Source: Odiellus spinosus
Lineage: Eukaryota; Arthropoda; Arachnida; Opiliones; Phalangiidae
Direction of reading: 5' to 3'
Assembly (NCBI GenBank): GCA_963920705.1
Contig: CAWUCO010000285.1
Span: 1 to 64,000 of the forward strand
Length of the DNA: 64,000 bases
Under the pieces are notes generated by a model that ran no database searches, was not told where the DNA came from, and saw nothing but the letters and a program-made list of their open reading frames with translations. This document shows positions 1-64,000 of the stretch, one piece after another; the first letter of the stretch is position 1; the number at the start of each line of letters is the position of its first letter. The position numbers and the translations under genes were made by a program.

Positions 1-385
1 CCTTACTTTCTATTAACTCGAATTCGATGGATATTCCTTATCATTCTACTGTTTAAGAAATAAAACTTTTGTTTATCATTTTGAAGCAATTAGTAAAGCT
101 CGGCTAAGCTTAAGATTTCACCCTTTTGTAACCCATTCAGGCACCTTACTTTCTATTACTTCATATACTTAATCAACATTTCATTATTGAAATCTGTGTT
201 TAACTAGAGATACTCTAGTACCTGATCGAGGTCTTATCAAATTTTTTCAAAAGTACCTTTGTCTGTATTAATTCGAATTCAGTGGACGGTGGGATGAGGG
301 AAACGACGACAATTTCAGTTATCAAGCGCCGCGGGTCCATTGGAAAAGACATTACGGTTTCTGATGAAATTCGAGTTTAGATAAA
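1..385. repeat. Dispersed repeat, inverted partner at 19627-20000
   Basis: This stretch reappears in reverse complement at about 19627-20000; both share a segment around GTCTGTATTAATTCGAATTC and a GGACGGTGGG block. No coding potential is visible. The two copies differ by many substitutions, so this is an old dispersed family rather than a recent duplication. Confidence 0.7.
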
Positions 386-607
386 GGGATAAACACGAAC
401 GTGTTTATCCTAATTAATCAAATGAACAGTAAAACATATGTATGTTTATAGTATATCGTAAAACTTCAGTAACAATAAATTAGTCATACAGTTGAATGTA
501 AATTATGTCCAATTTTGTATAGTCCATGGCAGAAATAATTTTTCCTACCAATTTTACTTATGATTGATAAATTATATCTAACAAATAAACTACAGCCGTA
601 AAACTGC

Positions 608-940
608 AAAGTTATGAATATGACTTAAAATTTTAAATAAAAATAAGCATTTCGCTTAAAGTTGAATTTTGATGATTTAAAAATATTTTGTTATTCTAAA
701 CTATAATATTTAATTAATTTAATGCAAAATGTTTGGGTCTAGTACTCATTTTACCTTACCATAAAATTGATATAACTGAATCAGATAAATTGCTAGCAAA
801 GATAATAAAAGGAGTAATTTTATTTTTAAATATCCATCGGGTATATTTAAGCAAAGATTCTTATCCAAGAGGACCGAATCTTGAACCCGGAGAAGAGCGG
901 GTTTTTCGGCGCAATGGAGCACGAGCCAAAATGCAAGCAT
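608..940. repeat. Dispersed repeat, inverted partner at 33710-34035
   Basis: Reverse-complement homology to about 33710-34035 is clear, including GGGTATATTTAAGCAAAGAT and AATGTTTGGGTCTAGT. The short ORFs here are chance: they run through repeat sequence and both strands are open. The family is not identified. Confidence 0.65.
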
Positions 941-949
941 AAATGGTAA

Positions 950-1245
950 ATTGAACCACGATAGACTTTTTGAGATATATAAAGTTTACGGTTAGTTATA
1001 CTCTACCAGTCTGCACCAGGATAAAGTGTCCACGGTGAATTTGTTACGGTAAATTTATACACGATAAACTGTCTACAATTCTTCCTCGGGATACGGTAAA
1101 TATGCTAACGGGAAGAATGCACACAACGGTGAATTTAGTCATTGTAAACTTTTTACGATATATGCTCTACAGTAAATTGATCACGATAAATTGTCCACCA
1201 TAAATTTGTTACGACCAATGATTTTACGATGAACTGTCGGTAAAG
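950..1245. repeat. Degenerate short tandem repeat
   Basis: A loosely repeated word of about 20-30 bp (variants of CACGATAAACTGTCCACGGT and GTAAATTTGTTACGG) recurs through this stretch with many changes. No gene seen. 1246-1740 adds only one weak ORF with no recognisable family. Confidence 0.5.
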
Positions 1246-1739
1246 CGTTAACCATATATAATGCCTATGATTGCCGGGTCAAATTGAATCTAGAACTCAG
1301 CTTAGTCTAAAATTCGTGGAATTTCACATGCTCTTTTTCATATTGCAAATTTTGCTCGAGCTCGGGGAAAGGCCAGCCTCCGTTTATTTACTTTCCATTT
1401 TATCGTTATTTGATCCGTTTTTTGAGAAAGCGCGATTGTCTTACGCTCGTAGAAGAACGAAAAGAAGAAGTTCCAGAGACTTGACGAAAACCGGATGGAA
1501 CTCGGAAACCGTCGGCGTAGGCATCTCGCGAAGGAGTAAACCGTGTCCGCGGGCCGAAACATTAGCAGTAAGAAACACAAGGAGGACTGCGGGGTGGAGA
1601 TCAGAAAGGAAGAACATCGTTACAATATGGACCAAATCTTTCGACACGAACGAAGCTACGAAATTTCTTTTATATCTTTGAAGCGGAGAAAAGAAAAACG
1701 TTGTGAAGCTGGCGAAATTCAAATCTCAATTCCGGGAAA

Positions 1740-2720
1740 GAAATTTATATTCGACCCCCTTCCTTCATATTCTATTATAGAATTGTAATTATTATATATC
1801 GGGTCAGTCGCGCCCGGAATTGAGATACAGGCTCCCAAATATAATTGAAAGACACGAAGCCTGATAAGTTCTAAATGTTAACTCTCTTTACCATAACATC
1901 AATTTGAATGAGAAAACCGGAGTTCTTCCACAGAAGCGGGGGATTAAAAGTTAAATAATACCACAGTCGCCTCTCGTGAATCGGCGCCAATAGGGTAATG
2001 TTCGATCCCTTTTTTGAATCACCTTTGATAATATATATATCTTCAAATGACGTGCAATCCAATTCATTGCGGCCCACTTTCTGAAAAATTCAATTTGGAA
2101 TGATTTTACTTATCGTATTGTCTCTCCGAGGTATAGGCGACCATGGACAAAAGCGTTGGCCCAATTGTTTGTGGTCGGCGAATATCTGAAACGCCGTTGA
2201 TCGTCGTCGGAAGGCGGGAAAGGAGATTAATTCTCCGCTCGGTGTTGAGTTCGGCTCGGAGAAAATTTTCCTGTCGCGTATCCCTCGTTAAGAAAGTGAA
2301 CTAGCAAAGCCGGCCTTTAATGATTGTTGCCACACCAGGGCAAACGCTTCACGCGTGAAAGATCACTGAAATTAAACGGAATTTACCATTATTTCACTCC
2401 AGTTCATATTCGTGACCCTGTTTTGAAAGATAAATTGTTTTAGTGGCGATGTCGCAGTTATAAAGGAGGAATTGGTGATATCCGAATGGAACGCTACTGT
2501 CGTTAAAATGTATTTATTTCGCCTATTATGGTATTGGGGAATTTGCGGGTTGACTCAATTTGGTTTACGAGTCCATTCGAAGTGAGCGTTCCGCGCTTCG
2601 AATCATATAAGACACCCATTAAATATTACTAACTTAAATTGAGAGACCATCTTCTCGTACAGAGCGATCAGTCTTTGGTCCACCTTTTCCTATACAGATA
2701 TAAGAGGATGGTCAAACCCG
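1740..2720 (-). repeat. Copy A of a ~1 kb duplicated locus (lacks the Polinton)
   Basis: Read in reverse complement, this region aligns in order with 41540-42178 followed directly by 62118-62660. Shared landmarks are GTACGAGAAGATGGTCTC, TTCCATTCGGA, GACATCGCCACTAAA, ATGGTAAATTCCGTTTAAT, TTGGGCCAAC and the splice-acceptor sequence TTTTTCAGAAAGTGGG. Copy B carries the Polinton and an 18-bp minisatellite between the first and second half; copy A carries neither. The duplication therefore includes an upstream non-coding part and a coding exon. Confidence 0.8.
1892..2080 (-). CDS. Conserved internal exon of unknown protein, copy A
   Basis: The exon is bounded by a polypyrimidine-type acceptor (TTTTTCAG before AAAGTGGG) and a GTAAAG donor, giving 63 whole codons. 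Comparison with 62361-62548 shows differences concentrated at third codon positions over the shared core KGSN-TLL-PIH-WYY-NPPL-WK-ID, which indicates past selection on protein sequence. The family is not recognised. Upstream and downstream exons were not found. The two copies lie in inverted orientation about 60 kb apart. Confidence 0.5.
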
Positions 2721-3417
2721 TTGAATAACTACACCTCTGGCAGTTCTAAACCTCATATTCCACGTTTCCCACATTCACTTTGTCAGGTTCGCAAAGTTAA
2801 GTCTTTGAGCGTTTTTCAAGTAGTCATACGCTACTAATATTTCTCCTTTTCCAAATATGGCGGTAACGGCAATGCCTCAAAGAAAAGTAAGATGTACACC
2901 CCGCCATAGTTAATAAAATGAATTTAAATTTTGTGGTTTTAGCTTTAAGTCGTAAATTGACGTCTACGCCGGCTTGGAAGAACAATCAGGCCGACGACCA
3001 ACCAGTCGTTTCTAATTCATTCTACAATTGTCGTATAATAATGTGGTATAGCGCCCGGCGATTTACTCTTTATAGAATCAGTTTATTAAACTAATCGCGA
3101 TTTGCCCCAGGACCCAGAGGTTTTATCGAAAGTAACGCGCAAAGTAGAGGCTATCCCGAATTAATAATTACAAATGCAGGGAGTCTCTCGATTGGTAAAA
3201 AAAATGGGATATTATTTTCTATTTTTCCAGAAGGGGCTAGATATCAAGCTAGTAGCTTCTAGTTACGATCTACATACTTAGAAGGCTACGTAAACCTCGC
3301 TTAATTCTGATTAAAGAAGAGCATAAAAACGCGAATTTCAAATTCTCTTTCTGAGAAAACGCTTAAACACATACAGCTTCTTATCGGCACTTGTTAGACC
3401 ATACACTGTCCATTTTG
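2721..3417. other. Non-coding stretch
   Basis: No gene, splice-bounded exon or clear repeat was recognised. The sequence is unique-looking and moderately AT-rich. Confidence 0.4.
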
Positions 3418-3564
3418 ATAGACCTCTTGCGTTTATTTTGAGGTAGGCAACTGCGGAATCAGACAACCAAAATGGGATGAAACATCGGCGGCAGCGCGCG
3501 TGAGCTCATAACCCTCATTTACATGTCCCATTTGGATGGGGTAACATAAACGCAAGAGGTGTAT
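3418..3564. mobile_element. MITE-like element with 19-bp inverted ends
   Basis: The ends ATAGACCTCTTGCGTTTAT (3418-3436) and ATAAACGCAAGAGGTGTAT (3546-3564) are inverted complements with one mismatch. The interior word ATCAGACAA-GGATGAAACAT recurs in direct orientation near 25565-25675, so the element is dispersed. It is too short to code for a transposase. A target duplication was not resolved. 3565-4150 downstream holds no supported gene. Confidence 0.55.
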
Positions 3565-4158
3565 AGGATTGAAAGAAATGTGTGTAGCCGCGTGTCACCT
3601 TTTGATGTTCGAGTATGGCACGGTGTCGCGTTCTCCGACGTAAATACTTTTTTAACGATCGCGTTTAACACGACTTTTTAGCCATAACTGCCCCTTCAGT
3701 AGTATACGGTGGTGGGTATAGGTTCTTATGTTGATCATGTGGCTTTGCGTTATAAAAGACGAAAACAATCGCGAGGAGCTATAGATGGACCAGCTAGTGA
3801 CTCTTATTTAATAAACACTTTTTCTAATGTCCATTTTTGACCAAAACATTTCCGACGTTGATTTTGAAAATGGGTGCAAGTGACTGCCAAAATTGTTAAT
3901 TCCCTCTTCTGTAGACTGTTACGGAGAATATCTTCCAAATAATTGGAGAAACTGTGCAGAGGCTTCAAAATATATCTTCAATGTTTCACGCAATTTCTAT
4001 ATTTATGCTGTCGTATTCATCTTGTTCAATGTCCTTCAACTACAAATGCACTATATGGGAGAAAATCTACTGCACTGATAGAAAATGGTATTTTCTACAG
4101 AGGCTGAAAGAAAATACATAACGAAAATTAAATCCTAAAAGGGCCTGAAGAAGTGTTT

Positions 4159-4369
4159 TACTCACAATACAATTTAATGACGGAAATTCCACCATTTTCT
4201 ATCAATTCAGTAGCTTCCTCCCAAGTAGTGCGTTTCTTGTATACTGGACACTTCATAATAAACCCCATGACACATTTCTGAACGTGATAAAACTTGATAT
4301 ATTTTGAAACCTCGGCAGCGTTTAATTCTTGAAGTGTTGGAAGATATTCTCCGTAAAATTGACTGCAAA
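4159..4369 (-). CDS. Possible terminal exon of unknown protein
   Basis: On the minus strand an open frame of about 67 codons follows a candidate acceptor (CCAATTTGCAG) and ends in TAA at 4159-4161. It reads like protein (GEYLP...LQELNAAEVSKYI...KCPVYKKRTTWEEATELI). A diverged inverted relative of its first part (GEYLP...EASKYI) lies on the plus strand near 3915-3985. The acceptor overlaps the left end of the palindrome at 4353-6119. The family is not recognised, and this may be a repeat-derived fragment. Confidence 0.3.
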
Positions 4370-6119
4370 TTGGAGTTTACAGTTTATGCAGATACCCTTT
4401 TTCAAATCCGTGTTCGAAAATAATCATTTTTTGATCAAACATTAACATTTAAATTCATTTTACCATAAGAAAAGGTATTACCAAAAGTTAGACTCATCCA
4501 TATGGTACCCGCATTAACATCCATTCAAAATATTCAATTTGTATTTACCGCCCTCTATCGCGTAAATTATCGCTATAAACCAAATCATTAGTTATTTTAC
4601 AAAAGTATCATTAAATTGTTTTATTAAAATAATTAGGATCTCCATATAAATAACGTGATAATAAATAGTAATTTTAATACATATCAAATAATGCGGTAGT
4701 ATAGATGGCACTACCATATAAAAAGTAATTGTTCCATGTATATTGTAATGAGCCTCTGCTGCCGCATCGGCCATCGGGTTGCTCAAGTTCCACTGCCCAT
4801 TTGAGTGTTTTTTCCCTATTTTTCCAGTGGTACCTAAATCTCTCACACGGGCGGCTATATGCGTAAGCGCCCCAAGTTTAGATGTAAATGACGGTACCAT
4901 TGATTCTTGGATGAGTCTAAACACATTTTTTAGACTAAAGTTGTGTGTGTACCTTTAATATGGGGCGCCAAACCGGACAAAATTTAAAAAATAAAGACAT
5001 CAATATTAAGAATGGATATCAATATTTTAAGAATGCATATCAATGATTTAACGGACATCAATATTTTAAGAATGCATATCAATGATTTAACGGACATCAA
5101 TATTTTAAGAATGGATATTAATATTTTAGAATGGATATCAATAAGAGTGGATATCAATAAGAGTGGATATCAATAAGAGTGGATATCAATAATTTAGGAA
5201 TGGATATCAATAATTGATATCCATTCCTAAATTATTGATATCCATTCCTAAATTATTGATATCCATTCCTAAATTATTGATATCCATTCCTAAATTATTG
5301 ATATCCATTCCTAAATTATTGATATCCATTCCTAAATTATTGATATCCACTCTTATTGATATCCATTCTAAAATATTAATATCCATTCTTAAAATATTAA
5401 TATCCATTCTTAAAATATTGATGTCCGTTAAATCATTGATATGCATTCTTAAAATATTGATATCCATTCTTAATATTGATGTCTTTATTTTTAAAATTTT
5501 GTCCGGTTTGGCGCCCCATATTAAAGGTACACACACAACTTTAGTCTAAAAAATGTGTTTAGACTCATCCAAGAATCAATGGTACCGTCATTTACATCTA
5601 AACTTGGGGCGCTTACGCATATAGCCGCCCGTGTGAGAGATTTAGGTACCACTGGAAAAATAGGGAAAAAACACTCAAATGGGCAGTGGAACTTGAGCAA
5701 CCCGATGCGGCAGCAGAGGCTCATTACAATATACATGGAACAATTACTTTTTATATGGTAGTGCCATCTATACTACCGCATTATTTGATATGTATTAAAA
5801 TTACTATTTATTATCACGTTAATTATATGGAGATCCTAATTATTTTAATAAAACAATTTAATGATACTTTTGTAAAATAACTAATGATTTGGTTTATAGC
5901 GATAATTTACGCGATAGAGGGCGGTAAATACAAATTGAATATTTTGAATGGATGTTATTGCGGGTACCATATGGATGAGTCTAACTTTTGGTAATACCTT
6001 TTCTTATGGTAAAACGAATTTAAATGTTAATTTTTGATCAAAAAATGATTATTTTCGAACACGGATTTGAAAAAGGGTATCTGCATAAACTGTAAACTCC
6101 AATTTGCAGTCAATTTTAT
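4353..6119. repeat. Large imperfect palindrome (~0.9 kb arms)
   Basis: The left arm starts TAAAATTGACTGCAAATTGG and the right arm ends with its complement. The centre is near 5212 inside GGATATCAATAATTGATATCC. Each arm carries the same ~110-codon open frame (4592-4924 minus, 5555-5880 plus); the right copy has lost 7 bp in the GATGGCCGATGCGG region. Towards the centre the arms consist of 21-bp repeats and differ in copy number. This looks like a foldback element or an inverted duplication of one; part of it recurs at 19095-19625. Confidence 0.8.
4990..5480. repeat. 21-bp minisatellite in inverted arrangement
   Basis: Units of the form ATTGATATCCATTCCTAAATT run to the right of 5212 and their complement runs to the left. 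Because the unit is 21 bp, long spurious ORFs with a 7-residue period (LLISIPK on one strand, MDINNLG on the other) appear on both strands; these are not genes. The same array occurs at 19095-19600. Confidence 0.85.
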
Positions 6120-6189
6120 TGATAGGAATGGATATCAACAATTTGAAAATGGATTTCAATTCAAGAAAGGTAGAGGGTTTTTGATACGT

Positions 6190-7675
6190 CAAGCGGGGAA
6201 AACGGGCATTGCATGTACCTAGACATGACGTTCAGTGTACAGATGGACTTGCCCAGTGCAGTGACGTGACGTGCCGTTACAAGACGTTTACCAGGAAAGG
6301 AAAAGGGATTTAGGTTTTAGATACGTCAAGTGGGGAAAACGGGCTTTACATGTACCTAGACATGACGTTCAGTGTACAGATGGACTTGCCAAGTGCAGTG
6401 ACGTGACGATACAAGACGTTTACCAGGAAAGGAAGAGGGATTTGGGTTTTAGGTACGTCAAGTGGGGAAAACGGGCTTTACATGTACCTAGACATGACGT
6501 TCAGTGAACAGATGGACTTGCCAAGTGCAGTGACGTGACGTTACAAGACGTTTACCAGGAAAGGAAGAGGGATTTGGGTTTTAGGTACGTCAAGTGGGGA
6601 AAACGGGCTTTACATGTACCTAGACATGACGTTCAGTGAATAGATGGACTTGCCAAGTGCAGTGACGTGACGTTACAAGACGTTTACCAGGAAAGGAAGT
6701 GGGATTTGGGTTTTAGGTACGTCAAGTGGGGAAAACGGGCTTTACATGTACCTAGACATGACGTTCAGTGTACAGATGGACTTGCCAAGTGCAGTGACGT
6801 GACGTTACAAGACGTTTACCAGGAAAGGAAGAGGGCTTTGGGTTTTAGGTACGTCAAGTGGGGAAAACGGGCTTTACATGTACCTAGACATGACGTTCAG
6901 TGAACAGATGGACTTGCCAAGTGCAGTGACGTGACGTTACAAGACGTTTACCAGGAAAGGAAGAGGGATTTGGGTTTTAGGTACGTCAAGTGGGGAAAAC
7001 GGGCTTTACATGTACCTAGACATGACGTTTAGTGAACAGATGGACTTGCCAAGTGCAGTGACGTGACGTTACAAGACGTTTACCAGGAAAGAAAGAGGGA
7101 TTTGGGTTTTAGGTACGTCAAGTGGGGAAAACGGGCTTTACATGTACCTAGACATGACGTTCAGTGAACAGATGGACTTGCCAAGTGCAGTGACGTGACG
7201 TTACAAGACGTTTACCAGGAAAGGAAGAGGGATTTGGGTTTTAGGTACGTCAAGTGAGGAAAACGGGCTTTACATGTACCTAGACATGACGTTCTGTGTA
7301 CAGATGGACTTGCCAAGTGCAGTGACGTGACGTTACAAGACGTTTACCAGGAAAGGAAGAGGGATTTGGGTTTTAGGTACGTCAAGTGGGGAAAACGGGC
7401 TTTACATGTACCTAGACATGACGTTCAGTGTACAGATGGACTTGCCAAGTGCAGTGACGTGACGTTACAAGACGTTTACCAGGAAAGGAAGAGGGATTTG
7501 GGTTTTAGGTACGTCAAGTGGGGAAAACGGGCATTGCATGTACCTAGACATGACGTTCAGTGTACAGATGGACTTGCCAAGTGCAGGGACGTGCCGTTAC
7601 AAGACGTTTACCAGGAAAGTAAAAGGTATTTAGGTTTTAGGTACGTCAAGTGGGGAAAACGGGCTTTACATTGAA
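6190..7675. repeat. 132-bp tandem repeat array, about 11 copies
   Basis: Units of 132 bp, anchored by GACGTTTACCAGGAAAGGAA and CATGTACCTAGACATGACG, repeat in register (for example at 6535, 6667 and 6799) with a few substitutions per copy. Because 132 is 44 codons, one frame stays open and reads QDVYQERKRDLGFRYVKWGK in each unit, interrupted in most copies by TGA where CAGTGTACAG becomes CAGTGAACAG. Copies are highly similar, implying recent homogenisation. Confidence 0.9.
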
Positions 7676-7944
7676 ATATAATGTCCATATCCAAAATAAA
7701 GTAAGTTTAATATAAATAATGATAAAAGTAGGACGATAAATCTAATTAAAATATAATTAAAAACCGCACTATTGGGCTACTCTCGGTTCGGCACTTTAGT
7801 CTATGCATTGGCTAATGAAATGAGACACGCGATTATTGATATAAACTATTTTTATTCAAGAATAATTACAACGAACTAGCAATCTTGTTATTACAACGAA
7901 ATATATTTTTTTTACTTTAAAATATGTAGCCGACTTCCATACAG

Positions 7945-9618
7945 TTAATATTTTCCAAATCCATATGAATTTAACAAGGCAAATTCCATATTGCTCTTAA
8001 AATCATCGCATGTTGAATGAATAGTTGGAAGACTTAGCTCCAATGAACAAGTACTTGCTTCTGGGTACTTATCATCGGAATGAAGAAAATTAATGGATGA
8101 TGGTATGTCGAAGACCAAGGATGTCTCATCGTCACTTCCAGTAAGCAAAAATTTAAATATCTCTCATTTGTAAAGGATTAGGGTTTTCTTCGACTTCATA
8201 GATGTAGCCTCGGAAAAAGGTCATGGCGTCAACTTCTTTTTCAAATTTATTGCTACCCTTTCGGAATACTTGACAACCCCACACATCCTTAAAAACTTCG
8301 CGGCGGTTAATGGATGTTCGGTGTAGCAAAATGTGCTTTCGAATGATTTTGGATTTTTTTTAATCGTTTCGTACAAATTTAGCGTTTTCAACCCATCAAT
8401 GAACCTTGAACGAGTTTCAGAACACCTTATTAGCACACAGCCACGCAAAACTTCATTCAAAATTTGATCTTTATCCTCTAGCTTAAGTATTGCTTTGCAA
8501 CTTCCAGCAAAATACCTTAATTCCGACAAATTTTCCCCGGCTTTTTGTAGGCTCTCTAATGTTTGGGCATTTTGAAACCCAAATAGTTTATCACGAAGAT
8601 CAAAATCTTGTACATCTTCTATAGTTAATGGGATTAGAGTTGGGTCTTCAAACAATGACTTGTAAGTAACTTCAGAAAAACATCTTGGCCCTGGGCCTCC
8701 ATGGATTAGAGAAATTGAAACCCCCATTTCAGCGTAGTAGTATAAGTCGTCGTTTAGGGCTGGTAAACTCATATTGAGGTACTTGCAATTTTCTGTCCCA
8801 GAAAAGATATAACCGGAAAACAATTCCTTCAATAGTTGACGTAGAAATTCTCTTTTTGGTCCCCCAGCATCAATAGCTCCTACGGCGGTATTCAAATCGT
8901 CAGAGAAACATACAGAAATGCGGTTCTCTGGTTTAAATCCTTTCTTTTTAAATACCCTTAATGCGCCGTCTAGGATTCTTCTTCTATTGATATTAAAGAT
9001 CGATACTTTATCCAAACATATTTGTTGGGCGAGATCTTTTAAAATTTCTGCCGCCGATACTTCTTGTAACGTTTCGTTTTTAGCGTCCACAGCTTCGAAA
9101 TTCGGTTCAATAGGTTCCACTTTATCATTACTAAAGGCCCCTTCATCTGTTCCATCAAAGTCATCAGAAATGCAACCGAGGAATTCGTTATACAGATCTG
9201 AGGTGTAAAAAGAGTGTTCATTGTTATTACTGCCAAATGACGCTGATTCCTGGATTCCCTGCAAGCTCGTGGAACAGGTAGGCAAAAGTAGGTTTGTTCC
9301 ACATCGTCCATTGTTTGTTTTATGCTGTGACTCATTTTCAACAGTCATTTGTTCATCGCATTTCGAGACATTGTTATCCGACAATACCGGAGTATGAAGG
9401 CTAATAATGGGTAATTCTTTTTCGTCAGATGAAATATCTTTGTCAAATGAAATATCTTTGTCAGATGAAATATCTTCGTCGGTATTTAATAATATAGTCT
9501 TTGACGGCCGAAGGTACAAAGCCCTTTGTTTCCAAATCGTTGATATGGTTACTCCAGAAATTACCATGCCTTTTCCAAGTTTCGTTTTAACAAGGCGGCA
9601 TATACATGGTACTAAGAA
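7945..9618 (-). pseudogene. HECT-type E3 ubiquitin ligase-like gene, frameshifted
   Basis: The main open frame (8221-9567) has an Asp/Ser-rich N-terminus followed by a HECT N-lobe: GAIDAGGPKREFLRQLL, LNDDLYYYAEMGVSISLIHG and a later GENLSELRYF region. The HECT C-lobe continues in other frames to 7945 and includes the catalytic-cysteine context STCSLELSLP (Cys codon 8047-8049) and the terminal NSYGFGKY. Two single-base frameshifts separate the parts, one between about 8221 and 8245 and one near 8160, so a full HECT domain cannot be made as it stands. Upstream the frame stays open to a TTTTTTCAG acceptor at about 9618, so earlier exons existed. The sequence resembles the multicopy G2/M-phase-specific (G2E3-like) HECT proteins of invertebrates. 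A relic amplified copy is the simplest reading. Confidence 0.75.
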
Positions 9619-9639
9619 TTCGAGGCTGAAAAAATAATA

Positions 9640-10554
9640 TTCATAAGAAAAATTGAAGTCCAGAAACCTATATTTAAGATAAAATTTAAAGGGAAAGGCA
9701 ACCCAACTTTAAAAGTACTTCCATTGGAAAGAGCATGCTTAAAAACCTACAAATCAAAACACATTATAGTGATTTAAGTCTTGGTTAATTTATAAATATC
9801 ATTTTAAAACCGAAATTTACGTTCCTAGAAGAACGCCATATTTGCTTCCCGGCATTTCGAGTTTTAAAAATAAAGATCTGCTTCAATGATTGGCCTTTAA
9901 GTGACCCAATAAAGATTCGCTAAACGAAGGCCATTCGAGTCGGCTGCAGTCGGATCGTCTGTTCGTAACTTCGTAAGAAGACCTGTAATTTTGTGATTGT
10001 GATTTCTAACTTTCTACGAAAACATGCCTAATTGCATAATTAATGAATGCAGTTTAGTTCTTACCTTCTAATTCTTCAAATCAACTTAAGACTCGGTTAA
10101 TACCTAGTACTGACTACTACTAGCTCAGCTGGCCGACCGAACTTCGGGTTAGTGTTCGGGATCCTTCGGAAGTAGCCTTTGTTTCGGCCCGGCATATCTT
10201 ATTTTTACCCACATCTATTTTCAGCTAGAGTCAAGTGACTTTAGGTGAGAAATAAACCAATCGACGAAGCCGATCCTCAGCAGGCATCGAAAGGGTATGA
10301 AAAAACTAAAATGGCGTTCACTACAGATCACTTTTTGCTTATAATAAACGCAAATATCTTAATATCTACTAACTATTAAATTTTTTGCGATATGATATTA
10401 GTCGTTTTAATATACGCTCTATAATTTAAGACACACTTTTTTTATCCCGGTCTGTACCTTTAACAAAAAACGGCATCTAAAGACCTTTTGCAGCAGCTAA
10501 ATAATGAATGCACATTATTAAATATTTGGTACTATCATAGAGACTTTTATCATA
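9640..10554. other. Non-coding stretch
   Basis: No gene is supported. If the HECT relic has earlier exons they could lie upstream of here, but none with both splice signals and a family signature was found. Confidence 0.4.
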
Positions 10555-10751
10555 GGGAGTGGAAAGTAGAGGCGAAGATGTAGCTGAAAACAACAGTTGT
10601 AAAAGGCCGGGTCGATTTCCGGTATAGCTTCCCTCTATACGGGTGATGCCATGTGACCGGAAGTTGGCCAGGCCAGTTGTTAGCATTGGCAAAGGCTGCT
10701 TGGGGAGCGACATCTCGTTTTGCCCTGCCAAAGGCATGAGTTTCCACTCCC
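10555..10751. mobile_element. Short element with 11-bp inverted ends
   Basis: GGGAGTGGAAA near the left end and TTTCCACTCCC near the right end are exact complements. The interior has chance ORFs only. It may be a small MITE; no target duplication was identified. Confidence 0.35.
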
Positions 10752-10797
10752 AATGTTAAAAAAATCTATGGTACTATCTGAACAGGGTTATGATTTT

Positions 10798-11145
10798 CGT
10801 CTTTTTATTCAACGTTCTGGCAGCGTTGTTCGAAATGTGGGCAAGACAGGCGAGAGGGGTTTTAAAGGGACGTACAGTTTGATATGTAGGGGTTGAGCCT
10901 AATTTAAATGTATCTACCATCAAACGTAGCTCTACCGAGCAGGCGCGACATTTCCTAGCCTTAAAGTGCCCAAACACTTCGTATTTATATATGCACTGTT
11001 GAGGCTAGAAACGTTGCGCATGCTCAGTAGAGCTATGTTTTAGGCTCGGCCCCTACGTATAAAACTGTACGTCCCTTTAAAATCCCTCTCGCCTGTCTTG
11101 CCCACATTTCGAACAACGCTGCCAGAACGTTGAATAAAAAGACCA
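10798..11145. mobile_element. Foldback MITE-like hairpin
   Basis: 10798-10981 and 11000-11145 are inverted copies, nearly identical over the outer 85 bp (TTTTTATTCAACGTTCTGGC at the left, complement at the right) and more diverged inside (TAGCTCTAC, GAGCATGCGC). The whole could fold into one long hairpin. It has no coding capacity. Confidence 0.75.
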
Positions 11146-11761
11146 GCTCTAGCTATGAAACCACAGACGATCCAGTTGCACAAACAATATTTGATTTTTA
11201 TTTAAAGGGAGGGTGAAGAGGAAATGTTTGCGTATTAAAACATTCGAGACACATCTAAGTTTGCAAAAAAAAAATAAGTCCCGATTTTGTCCAAAAATTC
11301 AAAAATTCTGAATCAAGCCCCCCGACCAATCAGCAGAGGCGCCTCGTAGTGTTGAAGAATAGTAAGCAATGGTAAAGCCAGGTTTAACATCGCGTATCGC
11401 TCCGCGTTAGTTGTTACTACATTGCTTACTCACTGTCGAACGAGCCTCGCTCCGTAATGTTATTCTATGGGAGTTGATATTTAGTTTCGGAATCAGTCTA
11501 TATAGTCTAGCGGTGTACCAAGAACGTGTACAATAAACATTTGAAATTCTGAAATACGTTTTTTGGCACGTTTTTTCTGAAAATTAATGAAAAAGCTGTT
11601 TATTTTTAAGCTCAAAGTTTCCCCGGCCTTTAAGTGTATTTTAGTTTGGGGTATATTTAAAATGAATAAGTTTTTAGTGATCATAAACCAACCAAAATAT
11701 CAGTTACTTGGTTTCATAAGTTAAAGAAGAATCAAACCTTTCTTAATTTTCGAATTCGCAG
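11146..11761. other. Non-coding stretch upstream of a candidate exon
   Basis: No gene is supported. The last bases form a plausible branch and pyrimidine tract leading to the acceptor TTCGCAG at 11755-11761. Confidence 0.35.
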
Positions 11762-12051
11762 GTTTTACCTACAAAAAATTTCCAAACTGTTCAAAAGATA
11801 AAATTAAAAGGACACTCCAAGACAAGATAAAGGAGATTACGAAACGATTAGAAAATCGAAATAGGCCCACTACAAAAGAACCACAACAGAAGGCGATTGG
11901 AAATTTCCAAAATAATAATGATGACGTGAAAAAGTCAATTGAAAAAGATGTGCAGGTCGTGGCAGCATTTGCAACTGAAAAAGATGGAGAGAAGTCCAAA
12001 GCTAACAATAATGATGCTGCTGAGGAGGGTGAAAAATCAGTAACTAATTGA
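11762..12051 (+). CDS. Candidate terminal exon of a Lys-rich protein
   Basis: After the acceptor CGAATTCGCAG one frame stays open for about 96 codons to TGA at 12049-12051, and AATAAA-type signals follow near 12127. The peptide starts FTYKKFPNCSKDKIKRTLQD and continues with a charged helix-like stretch (EITKRLENRNR) and a Lys/Glu/Asn-rich tail. Upstream exons were not found and the family is not recognised. The composition differs from the adjoining minisatellite, so it is not simply repeat-derived. Confidence 0.35.
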
Positions 12052-12207
12052 AAATAACCTATTAATTCGAACCTCACAATATAAGATGTTAAATCTCAAA
12101 TATTTTGGCAGAATTAGTATTATTAAAATAAACCAATATGTTAAACACATTTGATATTTTCTTATATAATTGGCATAAATTATCTGAATGTTTGGGAGTC
12201 TTTCTTA

Positions 12208-13100
12208 GATTATCTATGGAATCGTTGGGAAACCAACAGAAATCATTTTGAATATTATTGGGAAACCTGCAGAAATCGTTTTTAATATTATTGAGGAACC
12301 TACAGAAATCATGGGGAAACCTGCAGAAATCGTTGGGAATATTATTGGGGAACCTGTAGAAATCTCTAGGAATATTATTGGGGAACCTGTAGAAATCTCT
12401 AGGAATATTATTGGGAAACCTGCAAAAATCATTGGGAAACCTACAGAAATCGTTGGTAATATTATTGGGAAACCTACAGAATATATTGGGAATGTTATTG
12501 GGAAACCAACAGAAATCTCTGGGAATATTATTGGGAAACCTACAACAATCTCTGGGAATATTATTGGGAAACCTGCAGAAATCATTGGGAATAATATTGG
12601 GAAACCTACAGAAATCATTGGGAATATTATTGTGAAACCTACAGAAATCATTGGGAATATTATTGGGAAACATACAGAAATCACTGGGAATATTATTGCG
12701 AAACCTACAGAAATCATTGGGAATGTTATTGGGAAACCAACAGAAATCTCTGGGAATATTATTGGGAAACCTACAAAAATCTCTGGGAATATTATTGGGA
12801 AACCTGCAGAAATCATTGGGAATAATATTGGGAAACCCGCAGAAATCATTGGGAATATTATTGGGAAACCTAAAGAATTCATTGGGAATATTATTGGGAA
12901 ACCTACAGAAATCATTGGGAATGTTATTGGGAAACCAACAGAAATCAATGGGAATGTTATTGGGAAACCAACAGAAATCATTGGGAATGTTATTGGGAAA
13001 CCAACAGAAATCATTGGGAATGTTATTGGGAAACCAACAGAAATCAATGGGAATGTTATTGGGAAACCTACAGAAATCTTTGGGAAACCTATGAAATCTT
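12208..13100. repeat. 33-bp minisatellite
   Basis: Units built on TTGGGAATATTATTGGGAAA plus CCTACAGAAATCA repeat through this region. The 33-bp period keeps several frames open on both strands with an 11-residue period (GNIIGKPTEII in one), which explains the long ORFs. There is no start context, domain or non-repeat part to suggest a gene. The 5' part is more degenerate than the centre. Confidence 0.9.
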
Positions 13101-13480
13101 TGGGAATATTATTAGGAAACTCTTGGGAACCTTGTCGAAAATTATGGAACTCGTTGGGAAAATTAAGAGAATCCTTTTGAAAACATCAACGGGAATCCTT
13201 GGGAATAATGATAGTAATCCCTGGGAAAAAAATATGGGAATATTTGGGAAAAATTATGGGAATCCTTGGGAAAAAAATACCGGGAATCTTTGGGAATACG
13301 TTTGGGAAAAAACTATGGGAATATTTGGGAAAAATTGCGGGAATCCATTGGAAAAAAATTGTGGGAATCTCTGGGAATATGTTTGGGAAAGAACTATGGG
13401 AATATGTTTTGGAAAATACCATGGGGAAAACCAAAGGAAACTCTTAAGAACGTTCTTGGGAAAAAAGTGCCAAATTTCCC
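13101..13480. repeat. Degenerate GGGAAA-rich continuation of the minisatellite
   Basis: The words TTGGGAAAAA, TATGGGAAT and ATTTGGGAA recur irregularly. This looks like a decayed or differently amplified relative of the 33-bp array just upstream. Confidence 0.6.
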
Positions 13481-13632
13481 AAAAAGCATTATGTGAATAT
13501 CTTAAGACATCCCATACGATTTTCCCATAGAAAATTCCAATGGGTTCTTAAGAAAGTTTTCGTAAGGGCAGTCACTGTAGTTGGGATCCAATCAATAATG
13601 ATATATCCTGACCTTTATGTCATACCTTAAAT

Positions 13633-13815
13633 CGAGGGGTCCGACATTTACACGAAATCCCGTACGCTTCTCGCGAAATCTTTCATACAAAATTCCGAAA
13701 TCTTTGGCGAAATCGCGAAATCTTTGGTGAAATCTCCAACGAAATCGATATCTTTGAAGCAAGATCGCGAAATCACGAAATCCCGTACGTTTTTTTGGGA
13801 ATGTCGGACCCCTCG
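13633..13815. mobile_element. MITE-like element with perfect 16-bp inverted ends
   Basis: CGAGGGGTCCGACATT (13633-13648) and AATGTCGGACCCCTCG (13800-13815) are exact inverted complements. The interior is a series of CGAAATC words. It is non-coding, and its superfamily is not assigned. Confidence 0.65.
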
Positions 13816-14430
13816 CCTTAAATACCCCATTAAATCAATTTTTTTATGATTGAAATTTATACGTATTATTCTATTTCTAAGAGGCCTGAAGTTTATTTTT
13901 TAAAGGAAATATAAGTAGTGTTGGTACGCGGTCAAAATAAAGTTGGGGACGGGGTCGGGGTGAGTCTAACCCCGCGAAAAACAAGTCGGGGTCGGGGATG
14001 GAAATTTTTTGTATTTATTATGAATCGAAAAATACCTTAATTTTACTGTTTTAGTTTTTTAGAAAGATGTGTAACTTGTTCTGTAAGCGAGCCTCTGAGC
14101 CTAGGGATTATTAGTTACGATAATTAGATACATGAAGTGCTTATGCATTGTTTAAGTTGTTTCACAAATCCACAAGTTATTTACAAAAGTTATACTCGCA
14201 CCCGTTAGCTGAGCGCCCAAAACAACGACAATTCCGAAAGTAAAACTAATAAAACAAGAACGAGAAACGCGTCTTCTCGTTCTCATCCTTTTGGCACGGT
14301 GTCACAGTTAGGGACGAGTAAGAGTACCACCTCTTTTTGAAACGGGGCATTATCTCTTTGACTAGTTTTCCTATGTATTATAAATAGAATTAAATCCTAA
14401 TCATTTCAAGAATAATTAAATCAAACTTAC
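13816..14430. other. Non-coding stretch
   Basis: Includes a GGGGTCGGGG-rich segment (13935-14000) and AT-rich DNA. No gene seen. Confidence 0.4.
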
Positions 14431-14777
14431 CGAGAAATACTCTTTCTTGAAGTTTTGGAACTCCTCGTGGGACTCATCGCATTGAAGTTAAACCTCGGTA
14501 CTTCGTTTAGCGTTAACTGTCGTCCTGGTGATGCTCATTGGCTTGGTAAATTATCCAGCACGCGTCTCGCGTTTGGTCTAAATACGCGCCTTAATTCTGC
14601 CCCAATAGCACCGTCAGTTGAAGAATTACTTGTTTCAATGTTATTTGCACGAGTATTTATTGGCGAAGGTGTTAAGTTTGAGTTAAGGGTCTCTAAAAGT
14701 CGTTCTCTTACAACATTAATGTTTTGCAAAGTTTCATGTAAAACCGAAGGATCTACTACATTTCGCCTAGGGTCCAT
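14431..14777 (-). pseudogene. Possible 5' exon of a HECT-family relic
   Basis: A minus-strand frame starts with ATG at 14775-14777 (MDPRRNVVDPSVLHETLQN), continues through a heptad-like stretch and an AELRRVF-type segment, and meets TGA at 14535-14537. Beyond that, another frame is open to a strong donor (CTCG before GTAAGT, donor at 14425-14430). The same strand carries the HECT relic 5 kb downstream, and N-terminal exons with a short helix plus an ELR(R/x)(L/V)F motif are, from my recollection of that family, typical of such genes. If so, this exon is also broken. The link is inference. Confidence 0.3.
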
Positions 14778-14829
14778 CGAAGCTCTAGTCTTGTATGAGC
14801 AAACCAAACCAAAAAGATAATTTTTCTTT

Positions 14830-16899
14830 TTAAAGACACGCGCACCCTGGTGGAAACTTCTATAATCGTGGGAAAATTTCCGAAACTGGAAATAATGGGG
14901 GTCCTTAATAAAATTCAGGAGGTACTTAAATTGTGGGTCTCGATTTGGCTTATGGTCCTCAATAAAAATAAAGTTTTAGTCGGGGGCCCTCAATAAAAAT
15001 ACCACTATTTCCAAGTCTTTCTGCAGAGACATTTTTGGGTCCTGGAGGGAACGGGGGTTTTTGGCTTTCCTAGCCTTAGATACACATACATTTGGGGGAG
15101 GGAATAGATGCCATATGATATATAAAGTACTGTTAGCTGGAATTAAGAATTTTTAACTGAATCTTTCTTAAAATAGTACGCCAACCACCGCTTTACTCCA
15201 AATAAAGTACTTGTTTAGGGATAAAACTTTGAAAGTTGTTTTATAATAAGAATAATTAGTCTAAAATTATTATATTATTAGAGTTGCCACATTTCACACA
15301 TTCACATTTAGACTTCATTTCAGTTATATTGAAAGGTGGGTGTGAAATACGTAACATTGCGACTACTAATATAAATTCGCATTTACCGCAACGAACAATT
15401 TAAAACGTTAAAACTATAATGATGAATTAAAATCATGACCGACGCCGTTACATTTTGAAATTCAACCTACATAAACAAAATTATTCATCTAAAAGGTAAA
15501 CTTTGTTTTTTTATGTCTTTGAATTTGAGCATGATTGGAGTTACATTTTTTATCATTTCAAAGGCTTTTTACACCTATTTTTATTATAATAATAATAAAC
15601 TGTTCAATTCAGTGGGGTAGCTCCGCCCACTCCGTGTTCTGATTGTCTCTATTCTCCCATACTAAACTAAGGGGAGCTCTTTTGTAAAGCCTTGATTTTA
15701 AATATTAGCATATTTCTTGCTAATTACCAAATGTTATTATATTTGAACTCATTATCGTGATTATTTTTAAAGCAGCTGGTAAATTTAATTAAAAATATGG
15801 AAAATATTAATTAATGTCCGAGGTTTAATTGATCTAACAACAGTAGCAGACTACAATAGTGGGATTCTTGAAACTTCCTCTACATAGTAGTAGGGGTCAA
15901 TGTGAGAATTATAGTATCACAAGCCTATAATACATTCCCATAAGTCAAGGTCTAGCTTAAGGCCCCATTATAACGGCATTGTCCTTGCGAGAAAAATTCA
16001 GAATTTCAAATGGAACACAATAGGATAGTGGCGCCATCTTCGTTTTACATTATTTCTCTTACAAACCGGAAACAGCTGCGAGAAAATATGCTTATTACAT
16101 TTCAGCTATTAATGTTAAAATAATGATATTTTTAGGAAAACTAATTCAACACAATCTTACGAAAGATATATTTACGATTACTAATCCATAAATCAAAATT
16201 CCAACAAATATATTTTAATTGCAATTTTAAAAAGAAAAAACGTAGTCATGAAATAGACTGGATTGTTGTTAAAACCCCTTCCGAATATTAATATTTTTCC
16301 AAAAATTAGAGTCGTGGTGCGCATGCGCGATAAGATTTGTTTCCAGTAGGATGCACTGCGCGATATACTTTTAGGGAATTCATTGTTGAGGCCAGAGCTA
16401 GCAGGAGGCGTCTATTAAAAATACCTACCACTTTAAAAAAGACGTCATAGTGAGAATTGTGCAATCTAGTGGCGTTTGTGATTAGGCTGCTCCGTCTGCT
16501 CTCGGAGCACTGATAACAACACTACCCATTCATTTCGATATCCGTAACTTCATAAACAAAATCATGTTTATATAAAATACGCCTAACTAAATAATTATCT
16601 TTTTTAAATTCCTGCGTTTGAGCCAGAGATCTTAGAGCTTCGCTAATGAGATATTGAACTACCTATAGTTGTTTGTCGATGCTCTAATGCTTAGAGAAAT
16701 GATTAATTATTAAGATCATGGGGCGAGGTTCTATATTCCCTAGCCCCTATTATCGCACAATATCCGGTTGTTTTTTACCTTTTTAATTTATTATCAAATC
16801 ACTATGTTACAGGACATTTCAGCAAGTGTAGATAAGCACTATACGAGTGTGCTTTTAAGCTCACTATAAATCTTCAAGTAAATCGTATTAACCCGAATC
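14830..16899. other. Non-coding, AT-rich stretch
   Basis: About 2 kb without a supported gene, RNA gene or clear repeat. The last few hundred bases would hold the promoter or 5' exon of the integrase-core relic that starts at 16900. Confidence 0.4.
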
Positions 16900-18704
16900 A
16901 TGTATTTTCGGCTCTGTATGATTTTTGTTTATCTCGCTTCTATCAATGGAAATGACCTTGACGACTATCTGAATGAACTATATAATACATACGACGGGGC
17001 TATAAGAATCAGACATTCGGATGATAATAACGGAGCAGAGATTTTTCATAGACGACTTCAAGAACATGCCCAAATACTAGCCGCTATTTCGCTTACGTTA
17101 GAAAATAACTCTCCTGAGGCAATGAATGCTGAATTTATTTTATTAACAAGAACAATTCACGACATATACACCGGTGTGTCAAGATTAGCCAATGAACTTG
17201 AAAATAATCTGCAATGTAATTGCGATGATTATGAAGATCTCTACGACTGTCCAGTTTTGTTAACTGGATTGGTTGGACGTCCACGATATAATTTAACCAG
17301 AGAAGAAGTTTTATATTGTAGAAATAATCTTGGTTAACCATGGATTAGAATTGCCAGTTTTCTAATGGTTCATGTTAGAACACTTTTCCGCCATCGTCAA
17401 TACCTTCAAATTGGCCAGGATCCATACATCAATGACAGACAAATACGAAATATTATGGCCAATAATAATAATAATGGTGAAACCTACATTATTGGTGGTT
17501 TGCGTGGAATCGGAATCAGAGTTCAACGATGGAGAATTAGAGAAAGACTTAACATTCTTGATCCAATAGGACGCGCACTACGTCGTAGAATACCGATTTT
17601 GAGAAGGTACAACGTGAGAGGAGCGAATGCTTTATGGTAAGGTTAAGATAACATGGAAAATGATTTATTGAGAGGTACCTTCCTGAAGGGAAGGTACTTT
17701 CTTCCTCATGCATGTTGACGATTTGTCATTCTGCCCGTTGTTTTCCAGCCAATATGTATATTATTTACCATTGAAGTAAGGGGATGTTTACAATAGATGT
17801 ATAATTATTATTAATATGGAGTATACACAATGTCAACCCTAGTAAGGGAACCGTCCAACTTCGCTTGAACACGACTAATAATAAATAAAACTTGGTGTGC
17901 AAGCCGTATATAAATATTTGTTTTTGCTTCATAGGCACATGGATGGAAATCACAAGCTAATCTTGTGGAGATTTGTTTTTCACGGGTGCATAGACGGATA
18001 CAGTAGGCAGATAATTTACTTAGACTGCCTTATAAACAATAGAGCAGCTAGCGTTATGTCACTCTTCCGTGAAGAAGTTCAAAGATTTGGCTTGCCATCA
18101 CGCGTTAGGGGTGATCGTGGCACAGAAAACCTTGAAGTAGCGCGATTCATGATAGATGATCATGGTGTCGGTCGTGGTAATTTTATAACGGGGCGTTCGG
18201 TGCACAATCAGAGAATCGAGAGACTGTGGCGCGAAACAAACAGATTAATTGCCACCATCTACAGAAACATTTTCTTCTTTATGCAAGATGAAGGGTTGCT
18301 CGACCCGGATAATGAACGGCACATTTTCGCCCTTCATTATATTTTCCAGCCAAGAATAAGAGAATCTTGTCGATATTTTATAAACTCGTGGAACCACACG
18401 GCCTCAGCACGGAACATTGCCATTCACCAACTCAACTATTTACTATATCAAGATTAATTCTATGGACATTGTCAGAGAAAATGATGAATATAATCGTAGC
18501 CCCAATTTGTACGGCGTGGACCAGCCTAGAACCGTGCCGAGTGATCATGAAAATCACGTCGAAGTTCCTGAATCAAATTTGATCTTGAAGCCAATCTTGA
18601 TAACAGAACTTCAAAATCGGGTTGATCCAAAATCTGATGATGGTAACGATGGAATTACTCTGTACGTTGAAGTACTGAATTTCATACTCGAAAATGAGGT
18701 TTAG
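16900..18704 (+). pseudogene. Integrase-core (rve-like, DDE) transposon-type gene, broken
   Basis: The first exon encodes a helical N-terminus (from ATG 16900), a GRPRYNLTREEV segment like an HTH start, and after an in-frame TAA at 17335-17337 continues in the same frame through RIASFLMVHVRTLFRHRQ. The exon ends at 17636 with donor GTAAGG. A 298-bp intron (17637-17934, acceptor TTCATAG) joins LW to HMDGNHK in frame. The catalytic core follows: HMDG (first Asp), GDRGTEN (second Asp), NQRIERLWRE (Glu). Two further frameshifts (about 18390 and 18445) precede a C-terminal part with NLYGVDQP and DDGNDGITLYVEV. It matches the rva_4-type integrase-core proteins widespread in fish and invertebrates. 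The stop and frameshifts make it a relic although the DDE residues remain. Confidence 0.75.
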
Positions 18705-18769
18705 TGATATTGTTGTTTAGCGGTTATTACCGAGAAATTTAATTATCAATTATTACGATTTCACTGATA

Positions 18770-18939
18770 CAGGGGCGTCGCTAGGCCTTTGGGGGGGGGG
18801 GGGCTATAGCCCCCTAAATTTCAAATTAGCCCCCAAAATTTTAAAAAATACATGTGTTTTCCCCAGAACCTCCCCCCCTGAATAGCCCCCAATTGCCCAG
18901 ATTAGCCCCCCCAATTTGAAGATCCTGGCGACGCCCCTG
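18770..18939. mobile_element. hAT-type MITE with 8-bp target duplication
   Basis: The ends CAGGGGCGTCGC and GCGACGCCCCTG are exact inverted complements. The direct repeat CACTGATA lies immediately outside each end (18762-18769 and 18940-18947). An 8-bp duplication and CAGGGGC-type ends are characteristic of hAT elements. The interior is rich in AGCCCCC words. The perfect target duplication implies a relatively recent insertion, just downstream of the integrase-core relic. Confidence 0.85.
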
Positions 18940-19094
18940 CACTGATAATTGAAGAAGTATGTTTATTCATCGATTCAGGCTGTGTTTGTGAGTTTTTCAT
19001 GTCGTGACCTTGTAAGATTATCACATTAAAATTGAATGTTTTGACCTGGTCCATAAGGAGGTTGTGCTTTATCAACTTTCTAGTGAGGCGTTAT

Positions 19095-19600
19095 AACAAA
19101 GATAAATTATTGATATCCATTCCTAACTTATTGATATCCATTCCTAAATTATTGATATCCATGCCTAAATTATTGATATCCATTCTTAAATTATTGATAT
19201 CCATTCTTAAATTATTGATATCCATTCCTAAATTATTGATATCCATTCCTAAATTATTGATATCCATTCCGAAATTATTGATATCCATTCCGAAATTATT
19301 GATATCCATTCCGAAATTATTGATATCCATTCCTAAGTTAATGATGTCCACACTTTATTGATATCCATTCTTAAAATATTAATATTCATTCTTAAAATAT
19401 TGATGTCCATTCTTAAAATATTAATATCCATTCTTAAAATATTGATGTCCCTTAAATCATTGATATGCATTCTTAAAATATTGATGTCCCTTAAATCATT
19501 GATATGCATTCTTAAAATATTGATATCCATTCTTAAAATATTGATATCCATTCTTAAATTATTGATATCCATTCATAATATTGATGTCTTCATTTTTTAA
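19095..19600. repeat. 21-bp minisatellite, second locus
   Basis: Same ATTGATATCCATTCCTAAATT units as in the palindrome at 4353-6119, followed by the same flank AATTTTGTCCGGTTTGGCGC at about 19596-19620. The long LLISIPK-type ORFs are by-products of the 21-bp period. This is a single arm, not a palindrome. Confidence 0.85.
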
Positions 19601-19626
19601 ATTTTGTCCGGTTTGGCGCCCCATAC

Positions 19627-20200
19627 TTTAACGAAATTCGAGTTTCACAGAAACCGTAATGTATTTTCCAATGGACCCGCGGCACTTGACAACTGAAATC
19701 GTCTTATTCTACCCACCGTCCACTGAATTCGAATTAATACAGACAAAGGGTTTTTGACAAAATTTGATAAGACTTCTTTCGGGTACGAGAGTATCTCTAT
19801 TTAAACACAGATTTAAATAATGAAATATTGATAAATTTTATGAAGTAATAGTAAGTAAACTGCCTAAATGGGTTATAAAATGGTGAAATAATAAGCTTAT
19901 CCGAGCTTTATTAATTGCTTCAAATTGGTAAACAAAAATTTTATTTCTTAAACAGTAGAATGATAAGGAATATCCATTGAATTCGAGTTAATAGGGAGAA
20001 AGTATAGTTTACTGAGTACGAGTGCTTCTCTTGGTTAAACAAAGATTTCAATAATAATGAAAGATTGATAAGGTATATGAAATAATATAGAGAAAGGTGG
20101 CTGAATGGGTTTCGAAAAGGTTAAAACATAATCCTAGCCGAGCTTTTTTAACTGTTCTCAATTGGTAAACAAAAATAATTTATTAAACAGTAGATAAGGT
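19627..20200. repeat. Inverted partner of 1-385, with a second degenerate unit
   Basis: 19627-20000 is the reverse complement relative of 1-385. The sequence from about 19975 to 20200 repeats the pattern (GAATTCGAGTTAATAGGGAG, GGTAAACAAAAAT) as a diverged second unit, so the family is itself tandem in places. Confidence 0.6.
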
Positions 20201-21369
20201 TTTTTTAATGGTATTTTTATCGGTAATTGAAAATTACATTAACTGGTTTCTTCTACTAGGGTAGCCCTCTTCAGCCCTTTAATTTTGACTATTATATTAT
20301 ATCATGAGTATCCCATTAAATTCAACCTAATTCACCATAATTAAAAATGAGGCAAGATTGTATTATCATTTTATTTTTTAACTTTAATAATACAGGGTGT
20401 ATACAGAGATATGCAGGGTGTTATTGAAAAGTCTGGAAAAAATAAAGGGCTTATGGGTTATTACGAGTGAAAAAGTCTTTTGAACCATGTGCCCAAACCC
20501 CACCGTTTCAGAGTTATGACCTTCCAAAAGTAGCCCTTAAATTTCATAAAATTGAGAAACACACGTTGCTTTAACAAATTGTTTTCAAAAATTTGGAACA
20601 ATTGCGTAAGCGAACCAAACGAGATAAAAGACTAAAAGTTTATCGAGAAGAGTAAGTTATTGATTTCATTGTGTTTAGAAGTGTGCTATCGCTAACAATG
20701 GTGTTTTTAGCAAATTGATCTATCAACAGATTTAATGTATTGCTAATAAAGTTAAATTTGATTTATTGAAGTACATTACTTGGTTAATTTCTACATAGAG
20801 CTCTGGAGTCGTTTTACATTAATTGTTCAAAGTGCCCACCCCTAAAATAATAAGATCTTTTACCCCCAGGCTTGCCCCAGCCCGAGAGAACTTGTTTTTG
20901 GCGTCCCCAACTTGTTGAGAAAAGTAGAAATCGATTTTTTCTCTCGCGCTGGAGGTTCTCTCGCGCTCGCGCACGGTCTCTGTCGATTTTGTACGCGGGA
21001 GCCTAGGCATCTTGGCTCTCTCTCTTCTTGTGGAACGTAATTTCCCGATTTTGTACGCGGGAGCCTTGCCATATTGGCTCTCTTCTCGTGAGACGTAATA
21101 CAACGCCAGGCATTTCGCGGGAGCCACTTTCCCTCTCTCTTGGAAATGCCTAGAAGAGGAGAGTTCTTTTTTTAAAGTGGTGGTGTCACGAAATAAAATT
21201 TTAATATTTTTACCCGAATATTTTTTGGTCTCTGTTTCCGAATAACCGATAGTAAATAAGGGGGTTCTATATCATGGTTTTGAGTTGCTACTGAAGTATA
21301 TATTTAAATATATTAACAAAGTTCATAATTTATAACAACTTATTCGCGCTTAAATGTTTCAAGATCGTC
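20200..21369. other. Non-coding stretch with short repeats
   Basis: An ACAGGGTGT-type start near 20392 resembles ends of DNA transposons but no matching partner end was found. 20990-21130 contains direct repeats of GTACGCGGGAGCC and TTGGCTCTCT. No gene is supported. Confidence 0.4.
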
Positions 21370-21655
21370 ATGTCAAGAAAAACGCCAGAAAACACCGTTA
21401 TTAAACGCTATTGCCAATGTAATTATTTTAAGCGATGGAAATATAATGATTCGTACAGTCGGAGATTTGCTATTTGTTTTGGGGGTGACGTTGCTAACCC
21501 CCATTCTCGTCCCCATCGGTTTTGATATGTCAATCTTATCCGCTGATCCTATTTATTTGATGGCCAGTTCTTTGCCGCTTATTTATATCTACGTTAAAGC
21601 GGGAGCACCTCTGGACAAACTTTGCCACTACTGTGGGCGTTTCTATCAATTTTAA
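21370..21655 (+). pseudogene. Degraded adintovirus/Polinton membrane-protein gene
   Basis: From ATG 21370 the frame reads a segment ending CQCNYFKRWKYNDSYSRRF, then a one-base shift between about 21447 and 21485 leads into LLTPILVPIGF, a hydrophobic stretch and a C-terminal CHYCGRFYQF. The order matches the intact protein at 61302-61697 (KCQCCIWKRWFFHDSY, LLTPITVPIG, ICRWCDGLIPL). This is therefore a relic of a related element's gene. It sits 56 bp upstream of a second relic on the same strand. Confidence 0.65.
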
Positions 21656-21711
21656 AATAAATATTTTATTTTATTATTATTAAAATTTCTGTTACTCGCC
21701 AACTATTCATC

Positions 21712-21975
21712 ATGTGGGAATTGCTTTTCGTCGCTCTGTTCGAAATCATTCTAACTTATCCACTCTTTTCAATCTTGATATTTTGGATATTCATGATGCT
21801 GTTACCGGCTGAATATTTTGCGGCCTTTTTCTTAATTTTAATAAGTCCTTTGAGGCTGCCTATCGCTTTTGTAATTGGACTTTTGCAAGGAGACATGTAC
21901 TGTGTTTTGGTTATTTTTGCGCTGTACTTGTGGTTATCGCTACTTATTTACCGAGTTTTAAAGAGGTCGTACTGA
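21712..21975 (+). CDS. Membrane protein related to the Polinton left-end gene
   Basis: An 87-residue, mostly hydrophobic protein with two or three membrane segments. Its second half (LILISPLRLPIAFVIGLLQG, then MYCVLV and YRVLK) aligns with the protein at 42715-43080 (LIFLLPISIPIAFCVSLL, then HCLLV and YEALK). The frame is intact but shorter. In the full element the two homologues lie at opposite ends facing inward; here they are adjacent and co-oriented. No other genes of an element are recognisable around it. Confidence 0.55.
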   Translation: MWELLFVALFEIILTYPLFSILIFWIFMMLLPAEYFAAFFLILISPLRLPIAFVIGLLQGDMYCVLVIFALYLWLSLLIYRVLKRSY

Positions 21976-22927
21976 TAACTGTGTCCTGTGGAGAGGTACT
22001 GTATAATGTTAGCGTGGACTACTTCTTCGAAAACATAAAAAAATTGTCAAGAGTAAATGAACAACCATAAATTTTATTTTTTATGAAAAAAACATTTTGC
22101 TTTAAAATATAACAATAAAATGTTAAACTTTTTAATATATAATATATTAATACTATATAATTTGAGAATATGAATGTTTTTTTATTTCTTGTATTTATTG
22201 TTTAAAATTATGGTAGTTGTGAAAAAATCGTGGATGGTAGCTGTGAAAAAATCGTGGATAATTTTTATTGTCTTAATTTTTTAAGCAATATCGGGTTGAA
22301 TATGTTTTTTTATTAAGGTCTTTTCCGAAGGGAATGACATCATTCTCAAGTTAACTTCATTCATTGTACTTAAAAATACTTGAATTCCGTTTTATACTTA
22401 GATCGGTACTTGGAGATTTTAGAACGTCAAATTCATTGAAAGCTTCAATATTCTCGCAAAGTTTTTAATCGTGTTTTAACACTTCGGTTTCCATTGAAAA
22501 TGTTCGTAAAATTTGTTTGATCTTAACGATGGTTCGCGATAAAAGATTTGGACCATGGATCTGGCATCAGCACGTAGACGTCTCGAGCTAGATTTTTCGG
22601 TTTTTTGGACGGTCTTCATTTGTTCGATAAGAGGTCTAAGCCGTTTCTGGGATAGTTAACGAATCACCAATGTAAGGCCTTTTATTGTAGAAGATGCTTG
22701 CCTCGATTTAGAGACGAGATTACACTAGAATGGCATATATATAATTGTCGGGAACACGGTGCAAGCGGAACTTCTGTTATATTTTTCCAATATCGGGTTT
22801 AATACGACCAGAGTGTTAAATCTGAAAAAAACATCGCACAATGCTCTTTGATCACTAGGGGACTTGTTTTTCGAGTAAATGCGAGGCTCTTCCATTCCAT
22901 CAAAAAAGAACTCGTATTTGGATTGAA
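21976..22927. other. Non-coding stretch
   Basis: AT-rich. No capsid, polymerase or integrase remnants of the degraded element were recognised here. A short direct repeat TGTGAAAAAATCGTGGAT occurs near 22220-22260. Confidence 0.4.
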
Positions 22928-23440
22928 AGCCTCGCATTTTTATCGAGGGAACAGCCCACGAATGGTCCTTTTCCCTGTATTCAACCCGAGCGGTATTCGG
23001 TTGGTATGAGTGAATATATTTTTATTTCTATAACCATTATTAGCGCCAAAAAAGGTGGCAAAACCTCTTTAGCCCTAAAAAAGTCCCACAAACCATGCAA
23101 AAGGGCAAATATACCGAACCAAAAACCGTTTTTAAAAGTAGCGCGTGCAAAAAGTGCATGTACCGCATAAAAAAACGATTGAAAGCCTCGCATTTTTATC
23201 GAGGGAACAGCCCACGAACGGTCCTTTTCCCTGTATTCAACCCGAGCGGTATTCGGTTGGTATGAGTGAATATATTTTTATTTCTATAACCATTATTAGC
23301 ACCAAGAAAAGTGGCAAAACCTCTTTAGCCCTAAAAAGGTCCCACAAACCATGCAAAAGGGCAAATATACCGAACCAAAAACCGTTTTTAAAAGTAGCAT
23401 AAAAAAACGATTTAAAAACGTCACATGCAAAAAGTGCATG
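22928..23440. repeat. Tandem duplication, ~256-bp unit x2
   Basis: GCCTCGCATTTTTATCGAGG begins each unit (near 22930 and 23187), and the units match almost throughout, differing at a few bases (GAATGG/GAACGG, GCGCCAAAAAAGG/GCACCAAGAAAAG). Downstream to 23530 shorter pieces repeat around AAAAACGTCACATGCAAAAA. No gene is supported. Confidence 0.75.
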
Positions 23441-23530
23441 CAACGAATCTAAAAGGATTTAAAAACGTCAAATGCAAAAAGTGAATGCACCCGATCAAAA
23501 ACTATTTAAAAAACGTCACATGCAAGGATT

Positions 23531-26500
23531 GAACGCCCCAAATCAAAAAATTAACTTAACAGCGTGCGCCAGGAGATTAGAACGAAAATAACAATAAAAA
23601 AGTTACGTAACTTAAACCTTAAGAAAATAACGAAAATTAAAGGGTTTGAAAGGAGATGAAATAGAAATTGGAAGTATAACACTTATTATTGAAGAAAACA
23701 AAGGCCCAAGCATGCAAAGATATGCGCAGTAATAAAAAAGGAAAAGGTAATTACGGTAAAAAAATATATTACACTCCCTCAAGATAAAAAAAACATATTA
23801 CACTCTGGGCATAAAAGAGAGATAATATACGGCCAGGGGTGTTGACAGTCCGCTAAAAAAAGCAGAATTATATTTCTGTAAAATTAAAGACTAGCGTGGT
23901 TTAAAGGTAAAAAATGTTTGATATTTAATAAAGGTCCGGAGTTTGAATCCACTTCGATAAAAATAATATTTCCAACCCTTAAAGCGAGTGTCGGCGCGAT
24001 CCTTGCCCCTTGAGTTTGCTCCACCGCACGACGCTTAAAAACTGACTGAATGTGCTGCCATCTATATTTTTCAAGTTTGCAGTAACGGTTTTTTTCCTAG
24101 CAGTCTTGGAAATAAGCCACTTTGTCTCCCCTCGCGTTTCACCCCCCCCCCCCTACTCCCCGAGTAGAGGAATATCGCTAGGGCCCTCTTTTTAGGCCAA
24201 TGGCGGGACATTAGGGGTATGTTCTCGAGAACTACAGTTTAGTTACGTAAAATAGATTTAAACAAAAAAAAAACTCGTTTTGGTTAGTTTGATAAAGCTT
24301 CTTTATTACTTACTCCGAAATACAAAATAGTATATGATTTAAAAAGCCTTAGTAAAAAAAAATCGTCTCTTTATGTCTGCCTTGATTACACAAGCGCCCG
24401 AATGTGATGGTGAATAATAGAAATTAGTGGACTAAGTAATATTATGATATCGAATTTGCTTTTGATTACAATTACCGACCAAAACAAATCGATAATCCGG
24501 TAGCGTAATCAGATGTATTACTTTCTGTGAGATACATTATACCTGCCGAGTCTTAAAACGGCTAAAGCCGGAACCTTAGCGCTATCAGCTAGATTATACA
24601 AGAGCGTTTCAATCGCTAACGAATAAATTGCAGACCGGCTACATTGAAAAAAGTTACAATCCCTCTCTGAAATATAAGCAGATGGATTAGTCGAATTATT
24701 ACGCGTTATTATGTTAAATAAAAACAAACTTGATCAATTTCCCGTCTTGAAAATAACGACGATTATATTCAAACCATTTTTTCATGGAAGATAATAATTA
24801 TAATTTCTAGAAATCTGTATAGGAAAACAAAGGGCACAAAGGGTTGTTGCGTATCGTTTTAAATTTTTTAAGAGGGAGCACTAAAACTGTGCTAAATGTT
24901 TACCGCATAAAATATAATAATAATGTTTTTAATCAAACACTAAAAATTTGCGAAATAATTATCAGTTCGTTTTTAATTGCCTTCTGAAATGCTTCCACAA
25001 GCTACTGACAGCCCTGGAATAAAGGAAAAGTTGTGTTAGAGGGCTTTGGATTTTATTATTATCCTTTATTGAAAAATATGTACAGCAGTCACTTTATATT
25101 TTAGTATTTTACAAAATAAAACAATTTCACAATTGTGCCCCCCCCCAATATGGAGGTGTTAAATGCGCATTTTTGGTGGGCAGTCAAGTGACGTCCTCAC
25201 ATCCCGCACGCGTCTGTATCAGGTCAAATTACAACAGGCTAAATTCTAGCCGCCTTAGCACAATTTCTATAATTTTGGATTTTCTTTGACAAGAGACGAA
25301 AGGAGGAAACTTGAAAAAGATTCGCGATAGTCAGTTTGTTTGGCCAAATGGGGGAAAATAAAAACGAGGAATTGGAGGGGAAAGTACAGTTTCAGAGGCT
25401 ATGAACGACACGAGTTAAAACTTGTGGCCGCTCTTCATGCCTTTACCCTTACATTATAGAAAAAGTGAGCCGGGAAACAACTTTAACTCCCCCCTCTAAT
25501 GTGTAAACAGGTGTTAAAAAGCGAGTAAGGTCTATTTTCGCCTACTGTTCTATTTTTCCCCCGCTATAGACATCTTGCGTTTATTTGGACCCCCTCGCCC
25601 CTCCAAAGGAGCTAAGCAACCTACAGAATCAGACAAGCAAAGGGGGATGAAACATGGGCATGCGATCATCATTCCCCTTTACTGGTCTGATTCAGTGGGT
25701 TCCCTACCCCCTTTTTGAAACTATGCCTACCCCCTTCTAAACTATTTACATCGCTCTTAGGAGTTTTATATTTTCCATATTTTCTCATGGATATTTTCCT
25801 GGCTACATTTCCGACTCCGTTTGGAAATGCGCCTGTCAGGGGGAGGGGGGATTGAAAGGGTTTTTGTTACAATATTATACGCAATTAGGTCAAATCCAAA
25901 AATAGTCTAAACGTTTATCCTTGATAAAATATTTTAAAAACTAATTTTCAATGATATCGGTCCCAATTGTACTTTTAATAATTCAGGGGAATATCTCTAT
26001 AATCTGAATTTTTTACAATTTGGGCGGTTGAAACATTTTCGGTATTTTCAATGAAAATACCGAAAATTCTGTAGGAAGTAATTTTTCAAGGAAAAATATT
26101 TTAAGGATTTTTCTACATGATCTATTTCGAAAAATAGCGCCACGAAGTTCACGGCCTAAAATAAATGATAAGTGATGATAAAGATCTCATTTTGGTTTGG
26201 GGATGTCCAAAATAATTTAAGGGCGCTGAGTACCCTGTTAACCCTCATATAAGGGCTGGGAGGAGAGGGGAAATATAAGGTCTGTTATGACTTCAAAGAC
26301 AATTGAGGGAGGGACGGTAATGTTTACAAATCCGTAAGCCACCTGTGCCTTTTCGCCCAGTGGGGGCGGTGATAAAGCAGAAAAGCGCCCTTCCCCCAAC
26401 CGTTCTTGTTGGCTTACTTACTCTTTGCTTTATGCAAGGTTCCAACCATTATGTCCAATTTTAAACCCCACCCCTCTTTCTTACCCAAAAATTACAAAAG

Positions 26501-27300
26501 GACCATAAAAAGCGTGTCAGATCAGGCTATTGCCCTTATTATCCATGAGAAAATAATCCAAAATGTGGCCCTTCAAAAAGACATTTGAGAAATCTTATTC
26601 CACAACGACAAATTGATGAAAATAGACCTCCCCGATAAAACTCTCTCTATCATAACTTCATTAGTTGCTGCAAGGTCACATTCCGTTTATTAGAGAGATA
26701 ATTTTGTGAGGGCGCATGGTCTAAAAAATAGACAAGAAATTACTTTCCCTCATGGGAAGGGGAGAATGGGGATTATATGGGTGAGAAAAGTAGGTGAAAA
26801 TAGACCTTATACTGCTAAAATAACTCTTAAAAGAGACCATATTATTTTCAAGGCCTCCTCCCCCATTCTCATTTTATACAAAAGAATAGAGAATATATAA
26901 AAAGGGGATTTCACAATCTGACTCAAATGCTTTCTTCAAGGTAAAATCGTTATCCAAATGATGAAATTAAACATTCAGTGGGTTAAAATTCCATGACCTT
27001 TTCCTTGTTTTTCCTGAACTTTGGCAACCCTGATTATGAATTGATTCAAGATATCTTCAAATAGCCTATTCTGATCAAAATGAGTCCCTTTCATTGGCTA
27101 GAACACCGGGACGTTTATTACCCCTCAAACGATACTACTCTTATTTTACGATTTTAAAGGAGTAATTTCACAAAATAAGACTTTTAACCTAAAGGGGAGG
27201 GATAGGATACTATATTGTACTTGCATGTAGTAGTTTTTCCATGGAAAAGACAAAGCAAAAATGACGATATTTTCGTTTCCATGAATCATAAAAATAAATT
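23531..27300. other. Long non-coding stretch
   Basis: About 3.8 kb without a supported gene. It contains poly-C and poly-A tracts (24140-24155, 25137-25146) and a fragment related to the MITE at 3418-3564 (about 25565-25675). ORFs here are under 70 codons and show no family features. Confidence 0.4.
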
Positions 27301-27311
27301 CGTACTTTTTT

Positions 27312-27381
27312 GGCTTTGGTATTTAAAATTTTTTGGCTTTGGTATTTAAAATTTTTTGGCTTTGGTATTTAAAATTTTAGA
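27312..27381. repeat. Three 22-bp tandem units
   Basis: TTTTTGGCTTTGGTATTTAA occurs three times in direct succession. Confidence 0.8.
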
Positions 27382-27784
27382 TTTGCTGTCAGTTGCAATT
27401 ACTTAATAATACAGTTAGAAAATTTATAGACTACGTATACATATGAAAATGTAATTATTTCCACTATTAGCAACCTGTGTTCCCAAGAGGAAGAGTTACA
27501 TTACTGTTAATAAAACTGAAATATGGCTTTGTGGCTTGGCTCATTGATACTCTGAAGTTTCATTGTATTTCCTCAATGTTTTTTTTTTTTTTTTATAGTA
27601 GACTGCTATATTTACAGTATTGTGTTGATATAGATAGCCTATTTGTTTTTGAGAAATAGACACCCTTCTGTCTGCTATGATAGGGGTCTAAATCACTCAT
27701 CCAATAAACAGTATGGTTAGATAATAATTATTTATCTATTCTCGGGCCCAAAGTCATGGAGTTGATTCGAGGTGGCGATGGTTC

Positions 27785-27905
27785 TCCCGAAACCGCGAAA
27801 GTTTTCCCGAAACCGCGAAAGTTTTCCCGAAATCGCGAAAGTTTGCCCGAAATCGCGAAAAAGTTTTCCCGAAATCGCGAAAGTTTTCCCGAAATCGCGA
27901 AAGTT
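27785..27905. repeat. Six ~20-bp tandem units
   Basis: GTTTTCCCGAAACCGCGAAA and variants (AATCGCGAAA) repeat six times. No function is evident. Confidence 0.8.
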
Positions 27906-30145
27906 ACAGTATCACTTTAATTTTGGAGTATAAAGGCCTGCTAATGAATCTTTTAGTTTTGAATTTCACAGCAATATTCCAGATTGATTTTCAAACCAAT
28001 AATTAAGTTAATGACGAATAAAAATTAAAAATAAGATAAATTTTTTTTACAGAATAGTTTGGTAGTAAACTGTTCTTTGTTAATCTAATATTCCAATTGA
28101 TCTATATCAAAATACATTGGAAATAGAATGAGAAAAGTTTTACTCTCAGATTGGCAAAACAATTAAAACTTTACAAGAAAATTCATAATAGCTGTCGAGC
28201 CTTGAGGAGAATTTTGCCTTTTTATCGTTGTTGCTAATGCGGAAAATAATTTTCTACTTTAGTTAATTTTTATCTACTCTCTTAAAAACAACATTCTAAA
28301 TCATTTGATTACGTAATTAGAACAAGGTAACAAAAAATATGAAGAGACCTATTTTGTGAGATTACTCCTTCAAAATCTTAAATGAGCAGCAATAACTGTT
28401 CTAGTAATTCTAAAAGAATTATTACCAATTTTATTGGCCAGATTTATTTTCGTGCACATGTCAATCTTTATTTATAAAGGCGTATTCTGTAATATTATAA
28501 TTTGTTTATATCTTAAGATTACATACCTTTATTACTAGCCTTTTTTAATAAAATTCGGAGAAAGATAGTAGAGATTCAGGAACTCTATGGTCAAAATTTC
28601 AAAATTTTCCAAAACAATTTATAAGCCTAACAAATTCTTGGACTTTGAAGAAATCCTGGCTCCCGCCAAAGACTCTATGGGAATAAATTAGCAGAATCAT
28701 TAATTAAATTATATTTAAATAAACATTAAAATACTTAAAATTACTTGAAAGAAGTAAAAAAATTTTGATTTTCATGCTAAACTGCCTCGGCCCTCGTAAA
28801 CCAAACTCCGGCGAAGGCTGACTGCCGCGGCGGCGCGGAAACTCGGAGGCTGAAGTCGGCTAAGGCCCCTACCGCCCAAGTTTCAAGTTTTTAGAACATG
28901 GCCTACATATTAATAATCCTGACCACCATTCATTCAAAAGATTCTGCAAAATTTATTTGATTAGTGTTTATATTGTTAATATATAGTTTAAATATAATTT
29001 AGAAACTTACAAACAATTCGAATTTCATTCGTGGTATCGTAGCCGCGTAATAAGAGCGCCGCTGCCAGACCGATTTCAAAAGTAAAACTTAAAACGGAAA
29101 GAGAGAAACAGCCGGTACAGCTGAGCTACCAAGACAGACGTGAGAAAACATGGACTGTTCAGCGAGACGCGTTAGCAGGCTACCGTTTTCATTATGTTGT
29201 ATGTCCCAGTTGAAGCCCCAGTCTAAGTTTTTGTATACACGTGACACATTTTATCCAATCATGGGACTTAGATGAAAAGGTCCATTTTTCAAATTTACAA
29301 AAAAATTACTACATCTAGCGGTTGAAATCGTAACTAAATCGAGCAGACGCTCGCTTTAAACCACGCTAGTCATTTTTCAAGATATCAAAAGTGGAAAGTG
29401 GAAAAATGAAGTCATTGGTTTCAAGTGCCATTGGTGTAGCTATTCTTATGGGCTTCACCATCTTGTTTTAGATTCCAAGAGATACGAGTAGCAATGAAAG
29501 GCATTTTCTTTAAACTCCAAGAAATGAGCGGATATAAGAGGTACTTTTCGGGATTCCAACAGAAAAGTAGAAATGAGAGGAATTATTTTGGAACTCGACA
29601 GTGATGGGCGCACTCCTTGTTGCTCCGTTCATTTGGATATTTTGTCTATAAATTTAAATAAAAGTTCAATGGATGGTGGATTCGGGAGGTGGTCAACTGG
29701 GCTATGGACCCTTGGATCACAGTTTTTTTGCCCAAAATATAAATTTTACGTATATAAAACGAAACCCATATTGGTATTTTGCCATTAATTGAAATTCTTC
29801 AGGGTGTCAAAGGTTAAGTCTCGTGAAATACCATTTTGGCTAATCTGGGCTTCAAAATGGGATCATTACAATCGTAGTAAAGCCAAGGCATGTGATAGAG
29901 TGTTAAGATCGTTTAAGAATGGGCTTCTAAAGGGAGCGTGAACTCTGGCAACAAGCGCTTTCTTATCGGTTTCGATTTTAGAAAAATAAAATAACGACAA
30001 AATCAATAATAAAAGTTACTAATTGCGAGGTACTAAGACTAACTTGGTTTTTCGGGGCTGATCGAGGATCGACTGTATTCCAATTTATTTGGCGCTGACT
30101 CTCGCGTTATTACGCTACCACCTAAAGGAACTAAAGGAAGGTGAG
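27906..30145. other. Non-coding stretch
   Basis: No gene is supported. A word found near 23890 (GACTAGCGTGGTTTAAAG) recurs inverted near 29352, indicating dispersed repeat fragments. Confidence 0.4.
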
Positions 30146-31845
30146 CATAAAGTTACTGAAGTTGAGAGGAGATGAGAGGTACAGTTGAGAGTGCGGAAAA
30201 TTTCTTAAGAAAGATGAGATTCGAGTTACTGAAGTTGAGAGGAGATGAGAGGTACAGTTGAGAGTGCGGAAAATTTCTTAAGAAAGATGAGCTTCGAGTT
30301 ACTGAAGTTGAGAGGAGATGAGAGGTACAGTTGAGAGTGCGGAAAATTTCTTAAGAAAGATGAGATTCGAGTTACTGAAGTTGAGAGGAGATGAGAGGTA
30401 CAGTTGAGAGTGCGGAAAATTTCTTAAGTAAGATGAGCTTCGAGTTACTGAAGTTGAGAGGAGATGAGAGGTACAGTTGAGAGTGCGGAAAATTTCTTAA
30501 GAAAGATGAGCTTCGAGTTACTGAAGTTGAGAGGAGATGAGAGGTACAGTTGAGAGTGCGGAAAATTTCTTAAGAAAGATGAGCTTCGAGTTACTGAAGT
30601 TGAGAGGAGATGAGAGGTACAGTTGAGAGTGCGGAAAATTTCTTAAGAAAGATGAGCTTCGAGTTACTGAAGTTGAGAGGAGATGAGAGGTACAGTTGAG
30701 AGTGCGGAAAATTTCTTAAGAAAGATGAGCTTCGAGTTACTGAAGTTGAGAGGAGATGAGAGGTACAGTTGAGAGTGCGGAAAATTTCTTAAGTAAGATG
30801 AGCTTCGAGTTACTGAAGTTGAGAGGAGATGAGAGGTACAGTTGAGAGTGCGGAAAATTTCTTAAGAAAGATGAGCTTCGAGTTACTGAAGTTGAGAGGA
30901 GATGAGAGGTACAGTTGAGAGTGCGGAAAATTTCTTAAGAAAGATGAGCTTCGAGTTACTGAAGTTGAGAGATGAGAGGTACAGTTGAGAGTGCGGAAAA
31001 TTTCTTAAGTAAGATGAGCTTCGAGTTACTGAAGTTGAGAGGAGATGAGAGGTACAGTTGAGAGTGCGGAAAATTTCTTAAGAAAGATGAGCTTCGAGTT
31101 ACTGAAGTTGAGAGGAGATGAGAGGTACAGTTGAGAGTGCGGAAAATTTCTTAAGAAAGATGAGCTTCGAGTTACTGAAGTTAAGAGGAGATGAGAGGTA
31201 TAGTTGAGAGTGCGGAAAATTTCTTAAGAAAGATGAGCTTCGAGTTACTGAAGTTGAGAGGAGATGAGAGGTACAGTTGAGAGTGCCGAAAATTTCTTAA
31301 GTAAGATGAGCTTCGAGTTACTGAAGTTGAGAGGAGATGAGAGGTACAGTTGAGAGTGCGGAAAATTTCTTAAGTAAGATGAGCTTCGAGTTACTGAAGT
31401 TGAGAGGAGATGAGAGGTACAGTTGAGAGTGCGGAAAATTTGTTAAGAAAGATGAGCTTCGAGTTACTGAAGTTGAGAGGAGATGAGAGGTACAGTTGAG
31501 AGTGCGGAAAATTTCTTAAGAAAGATGAGCTTCGAGTTACTGAAGTTGAGAGGAGATGAGAGGTACAGTTGAGAGTGCGGAAAATTTCTTAAGAAAGATG
31601 AGCTTCGAGTTACTGAAGTTGAGGGGAGATGAGAGGTACAGTTGAGAGTGCGGAAAATTTCTTAAGAAAGATGAGCTTCGAGTTACTGAAGTTGAGAGGA
31701 GATGAGAGGTACAGTTGAGAGTGCGGAAAATTTCTTAAGAAAGATGAGCTTCGAGTTACTGAAGTTGAGAGGAGATGAGAGGTACAGTTGAGAGTGCGGA
31801 AATTTTTTTAAGAAAGATGAGCTTCGAGTTATTGGAGTTGAGAGA
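30146..31845. repeat. 73-bp tandem array, 23 copies
   Basis: GAGAGTGCGGAAAATTTCTT occurs 23 times at 73-bp spacing. Units are nearly identical, differing mainly at AAGAAAG/AAGTAAG and GATTCG/GCTTCG. One unit (around 30960) has a short internal deletion. The period is not a multiple of three and all frames are closed, so it does not code. Homogeneity implies recent expansion. Confidence 0.95.
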
Positions 31846-31909
31846 TGAGATGAGCGTTCGGGAAATACAAATTTCCTTGTTAAAATCCCATAGATTACGA
31901 AATTGTTTC

Positions 31910-32015
31910 GCCGAAACCTAACCTAACCCATCCCAACCTTATTTTACCTAATTCATCCCAACCCAACTTAACCCATCCCAACTTAATCCATTCCAACATT
32001 ATCCAACCTGTTGCA
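31910..32015. repeat. CCTAAC/CCCAAC-rich degenerate repeat
   Basis: AACCTAACCTAACCCA is followed by variants with CATCCCAAC. It resembles degenerate arthropod-type CCTAA telomeric sequence, but no long perfect array is present. Similar stretches occur at 34795-35110. Confidence 0.6.
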
Positions 32016-33594
32016 TTTTAAAACTGAATATTCCAAATTTGCTTTTGTCCAACTTCCGTACTAAGATTTTTTTGAGTCGAAACCGGGCACCGAAATCAGT
32101 GGCAGCGGAACAGGTGGAGACAGAAGGTCATTGTCATCCTCTATTTAACCGGGTGGGTCAACCAGTGTGTGCCCCCCCCCAAATTGTTCAGTCAATACTC
32201 TGACTACTCTCTGAATATAATTGAATTCCACGTATTGTGAGAAAAAACAGTCTATTTTCTTAACTTGCGATCTACTATCGCTATGGGAAATCGCCATAGT
32301 CTTCCAAACATCTCTATAATAACCCTGGCTGAACTTTTCCATTTTGGAGAAAAACAAAAAAAAATGTATTCACAAACTGCGCGGTAAATATTCTTGAAGT
32401 GATAAACAAGGTGACGTTTTTAATTATCAACAATAGACTCTTCACTCGGCTGTTGGTCTTGGGCAACATATTTCCAAGTTCTTTAACGAAAAATGCGCCC
32501 CCCCCCCCAATTAAGTACCGTCCGCCGCCATGAACGAAATATACGTTATTTTTTGTTTCGCGACTATCCCGTCATCCACGCCAACTCGAGAGAGCCAATT
32601 AAAGATATAGCGTATTGATTGTCGGCGTTGAGAAGGTGGAGCTCGATTCCTCAGCTACCAATCGGAATCAAATGAAGGGAAATGAGTGAAATACTCTTTC
32701 TATCATTTTAAACCAATTCCCGATTTCCCTTAAAGGAATGGTGCGGTGTTAAAATATTTTTGCTGCAAACCCTTTAGTTAAACTCAAAACCAATTTTTCA
32801 AGTGTTAAAAAAAATTAAAATTAAGTATATTTTTAAATAAACAATTAAAACAAATTACATTGAGGGCACATAGGCGCCCGTATGAAGCTTTCCTGTAAAG
32901 CAAGAGCGCATTCGATACGTCACTTCAAGGTTTTTATTTCGGCAATAATCTGATTGGCCAAAGTAACTTGGCTCAGCTTTTACTCAATGGTAAAGTTGAC
33001 TACTACGCGCTTGAACGTTAAATCGACGACAGGTTATAACGGCAGTGCTCGCCAGTCTAACGAACGGGACGCCGACTGAAGGAGCATCTAACCCCGATAA
33101 GCCTTAGCCTAGGCCTAACTCCGTCGGCGATTCGGACTCTCGGAGAGTATCGTCATGCCGCGAATAGATCCGTTTGAAGTTGAACCAGTGTACCGTATAA
33201 AAACTTAGTCCAAACCGAGAACTAAAATTTTTGCATTCTTTTATAATACAACTTGGCATTTTGAACTTTTTTTAAAACAACACCGATTAAAAAACGAAGG
33301 ATTCTAGACTTTACTGTCTCAGACTCTCTCCCCTCGGAGTCTCATTTCATTGGTTTATAAGTTATTTCTATTGGCCTATCAGATTGCTAGCCTGGCCAAG
33401 CACGACAGAGAAGTTTAGAATTAGGGGAAAAAGGGCCACGTCCATACTAAATTTATTTTTAACTATAAAATTATTATTATTATTAAAAATTAATTTTGAG
33501 TTATAAATTTCTGTTGCCAAGAGTGCTATTGACCCTTAGAGGCAAAAAAACTTTATGGGTGAACCATTCCTTTAAAGTTTATTGTATTTCAAGT
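32016..33594. other. Non-coding stretch
   Basis: Contains poly-C tracts (32170-32180, 32498-32508) and no supported gene. Confidence 0.4.
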
Positions 33595-33770
33595 ATCATT
33601 TCTCGCTTCTGTACCATTGGGTACAATCCCATTGGGTCGATTCCCATTCGAACGAATCCCATTGGACCGATAGTCCCAATGGACCGACTGTCCCATTGGA
33701 CCACCTATCCCATTCGACCGCAAAACCCGCACTTCTCCGGGTTTATGATTCGGTCCAATGGGACAAGAAT
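33595..33770. repeat. CCCATTGG/CCCATTCG degenerate repeat
   Basis: ATCCCATTGG, CCCATTCGA and CCAATGGACCGA recur irregularly, continuing into the dispersed repeat paired with 608-940. Both strands show chance ORFs. Confidence 0.55.
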
Positions 33771-34035
33771 CTTTGCTTAAATATACCCGATGGGATTTAC
33801 ATAATTAAATTCCCGGGAGCGCAAAGATTAAATCTTTGCAAGCAAACGATTTGATGGACTTATAGTAATTTAATGGTCAAGTAACTTGAGCACTAGACCC
33901 AAACATTTCGTAATATATTAATGAAATGTTATTGTTTAGAAAAACAAAATATTTTTTAATCAACGAAATTCAAGTTTATAAAGGGAAATGTTGATTTTAA
34001 TTAATATTTTTAAGTCATATTCATGAGATTACAAT
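33710..34035. repeat. Inverted partner of 608-940
   Basis: Reverse complement shares CTAGACCCAAACATTTCGTA-type and ATGACTTAAAATTTTAA-type segments with 608-940. Confidence 0.6.
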
Positions 34036-34199
34036 ATATAAACGTACTTGAAATTCTTAAATTTCTATAGAGTTCCTAACCCAGCCCAACCTAGCCGAAC
34101 CTATGGGATTTTAACACGGTTCTTGACTAATTAGAATTAGGAGAGCTCAGAAAAATACTTATAAAAATCTACGACCAACAGAAATTTGGTAAAACGTAT

Positions 34200-34400
34200 T
34201 TGAAATTTTCAAATCTCCATATTAAAATACAAGAGTTCCTAGCCCCAATCAACCTAACCTATGTGATTTTAACACGGAGATTTGAAAGTTTCATTTAAGT
34301 TTTGCTCCTATTTATGATGGTCGTAGATTCTTTTAACACGGAGATTTGAAAGTTTCATTTAAGTTTTGCTCCTATTTCTGATGGTCGTAGATTCTTTTAC
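34200..34400. repeat. Short tandem duplication, ~62-bp unit
   Basis: The segment TTTTAACACGGAGATTTGAA followed by AGTTTCATTTAAGTTTTGCTCC and GATGGTCGTAGATTC occurs twice in succession (from about 34268 and 34330). Confidence 0.7.
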
Positions 34401-34439
34401 GTATTTTTCTAACTCCGCAGGTACTAGTAAGAGTCTACC

Positions 34440-35360
34440 CCATTTGATCCAATTTCATCTCCTCCAATCTCATTTCTCCTAATTCCCATTTCGCCCAGTC
34501 CTATATCGCCCAATTCCCATTTGGCCTAATCCTATTTCGCCCAATCACATATAACTCAATTCCTATTTCGCTTAAGTCCCATTTGGACCAATCCCATTTC
34601 GCCTACTATCCATTTCCCCTAATTTCCATCTCGCCAAATAATATTTCGATTATTTTGCCCAATTTTTATTTCGCCCAATCCACTCCCAAGGTAAATGCCT
34701 TCGCGAACAATATCCTCTTGATAGGTTCCTTAGACCCGTTTAATCATTTCTGCACGCACTTCTTCATGTATCTAAAGAACAACTTAATTGATTAGTTTTG
34801 GTAACCTAACCCAACCCAACCTACCTTAACTCAACCCAACTCAACCGAACGCAGCCTAACCCAATACAACCCAACCTAACCAGGCCTACCCCAACCCAAT
34901 TTAAAGAACAATTTACTTTATTAGTATTGATAACCTAACCTAACTTAACTCAACCCAACCTAACCTACCCAACAAATTTATTAGTTTTGATAACCTAACC
35001 TAACTTAACTTAACCCAACCAACCCTAAACCAACCCAACCCAACAAATTTCCTTTATTAATTTTGATAATCTAACCCAACCCAATTTACCATAACCCAAC
35101 CCAACCTATCCTAATAAAATTAAGCAAAACGGGAAGAGGAATTTTTAGGTTGGGAATTGATAATTCTGAGCTAACTGATAAAACGATTGGGCGAAGTGGG
35201 ACTGGGCTAATTGAGACAAGGAATTTTTAGTTTGGGCGAATTTTGAATCGATAATTTTGGGCCAGATTATAATACGTTTGGGTGAAGTAAGATTGCGCGA
35301 AATGCAAATAAATTATTTTGGGCCAAACATTCTTTGGGCGAAATATTTGGGAGAAAGGGG
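34440..35360. repeat. Degenerate CCCATTTCGCC and CCTAACCCAACC repeats
   Basis: 34440-34690 is built from variants of TCCCATTTCGCCCAAT. 34795-35110 is built from CCTAACCCAACC words, with a ~60-bp higher-order unit starting TTTATTAGTTTTGATAACC. 35150-35360 has complement-like TTGGGCGAA words. No gene. Confidence 0.65.
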
Positions 35361-37907
35361 TACATACCCTAATGGTCCCATAGCCAGTAATATTTAGGGG
35401 GTCGGAATATCATAATTTCCCCCTAACTGCTGTTGATAAGATAAAATAAACAAATTTAAATTTTACATTGTATTCTTTATCTCCCTTTGTATAATCATCG
35501 ATAAAAAATTGTCGGATGAATGGAATTCTTTCCAATGGGACTAGAAAATTATAGTTCGATCAACTGAGAAAATATATTTTTTTAATTCGAACCGTTGGGA
35601 AATCGGCCCAATGGGATTCTATCCAATGGGCATATACCTCATTGCTCGCAAGACGCCGACGCCGCAGTGGATACAGTACCTAGACCCCACTAGGGTTGGG
35701 TCTAGCTAAAAAACAACAAGGTTTAACCGATACCTTTATTATGGGCATTATATTTTATTTTCCAGAGCGCTCAATCTTGGATTAATAATAATATTTTCTA
35801 ACTTTATGTGAGTTTTTCATTTACTGGGTAGAAAAAAGTGTGTTAAGCATTACATTAATTAAGCATTATATTTAATACACGATTTTGCCCCTTGGCATTT
35901 GCATAGTTGAATACCAAGGCTTAAAAATGTTAAAATGTATATTCTTATCATAGTTTGCTAACAGGAAACAACAATACCACTATATAACACAACATGAAAT
36001 ATTTATACTGTATGTTGTGCACTTGAGAAAATCGTTTTCCTTTCTTTACATACAATATATTTTTGCGCAAATCGCTATAACAAACTCCTAATATGAAATA
36101 TTTATTTAAAATACAAACTGAAATTAATAAGAAAATACATTCTTATTTTAATTAAGAAAATACATTCTTTAACCCAACATACCCCAAGTTTTTAGGAACC
36201 TTAGTCCGAGTCTTCGGAGAGTTCGGAGCGTCTGCTCAAAGGGTCATTGGAAAAAATTCACTTGGCGACATATGATGGCGAAACAGTTTATAGTGCCTTC
36301 CTCTAAATTTTTCCCCTCTTCATCTTTTTACAATTCCCTATTAAATATTTTTTAACGCTACTCGAGTTGCGTTTGGATGAAAAACGCGCCCCGCTCGCGT
36401 TAAAGTCCATTTCACTCTTCCTCCACTTGTTGACTATAAAAAATAAATTCAATACCATTTTCTCCGTTTAAACTTGCACTTAGACTCGATCAATTTTCAT
36501 CGGAGATCACGAACCTAGTTAATGTTTACGCTATTCGCGTATTTAATACATTATGAGGATTGATCCTATCCGCGTACGCTGAAATAAATGAAGGTCATTT
36601 CTCTGGAAAGACTGGCAAGACAGCGTCTTCTTTATTGATCGACTAATTTCGTTCGCTTTTTGGGTAAAAGCTTTAAGGCGCGAATAGAGCTAATGCGCGT
36701 TTAATAAGAGCGTATTACATTGATGTCCGCGCTGTAGACGGATTTGGTAAGATCCCCTAGTACGCCAACGTCTATACGACTTTAAACGAGTACCGCTAAT
36801 CAGTGACCCTCAATTCGATAGATTGATAAATAAGGAGTTAAGTCGGGAATACCTCACCTTGATTGATAAGCGAGTCCTATCAATTGCTCAGAAAGCCACT
36901 GATGGGATGGATTGGGATTCAATCCTTAATGCTACGAGGATTCCTTCAATCTGACGTCATTCACCTTAATCGATAACCGATAATCATGGACAACCGACTC
37001 AATATATCAGTATATTATCCCGAGGTAGGCGTGTACGCTTTTTTCAAAGATTCAATCGAATCGCTGTCGGGGCTATATTGTCCCTGATCTTTTTGAAACT
37101 TTAACAATCTGTAGAGAAAATTGTTTCGCAATTTCCCGATATTTTTCTACAAACGGAGCCGTTTCTCGATGAATTTGAGTATCTGAGCGCTGATCCTCGC
37201 GAGTAAACGATATAAGAACCTACATCCACCCCCGTATGGGGAGGTGTGGAAAAATAGGCGTGTCAACGGCGATGGATGCTCAGCCTGAAAAATGATGGTT
37301 CTGCTCAAAAGTTTCAGCTCAAAAGACGCGCCCCAAACCCAAAAAAAAAAAAATTTGCGATTTTTAGTTTCTTGGTTATATCTCGGTCAAACTAGCACCA
37401 AATCTAATGTATTTGTAAGATGTCTCGACGCCCTTCTAGTTGATATTTTTCAAAACCCATGCCCAAGGCTAATTTTAATGAGCGTTTCAAAATTTAATAC
37501 CAAGACAATGGGTTGCCCCGAAAATAATTATTACGCCGAGAATTGGTGCAAGAGGGTGAAAAAATTAAAACAGCGTTTTGGCCATGTTTTAATAATACGG
37601 CACGGGCTAATATCTTAATGATTTATTCGCAGAAAGGCAGGATTTCGCTCTAAAGTGATAAAGTTAAATTTGAAAAGAATTGGTTCGCGAGATGAAGTTA
37701 TCGAAATGAAAAAGAATCTCTAAATTTTGCACGGCTGTTGGTTCTGATTAGATACTTCTATGGAAGTATAAAATTAACGCTGAGCGCTTGCGTTAATCGC
37801 TAATTCCGTTTTACAATTAACTCGCGCCCTCGAAGAAGATAGTCTTCCATAGAAGCTATATATTATTTGGTCCGAACCATAGAATTTAGCCTACTGCAAT
37901 TTGACCT
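35361..37907. other. Non-coding stretch
   Basis: No gene is supported. The 108-codon ORF at 37292-37618 contains a poly-Lys run from a poly-A tract and has no recognisable domain. Words near 36270-36300 (GTTTATAGTGCCTTCC) recur near 63496. Confidence 0.4.
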
Positions 37908-39939
37908 GTGCCCGTATTCTGCAAAATTTCCTTCCCCCAAGTGAGGCCCAACCTCCTCTCCTAAGCTCTCTGATTCGTTGGCCAGCAATTGCGTCACATT
38001 GTCATAGGGTTTTTAATTGGTTATGACGTAATTGACATAAGGATTTTGATACGCCAAAGTTTCCCGCGCAATTTCAGTTTAGTGTTAAGACAGTTAACCG
38101 ATAATGTACCGTTTTAACCATGGTTTAAAACCGGGGCAACCGGTTAGTTTTTGTCTGAACGTTACGTTTTTGCATCAAGCTCAGAGTCATTCTTGCATTG
38201 GAGCTCGTGAGGAAAGGTATGTACTAACAAGTTATAATACTATATGAGTATTAGCTAAGGGAAGATTAGCTAACCCTTGTCACTTATGTTTTTATGATTT
38301 ACAAATTACAAGTATGGTTACTGGCTGTTACTGTACAATTAAACCTACATTTTTAATTTCTTCTATAGTCATAGATTGGATTCAATCATGGTATATTGTA
38401 AGTACAGTGCGCTTTAAATAACTTTCTATTTATTATTTTCCAGCCGCAAGTGCCTACGTATTTTAACATTAATGTATTAAAACATTGATAAACGATATTA
38501 TAATACTTTTTAATGTTTCATGTAGTTCGGTATTTAATCTTTGACGAGATTAATCTATTTACTTGTAATGGTTTCCGTGGAACATTAAATTTTTAATTCA
38601 CGTTGGACGTTTGGATATTACCTACGATGGAAATTGGATACATTAGCACTATTCTACCCCGTATGTTCGCATGAGAATTAAAATTATATTTAGTGTAGTA
38701 AAATCACGTTTTAAAAGCATGATTTCTTATTTTCCGATTTTTATAGCACTATTCTACCCCGTATGTTCGCATGAGAATTAAATGTATATTTAGTGTAGTA
38801 AAATTACGTTTTAAAAGCACGACTTTTTATTTTTAACATATTCACCTTTATGCAAATGTATATTTTGAGAATTAAAATGACGTTGTAAAACACGACTCGT
38901 TACTCTTTAACGTATTTTATTTCAGTACCTTTTGAAGTGAATTGGTTGGCAGCCCATCGTCAGTTCGATGGTTGTGGAAGCGTTATTCTACTTGGAAAGT
39001 CGCTTCAAGGACACGGTATCACAGAATACTAATTAAATTTTTTTTATTTTTAATCGTTGTTAATTCAATATTCAATGTAAATAATTGTAATTCTTGCAAA
39101 GTATATACCGGCATGTTTTGATCTCTAAGATATTAAAATTATAACGAACTACATGCAAAATAGGTTGAGATAATATTTTTTTTATAATTTTAACTGTACT
39201 CTATTGTACAATATGCAAAAATGTGTAAATCAAGGTCACTAGTTAAATGTTAAAGAGTGTAATCTTAATTCTTACGATAATGTAATGTACAACTAGTATT
39301 AACACGATGGCAACGTTTGTTGGAACACGGTCTTCCTACGTTAAAACATTTACACTTGTACTTTTCTACCAAGGAATAAAAACAAATGAATTTGTCTAAT
39401 AACCCCTATAGTTTATTTCTATGCCAAGGCTTAGTTAATATTATTTTTATTGTTGAAATTCAATGCTTAAATACTAATGTAGCATGTTGTACAATACATC
39501 ATTGGATACTGCGTGAAAAAATAATGTATTGAAATTTTTATAAACGGCCTAAACCGTTGGAAATAATAAATTTACATATGAATGAATAGACTTAGGCTAA
39601 TCCTTCCTCGGCATTAAAACATTATCTACGTCGACACAATAGATGGCGTTAATAAGGATATCGGTCACTATATAGCCCTCTATAGAAGTCACGTGACTCG
39701 TGCACACTTTACACCCGATATACCGGTTTTCAGTGTCAATCTAGCATAGAACTAACCGAATTCATTCTGCAAATGTTGTCAATGTTGTGTTCATCGAATG
39801 AAATGGCTTAGGTTAATTACGTCATAACCAATTAAAAACCCTCGAAGAATGTGACGCAATTGCTGGCTAACAAATCAGAGAGCTAAGAAGAGGAGGTTAA
39901 GCTTCGCTTTGGGGGGAAAAATTTGCAGAATACGGGCAC
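37908..39939. mobile_element. ~2-kb element with ~130-bp terminal inverted repeats
   Basis: The left end GTGCCCGTATTCTGCAAA and the right end TTTGCAGAATACGGGCAC are inverted, and similarity continues inward (GCAATTGCGTCAC, GGTTATGACGTAATT) for about 130 bp with several mismatches. No transposase ORF lies inside, so it is non-autonomous. A ~98-bp direct duplication (CACTATTCTACCCCGTATGT) sits inside at about 38646-38830. No target duplication was resolved. Confidence 0.65.
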
Positions 39940-41539
39940 TGATACAGATGCGAGCGGAATGACGATAAATCATGTGACTGCGCACCAAAAATGCGCAGTT
40001 AACACCTTTGGTTCCACCGAGAGAGAGAGAGAGAAAACGATGTCAATGCTAAGTCACTTTCAACTTTTCTCCAAGCGGTTCGTCTATTTTATCGGCCGTT
40101 CCAGGGGGTTAGTTATTCAACGCTGCGGGGGACGACGAAAAAAGTCCAAATTTCTCAGTCCTCGGTTTCACTCTAAGTACACCGATTTGTTCGGAAAGGT
40201 GGCCAGGCCTGGTATATACCATCTAGAGTAAATCTGACTCGATATAGCGACGGCCGGGCGAGACGCCCTCCTTCGTTTTCCGAGAGGGGAGTGTCGTTTT
40301 CCGTCGATACATTTTCACCCCGTAACCGTCTAGACAGTTTGGCACCATATTAGCGCCACCTACGTAGTTCCAATCACGACTGCTAGTCTAATTTCCAATT
40401 CCGTATCTTAACCATTTCGAGTTTTTGGTCGAAAGCTCTGACGACGAATCTTTAGAACCACTTACCAATCGTAATACGCCTTGCTGTAAACTTAATTTTA
40501 TCGGGGCTGAGCTCGTAGATATGACGTTATTTCTATATTTCTTCGCCCAGTGGAAACCGAGTCTAAAGCTAGATTCTCATTTGACCGAAAATTACGACGG
40601 AAAAATAACGCAAGTGGTTTGAAATTTAAATTTCCGTCGGCTTCCAGCGGCAGAGGACGGTAGAGAATTCTCACTCGCCAACGGAATTTTAGAATGAAAA
40701 TTGCGGGTCACGTGACAATCGAATTGGCGAATTCGAAATTAAAGAGGAAGTTGCTGGGGCAGCGGTACACTCTTTACGCGCCGATCTGTTAAGAAATGTT
40801 GCTATCGTAGTTTCCATTCTGTTCCTATTCAGATTGGCTAAGCTACGATGAGATAGACAAACTAGGCGGTAACCTGTCCCCTCGCGCATCGATACTTGAC
40901 GCGTTTCCCATTCCAACGGGTGTGATACGTGGATAAGTACGAGAGCTAAAGATGGTGAGGCGCAGGCACGCCCTCTATCGTGATAATTCATCATATTTGT
41001 ATCCAATAGCCGTAGCCCTTGGATCAGTTGGTTTATGAAAATTACGCCGAAGAAGTTAAATTTAATAAAGATGAAATCGATTAAACACTGAATGAATAAT
41101 TTAAACGCTTAATTTAATTATAATCGCGAATAAAACTGATTGTTGAAGTTAATTTTAAATTATTTTAATTATAATTATTTAAAGCTATTAATGTAGCTTT
41201 ATATTGTTAAAACGGTGATTAAAATAACTCTCGGTTAAGATTAACTTCAACAAATAGTTTCAATCAATTGATGTAAGTTTACAATTAAATGGCGTCATCG
41301 TGACGTTTTTAAAACTCGACTATTCACTTGCTGAGGAGAAAGATTTACGCCGGTTTTCCTACGTGTTTTCGGTCCAGTGAGAATCTAGCTTAACATTGAA
41401 AACTAGACAAGGGGAATGTGGCCAACCCGGAACCACACTGGCTTAATGCTTTTCAAACCGTCAGACGCGTATTGTTCTTTCCCGCGGGCTTGACCCTCTT
41501 GTTCTATCTATACATTTATATAGAGGTTCCCGGAGAGAC
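39940..41539. other. Non-coding stretch
   Basis: A GA run (40020-40035) and AT-rich DNA. No ORF shows family features. Confidence 0.4.
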
Positions 41540-42024
41540 GAACGAAGGCGCTGTACGAGAAGATGGTCTCTTATTTTAGGTTGGTATTTATAATACCGTC
41601 ATTATATGATTGGAACGCCGACTTCGAATGGACTCGATCGCAGACCGAGACTATTCTTTAATACGAAAACGAAAGGAGATTAACCACAAAATATAGCGAG
41701 TAATTTAACCTCCGAATTAACTTGTTTTCAACGATAATAGACTGACGAGAGTAGAGTTCCATTCGGAGATCACCGGTCGATTCATACCGAGTAAAGTCTC
41801 CGACATCGCCACTAAATATCGATCTTTCGAAACAGAGTCACGGATGTGCCGGACCACGACGAATTAATGGTAAATTCCGTTTAATTCGAGTAATCTTTGG
41901 CGTGATACACGAAAGATTACTCGCGCCTGATTCGTCAACCACTCGCCCGCAGGGTGTGGCGACAGACTTAATTATAGCGAGGCTTCGCTAATACACACAC
42001 CCAGTAAACTCCGCACCCGAGAAA

Positions 42025-42178
42025 ATCCCCCCCAGGTAAACTTCACCACCCGAGAAAACTTCACCACCCGAGAAAACTTCACCACCCGAGAAAACTTCAC
42101 CACCCGAGAAAACTTCACCACCCGAGAAAACGTCACCACCCGAGAAAACTTCACCACCCGAGAAAACTTCACCACCCG
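42025..42178. repeat. 18-bp minisatellite, left of the Polinton
   Basis: Units of GAAAACTTCACCACCCGA in direct succession. The same array continues in the same orientation at 62118-62170, immediately beyond the right end of the Polinton, so the element split one array. The opened frame on the minus strand (MVKFSRVVKFSRV) is a by-product of the period. Confidence 0.9.
42173..42178. other. Left target-site duplication CACCCG
   Basis: Identical to 62118-62123. Six-base duplications are the norm for Polinton/Maverick integrase. Because the target is itself an 18-bp repeat, the match is partly expected, but its exact placement against AGTAGT/ACTACT ends supports it. Confidence 0.85.
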
Positions 42179-42555
42179 AGTAGTTTAAGCCTATACTTTA
42201 AGGGTAAAATAAACAAATGACGTCATCAAGTAAACAAATTTGCATAAGCCACGCCCCCAAAATAAACAAATTTGCATAATTAGCCCCGCCCCCAAAATAA
42301 ACAAACAGCGCATCCGTCAACAAATGACGTCATCCATCAATAAATTTGCCTAATAGACCCCACCCCCCCAGTACACAAATTAACCCCGCCCCCGTCAATC
42401 AACAGCTCATCCATCAACAAATGACCTCATCCGTCAACAAATTGGCCTAATTAACCCCGCCAGTCTGACCCGGCCTAACCCCCGGTCAAAAAACCCATTT
42501 TCAAGGAGGACTGTCACAAATTTTCATTTTTCCGTCCCTGCTCCTTTATTTTTCC
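42179..42555 (+). repeat. Left terminal inverted repeat (377 bp)
   Basis: Matches the reverse complement of 61774-62117 almost perfectly to the end of CTCCTTTATTTTTCC. It is longer than the right copy mainly because a ~32-bp segment (around ATTTGCATAA-GCC-CGCCCCC) is duplicated. The near identity implies recent insertion or ongoing correction between ends. It probably holds the replication origin, by analogy with protein-primed linear genomes. Confidence 0.9.
42218..42332 (+). promoter_or_regulatory. CRE, octamer and GC-box cluster in the left TIR
   Basis: Perfect TGACGTCA palindromes lie at 42218-42225 and 42325-42332, octamer words ATTTGCAT at 42238-42245 and 42270-42277, and a GC box CCCCGCCCCC at 42284-42293. 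In animal viruses these bind ATF/CREB, POU-domain factors and Sp1. That these serve the element is inference; the motifs themselves are exact. Confidence 0.55.
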
Positions 42556-42714
42556 AAAATTGACCAAAAGTTTTTAACACTATATCGGTATAACTCTAAG
42601 CTCATATCAACGTCATTCCGACGTCATTTTTAAAACAACACGTGACTTTAAAGATATCAAACAAAACACCCTTCAGTTAAACGTCATTTAAACTCGGAAA
42701 CCCAAACTTTGAAG

Positions 42715-43080
42715 ATGTTGGATCTTGACTCGTTTTTAACTTTTACTCTCGATATCTGGATCGACTATTGGTTATTGTTAACTGGGATTTTCATTGTACT
42801 GCTTCTTCAAATTCCACCAAATTGGTTCGTCGCTCTAGTCCTTATATTTTTGTTACCCATATCAATACCAATTGCTTTTTGTGTTTCTTTATTAACAAAC
42901 GATCCACATTGTCTCTTGGTAACATGTTCACCTTTATTTTGGATTTTGTTTTACGGATACGAAGCTTTAAAAGCATTATTTTTAGTTCCTGTAAAAATCT
43001 CAGAGTATTTTTATAGAGAAAGTCGGTTTTATTATTTTTCATGCCTCAGGAAATATGGAAAATTAAATGAAAAGCAATAA
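42715..43080 (+). CDS. Small multi-pass membrane protein, left end
   Basis: A 121-residue protein from ATG 42715 (MLDLDSF; the frame is open slightly upstream without ATG). Three hydrophobic segments (about residues 15-35, 39-58 and 66-90) are followed by a polar, aromatic tail. It lies just inside the left TIR. A shorter homologue survives as a relic at 21712-21975, so the gene is conserved in related elements. No family name is known to me. A role at membranes of the infected cell or in the virion is only a guess. Confidence 0.65.
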   Translation: MLDLDSFLTFTLDIWIDYWLLLTGIFIVLLLQIPPNWFVALVLIFLLPISIPIAFCVSLLTNDPHCLLVTCSPLFWILFYGYEALKALFLVPVKISEYFYRESRFYYFSCLRKYGKLNEKQ

Positions 43081-43106
43081 ATTGTTTTGTTTAACATATT
43101 TGTATT

Positions 43107-43880
43107 TTATTCACAATTTAAAACACACCACATTTCATTGTTAATAGTATCTTCAGTTTTAAACTTAACAAAATAACGCTCATCTAGGCTTTTAAATTTA
43201 TTAGTATCGTTCTTGAAAATATTTCCCCGAGGGTTATATTTAAAAGTCTCAATTAAATAGGAAGGAATATTTTCAGATTGTTCATCGTTGAATTTACAAC
43301 CGTATAATTTCAAAAGGTCGTAAGTCCGTTTTATTTCCATTAATTTGATGACGTTTCTAAGAAAGCCTACACCCGGGCGTGCATTCAAAGTTTCCACGTT
43401 CTTAATTGTTATTGTTGAATTAAGTTGATATAATATTTTAATTACTGCGGTACTTAAGACGGCTCCAGCCGCCTCTACATCGTGGCAGACATAATTGAAA
43501 ATAAAGGCCGCATCTTGAAAGTCTTGACATTCTTCGTTGGAATTATATTTGTGAATTCTCCCTTTTTTACACTTTCTTGATATAACGCGATTTCCAATGT
43601 CTCGCGAACAAAACCGATGGAACGCGGTAAAAGTTAGATTAATTGTCAAAGATATTTCAATGATAATATTTGGCAGAAGCGAATTCTTCAGCATTTCAAG
43701 ACAAACAAGTTTTTCAATTATATTTTGAAAATTTTCACCATATTGCTCGCGTTTATGTTCAATCTCTATGAGACACAGCGTCCCTAAACGCGGCATTTTA
43801 ATTTTTAGATTGTCTTTTACATATTCTAGACCCCCGCAGTTATACGTAGAGCACACGGAAGTATATTTAACCCTTGACAT
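43107..43880 (-). CDS. Unknown 257-residue protein with an LxCxE motif
   Basis: The frame runs from ATG 43878-43880 and ends within 27 bp of the convergent gene 42715-43080; an AATAAA on the minus strand lies at its end. It is Cys- and Lys-rich with no domain I recognise. Residues 58-62 read LVCLE, which fits LxCxE, the retinoblastoma-pocket-binding motif of several DNA tumour virus early proteins; a chance match is possible. Its position in the left non-structural region suggests an early or accessory role. Confidence 0.6.
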   Translation of the reverse strand: MSRVKYTSVCSTYNCGGLEYVKDNLKIKMPRLGTLCLIEIEHKREQYGENFQNIIEKLVCLEMLKNSLLPNIIIEISLTINLTFTAFHRFCSRDIGNRVISRKCKKGRIHKYNSNEECQDFQDAAFIFNYVCHDVEAAGAVLSTAVIKILYQLNSTITIKNVETLNARPGVGFLRNVIKLMEIKRTYDLLKLYGCKFNDEQSENIPSYLIETFKYNPRGNIFKNDTNKFKSLDERYFVKFKTEDTINNEMWCVLNCE

Positions 43881-44071
43881 TTGTGAAAGAGAGATATAAG
43901 GTTAGATATGGGATTCGGAAAGGGTTAAAAGGATGATCAAGTTAAAATAAGCGTTGAAAAGGAAAGATTAATTATTGTTAGTAAGGAAATTGAAGGATAA
44001 AATGAGAGGAAAGAAATTGGTAGGATGGACAAATTAAAATAATAGAAAGAAGGAAAGGGATTATCCTAAGA

Positions 44072-44421
44072 CTAATCTTTGGGATAGCGGCAGCAGTGAT
44101 AATTCACTTTATTCTCCCTTTCAAAAACGGCACAAGGCTTTTTATACCTCAGTTCCGAGGGACAAAAAACCTTGCAATTGACGCATATGTCATTTACCGG
44201 CAAATAGTCTAAAGGTGGATATGACATTTGCGTCAAAAGGATATTTTCTTTTTGTAAATAAACTGCCTCTTTGAAGATATAACACGTAGGGGTCAAACAA
44301 TAATGTACAATTCCTTCATTCACGTTTAACCACAGGGTTACTTGATCGCACGAAGGACACAGCACCACTTCATTCTTTTTTACGATTTTTTTCCCGCGGT
44401 AATTGCGTCTCAGATGAAAAT
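44072..44421 (-). CDS. Zinc-ribbon early protein, main exon
   Basis: The frame is open from a candidate acceptor (TTTTGTTATAG before ATTTTCATC) at 44421/44422 to the stop at 44072, with no ATG near its start, which argues for splicing. It contains CPSC, then 16 residues and YCLTPTC (CX2C-X16-CX4C), then a second Cys cluster (ICVNCKVFC, HCC). The first zinc ribbon resembles that of the opposite-strand gene ending at 46394 (CSFC...YYCMNPEC). Joining to the leader exon 47382-47397 keeps the frame and gives 121 codons plus stop. The leader assignment is inference. Confidence 0.55.
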
Positions 44422-44466
44422 CTATAACAAAATCAATATGTATATGTCAGGGTTTTTCGTTCTATT

Positions 44467-44957
44467 TAACATGTAATCTAACTATACTTAAAATATTTAA
44501 AGAGCGTTTCAAAACTCGGACTTATATAAAAAGTATATATTACCCTAAAAACTTAATTACTTTTTACAAGGACGTGTATCATATTGAAAATATTAGATCC
44601 TCTTGGGCATAAATATATTCACCTTATTTTACAATAAAAGTATTCAAGGCATTAAGTAAAGAGTTTCTGATATGATAATTAAACCAAGTTGGGAAATGTT
44701 TAATATAGTTATTTAACATGTAATCTAACTATACTTATAATATTTAAAGAACGTTTCAAAACTCGGGCTTATATAAAAAATATATATTGCCCTAAAAAGT
44801 TAATTACTTTTTTACAAGGGCGTGTATCATATTGAAAATATAAGATCCTCTAGGGCATAAATATATTCAAGTTATTTTACTATAAAAGTATTCAAGGCAT
44901 TAAGTAAAGAGTTTCTTATATGATAATTAAACTAAGTTAAGAAATGTTTAATATAGT
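44467..44957. repeat. 246-bp tandem duplication
   Basis: Two successive copies begin ACATGTAATCTAACTATACT at about 44469 and 44716; they differ at a few percent of positions. The region lies in the would-be intron between the zinc-ribbon exon and its proposed leader. No ORF. Confidence 0.8.
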
Positions 44958-45058
44958 TAATATGCACGTGTTCATACATTAAAAAATGAATTTCTTAAGA
45001 AAAAACTCGAATATAACTATATAACTAGATAATATAAAATAACCTTGAGTTAATCTAG

Positions 45059-45067
45059 TATATAAAG
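45059..45067 (+). promoter_or_regulatory. TATA box of the four-exon early gene
   Basis: TATATAAAG lies 80 bp upstream of the ATG at 45148, in an otherwise AT-rich but non-repetitive context. Confidence 0.55.
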
Positions 45068-45147
45068 CCGGTTAATTTCTACAAAATACTCATTCCACTC
45101 TGTAAAAGAGATTGTATTAACGCACTAAATTTTAAAACTAAACAAAT

Positions 45148-46394
45148 ATGTGCCGTAAATTAAACCACGAGAAAATGTAAGTATTTTTTTAATTTATATA
45201 GGTTTTATCCAAATTAAATTAACTATATAACGCAGTTGGGGATACGAGCAGGACTGGCCCGAGGGCGTCCTAGCGGCGCATGAGCACGCTCTTCTAGAGC
45301 AAGAAATGGAAGAAGAAATAGAGGCTGAAATGCAGGCCGAAAACGCCGCGTAAATATTTACATAAACTAATTTTAAAGGGAAACTGTTACATTTTTTCTA
45401 TTTGTTTTTAGGTTGGCAGCCGCTGCGGAAGAGGGGTACGACTCGGATGACACGATACCCCTCGAAAGGGAGGATTTAGAGGAAAGGGAAGGGGATTATG
45501 AAGATGAGGAACAAAACCCTCTGGATAATATCAGGTATTTATTATGTTTTTTAAGGTTTTGGGGTCTTATAGGCTGTTATGACGGGGTTTGACAGGTTAT
45601 AATCCGCGTAATGTAGCGAAGAACCCCGTGTACATTTAGCTTTCCCTATTCTATGCATGGAACACGGGTTTAAGGCAAATTCCAGTTTTGGGCAGTCCCA
45701 AGCGTTTAAATCAAAAGTTTCCTTTTGAAATAACTGACAAACAATGATTTTTTTATCGTGACCTTTCACGTAAATTCGATTATAGTTTTGAAACTGAACA
45801 TCGTTGCAATGAGCGTACAGACGCTCATAACCCGTCATACCCCTGCTCCAACCGATACCTAACATGTTATGTATAACATAATTGTTACTAGCTCTAACCT
45901 TAGAAGGTATCTCGGTTGCCGCATAGGGCGGTCTATACGTTGCTAGAAGAAGGGGTTTTGGTTGGTATTTTGCATAACCAACTGGTTCGAATTTAACCAC
46001 GCTCATTTCTTTAACTACATATTCCGGTTCCAACTTACTACGATGAGAGTTAAACATCGGTTTTCCGCGCAGATACATAATGTCCACAACCAAAGATTTT
46101 TCCAATGAATCTAAAATTAGAAAAATTAACATTAAAATTTATTTCTTTGGCAGATTTCCTGAAAATCCCACCTGCTCTTTCTGTCAATCGGTCGAATTAA
46201 ACTACGAGATCCTTATCCGGACCTTTCCCTATTTAGTTTACTATTGCATGAATCCCGAATGCCGCTTTCACGAACTTCTTGTCGCTATGGTTATCCAGTC
46301 TCCCGGCGAGCCTATTTTTATCAATTTAAATGTTCTGGATAACGATAGCGACTATAATCTCGCGATTACTTTCCATTTTCCTTGGTACCTCTAA
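45148..46394 (+). CDS. Spliced acidic plus zinc-ribbon early protein (four exons)
   Basis: Exons 45148-45176, 45236-45349, 45412-45534 and 46154-46394 are joined by GT-AG introns of 59, 62 and 619 bp with good signals (GTAAGT; TTTTTAG; TTTCTTTGGCAG). The coding sum is 507 bases, exactly 168 codons plus stop, and every junction keeps frame. The N-terminal two thirds is strongly acidic and Ala/Glu-rich (EMEEEIEAEMQAENAA, EEGYDSDDTIPLEREDLEE), probably helical and partly disordered. The last exon carries CSFC-X20-CMNPEC, a zinc ribbon like that at 44072-44421. The third intron contains an opposite-strand gene. An acidic region followed by a zinc finger in a spliced left-end gene recalls adenovirus E1A layout, but I see no sequence homology. 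An unspliced third exon would end at 45590-45592 instead. Confidence 0.6.
45551..46110 (-). CDS. Unknown Cys-containing protein nested in an intron
   Basis: The frame is open from a strong acceptor (TTTTTCTAATTTTAG) at 46110/46111 to the stop at 45551. An internal ATG at 46078 is possible but lies only 2 bp from a plus-strand ATG, so the spliced start is preferred. With the leader exon 47382-47397 the coding length is 576 bases, 191 codons plus stop. The C-terminal third has Cys spaced as IVCQLF, AWDCPKLEF, LNPCSMHR and KAKC, possibly metal-binding. It lies antisense within intron 3 of the gene at 45148-46394. The function is unknown. Confidence 0.55.
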
Positions 46395-46681
46395 ATTTAT
46401 ATCCCCGATAACTAACCCTTTCCAGCTGTTAGCTTTACCAATTAACAAAACCTTTCTAGCTTTTAACTTTATTTTAAATTCACCAACTTTTTCTAGCTTT
46501 TTCTTTTTATTTTTAATTAACTAACCATTAATGTTAGCTTTCACGTTTCTAAAATAACTTATTACCCATCTATCCCTTTATATCTTTTTAGCATGCATGC
46601 TTTTTTTTTCCGTGACTCGTAGTTTAAATAAATCGACACCTCCCAGACTCTATCCTCATCTCCGGCCGCGATAAAACACGC

Positions 46682-46894
46682 ATGTCAGGAATTGGAACAA
46701 AACAAAGACAAGCCTTGTACCTCATAACACCTTCATCATTTAGCGTCGCAGCTGTTGGGCACATTGACTCCCAAGCAAATATTCATGCGTGGTTAAACTT
46801 CAGAGAAATCACAATCTTAGTAAATTGGTACTATAGTCTAATAAAATATACTTCTGTATACACTAGAAATGGATTTCTGTCTATCATAGTATAG
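46682..46894 (+). CDS. Small ORF of uncertain reality
   Basis: A 70-codon ATG frame between the zinc-ribbon gene and a tandem duplication. The first 40 residues look protein-like (MSGIGTKQRQALYL), the rest resembles AT-rich translated spacer. No TATA or splice evidence. Could be chance. Confidence 0.2.
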   Translation: MSGIGTKQRQALYLITPSSFSVAAVGHIDSQANIHAWLNFREITILVNWYYSLIKYTSVYTRNGFLSIIV

Positions 46895-47044
46895 TAAAAT
46901 ATTCTTTTCTCTCACTTGTATTGTACCTATACTAAAATAAACTAATGGCCTTTGTCTATGGTCTATCATAGTATAGTAAAATATTCTTTTCTCTCACTTG
47001 TATTGTACCTATACTAAAATAAACTAATGGCCTTTGTCTATGGT
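46881..47044. repeat. 82-bp tandem duplication
   Basis: CTATCATAGTATAGTAAAAT starts both copies (46881 and 46963) and the two are essentially identical. It ends in TTTGTCTATGGT, of which a partial third copy follows. Non-coding and probably recent. Confidence 0.85.
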
Positions 47045-47381
47045 CTTTCTCTATCCTAGACTAGTAAAATGAACTTTCTCTAGCCTAGAATAGCAAATAA
47101 ACTTATGTTGATCGATTTAAGATCTGTACATTATATACTCTTGATAATACTACAATAAAAATATTTTTCTCACTCATGACTTTTATTTCATGTAATTTAA
47201 ATTTCTATCATTTATAGATCTGCTTTTAAATAACTATAACACTCTTGGTTGACGTACTAATACAACATTGGTCCGGATGAGGTTAGATCTAGAGTTATAT
47301 TCTTAATGCTATAGACAGCTTTAAAGTGATCATAAAACTATAACCGTAGAATATTTTCATAATGCAAAAACTGAAACTTAC

Positions 47382-47397
47382 CAGCAGAAAAAGACAT
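47382..47397 (-). CDS. Candidate shared leader exon for the minus-strand early genes
   Basis: ATG at 47395-47397 begins a 16-base coding exon (MSFSA plus one base) ending at a perfect GTAAGT donor (47376-47381). The phase-1 end fits both downstream acceptors, at 46110 and at 44421, each of which needs one upstream base; in both cases the joined codon is GAT. A TATA box lies about 100 bp upstream. Alternative splicing from one promoter to two acceptors would explain why neither downstream exon has its own good ATG. This is inference from sequence only. Confidence 0.5.
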
Positions 47398-47495
47398 GGT
47401 ACTTCTTGTTATTGTTTTGAGTGACGGTGAAAAAAGAAAACTTTGAGTTGTAAGGTTAATCAAACTTTGGATATCTTTCCAATGATTACGAAAGC

Positions 47496-47503
47496 CTTTT
47501 ATA
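47496..47503 (-). promoter_or_regulatory. TATA box of the minus-strand early unit
   Basis: TATAAAAG on the minus strand lies about 100 bp upstream of the leader ATG. It pairs with a divergent plus-strand TATA at 47731, leaving a ~230-bp shared control region. Confidence 0.55.
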
Positions 47504-47730
47504 CTCATTTTCAGGGTTAAAACTGAAGGAGTTTACCTCGTGGACCAAAAGTGTCTAACATTGAAATAACCAATCAGAAGTTAGATTACACGTGGACCAA
47601 TCAAAAAATTAGAAAAGTTAATTACCTAACTAGTTACTTATATTCTAACTTCGCCCAAATTAACATATTTTAATCGGAATATCGTGAACTTCGCCCATCT
47701 CTGTGATTTTCAGAACCACACCCAGATGAG

Positions 47731-47739
47731 TATATAAAG
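47731..47739 (+). promoter_or_regulatory. TATA box of the plus-strand early unit
   Basis: TATATAAAG lies about 90 bp before ATG 47823 and diverges from the minus-strand TATA at 47496-47503. Confidence 0.55.
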
Positions 47740-47822
47740 ACGAGAAATTCAGGCAAACCTCACAAACGTTTCCAGCTCTCATCTCTTCAAGTCTTCAAAA
47801 CCTTAAAGTGATCCTGTAACTC

Positions 47823-48259
47823 ATGGCTGATAATTCATCATCGAATAAACGCAAGGTAACCGACTTCTTTGATTCTTTACCTGATCTCTCAGATAATTTG
47901 GATTGGAAAGAGGATTAATCTCGCATATTAATACAGTTAAAGAAGGAAGTACTATTCAAAATCAAGGGGGCCTAGTTCCAAAATACGACGTTAAAGAAGA
48001 CTCGGCTTCTTACTCTATAAGCTTACCCGCTCAAGTCGGAGATTACTACATTGATATCCAAATTTACGACTACAACAAGATTAAGAATTTACCAGCCAAT
48101 GAAATTTGGATGGCCGATGGTCGAAGACTACGTTTCTTTGCCCAAGAGAACAGCAAGGAGTGTAAACTGGTAAACTCTATTGTCACCCAAATTGCTAAAG
48201 ATATGAGGCAAAATCCGAATAAGTCCATCAGTCCAGCGAACAAAAGGGTCAAAAAGTAA
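47823..48259 (+). pseudogene. Unknown early protein with an apparent frameshift
   Basis: ATG 47823 opens a 32-codon frame (MADNSSSNKRKVTDFFDSL) ending in TAA at 47918-47920. A second frame, offset by -1 and with no ATG at its start, covers 47903-48259 and reads DYYIDIQIYDYNK, IWMADGRRLRFFAQ and a Lys-rich end. No splice pair I tested restores the frame, so this is either a one-base mutation, a sequencing error or a recoding site. The second frame ends next to a perfect GTAAGT donor (48256-48261); splicing to CACCCAG at 48341-48347 would enter the next gene's frame. The protein family is unknown. The N-terminus looks like a nuclear-localised, acidic/basic leader. Confidence 0.45.
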
Positions 48260-48333
48260 GTCAATGACTTTTCAATTTCTAACCCGGTTTACGACATCGA
48301 AACGAATTACGGCCTTACTCTTAAAAGTCAAAT

Positions 48334-49188
48334 ATGAACCCACCCAGTTTGGTTATAACGGCGTTGAATTCGGTCTTAATTTATGGCCAATCACGTTTAT
48401 TCTTCATGTTAAAATTCAACAAAAACCTCGTCAAAGCCATTTACAAAAAACATAATTTTTGCAAGTACTTAACTTTGTTGGAAAATTTGGAATGGATTGA
48501 AAGGTACCCTGATAATATTACAAGAAGGTACTATTATAATGGGTTCTATATATGGAAAGTTAAATGCTTCAAATCCATTACCATCAATCACCCCTGGATG
48601 GAGGAATATGACTTTTGGCGATTTTTTCCAAGCCCGCACGACGAAATGAGTCGTTTAAATACCTTATCTCTCAAACAATGGAAAGTCGAAGGGTTTCCGA
48701 GTTATATTAACGGTCACTATTTTGAGGATGAGAAACTGGTGGAATACGTTCTGCATAGTCTCAATAAGCAACTTACAGAAAAATATCAATCTCTAAAAAA
48801 TGAATATAACTTTAATGAAGAATATAGTAGTTATCTAGGTGACGGGTGGTGGTATGTCCTCGACAAAGATAGTAAGCGTGAAAATCTCGATGTAAGTGAT
48901 CTCGAAGTAGATTTTATGTCCCAGAGTTTCAAGTTTTCCTACGACTATATGATTTTTACGAGATTCATTAAGGGATACATTTCTTGCATTTTTAATCTCT
49001 TAACTCTACAAGTTCCCGATTGCTCGCATTTATCAGGCATTGTATCGTATACGGAAGAAGAATCAATGAACTTTATATATGAAGTCTTGGAACAAAGAAA
49101 AAAAAGATCATTAAAAAAAAGCCCCTTACGTATATTTCGGGGTTTATCGACTTTGGAGGTTGACATTTTATTGGCCCATCGCCGTTAA
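48334..49188 (+). CDS. Unknown 284-residue protein upstream of PolB
   Basis: An intact frame from ATG 48334 to 49186-49188, ending 38 bp before PolB. It is rich in Trp, Tyr and Phe (WMEEYDFWRFF, LGDGWWYVLD) with a basic C-terminus (RKKRSLKKSPLR). I recognise no domain. The frame can be entered from the upstream ORF through an intron 48256-48347, in which case the first five residues would be replaced and the two ORFs would be one gene. Its position next to PolB suggests a replication or early role. Confidence 0.6.
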   Translation: MNPPSLVITALNSVLIYGQSRLFFMLKFNKNLVKAIYKKHNFCKYLTLLENLEWIERYPDNITRRYYYNGFYIWKVKCFKSITINHPWMEEYDFWRFFPSPHDEMSRLNTLSLKQWKVEGFPSYINGHYFEDEKLVEYVLHSLNKQLTEKYQSLKNEYNFNEEYSSYLGDGWWYVLDKDSKRENLDVSDLEVDFMSQSFKFSYDYMIFTRFIKGYISCIFNLLTLQVPDCSHLSGIVSYTEEESMNFIYEVLEQRKKRSLKKSPLRIFRGLSTLEVDILLAHRR

Positions 49189-49226
49189 AAGCGAGCCGCG
49201 TTTTAACTTTCAAAACATTTCGAGCT

Positions 49227-52200
49227 ATGAGTAGCCAAGAATCGGACAGCGATCAGGATGAACAGCCATTAGATTTAAGTTTAAAAAGTATCCCAAAACA
49301 ATTTTATTCTATTGATAAAATTCTAGCTAAACACTCGCGGAAATACAAATGTCAGCAGGTAGAAGGTAAAGTGCGCTTCAAAAATTTGGATCAAATTAAA
49401 CTGACTGAAATTCACGAAACTTTTGTCAGTATTATAAACTCTTTACTGTACGAATTGTTACGGGACTATCAAGGGTACAATCGAGTACGCTTCTGTATTC
49501 GCTCGGATGAATTGGATAGTCCGATTAACCTAGCCTTTATGAACATAAATGACCTAACAGCCGAAAGAGTTATTCGAGCTATTAGTCACGTAGCGCAATC
49601 GAACCAAAATTTTCATCTTGAGAGTTCACTAACTTTTGACGTGGTTCTATTACAATGTGACGTCCCAGTTGGCGGTCTCCAAAAAGGTTTGAATCGTCGA
49701 AATATTGTCCCTTTTGACACGTTTATTAAAATCAATCCCAATTACATTTATCTGGAAAATGATGATAATTTATGTTTCGGCCGAGCTTTGGCTATTGGCA
49801 TCTTTTTAGCCGATCTCAGGGTCGAGAAAAGAAAGAACAAAGCCTTCAAACCGAGCAAAGACCAGACGTATTACTTTAGGGATCTTAAAGATAGTACGAA
49901 GGATCTACAGAAACGTGAAGCTCTACTCTTATACCATAATGCCAAAATCGAACCAGGGGCCGTTAACTTGAAAAGTATAGAAAAATTCCAACACTTTTTG
50001 GTCGACTACCAAATTGTCATTATTCGATTAGAAAATATTAATGAATTTTATTTTCGCGGTCCCTGGCGTGAAAAACAAATTTTTATGGTCCTTGTAAACG
50101 ATCATGTGCATATATTGAAGGATTATCATTGTCTGAAGGGTGGGTCATCCTATTGTTCCAAATGCTTAAAGATTTTTACACGCTATAGTCGTCTTAAAGA
50201 ACACCATTGTGAGACGCGAGTGAATTGTAGTAGATGTCGTATGTTAAACGTGTTCCATGAGAATTTTAACATTCCGTTACAGAGATGTCGCGACTGTGGG
50301 CGTTACTTTAGAGGTCCAGATTGCTTCAATTTACATTTAGCTAACGGCACGTGTAAAAATTTTAAACGATGCGTAAAATGTGGATTAGAATTGAAAGACA
50401 ATCACGAATGTTCGAGACCCTGTAAAAATTGTCGGAGAAAACACGAAAAAAACCGTTGTTACGTCATGCCTTTGGATACCAAATACGAAAAGAGACGTTA
50501 TTGTTATTTTGACACTGAGACTGTGACCAAAAATAACGAACATGTCCCAGTTCTGTTGGTTAGCGCCATGGAAAATGAAGAAGACGGTGAATACACCTAC
50601 AGTATTTTCCGAGGGTTTGACTGCATTGACCAGTTTATGGCGTACCTCTTCCAAACGAAAGATACCTATATTCAACACGCCACGAAACGTATGAAGAAAA
50701 CGGTTCCAGTCTTTGAAAACCTAACCTTAATCGCTCACAATTTTATGGGCTTTGATAGTTTCTTCATTTTAAACGCCTTATTAAAAATGTCCATTACCCC
50801 TGATGTTGTCTTTAAAGGTAGCAAGCTGCTGGCCATCTTTCTGAACCAACAAAAAATGAAATTCTTGGATTCCTTTAATTTTGTGGCTCAACCTTTAAGA
50901 TCGTTTCCCGCCACGTTTTCATTGGGGGAAAGCAAAAAAGAATTTTTCCCCTATACTTTTCATACTGAAGACACGTTAGATTACGTCGGACCTCTCCCTA
51001 GCAAAGACTATTTTCAACCTGAATACATGAAAGAAAAAGATTACGCCGAGTTTAGCCAGTGGTACGAAGAGAAGAAAAAGCAACCAGTCTATAATTTGAG
51101 AGAAGAATTGGAGTATTACACAATCATGGATGTCAAGGTGTTACAACAAGGAATGGATACCTTTCGACGATTATTCCAGCAAGAAACCGCTTATGACGTT
51201 ATGAACATGAATGCTTTGACCATTGCCGGGGCCTGTACTAACATATTTCTGCACAAGTACTTGGAAGAATTTAGTTTAGGCGTTGTTCCGGCAAACGGAT
51301 ATGGAAACAATGTCAATCAAAGTCAAGCCGCATTAAAGTGGTTGGCTTGGGAAGCGGAGAAACGTAACATCGATATACAAACCACCCTATCGTTGGGAGG
51401 TGAAAAGAAAATTGGTCGTTTTCCGGTTGACGGATATTGCGCTAATCCAGAAATCATTTTTCAATACGACGGGGACTTTTTTCACGGATGCCCGCTTCAT
51501 ACAAAGGGTAGCCAGTGGAATCCTTTGTTACAAGATTCTTTCAAAAACCTGTACGAAAGAACTTTAGATCGGGATGACGCCATCAAAACCGACGCCCCCA
51601 ATGCCGAATACGTCCGAATCTGGAGCTGCGAATGGGAAGAAATGTTGAAGACTAACCAAGAGCTGAAAACATTCTGCAAATCTTTATCTTTTCGCGAACC
51701 AATTGGTCCGAAATCCGCGTTATACGGCGGTCGGACAGAAGGTCTCGTTTTGTACCGAAAGGCTCAACCGGATGAGAAGATCTTATTCTACGATATAATG
51801 AGTCTTTACCCCTTTGTCTGTAAGTACCGTGACTATCCAAAGTTACACCCGGAAATAATTAAAAAAAATTTTAATTACGAAACAAATTTTTATTTTGGAT
51901 TAATGTCTTGCAAGATTTTGGCACCAAAAAACGCCTATATACCAGCTTTGCCTTTTCGAACAAGGGGTAAACTTTTCTTTGCCTTATGTAAGACATGCGT
52001 GGAAAACGATCTTGAGTCTTGCACCCACAGTGATCAAGAAAGGGCTTTCGACGGCTGCTGGACGAGTGTTGAAATATACAATGCCGTGGAATTTGGATAC
52101 GTCATAATGGAAATTTTCGAAGTTCATCACTACGCTGAAAGATACCGCTACGTTAAAGGGGAGGATCCAGGTTTATTTGGAGGCTACATTAATACCTTTT

Positions 52201-53060
52201 TGAAGTTGAAAATTCAAAATTCGGGCTGGCCGAGAGAAGTGAAAACGGAAGCCGAAAAATCGGAATATTTGAAGGCGATCAAGGAGAGGGAAGACATTGA
52301 TATTAAAGCTGAGGATGTGACGATCAACACCCCCCTTCGTCAAGTGGCTAAGCTTTCATCGAATTCGTTATGGGGGAGGAACTGCATGACCCACGATAAG
52401 CCCAAAACTGTCTTTGTCAAAACCTACGAAGCCTACATATCCATTGTCACAGACCCGACTATCGAACTGACTGATATGCGACCTTTCAATGACGAAGTTT
52501 GTATGTTGTCTTACAAGTTCAAGAAAGATTTTTGTCCGACGTACTACAAAGGATCGCCTGTGGTTGGTTGCTTCGTTAGCTCCTATGGTCGCATTGTCTT
52601 GTTTCAAACTTTGCAACAGTTGGGGACCAGGATTTTATATTATGACACTGACTCGGTTTTTTTTGTCCGAAAGAACAATGACGAAACAAATTTTCCACCC
52701 CTCGGTCAATTTATGGGAGACTGGACCGACGAAGTTCCGGGTACTTATATCACTGAATTTGTGTGTTCAGGACCCAAATCGTATAGCTACAAAACAGCCG
52801 ACGGTAAAAGCGTCACGAAAATGAAAGGCATTTCCCTAAATCGAAAAAATGAAGAAATCATCAATTTTGATTCGATAAAAGCGGCCTTGGACAAACCAGA
52901 AACCACGTACTCGGTGGAGATCCCCTTTAACGTGGTGCGCAACAAGAGTCAGGCGAAGCTTTTTCTGGGTAATTTAAAGAAGACTTTTGGTGTCACCTTT
53001 AATAAAAGAATTATCAAAGATGATTACTCGACAGTGCCCTTTGGATATTCGAACGAATAA
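49227..53060 (+). CDS. polB: Protein-primed-type family B DNA polymerase
   Basis: A 1277-residue protein that would replicate the linear genome. Residues 14-18 read PLDLS. A ~250-residue N-terminal region holds DDNLCFGRALAIGI and a later NDHVHIL, an OTU-like pattern, then Cys/His-rich zinc fingers (about 305-415). Exonuclease motifs follow: FDTET (D429, E431), HNFMGFD (D510) and YTIMD (D635). An inserted segment with VDGYC...YDGDFFHGCPLH (about 735-760), usual in Polinton polymerases, resembles an endonuclease fold. Polymerase motifs A (YDIMSLYP, D856), B (KLSSNSLWG, about 1042) and C (YYDTDS, D1140/D1142) and the KMKG motif are all present. The length suits Polinton PolB, and no catalytic residue is missing. 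The next ORF starts one base after its stop. Confidence 0.95.
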   Translation: MSSQESDSDQDEQPLDLSLKSIPKQFYSIDKILAKHSRKYKCQQVEGKVRFKNLDQIKLTEIHETFVSIINSLLYELLRDYQGYNRVRFCIRSDELDSPINLAFMNINDLTAERVIRAISHVAQSNQNFHLESSLTFDVVLLQCDVPVGGLQKGLNRRNIVPFDTFIKINPNYIYLENDDNLCFGRALAIGIFLADLRVEKRKNKAFKPSKDQTYYFRDLKDSTKDLQKREALLLYHNAKIEPGAVNLKSIEKFQHFLVDYQIVIIRLENINEFYFRGPWREKQIFMVLVNDHVHILKDYHCLKGGSSYCSKCLKIFTRYSRLKEHHCETRVNCSRCRMLNVFHENFNIPLQRCRDCGRYFRGPDCFNLHLANGTCKNFKRCVKCGLELKDNHECSRPCKNCRRKHEKNRCYVMPLDTKYEKRRYCYFDTETVTKNNEHVPVLLVSAMENEEDGEYTYSIFRGFDCIDQFMAYLFQTKDTYIQHATKRMKKTVPVFENLTLIAHNFMGFDSFFILNALLKMSITPDVVFKGSKLLAIFLNQQKMKFLDSFNFVAQPLRSFPATFSLGESKKEFFPYTFHTEDTLDYVGPLPSKDYFQPEYMKEKDYAEFSQWYEEKKKQPVYNLREELEYYTIMDVKVLQQGMDTFRRLFQQETAYDVMNMNALTIAGACTNIFLHKYLEEFSLGVVPANGYGNNVNQSQAALKWLAWEAEKRNIDIQTTLSLGGEKKIGRFPVDGYCANPEIIFQYDGDFFHGCPLHTKGSQWNPLLQDSFKNLYERTLDRDDAIKTDAPNAEYVRIWSCEWEEMLKTNQELKTFCKSLSFREPIGPKSALYGGRTEGLVLYRKAQPDEKILFYDIMSLYPFVCKYRDYPKLHPEIIKKNFNYETNFYFGLMSCKILAPKNAYIPALPFRTRGKLFFALCKTCVENDLESCTHSDQERAFDGCWTSVEIYNAVEFGYVIMEIFEVHHYAERYRYVKGEDPGLFGGYINTFLKLKIQNSGWPREVKTEAEKSEYLKAIKEREDIDIKAEDVTINTPLRQVAKLSSNSLWGRNCMTHDKPKTVFVKTYEAYISIVTDPTIELTDMRPFNDEVCMLSYKFKKDFCPTYYKGSPVVGCFVSSYGRIVLFQTLQQLGTRILYYDTDSVFFVRKNNDETNFPPLGQFMGDWTDEVPGTYITEFVCSGPKSYSYKTADGKSVTKMKGISLNRKNEEIINFDSIKAALDKPETTYSVEIPFNVVRNKSQAKLFLGNLKKTFGVTFNKRIIKDDYSTVPFGYSNE

Positions 53061-53061
53061 G

Positions 53062-53304
53062 ATGTATCGTGAAAGTAAAAGATTGGAAACCTTTAACAAT
53101 ATCAATTGGTTGACGGCCTCGAAACATTTGCCACGTCACTCGTATCTAGCTTCGGAACTGGCTGAAGCGGGTTTTTTCTATTTGAACGAAGGTTGTAAGA
53201 CTAGATGTTTCTGTTGTCACAATGAATTTGACTGGAGCGAAAGCAGTAGCGATGAATATCCACTGAACGTACATCAAAGAGAAGCCCCGTTTTGCGCCTT
53301 TTAA
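53062..53304 (+). pseudogene. BIR (IAP-like) ORF with in-frame stop
   Basis: ATG 53062 follows the PolB stop by one base. The 80-residue product is a BIR domain: RLETFNNINW at the start, LAEAGFFYLNEGCKTRCFCC, a Trp in FDW, then H71-X6-C78. The zinc ligands C49, C52, H71 and C78 are all present; the gap before the His is 18 residues, slightly long. BIR proteins of insect viruses and hosts bind caspases or IAP antagonists. After TAA 53302-53304 the same frame is open for 60 more codons to 53487 with a charged helical sequence (AYEEAHQEKLAKEAVEKL), so the gene was probably longer and either has a nonsense mutation or uses readthrough. The short form still contains a whole BIR. Confidence 0.7.
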
Positions 53305-53449
53305 CTCGATCAGGATAAAACTAATTTGAAAGCGTACGAAGAAGCCCATCAAGAAAAATTGGCCAAGGAAGCTGTGGAAAAACTGACCATTTTGATGAAA
53401 AACAAACATATTTTGAGGTTTGTGGAAGCATTACGCGAGGTGGTATTAG

Positions 53450-53644
53450 ATGGATTTGGAAAAGAGTATAAAAAAGGTGACATTTGACGAGATAACGGTT
53501 ATTTGGTATATCCCTGTTGAGGATCGGATCAATTGGAATTTTGTCAATCATTTCCGTTTTAAAAAGAGAATTAAAGATTTTGAGCTTAAATTTGAAAAAT
53601 GTCGTGTCGAATCAAATTTCAAGCCCCAATGCAGCTGTTGGTGA
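53450..53644 (+). CDS. PPP1R15-like (GADD34/CReP) PP1-targeting protein
   Basis: A 64-residue protein from ATG 53450. Residues 8-14 (KKVTFDE) form an RVxF-type PP1-binding motif; 17-26 continue as VIWYIPVEDR; W29 and RFKKRI (36-41) complete the compact core known from PPP1R15 proteins, where the first part binds PP1 and the rest helps select phosphorylated eIF2-alpha. Herpesvirus ICP34.5 and asfarvirus DP71L carry the same core, so a role in restoring translation during a stress or PKR-like response is a reasonable inference. It overlaps the tail of the BIR frame (to 53487) and the first 46 bases of the ATPase gene in other frames. A bare core without a long N-terminal domain is typical of viral versions. 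The match is by eye over about 38 residues. Confidence 0.65.
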   Translation: MDLEKSIKKVTFDEITVIWYIPVEDRINWNFVNHFRFKKRIKDFELKFEKCRVESNFKPQCSCW

Positions 53645-54252
53645 GTGGTCCAACCATGTGTGGTAAAACCACCTGGATATTTAACCTTTTAAAAAACGCC
53701 GAGACTTTAATTGAACCACCACCCAATAGGATTGTGTACTGTTATAAAGAGTACCAACCAAAAGTTAAAGACATGCAGAAAGAAATAAAAAATTTAGAGT
53801 TTATTGAGGGATTGCCCCCAGAAGATCCCAATTTTTGGGATGAAAATTTGCATAATTTTTTAATTATTGATGACTTGGCCTTTACCTGTTATAATAACGC
53901 GCACATTGCTAATATCTATTGTGTTTCCTCGCACCATAAAAATGTGTCAGTGGCTTTGTTAACTCAAAATCTATTTGGCCAAGGAAAAGAAAGCCGAACA
54001 ATTAGCCTTAATTCCTCGTATATCATATGTTTCAAAAATCCTCGTGATGGAAGTCAAATAAACTACTTGAGTAGACAAATATTTCCCCATAACAAAAATC
54101 TCGTGGCCAAAGCTTTTCATCTAGTGACGGCTGCTAATCCATTTTCTTACTTGTGTATAGATTTAAAACAAAATATGCCTGACGAGTTACGTTTAAGAAG
54201 TAACCTATTCCCTCACGAAGGTAATATGATCATTGTTTGCAATGACAAATAA
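53599..54252 (+). CDS. A32-type genome-packaging ATPase
   Basis: A 217-residue FtsK/HerA-superfamily ATPase of the kind that pumps DNA into Polinton and nucleocytoplasmic virus capsids. Walker A is GPTMCGKTT (17-25) and Walker B is FLIIDDL (87-93). The later segment VSVALLTQNLFGQGKESRTI supplies the conserved sensor-like Gln/Asn. The length is normal. The start at 53599 overlaps the PPP1R15-like ORF; a later Met (residue 11) would still leave Walker A whole. AATAAA signals follow at about 54250 and 54269. Confidence 0.92.
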   Translation: MSCRIKFQAPMQLLVSGPTMCGKTTWIFNLLKNAETLIEPPPNRIVYCYKEYQPKVKDMQKEIKNLEFIEGLPPEDPNFWDENLHNFLIIDDLAFTCYNNAHIANIYCVSSHHKNVSVALLTQNLFGQGKESRTISLNSSYIICFKNPRDGSQINYLSRQIFPHNKNLVAKAFHLVTAANPFSYLCIDLKQNMPDELRLRSNLFPHEGNMIIVCNDK

Positions 54253-54306
54253 ATAAGCTTGTTTCTTCAATAAAAGTGTTATTACGGATCTTGACTTTAA
54301 AAGAAC

Positions 54307-54774
54307 ATGGTGAGAAAACGTACCTCAAGACGTTTGCGGAGCAAGCGAAAACCAATATCATTACTGAAAAAAGTTTTATTACGGAACGCTCGGAGGGCTT
54401 TACGGACCCAAACCAGATTTACCAGACAACGGCATCCCCTGAAGAAACACTTGCCTTTCTTACGGAGGTTGGTCAACGTTAGTCAAAAAGGAGGTGGAAA
54501 ACTAGAGCAGTTTTTGAAAAGAGCCAAGGCCCCTCAAATTAAATCAATCAACAAAACGTTTTTTAACTTGTTACGCGGTAACATTGAGATACCTGAGGAA
54601 GCCCGGTTGTACCTAAAACAGCACCGAGGTCTTGTTCGTCAATTAGGCAGTAAACGGGGGACCACCCAAACGAATCGGAAATTGTATATAAAACAAGCTG
54701 GAGGTCTGTTGCCCGGTTTAATCGGTGCTCTGGTACCGACCCTGATTTCAACAATTTCTTCTCTGGTACGATGA
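54307..54774 (+). CDS. Basic core protein, adenovirus pX/mu-like
   Basis: 155 residues. The first 55 are extremely Arg/Lys-rich, suited to DNA condensation. The C-terminus is a hydrophobic Gly/Leu/Ile stretch (GGLLPGLIGALVPTLISTI) like that of adenovirus pX precursors. Two sites fit the adenain rule of a hydrophobic or Gln residue, any residue, then Gly-Gly: QKGG (60-63) and QAGG (130-133). Cleavage there would release the basic part from the hydrophobic tail. The stop overlaps the next ATG (ATGA). The pX assignment rests on composition and layout, not alignment. Confidence 0.65.
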   Translation: MVRKRTSRRLRSKRKPISLLKKVLLRNARRALRTQTRFTRQRHPLKKHLPFLRRLVNVSQKGGGKLEQFLKRAKAPQIKSINKTFFNLLRGNIEIPEEARLYLKQHRGLVRQLGSKRGTTQTNRKLYIKQAGGLLPGLIGALVPTLISTISSLVR

Positions 54775-55478
54775 AGCGAATGGTTTTGTTACCAGAAACG
54801 GCTCTTTCCTCGGAAGCGGGTAAAGAAGCCTCAGCTCTTGATCGTGAAATAAAGAGGATTTTGAAAATGGACATGTCACCCGAAAACAAACTTCGACACT
54901 ATTTGACGACTCTACAACAATTTTTGACCATGAAATGTTTAATAGAACCCCCTTCCGTCAACGTGCAGAACTTTCCAGCCAGTCTGACGGCACCAATATC
55001 AACACCAGCGCCACCATTGACCGGACCGACGCAAATTACACCTACACCGAGCTGGTTTCCGAGTTTTACAACTTCTCCCGCCTTAGCGTTGTCGTCAACT
55101 GGTACGTCTACACCGCTCGCTTCTATATCACGGACTCCTACCCCTCCACCTCAGATATCAGCCGGAGCATCAAGCAGTCAGACCCAGCGTTTGTCACAAG
55201 CGATATCGAATCTGTTGACTTCGCAAGCGGCGTCCTCTTTACCTCCGCTACAAGTTGCTCACCTGCCTCCGAAGCGTAGCGCGAGCAGCGTGGCCAAAAA
55301 ACTATTGGCGAAAAATCGAGAAGAGAAACGAGAGCATCAAAGGTACGCCCGTCGTACGCTTACTTTGAAAGATGCTACTGATATTGCCGATGATGAGGAT
55401 GTGACACCCCGAATGACTATGAGAAAAAATCCCAAAAAGACTAAACAATCGGGTAAAGGAACATTACTTTGGGAGTAA
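54771..55478 (+). CDS. Pro/Ser/Thr-rich protein with basic tail
   Basis: 235 residues, starting MKRMVLLPE, with a helical N-terminal ~55 residues (IKRILKMDMSPENKLRHYL), a long Pro/Ser/Thr-rich middle and a Lys/Arg-rich end. A similar MKR-xxLLPE start with a helix is, from memory, common to a Polinton gene in this position, so it is probably a minor virion or core-associated protein. It starts inside the stop of the pX-like gene. The overlapping 114-codon frame at 54935-55279 is treated as a shadow because its bias is opposite to that of the gene. Confidence 0.65.
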   Translation: MKRMVLLPETALSSEAGKEASALDREIKRILKMDMSPENKLRHYLTTLQQFLTMKCLIEPPSVNVQNFPASLTAPISTPAPPLTGPTQITPTPSWFPSFTTSPALALSSTGTSTPLASISRTPTPPPQISAGASSSQTQRLSQAISNLLTSQAASSLPPLQVAHLPPKRSASSVAKKLLAKNREEKREHQRYARRTLTLKDATDIADDEDVTPRMTMRKNPKKTKQSGKGTLLWE

Positions 55479-55484
55479 TTGACA

Positions 55485-55868
55485 ATGATTTATTCTATCG
55501 CGAAAAATTTTGCTAAACTGGTTTTATGTATAGTAATATTTTTAAACATTACGTTTTGGTTAATTTTATTTTTACCCATTTTGTTACTTTGCCTTTTATA
55601 TACCAAGTTTAAGCATAGGAATTCAATCTGTTGCGAATGTCCGGCATTAGTCCGTCTTTATTTTCACGATTCGCAGTTTCGTCGAGCATATTTTTTTATT
55701 TGGTGTAATTCTTTGCACTTTATTATTTTTCTTGTAAAAGCCCTATTATCATTTAATCTTAAAAAAGTAAAGATGCTGTATTATTCAGCCTTGTTTGTCT
55801 TTACTTCTGTTTTAGGCGCGGGTTACGGTGGTTTTTGTAATTATTGTCATAAACGTATAACAAAGTAA
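55485..55868 (+). CDS. Membrane protein with C-terminal CxxC
   Basis: 127 residues from ATG 55485. It has an N-terminal hydrophobic pair (LCIVIFLNITFWLILFLPIL), a Cys pair (CCECP), a further hydrophobic segment, and ends GFCNYCHKRITK. The C-terminal CxxC layout matches the protein at 61302-61697 (ICRWCDG) and the relic at 21370-21655 (CHYCGR), so these form a small paralogous set. It converges with the protease gene; AATAAA for this strand lies at its stop codon. Confidence 0.65.
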   Translation: MIYSIAKNFAKLVLCIVIFLNITFWLILFLPILLLCLLYTKFKHRNSICCECPALVRLYFHDSQFRRAYFFIWCNSLHFIIFLVKALLSFNLKKVKMLYYSALFVFTSVLGAGYGGFCNYCHKRITK

Positions 55869-55879
55869 TAAAATGTTTT

Positions 55880-56359
55880 TTATTCAAGACAAGATTGATT
55901 TTTATGATTCCATAAATGTATAAGCATATTTAACATAATTATAGCGTCGTTGTACGTTTTGTCATTCTTGTTGTACATATCTTGAAGGATATCTTCGAAA
56001 GAAATTCCGGAGCACAGGTTTGTCAGAACAAAAATGACGTGTCCGCCGCAGGAGAAAGATTTGGTTGGCTGCAGTTGTGTAAGATTGTGTTTCCAGTTTG
56101 AGGCGTATCTCGACAAATCTAATCCGTAAAAATCCGGTTCTTTCCCGTAAGAACAAAAGAAAATGCCGTCATCATTTTTATCCACGTAGACGCCCATCCA
56201 ATGCAATCCACTTTCAGTCGAAGGTTGCGAGTTGATGACGAAACAAAAGGGCGTAAAATCTGGTTTCTTGGGTAGAATATCTTGAGGGTAAACCCCGATA
56301 AAAAATGGTCTAGTACGGGGATCGCAATGCAAAAAGCGTTGTAAATCTTCGGTATTCAT
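55880..56359 (-). CDS. Adenain-like cysteine protease
   Basis: 159 residues. The order of catalytic residues is that of adenovirus protease (family C5): H53 in GLHWMGVYVD, an acidic partner after SYG (KEPDFYG), Q97 in QLQPTK, and C104 in SFSCGGHVIF. It would cleave virion precursors at QxGG-type sites, three of which occur in the core proteins at 54307-54774 and 59600-59983. The length is slightly under that of adenovirus protease, usual for Polintons. Its ATG overlaps the integrase stop (ATGA), so the two are probably co-transcribed. Confidence 0.9.
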   Translation of the reverse strand: MNTEDLQRFLHCDPRTRPFFIGVYPQDILPKKPDFTPFCFVINSQPSTESGLHWMGVYVDKNDDGIFFCSYGKEPDFYGLDLSRYASNWKHNLTQLQPTKSFSCGGHVIFVLTNLCSGISFEDILQDMYNKNDKTYNDAIIMLNMLIHLWNHKNQSCLE

Positions 56360-57288
56360 AATTCGATTTTTTGAAGCTCTGGCTCGTAAAAGCTACCCTT
56401 AATTATTTCATCATTTTCGTCTTGTATGACGTAAGCGGGTGGATCTCGAAATAAGACTTTTTTAATAACAAAAATTTCCGTTGTCCAGTACCCAGTATAA
56501 CCTTTAGCAAAAACCCCTTTATCAGCCGCTATTCTAACCAAATCACCGACTCGTAACTTTGGGACTTTTCTTTTTACGCTTCTATTCATGTATAATCTTT
56601 TCCAGACAAGATGTTCGTTATTTATAGTAACATTTTTGGGTGCCATCCCAATGGTTGAATGGACAGTTTGATTGTAACCATCAACCAATTTTTGTAAATG
56701 TTTCGAGTAATTATAATCCTGGTTCTTGGTCATAAGTCGAAACATTCGGCTTTTTAAAGTTCTATTCCATCGTTCTATGATCCCACATTTTATATTACCA
56801 TAACTAGCGTACCAGAGGATCCCTTTTCGTTTTAAATAAGCTTGAACTTCTTTATTAATAAATTCGGTACCCGCGTCTGTATTCAACTTTAAAGGAGTTC
56901 GTTCTCGAAAAATTGATTCGAGAGCCGGAATAATTTCGTTAGCCGTTTTTTTCTTGAGTGGTTTAGCCCAAGCGTAGCGCGATAGCACGTCAATAACCGT
57001 TAAAATATATCGATATCTATTGTTGAATTTGGCCAACTGGGGTAGATCTACCAGATCCGCTTGGAATATTTCATCTTTAGTATTAACAAAAGTTTTATTT
57101 CTCGGAAACCTTTTTCTTCGATTTCTATGTTTTGTATAGGCTGGTTGAGACCTTGACCAGGTGATGACGTCTCGAGTCTTAACACGAGGAAGAGCTGAAT
57201 GTAGTTTTTTTAACGACCCTAAACTAGCGGGGTGTTGCGGATCGTAATATATCCGGGCCAGATCTTGAGCTACGCGTTTCGTGACCAT
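56356..57288 (-). CDS. Retroviral-like DDE integrase
   Basis: 310 residues from ATG 57288 (the frame is open upstream without ATG). The core is D78 (FQADLVDL), D138 (LNTDAGTEF) and E172 (CGIIERWNR); all three are present. A YRYILTVIDVLSRYAW strand follows the first Asp. The C-terminal part (VGDLVRIAADKG, GYTGYWTTEIF, PAYVIQD) looks like the chromo/SH3-like DNA-binding domain of Polinton integrases. It would insert the element and generate the 6-bp target duplication seen here. It is unrelated in sequence to the integrase-core relic at 16900-18704. Confidence 0.95.
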   Translation of the reverse strand: MVTKRVAQDLARIYYDPQHPASLGSLKKLHSALPRVKTRDVITWSRSQPAYTKHRNRRKRFPRNKTFVNTKDEIFQADLVDLPQLAKFNNRYRYILTVIDVLSRYAWAKPLKKKTANEIIPALESIFRERTPLKLNTDAGTEFINKEVQAYLKRKGILWYASYGNIKCGIIERWNRTLKSRMFRLMTKNQDYNYSKHLQKLVDGYNQTVHSTIGMAPKNVTINNEHLVWKRLYMNRSVKRKVPKLRVGDLVRIAADKGVFAKGYTGYWTTEIFVIKKVLFRDPPAYVIQDENDEIIKGSFYEPELQKIEL

Positions 57289-57344
57289 AGTATGTGTAAT
57301 AATGACATCAAACAATCAAATAGGTTATTTTATATTTTTTATTT

Positions 57345-58037
57345 TTATCCAACACAATCACAAAAAACATGGTTTTTCAAGTCTACAATATCATTAATTA
57401 TTTCCATATACCATTCTTCAAAGTTGTCGGATCCGTATTTGCCAAGAAACTCAAACCTGATATCTTCCCGGTTTAAAGCTTGAACGGCCTCGATCAAATC
57501 CTTCTCACGTCTTTTGTCATATTCTAGACTTCTGTTGTAAGGATAAGGAAATTCCTGGGCTAACTTCCCAGCCTTTTCTTCGAAGAGATAATGTCCAATT
57601 TTGTCGACAATCAGATCTTTCAAACCATTCTTTCTCGTTATTTGAGTTTGAATTTGACGTTCTTCGTCCAGTTCCGGTTTCAGCTGTTTCAGTCTGAGCC
57701 ATGTATCTTTTCTAAAGGTAAATCCGTTCGATGTAGCAAACCAGGAGTCGCAGAATTTTGTGTCATCGGTAGTATATTGACGAATATCAATAAACTTCAT
57801 TCCGCTTCCCGAAATATGTCCTTCGAGTTGAAAGTTCTCCGCTAATCGAGTGTGAAAGCGTGGTAACACGTCTTCGAAGAAATCGTTAACAACGTCTCTT
57901 AAGCTCCAGATATTTTCCCAGACCGGGAGTTGAAGATGAACAACGGATTTGGCGTCATTCCGACGAATAAAGAAACTTTCGCCAGAAGCGCTTATTCCAA
58001 TCGTCTGTTTGTCGGAGAGAAAATGTTCTTGCGGCAT
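57345..58037 (-). CDS. PC4-like putative ssDNA-binding protein
   Basis: 230 residues from ATG 58035-58037 (MPQEHFLSDK); the frame extends upstream only by a non-ATG start. A central segment (KFIDIRQYTTDDTK, then SWFATSNGFTFRKDTWLRLKQL) has the pattern of the PC4/Sub1 single-strand DNA-binding fold: a strand ending in DIR-x-(Y/F), a loop, then a strand and a helix with W. The preceding FFIRRNDAK...LQLPVW may be a second, weaker unit. The C-terminus is helical and charged. A role in protein-primed replication or late transcription is inference. It sits between capsid and integrase genes. Confidence 0.6.
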   Translation of the reverse strand: MPQEHFLSDKQTIGISASGESFFIRRNDAKSVVHLQLPVWENIWSLRDVVNDFFEDVLPRFHTRLAENFQLEGHISGSGMKFIDIRQYTTDDTKFCDSWFATSNGFTFRKDTWLRLKQLKPELDEERQIQTQITRKNGLKDLIVDKIGHYLFEEKAGKLAQEFPYPYNRSLEYDKRREKDLIEAVQALNREDIRFEFLGKYGSDNFEEWYMEIINDIVDLKNHVFCDCVG

Positions 58038-58053
58038 GATAACGCGAGATCCG

Positions 58054-58218
58054 TCAGCGATATGATTCAAAAAGTTCTTTTTAAACTTCTTTTAAGGCTT
58101 TTTTCATCTCTTGGAAATTCCAACAGGATCGAACAAATCCGACTTCTCTAAGATTGTTTCGAACTGTCACCACCAGGTTTAGTTCTTTTCGTTGAGAGAA
58201 GAAAACGTACTCGTCCAT
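58054..58218 (-). CDS. Possible 54-residue protein
   Basis: ATG 58216-58218 lies 5 bp after the major capsid stop and the frame ends just upstream of the PC4-like ATG, filling the gap between them. The product starts MDEYVFFSQRKELNLVVTV and ends basic and helical. The tight packing supports it; no family is known. Confidence 0.35.
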
Positions 58219-58222
58219 CCTC

Positions 58223-59563
58223 TTACTCTAACTTGTAAAGAATGGTTCGATCTTTCGTTATCAACATTTGGTTCTCAAACTCGCCGTAGACGATAACTGT
58301 GACGGCCGAGCTTAACGGGTTTTTAAATTTCATCGTTAAGCGTAAACTACCGTGTTTTTCCAAAGAAAAATGTTCGCCACTAGCTCCCTCTTCAGCTGTT
58401 AAATCCAACGCCAGTAAACAATTGCCCTGGGGGTATTCCTCGTACGAGATATCATTACCTTTATTTTTACCGTAAAAATCTAAAGCCGTGAACAGGGATT
58501 GGTATTCGCGACAATAGCGTTTTTCAGCAAAATTTGGTTGAAAAGGTTGATCGGGATAATTTTTATTTCCAACCGTAACGGCTAAATACGTCAAATCCAA
58601 GTGCTCGAAATTAAAAGGATTTTCAGTTAAATCTCCGTTGAAGGCTGATGTCTTTACGAAAGCAATTATAATTCTATTTGGGATTCTACCCAAGAAGACA
58701 TTTTCTTTTGTCGTGTCAGTGTTACCTCTTTCTATCCCAAAGTACTTTGCCACAGTCTGATTAATCGGGTAGACGCAGGGTGTTTTTTCCAAAACCATGG
58801 CGTGGGCTAACATTAAGTCTGGGTTTAACTTAATTTTCCTAACGTAGAGCGAAGCATCGCTGATGACGAATCTATATTGAGTGGCTGCTGGGGGCAGCGC
58901 GGGCGGGGCTGGAAGTGGTTCTCGCGATATAATGGGAAACGACATTCCTGAACTAATAAATTTAAATTTTACATCTACATTGTTTAAGAGGAATTTATTC
59001 ATTTTACAAATATCCAGATGGAGTCTCCCTATCATTTCACATACTTGAGATGGATCAACGCGCTCTTTTCTCAGTTTCATTCCTTGATTAGACGCGTCAA
59101 AAATATCCTCGGGTTTTATCTTGGTATCTTTGTAAAACATTTCCAAAGCTAATTGCGTCTCTTTGGCATCTTTCCCGTAATTTAACAATGTTTCGAAATA
59201 AGCGATATACGGAGCTAAATTATTAACGGTTTGTACTAGCGTATCATTTAACATTGCTTCTATTTGAGAAAATAAAGCCCATAAAAGTAAATTCACAGGT
59301 CCAACTGTGTCTACCGCCGCCGTCATATCTTCCCAAGCATTATTCGTCGTGTTTTTTTTTAATAATTTAACGTTAAGCTTTAATCTGGTTTTTGATAAAT
59401 CGACATAGTGCTCCGGAGTACCGGGGACGAAAAATTCGATTGGTCCTCCATCCGTAATTGAATTGACGGGTTTTAATTCAATATCATTACTAGCCAAAAT
59501 ATTATAATTACTAACAGGTTTGACGAACAAGTCGGCTTCAGACATCATACCTTCAGACCCCAT
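58223..59563 (-). CDS. Major capsid protein (double jelly-roll)
   Basis: 446 residues. Landmarks shared with Polinton/adintovirus capsids are the N-terminal ELKPVNSITDGGPIEFFVPG, YVDLSKTRLKLNV, VGPVNLLLWALFSQIE, then YIAYFETLLNYGKDAKETQL with FYKDT. They match the hexon-like protein annotated in many animal genomes as an F54H12.2-type uncharacterised protein. It forms the icosahedral shell as trimers. A late-type TATA (TATAAATA, 59589-59596) lies 26 bp upstream of ATG 59563. Nothing is broken. Confidence 0.92.
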   Translation of the reverse strand: MGSEGMMSEADLFVKPVSNYNILASNDIELKPVNSITDGGPIEFFVPGTPEHYVDLSKTRLKLNVKLLKKNTTNNAWEDMTAAVDTVGPVNLLLWALFSQIEAMLNDTLVQTVNNLAPYIAYFETLLNYGKDAKETQLALEMFYKDTKIKPEDIFDASNQGMKLRKERVDPSQVCEMIGRLHLDICKMNKFLLNNVDVKFKFISSGMSFPIISREPLPAPPALPPAATQYRFVISDASLYVRKIKLNPDLMLAHAMVLEKTPCVYPINQTVAKYFGIERGNTDTTKENVFLGRIPNRIIIAFVKTSAFNGDLTENPFNFEHLDLTYLAVTVGNKNYPDQPFQPNFAEKRYCREYQSLFTALDFYGKNKGNDISYEEYPQGNCLLALDLTAEEGASGEHFSLEKHGSLRLTMKFKNPLSSAVTVIVYGEFENQMLITKDRTILYKLE

Positions 59564-59588
59564 CTTGTCGCGTTAGATAAGATCCGGC

Positions 59589-59596
59589 TATTTATA
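59589..59596 (-). promoter_or_regulatory. TATA box of the major capsid gene
   Basis: TATAAATA on the minus strand, just upstream of the capsid ATG and between it and the stop of the upstream core-protein gene. Confidence 0.5.
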
Positions 59597-59599
59597 TCC

Positions 59600-59983
59600 C
59601 TAGGATAAAAAATCGGTTTTCTTTCTTCGTTTTACTTTACGACTCTTTAGACTTTTTCTTTTACGTTTACCAGTGCCGTATTGCGAATTGAGAACTTTGT
59701 CACCAGCTGTGTGTAATAGATTAGACCCAGCAATTTTAATATTCCTTTTTAAAGCTGATTTTGGATCTTGCCCCGCTGAAATATCACCTATCCATCGACT
59801 GCCAACACCAATCGCTTCCCGACCTAAGGCCTTGGCCGCTGGCTTTATAATTGGGGTAATGAATCGAACTAGACTCTTAAAAATTGAACCTAACCCGTTA
59901 CCGCGTTGAAAAACGGGACCTCGGAAGCCTCCTCCTCCAGCTTGCTGCAGGTAATAGTAATAATACCTATTTCGCGACGCCAT
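59600..59983 (-). CDS. Minor virion/core protein with QAGG site
   Basis: 127 residues: a Tyr-rich start (RNRYYYYYLQQAGGGGFRGP), a Gly/amphipathic segment (GLGSIFKSLVRFITPIIKPA, then AKALGREAIGVG), a helical part and a strongly basic tail (GKRKRKSLKSRKVKRRKK). QAGG at 14-17 fits adenain cleavage. The layout, with an amphipathic helix near the N-terminus exposed after cleavage, recalls adenovirus pVI, and the basic tail recalls core proteins. It lies between the penton-like and major capsid genes, as in other adintoviruses. Confidence 0.7.
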   Translation of the reverse strand: MASRNRYYYYYLQQAGGGGFRGPVFQRGNGLGSIFKSLVRFITPIIKPAAKALGREAIGVGSRWIGDISAGQDPKSALKRNIKIAGSNLLHTAGDKVLNSQYGTGKRKRKSLKSRKVKRRKKTDFLS

Positions 59984-59987
59984 TTTT

Positions 59988-61250
59988 TTATCTTCGTCTA
60001 AAATGTAATGTGGTCACTGTTTTTCCGAGTTTGAAAGGAATTTTACTGCCCGAATCAGTGGCAATTTCTATATCAACCACGTTAAAATTCGGTGTTCTGA
60101 CGGGGTAATAATTAATCGGGTTAAACGTTAACTCGTAGGGGGTATTATACTTGTTGTTCTCTGGCCTGGGTATTGTACGTAATAGACCTCCCCAAGCGTC
60201 ACCTATAACCTGAGGGTATATGAGACTGGTATAAACGAATAAACTCTGGACACCTCTATTTATATCAGCGATATGTTCACCATGGCTCTTGTGCGTTAAC
60301 CCTTTCTCAAGTTGTTTGGTATCAAAACCCAGCATAAGACCTAAACCAGGATTGGATTTGGGAAAGCGAATGGTAAAACTGTCTCGCAAATTTTTTTGTT
60401 GATCCGTGAGAAGATAATCGGGTTTTGCTTCATCAATTAACCCTAGACCACAAAGTAGCGTTACCGTCCCATTGTTATTTTGCTCAAAATCAAAATAAGG
60501 CCTCATTCTCGGGGGTAAACACTCTCTCATTCCTTTTAACACCTTCTCTATAGTTTCGTACGTACCGTGTGGTAATTGATAAGTTTTAGTTTGATATAAA
60601 AGATTTTCGACTCGTTCGTTACCCGTTAATTTTATGGTCTTGTCTCTTTTGACCATCTGCCGAACGTAAAAAGGGGGATATTTGGAGGTGTCGAGTTTGA
60701 TCCTGTTCTGGTCTAAAGCTCGTGTTCCAACAATGGTGGTCCCCGTTATCCATTTTTCACAATCCCGCGCTTCTAAACCTAATAATTCGCAATACATTCT
60801 GGGAAATTTAACGAAGGTTTCACCATTGGGATCTTTAAATTCAATAAGAAAACGTTCCTGACCGTTGACGATCCCGATTTGAAATTCTAACTTGTCTTTT
60901 ACTTGTTGTTGAGTAATAGACGCCTGCATCTGATTAATAATTTTATGATAAATACTTTCATTCGTATTTTTAATTATTGTACTTTTATCGTTTACGGTTC
61001 CCTGACCCGTTTCGTATTTTAAATCTAAATCAACCATTCTAACGACAAAAGTATCGAAGAAGTCGGTAATATTGTCCCATTTCGAAGGCATACTAATGCC
61101 CGATAAACCGACTTCCCAATGTCCTTCAGATAAATCAAATGACGTGGGTAATTGCGTCGTGTAACTGGTTTTTGTGTTTTTTGGGTATTGAGTCATGGAG
61201 GCGTTACTCGGGAGAGTCAAGTAGAACGAATCGTAGATGGGAGCGAGCAT
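59988..61250 (-). CDS. Minor capsid (penton-like) protein
   Basis: 420 residues from ATG 61248-61250 (MLAPIYDSFYLTLPSNAS). Family landmarks are F-x-L-x-LPSNAS near the start, YTTQLPTSFDLSEGHWEVGL with SMPSKW, and, near the end, LFVYTSLIYPQVIGDAWGGL with LLRTIP and YYPV. In Polintons this single-jelly-roll protein caps the five-fold vertices. The length is normal and the frame intact. A TATA-like GATAAATAAG lies about 50 bp upstream (61301-61310). Confidence 0.88.
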   Translation of the reverse strand: MLAPIYDSFYLTLPSNASMTQYPKNTKTSYTTQLPTSFDLSEGHWEVGLSGISMPSKWDNITDFFDTFVVRMVDLDLKYETGQGTVNDKSTIIKNTNESIYHKIINQMQASITQQQVKDKLEFQIGIVNGQERFLIEFKDPNGETFVKFPRMYCELLGLEARDCEKWITGTTIVGTRALDQNRIKLDTSKYPPFYVRQMVKRDKTIKLTGNERVENLLYQTKTYQLPHGTYETIEKVLKGMRECLPPRMRPYFDFEQNNNGTVTLLCGLGLIDEAKPDYLLTDQQKNLRDSFTIRFPKSNPGLGLMLGFDTKQLEKGLTHKSHGEHIADINRGVQSLFVYTSLIYPQVIGDAWGGLLRTIPRPENNKYNTPYELTFNPINYYPVRTPNFNVVDIEIATDSGSKIPFKLGKTVTTLHFRRR

Positions 61251-61300
61251 CGTCAAGCAGAGTTGAAGAATAACAATGAAGATGAAACAAGCTGGTCAGA

Positions 61301-61310
61301 CTTATTTATC
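61301..61310 (-). promoter_or_regulatory. TATA-like element of the penton gene
   Basis: GATAAATAAG on the minus strand, overlapping the stop codon of the upstream membrane-protein gene. Confidence 0.4.
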
Positions 61311-61697
61311 CTTCCTTTTGAGAGGAATTAAGCCATCGCACCAGCGGCATATATGGTTTAAAGGTTTCAACTCGTAGATCTCCCAATAATACGGTAAAAT
61401 AAAGATTAGCCCAAGAATATCGTACCATGGGGCCAGAACGAATCGGGAATTTCGAGTAATAATTGAACGAATAAGACCAATGGGGACCGTGATCGGAGTC
61501 AAGAGGACTCTAAGCCAGTATTTACATTGGCGAAGAGTGTAAGAATCGTGAAAGAACCAACGCTTCCAGATACAGCATTGACATTTCTGTAATTGAACGC
61601 GAGCACTTTCCTTCGTTACCCGTAAATCCATTTTAAGTTGATTTAGGATCGAGTCTTTTATATGATATCCTTCTCCCCTTGTGAGTGAATGAGTCAT
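61302..61697 (-). CDS. Membrane protein with Cys motifs, right end
   Basis: 131 residues from ATG 61695-61697, the first gene inside the right TIR. After a polar N-terminus comes KCQCCIWKRWFFHDSY, a hydrophobic stretch starting LLTPITVPIGLI, a second (ILGLIFILPYYW) and the end ICRWCDGLIPLKRKDK. The relic at 21370-21655 has the same order. The C-terminal CxxC also occurs in the protein at 55485-55868. A TATA box (GATATAAAAG, 61731-61740) lies 34 bp upstream. The function is unknown; conservation in a second element shows it is a genuine gene. Confidence 0.7.
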   Translation of the reverse strand: MTHSLTRGEGYHIKDSILNQLKMDLRVTKESARVQLQKCQCCIWKRWFFHDSYTLRQCKYWLRVLLTPITVPIGLIRSIITRNSRFVLAPWYDILGLIFILPYYWEIYELKPLNHICRWCDGLIPLKRKDK

Positions 61698-61730
61698 TGG
61701 TCCCCCAGTCTTTTTGGCTACAGAATCCCC

Positions 61731-61740
61731 CTTTTATATC
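61731..61740 (-). promoter_or_regulatory. TATA box of the right-end membrane gene
   Basis: GATATAAAAG followed by GGGGG on the minus strand, 34 bp upstream of ATG 61697. Confidence 0.6.
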
Positions 61741-61773
61741 CGGAGTCATGCAGAAAAACAAAGGAGCAGGGAG

Positions 61774-62117
61774 GGAAAAATAAATGAGCAGGGACGGAAA
61801 AATGAAAATTTGTGTCAGTCCTCCTTGAAAATGGGTTTTTTGACCGGGGGTTAGGCCGGGTCAGACTGGCGGGGTTAATTAGGCCAATTTGTTGACGGAT
61901 GAGGTCATTTGTGTATGGATGAGCTGTTGATTGACGGGGGCGGGGTTAATTTGTGTACTGGGGGGTGGGGTCTATTAGGCAAATTTATTGATGGATGACG
62001 TCATTTGTTGATTGATGCGCTGTTTGTTTATTTTGGGGGCGGGGCTAATTATGCAAATTTGTTTACTTGATGACGTCATTTGTTTATTTTACCCTTAAAG
62101 TATAGGCTTAAACTACT
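61774..62117 (-). repeat. Right terminal inverted repeat (344 bp)
   Basis: Reverse complement of the left TIR, from ACTACT at the element end to GGAAAAATAAATGAGCAGGG. It lacks the ~32-bp internal duplication of the left copy and differs by few substitutions. Confidence 0.9.
61996..62078 (-). promoter_or_regulatory. CRE, octamer and GC-box cluster in the right TIR
   Basis: TGACGTCA at 61996-62003 and 62071-62078, ATGCAAAT at 62051-62058 and GGGGGCGGGG at 62035-62044 mirror the set in the left TIR. Confidence 0.55.
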
Positions 62118-62123
62118 CACCCG
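62118..62123. other. Right target-site duplication CACCCG
   Basis: Identical to 42173-42178, directly after the terminal ACTACT. Confidence 0.85.
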
Positions 62124-62225
62124 AGAAAACTTCACCACCCGAGAAAACTTCACCACCCGAGAAAACTCCGAACCCGGGAAAACTCCACACCCGGGAAAAC
62201 TCCACACCCGAGCAAACTCCGCACC
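62118..62225. repeat. 18-bp minisatellite, right of the Polinton
   Basis: Continuation of the array at 42025-42178 in the same orientation, decaying into CTCCACACCCGGGAAAA-type units. Confidence 0.85.
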
Positions 62226-62660
62226 CAAGCCCGCGACGATAAGCTCGCAGACCTAGAACAGTTGGGCCAACACATTCGTCCGCGGTCGCTTATATCCAAG
62301 TCCCTCTTGAAGAGATAAAATAAATAACGTTCGTTAGTCATCGCTAATTGCATTTTTCAGAAAGTGGGTGGATTTATTTGCATCCCGGCAGCTTAAATGC
62401 GATATTTTCGCTCGTAGAGAAACAATACAAGGGTTCAAACTACACTCTATTGACGCCTATTCACTCTTGGCAATCTTGGTATTATTTCACTTACAACCCT
62501 CCACTGGTTTGGAAACATTACAGTTCACTCGTTGAAATTGACATTCAGGTAAACCGATTTAACATTTTAGAATTAATCAGGCTGAATTCGCCAAGAATAT
62601 TTGGGAGCTCGAATCTCAATTCCGACCCACGTTCTAGAACAGTTGTTGAAGGGTGTGGCG
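62226..62660 (+). repeat. Copy B of the ~1 kb duplicated locus, right half
   Basis: Continues the alignment with copy A (2280 down to 1740, inverted), including TTGGGCCAAC, TTTTTCAGAAAGTGGG and ATATTTGGGAGC. Confidence 0.75.
62361..62548 (+). CDS. Conserved internal exon of unknown protein, copy B
   Basis: Acceptor TTTTTCAG and donor CAG/GTAAAC bound 188 bases. The core KGSNYTLLTPIHSWQSWYY and TYNPPLVWK matches the exon at 1892-2080 with mainly third-position changes. This exon is one base shorter than copy A: the phase at its start differs while the end phase is the same, so one copy carries a frameshift in its first 15 codons. The Polinton lies about 240 bp upstream, in what was probably the preceding intron or promoter. 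Confidence 0.45.
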
Positions 62661-63521
62661 TCAAGTGGTAGAAGGAAGTTCTTAATGATTAACTTATTTG
62701 CCGGAATAGGGAATTGTAAAAAAGATCGAGGTCACGTGTTTGTGTTTTCAGAACGGCCATCTAACTTAAATAAATCAGGCTGGACTTATTCTAAACCGGC
62801 CAACTTCAACATCGCTCGAGTTGTCAGTCTATTTTATTCCCTCAAACTATCTTCACAAAAACCAACAAGGCTTAACAAATACCTTTATTATGCAATACAA
62901 CGACTCTCGATAGAGCCCAAATTGTAATGGTACAAGATCATTACAAAATCTCGTACATTAGTATCAACGTGAGGTTGGAGACCCTGTTTCAATTACGCTC
63001 CCTACATTTCTAACTAAACAGTTCTTATGGATAAAGGAAAGAGTAGGTTTATACGCGCTGCCAAATTAAGATGAATTACAGAGAGTGAACCAGCTGCGGC
63101 CAAATGGTCATCAAACGTGATGGTCAGCGCGCGTAAAGCGAGGCCCTCAATATCCCTATAAATAAACAAATCGTAAGGTAACGGATAGGATATTTTGTAC
63201 GCGCTGCAAACCGTGGAAAGACGGCTGGCTACCTAGAATGGAAACCTTACTGTAAATTGGCACCCCATCTGAGAAAATCTCCGAAAATACTCAGAAATTA
63301 CGCTGTTCACGTGGTAAACCACTTTGATGGAGGGGCAAAACGACCTTGCACTACTATTTTCTCGCGCTTTAAGGACCCAATACTATGAAAAGGATATTGG
63401 GTACTGTTGATGGCTAGCGAATTTCCGTCCGGTATATAAACGGCCCGTGGTCTGTCAAACGGTCTTTTCACGTGGGTCCATATGGTGATGACACTGTTTA
63501 TAGTGCCTTCCCAGAGATGAG
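62661..63521. other. Non-coding stretch
   Basis: No gene is supported. Words near 62870 (TACCTTTATTATG) and 63496 (GTTTATAGTGCCTTCC) match 35730 and 36288, so dispersed repeat fragments are present. Confidence 0.4.
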
Positions 63522-63562
63522 GCAGGCGTTACGCGGATTCTGCGAATCCGCGTAACGCCTGC
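63522..63562. repeat. Perfect 19-bp hairpin
   Basis: GCAGGCGTTACGCGGATTC, then TGC, then its exact complement. It is unusually GC-rich for the region. It could be a transcription-terminating or recombination structure, or the relic of a small palindromic element. Confidence 0.8.
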
Positions 63563-64000
63563 AGATCCTCCCCAAATCCGTATATCGCCAGCAATTTTTA
63601 CCCCCCCCCCCCTTTCTACCCCCCCTCACAATCACAACTTTTTTACGTGCACTTTTTTACCCCCCTTTATACCCCCATCCCCTCTACGGAGGGGGGGCCG
63701 GTAGGGAGCACTCTCGCCCCTACCGCCCCCCCTTAAATCTCCCAACGGGTAACATTCCGGTACCCTCCGACTTCTACTGTGTCTCACCCTGTAGGTGTCC
63801 TAGAAAAAGATAGGCTTAAAATCGGCTTCAGCTATACAAGCTCCTGTAGGTCTGCGGCTAGAAAAAGATAGGCTTAAAATCGGCTTCGACATAAATAAAA
63901 ATCACAGTTTCATAGACAAAGTCTCACAAAATCAATTTTTTATTCAAAAGTTTGTTTCAAAGACAAAGTCTCACACAATTTGTACATGTTAGACACTTTT
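63563..64000. repeat. Poly-C tracts and short direct repeats
   Basis: Poly-C at 63600-63613. CTAGAAAAAGATAGGCTTAA with AATCGGCTTC occurs twice (about 63798 and 63859), and AGACAAAGTCTCACA occurs twice near the end. No gene. Confidence 0.6.

Follow-up and report, generated by a model that had tools for sequence, protein, structure and literature searches.

The cellular proteins PPP1R15A (GADD34) and PPP1R15B (CReP) contain a part that lets translation resume once stress has shut it down. Mammalian PPP1R15 proteins, which are over 600 amino acids long according to a passage in PMC4394352, have relatives in several groups of large DNA viruses. DP71L of African swine fever virus and ICP34.5 of herpes simplex virus are described in sections of PMC5346070 as viral PPP1R15 proteins that bring protein phosphatase 1 (PP1) to eIF2-alpha, and the short form of DP71L has 70 to 72 amino acids (PMC5346070). 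Canarypox 231, an avipox relative, lowered PKR-driven eIF2-alpha phosphorylation in yeast (excerpt in PMC8301327). PPP1R15-type genes captured by an invertebrate DNA virus are also described in baculoviruses, coGV-gp036 being an example (passages in PMC4394352 and PMC5704228). A preliminary description of the locus presented here stated that large DNA viruses reverse eIF2-alpha phosphorylation with such proteins. This agrees with the relevant parts of PMC5346070 and PMC8301327, in which the proteins tested undo translational shut-off.

As described in part of PMC8500838, G-actin orders the helix that follows in PPP1R15, and the other face of this helix takes the eIF2-alpha beta-barrel. In PPP1R15A, a double change of Phe592 and Arg595 had a nearly 50-fold cost, a change of Arg591 blocked dephosphorylation, and Arg612 "proved less important" (PMC8500838, same part). 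A motif for eIF2-alpha, Rx[GNL]x(1-2)Wxxx[ARLV]x[DN][RG]xRFxx[RLVK][IVC], comes from Rojas et al. 2015, as quoted in a passage of PMC5346070.

The locus considered here lies in a stretch of 64,000 nucleotides from Odiellus spinosus, which we call the window. It is a 64-codon ORF inside a Polinton, and its similarity to PPP1R15 cores is better than chance. The ORF appears to be a divergent PPP1R15-like gene whose product is a probable recruiter of PP1, with eIF2-alpha as the probable target.

The host element

The element occupies positions 42179 to 62117 of the window (19,939 bp) and is an adintovirus-like Polinton/Maverick, recognised by its inverted terminal repeats, its target duplication and a gene set in common with other Polintons. 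The inverted repeats consist of three pieces between 42178-42543 and 61786-62118, and the 6-bp target duplication CACCCG flanks the element at 42173-42178 and 62118-62123.

On the forward strand, a type B DNA polymerase gene (polB; 1277 amino acids, 49227-53060; Pfam DNA_pol_B_2, E 6.3e-44), which we presume from other Polintons to be protein-primed, is followed by a BIR-domain ORF (53020-53304; Pfam BIR, 43.4 bits) and a packaging ATPase ORF (53599-54252). The first ATG of the BIR ORF is inside the end of polB, and a further in-frame ATG (53062) comes right after the polB stop. The ATPase matches Pfam AAA_14, Pox_A32, Adeno_IVa2 and others, all below the cut-off. It has 430 database homologues at E<=0.001, the closest of which (proteins P0002, P0003 and P0004) are 80, 74 and 55% identical to it. 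The reverse strand carries an rve-type integrase (56356-57288; Pfam rve, 44.2 bits) and a major-capsid-type protein (58223-59563). The latter has no Pfam match at E<=0.01 and is 37% identical over 443 amino acids (E 1.8e-89) to an ORF of L002, a Polinton in a tubeworm-symbiont assembly. Our use of the names "capsid" for this ORF and "protease" for the ORF at 55883-56359 is an assumption taken from general knowledge of Polinton gene content; each of the two has matches in three of the five other Polinton loci discussed below. The frames of polB, integrase, ATPase and the capsid-type protein are all open. With its inverted ends, 6-bp duplication, polB, rve integrase, A32-like ATPase and presumed protease and capsid genes, the element is a genuine Polinton, as the preliminary description had proposed.

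A 284-amino-acid ORF at 48334-49188, upstream of polB, has a sole Pfam match of E 0.037, below the cut-off. The BIR ORF stops at an in-frame TAA (53302-53304), behind which the frame stays open as far as a TGA (53487-53489). Over this stretch it scores higher as coding sequence (16.8 bits) than the other five frames, and the stretch has no Pfam match at E<=0.01. The BIR gene copy may be broken, or the BIR protein may merely be short. No second copy of the element was detected in the window, as blastn with 49000-55000 gives nothing at E<=1e-3 beyond the element itself.

Elsewhere in the window, a second set of inverted repeats, with three matching pieces about 20 kb apart (10-363 and 19648-19994), encloses ORFs at 8221-9708 and 17885-18457, the latter resembling an integrase core by eye. 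The set may mark a further large mobile element, with its left end close to the edge of the window. In 12089-13180, both strands have long open frames in which short units (IIGKPTEI / NNIPNDFCRFP) recur; these are probably a minisatellite rather than genes.

A small ORF with landmarks of the PPP1R15 core

The ORF lies at 53450-53644 on the forward strand, between the BIR-domain and ATPase ORFs, and runs from ATG to TGA. Its position, translation and neighbours are as originally reported. Because a TAG (53447-53449) immediately precedes the ATG on the 5' side, 64 amino acids is the longest possible reading. The start of the ATPase ORF overlaps the last 46 nucleotides. Among the forward ORFs of the compact row of genes, only this one covers 53490-53598, and most of the core, in residues 15 to 50, is therefore encoded outside the others. 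An antisense ORF at 53321-53551 overlaps part of the ORF.

Like the PPP1R15 core, the predicted protein has an RVxF motif at its start, namely KVTF (residues 9-12; 53474-53485), an RVxF-type PP1-docking motif that also occurs in this form in human PPP1R15B. An aromatic-x-aliphatic triplet, W19-Y20-I21 (53504-53512), is located at +9/+11 from V10 and resembles Tyr650/Ile652 of PPP1R15B (PMC4394352, in the passage on these residues). The segment from E24-D25-R26 to W29 (53519-53536) holds a candidate for the arginine of the Arg pocket, Arg26, together with a Trp, as do Arg658 and Trp662 of PPP1R15B. RFKKRI (residues 36-41; 53555-53572) aligns with Arg591 to Ile596 of PPP1R15A. The preliminary description had listed KVTF, VEDR (residues 23-26), Trp29 and RFKKRI, and all four are present. 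A further shared feature, absent from that list, is C51 (53600-53602), a Cys at Phe+14 that aligns with a Cys in human PPP1R15A and PPP1R15B and in the avipox protein.

Similarity scores and controls

Searches that started from the ORF alone returned little. Pfam gave no family at E<=10, including PF10488 (PP1c_bdg), which in the same test matched four of four fetched PPP1R15 members (SWPV1-205 with 72.5 bits); the profile match that had been suggested as a check on the idea is therefore negative for Pfam. A protein-database search with the ORF alone found no protein. In the PDB, a NADH dehydrogenase subunit was matched with E 0.6, which we set aside as chance, and weak PHROG and NCBIfam matches to unrelated families (11.6-15.4 bits) were likewise not used as evidence.

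Family members were instead recruited by a protein-database search whose query aligned the ORF with the cores of human PPP1R15B and PPP1R15A. All 21 proteins listed by this search carry Pfam PF10488. With the ORF itself among the query rows, recruitment was checked by counting shared five-letter words, with a limit of three. The avipox protein P0135 had no need of the ORF for its recruitment, since it has nine such words in common with human PPP1R15B. Proteins P0137-P0141 were excluded from three profiles because words of the ORF may have aided their recruitment, and P0142, a 35-amino-acid PDB fragment, was excluded from all.

A 22-row profile, made of 20 recruited proteins and the two human cores but not the ORF itself, scores the ORF at 13.0 bits, a value reached by none of 20,000 shuffles (best 11.2). 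With the PPP1R15-core profile the ORF ranks first among the 1,119 ORFs of the window (stop-to-stop, at least 30 amino acids). A 17-row profile without P0137-P0141 gives 12.2 bits and an 11-row profile of PPP1R15B-type and avipox sequences gives 18.3 bits, neither being reached in 20,000 shuffles. When both the avipox row and P0137-P0141 are removed, the score falls to 7.5 bits; 6 of 20,000 shuffles get as high (best 10.9), but it is still the highest among window ORFs. With hhalign the probability is 74% and E 2.8e-5.

Among single sequences, the best of the 20 fetched members is SWPV1-205 of shearwaterpox virus, which matches the ORF in phmmer with 24.2 bits (E 1.8e-9 for one comparison). The best of 20,000 shuffles has 13.0 bits and the next of the 1,119 window ORFs has 6.3. 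A tblastn search of the 64-kb window with the same protein finds 53477-53614 at 39% identity over 49 columns (E 7e-5), and the next match has E 6.7. When the best score over all 22 family queries is taken, 5,000 shuffles remain at or below 12.0 bits and the next window ORF has 9.6. Each of the other 21 queries gives at most 9.9 bits to the ORF, which makes a viral PPP1R15B-type sequence its clearest relative; the 7.5 bits left when the avipox row and the five doubtful rows are taken out likewise mean that the case leans on one viral relative. Pairwise alignments are weaker: 12 of 20,000 shuffles score at least as high as the ORF against human PPP1R15B, and 970 of 20,000 against PPP1R15A, the latter being not distinct from chance. 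The proposed resemblance to the PPP1R15 core is thus supported by shuffles, window-wide controls and a viral PPP1R15 protein, and the scores make homology of the ORF to PPP1R15 probable.

Conserved and lost positions

Residue positions from passages of PMC4394352 (PPP1R15B) and PMC8500838 (PPP1R15A) were mapped onto the ORF by alignment. Val641/Phe643 of PPP1R15B fall on V10/F12, Tyr650/Ile652 on W19/I21, Trp662 on W29, and Arg658, the residue of the arginine pocket, on R26, which is one residue nearer. Arg591, Phe592, Arg594, Arg595 and Ile596 of PPP1R15A correspond to R36, F37, K39, R40 and I41, and Lys at the position of residue 39 is also found in PPP1R15B. By alignment only, then, the key contacts that PMC8500838 reports in the same passages for actin (Phe592, Arg595) and for eIF2-alpha (Arg591, Arg594) have counterparts in Phe37 and Arg40, and in Arg36 and Lys39. 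No clear counterpart exists for Arg587 and Asp588, two of the four eIF2-alpha contacts. Nor was one recognised after C51 for the C-terminal amphipathic helix with Arg612, which is one of the three tested actin contacts.

Five of the 12 positions that are invariant in a 12-row family alignment are missing from the ORF, namely the G and P before the Trp and the E, A and D after it. The distance from Trp to Phe is eight residues, compared with ten in 22 of 22 family rows, and that from Arg to Trp is three instead of four. Two residues fewer would rotate a helix by more than half a turn. The Phe-to-Arg distance (14) and the aromatic-x-aliphatic placement (+9/+11 from the Val) match the avipox protein. 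The preliminary description had ascribed both the order and the spacing of the PPP1R15 core to the ORF: the order is borne out, as are these last two spacings, but the Arg-to-Trp and Trp-to-Phe distances differ.

Compared by eye with the eIF2-alpha motif quoted in the passage of PMC5346070, the stretch R-I-N-W-N-F-V-N-H-F-R-F-K-K-R-I does not fit as a whole. It lacks at least one residue ahead of the W and two more from there to RF. Its R-x-N, W and RFxxRI parts agree with the motif, which it matches at both ends but not in the middle. Because the ORF stays below the Pfam cut-off and lacks the full motif and the C-terminal helix, we class it as PPP1R15-like and not as a proven member of the family.

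Other Polintons

A scan of a prokaryote collection detected five Polinton loci (L001-L005) in bacterial bins, two of them from one tubeworm-symbiont assembly. The bins were those of a tubeworm symbiont, Photobacterium, Rhodocyclaceae and Ignavibacteria MAGs, and the loci are most likely contaminating DNA of other organisms. Several are short or partial. The backbone that they have in common with our element includes the ATPase in all five, polB in two, the integrase in two and the capsid-type gene in three. DNA before the ATPase is present in four of them; it amounts to about 300 bases in L001, and L005 begins inside the ATPase.

The loci differ from our element in that no PPP1R15-like ORF was found before the ATPase. 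Among their 547 ORFs the best score over the 22 family queries is 8.9 bits, and a loose KVxF...W...RF pattern occurs in one antisense ORF of L004, with a low score and no profile support. L001 and L002 have a small ORF with a hydrophobic stretch upstream of the ATPase. Conservation in related elements had been put forward as another check, and its outcome is negative in the four loci with DNA at that place, all of them distant elements. As the ATPases of L001-L005 are 37-42% identical to that of our element, all this absence shows is that the ORF does not belong to the core genes. Scans of IMG/VR found no relative of the element, and a search of phage records found nothing useful.

Possible function

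In the reading that we propose, a Polinton has acquired a divergent PPP1R15-like gene in stripped-down form, the ORF, and its product would dock PP1, actin and eIF2-alpha so that translation continues; we give this reading a probability of roughly 0.6. The N-terminal half (KVTF, W-x-I, Arg26 and Trp29) would dock the host PP1 along the GADD34/CReP groove. The helix around RFKKRI would have two binding faces, one for G-actin (Phe37, Arg40) and one for the beta-barrel of eIF2-alpha (Arg36, Lys39). PP1 would take the phosphate off Ser51 of eIF2-alpha, and translation would go on during infection or expression of the element. Since the docking half is retained in the ORF, as are the helix contacts that carry most weight in the mutants described in part of PMC8500838, a minimal eIF2-alpha phosphatase adaptor is its likeliest reading. 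That the ORF is expressed, that its product binds PP1 and actin, that eIF2-alpha is the substrate and that the element benefits are what we infer from the sequence. The residues are suggestive of translation rescue, and a full eIF2-alpha function is somewhat favoured. Of the interpretation first offered, homology and the Polinton host stand; a Pfam match, the complete Rx-G-P-W...D motif that defines the family and an equivalent in the four distant loci do not.

The shortened spacer makes a PP1-binding protein without preference for eIF2-alpha a serious rival. Such a protein would hold PP1 by KVTF, Arg and Trp and, with its Trp-to-RF distance reduced, redirect or sequester the phosphatase. The PP1-docking half is indeed the one better kept in spacing, and G-P, E, A, D and a counterpart of Arg587 are missing. 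Phactr1 also uses the Trp pocket on PP1 (a passage in PMC8500838), and PP1-binding mutants of DP71L may sequester PP1 and so lower eIF2-alpha dephosphorylation, as the authors suggest in a section of PMC5346070. However, RFKKRI and the Cys at Phe+14 are outside the PP1 half and match PPP1R15, which a generic binder would not need, and we consider this reading unlikely. The lost residues and the short spacer would also be accounted for if a PPP1R15-type gene had once worked and were now degenerating in a dead element copy, and this copy may be decaying, as the adjacent BIR frame has an in-frame TAA with an open, coding-like frame beyond it. Against this, the 64 codons hold no stop, the polB (1277 amino acids), integrase, ATPase and capsid-type ORFs are open, and the lost residues are clustered in one stretch while much of the remainder is kept; decay, too, is an improbable account.

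An open stretch between two genes might also look like a PPP1R15 core by accident. An open run of 64 codons has about a 1% chance per start at the local composition, and codon use is neutral as a coding signal (3.5 bits). Pfam is silent, the library matches at 11.6-15.4 bits go to unrelated families too, and the loose pattern is found once among the 547 ORFs of the other loci. The ORF was, moreover, picked by a reader from many ORFs, with thousands of possible families to compare. Yet 24.2 bits to a real viral PPP1R15 protein stand against at most 13.0 in 20,000 shuffles, the ORF tops the 1,119 ORFs of the window and exceeds the 547 of five other loci, and several separate landmarks occur in the correct order. 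On the shuffle and window-ORF controls we reject chance as the main explanation and regard it as very unlikely.

Significance

A literature search found no report of a PPP1R15 gene in a Polinton or adintovirus; its strict pairing covered "polinton" and "gadd34", and wider searches with Polinton and PPP1R15-type terms gave none that holds both kinds of term among the matches listed. PPP1R15-type words are absent from the Polinton/adintovirus preprints PMC11071296 and PMC11071308 and from the paper PMC8363768. One paper containing both "Polinton" and "protein phosphatase 1" was dismissed because the two passages are unrelated.

If the proposed eIF2-alpha phosphatase adaptor is real, Polintons would behave like infecting viruses under translational defence, and virus-like transposons would both face and answer translational shut-off by the host. 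It would add one more gene common to Polinton-like and large DNA viruses. As a 64-residue variant, it would also reveal, by the residues it lacks, what a PPP1R15 core can do without.

Comparison with known PPP1R15 systems

The human proteins PPP1R15A and PPP1R15B share with the ORF KVTF (in PPP1R15B), the aromatic-x-aliphatic pair, the Arg, the Trp, R-F-x-(K/R)-R-I and the Cys. They differ from it in having ten residues instead of eight between Trp and Phe, in keeping G-P-W-E...A-x-D, and in possessing Arg612 and the C-terminal amphipathic helix. Short DP71L, as described in part of PMC5346070, is similar to the Polinton ORF in length and belongs to another virus group, the likeness being one of size and description. 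The baculovirus PPP1R15 genes, likened to the ORF by their description in passages of PMC4394352 and PMC5704228, have a large DNA virus and not a Polinton as host. Canarypox 231, an avipoxvirus PPP1R15 homologue, enters the comparison through the literature alone (the excerpt in PMC8301327).

The closest resemblance is to shearwaterpox SWPV1-205, a protein of 100 amino acids with an N-terminal extension, the sequence RKGPWEEFARD and a longer C-terminal part, all of which the Polinton ORF lacks. Both are short proteins of viral type that have the same spacing from V-x-F to EDR (14 residues from F to R), Y-x-P-x-EDR, the W, RFKKRI and the Cys at Phe+14. We see about even odds that a gene for recruiting an eIF2-alpha phosphatase, related to the avipoxvirus one and shortened in its actin/substrate helix, is carried by Polintons. 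If so, the Polinton ORF may be the smallest form of this machinery so far observed.
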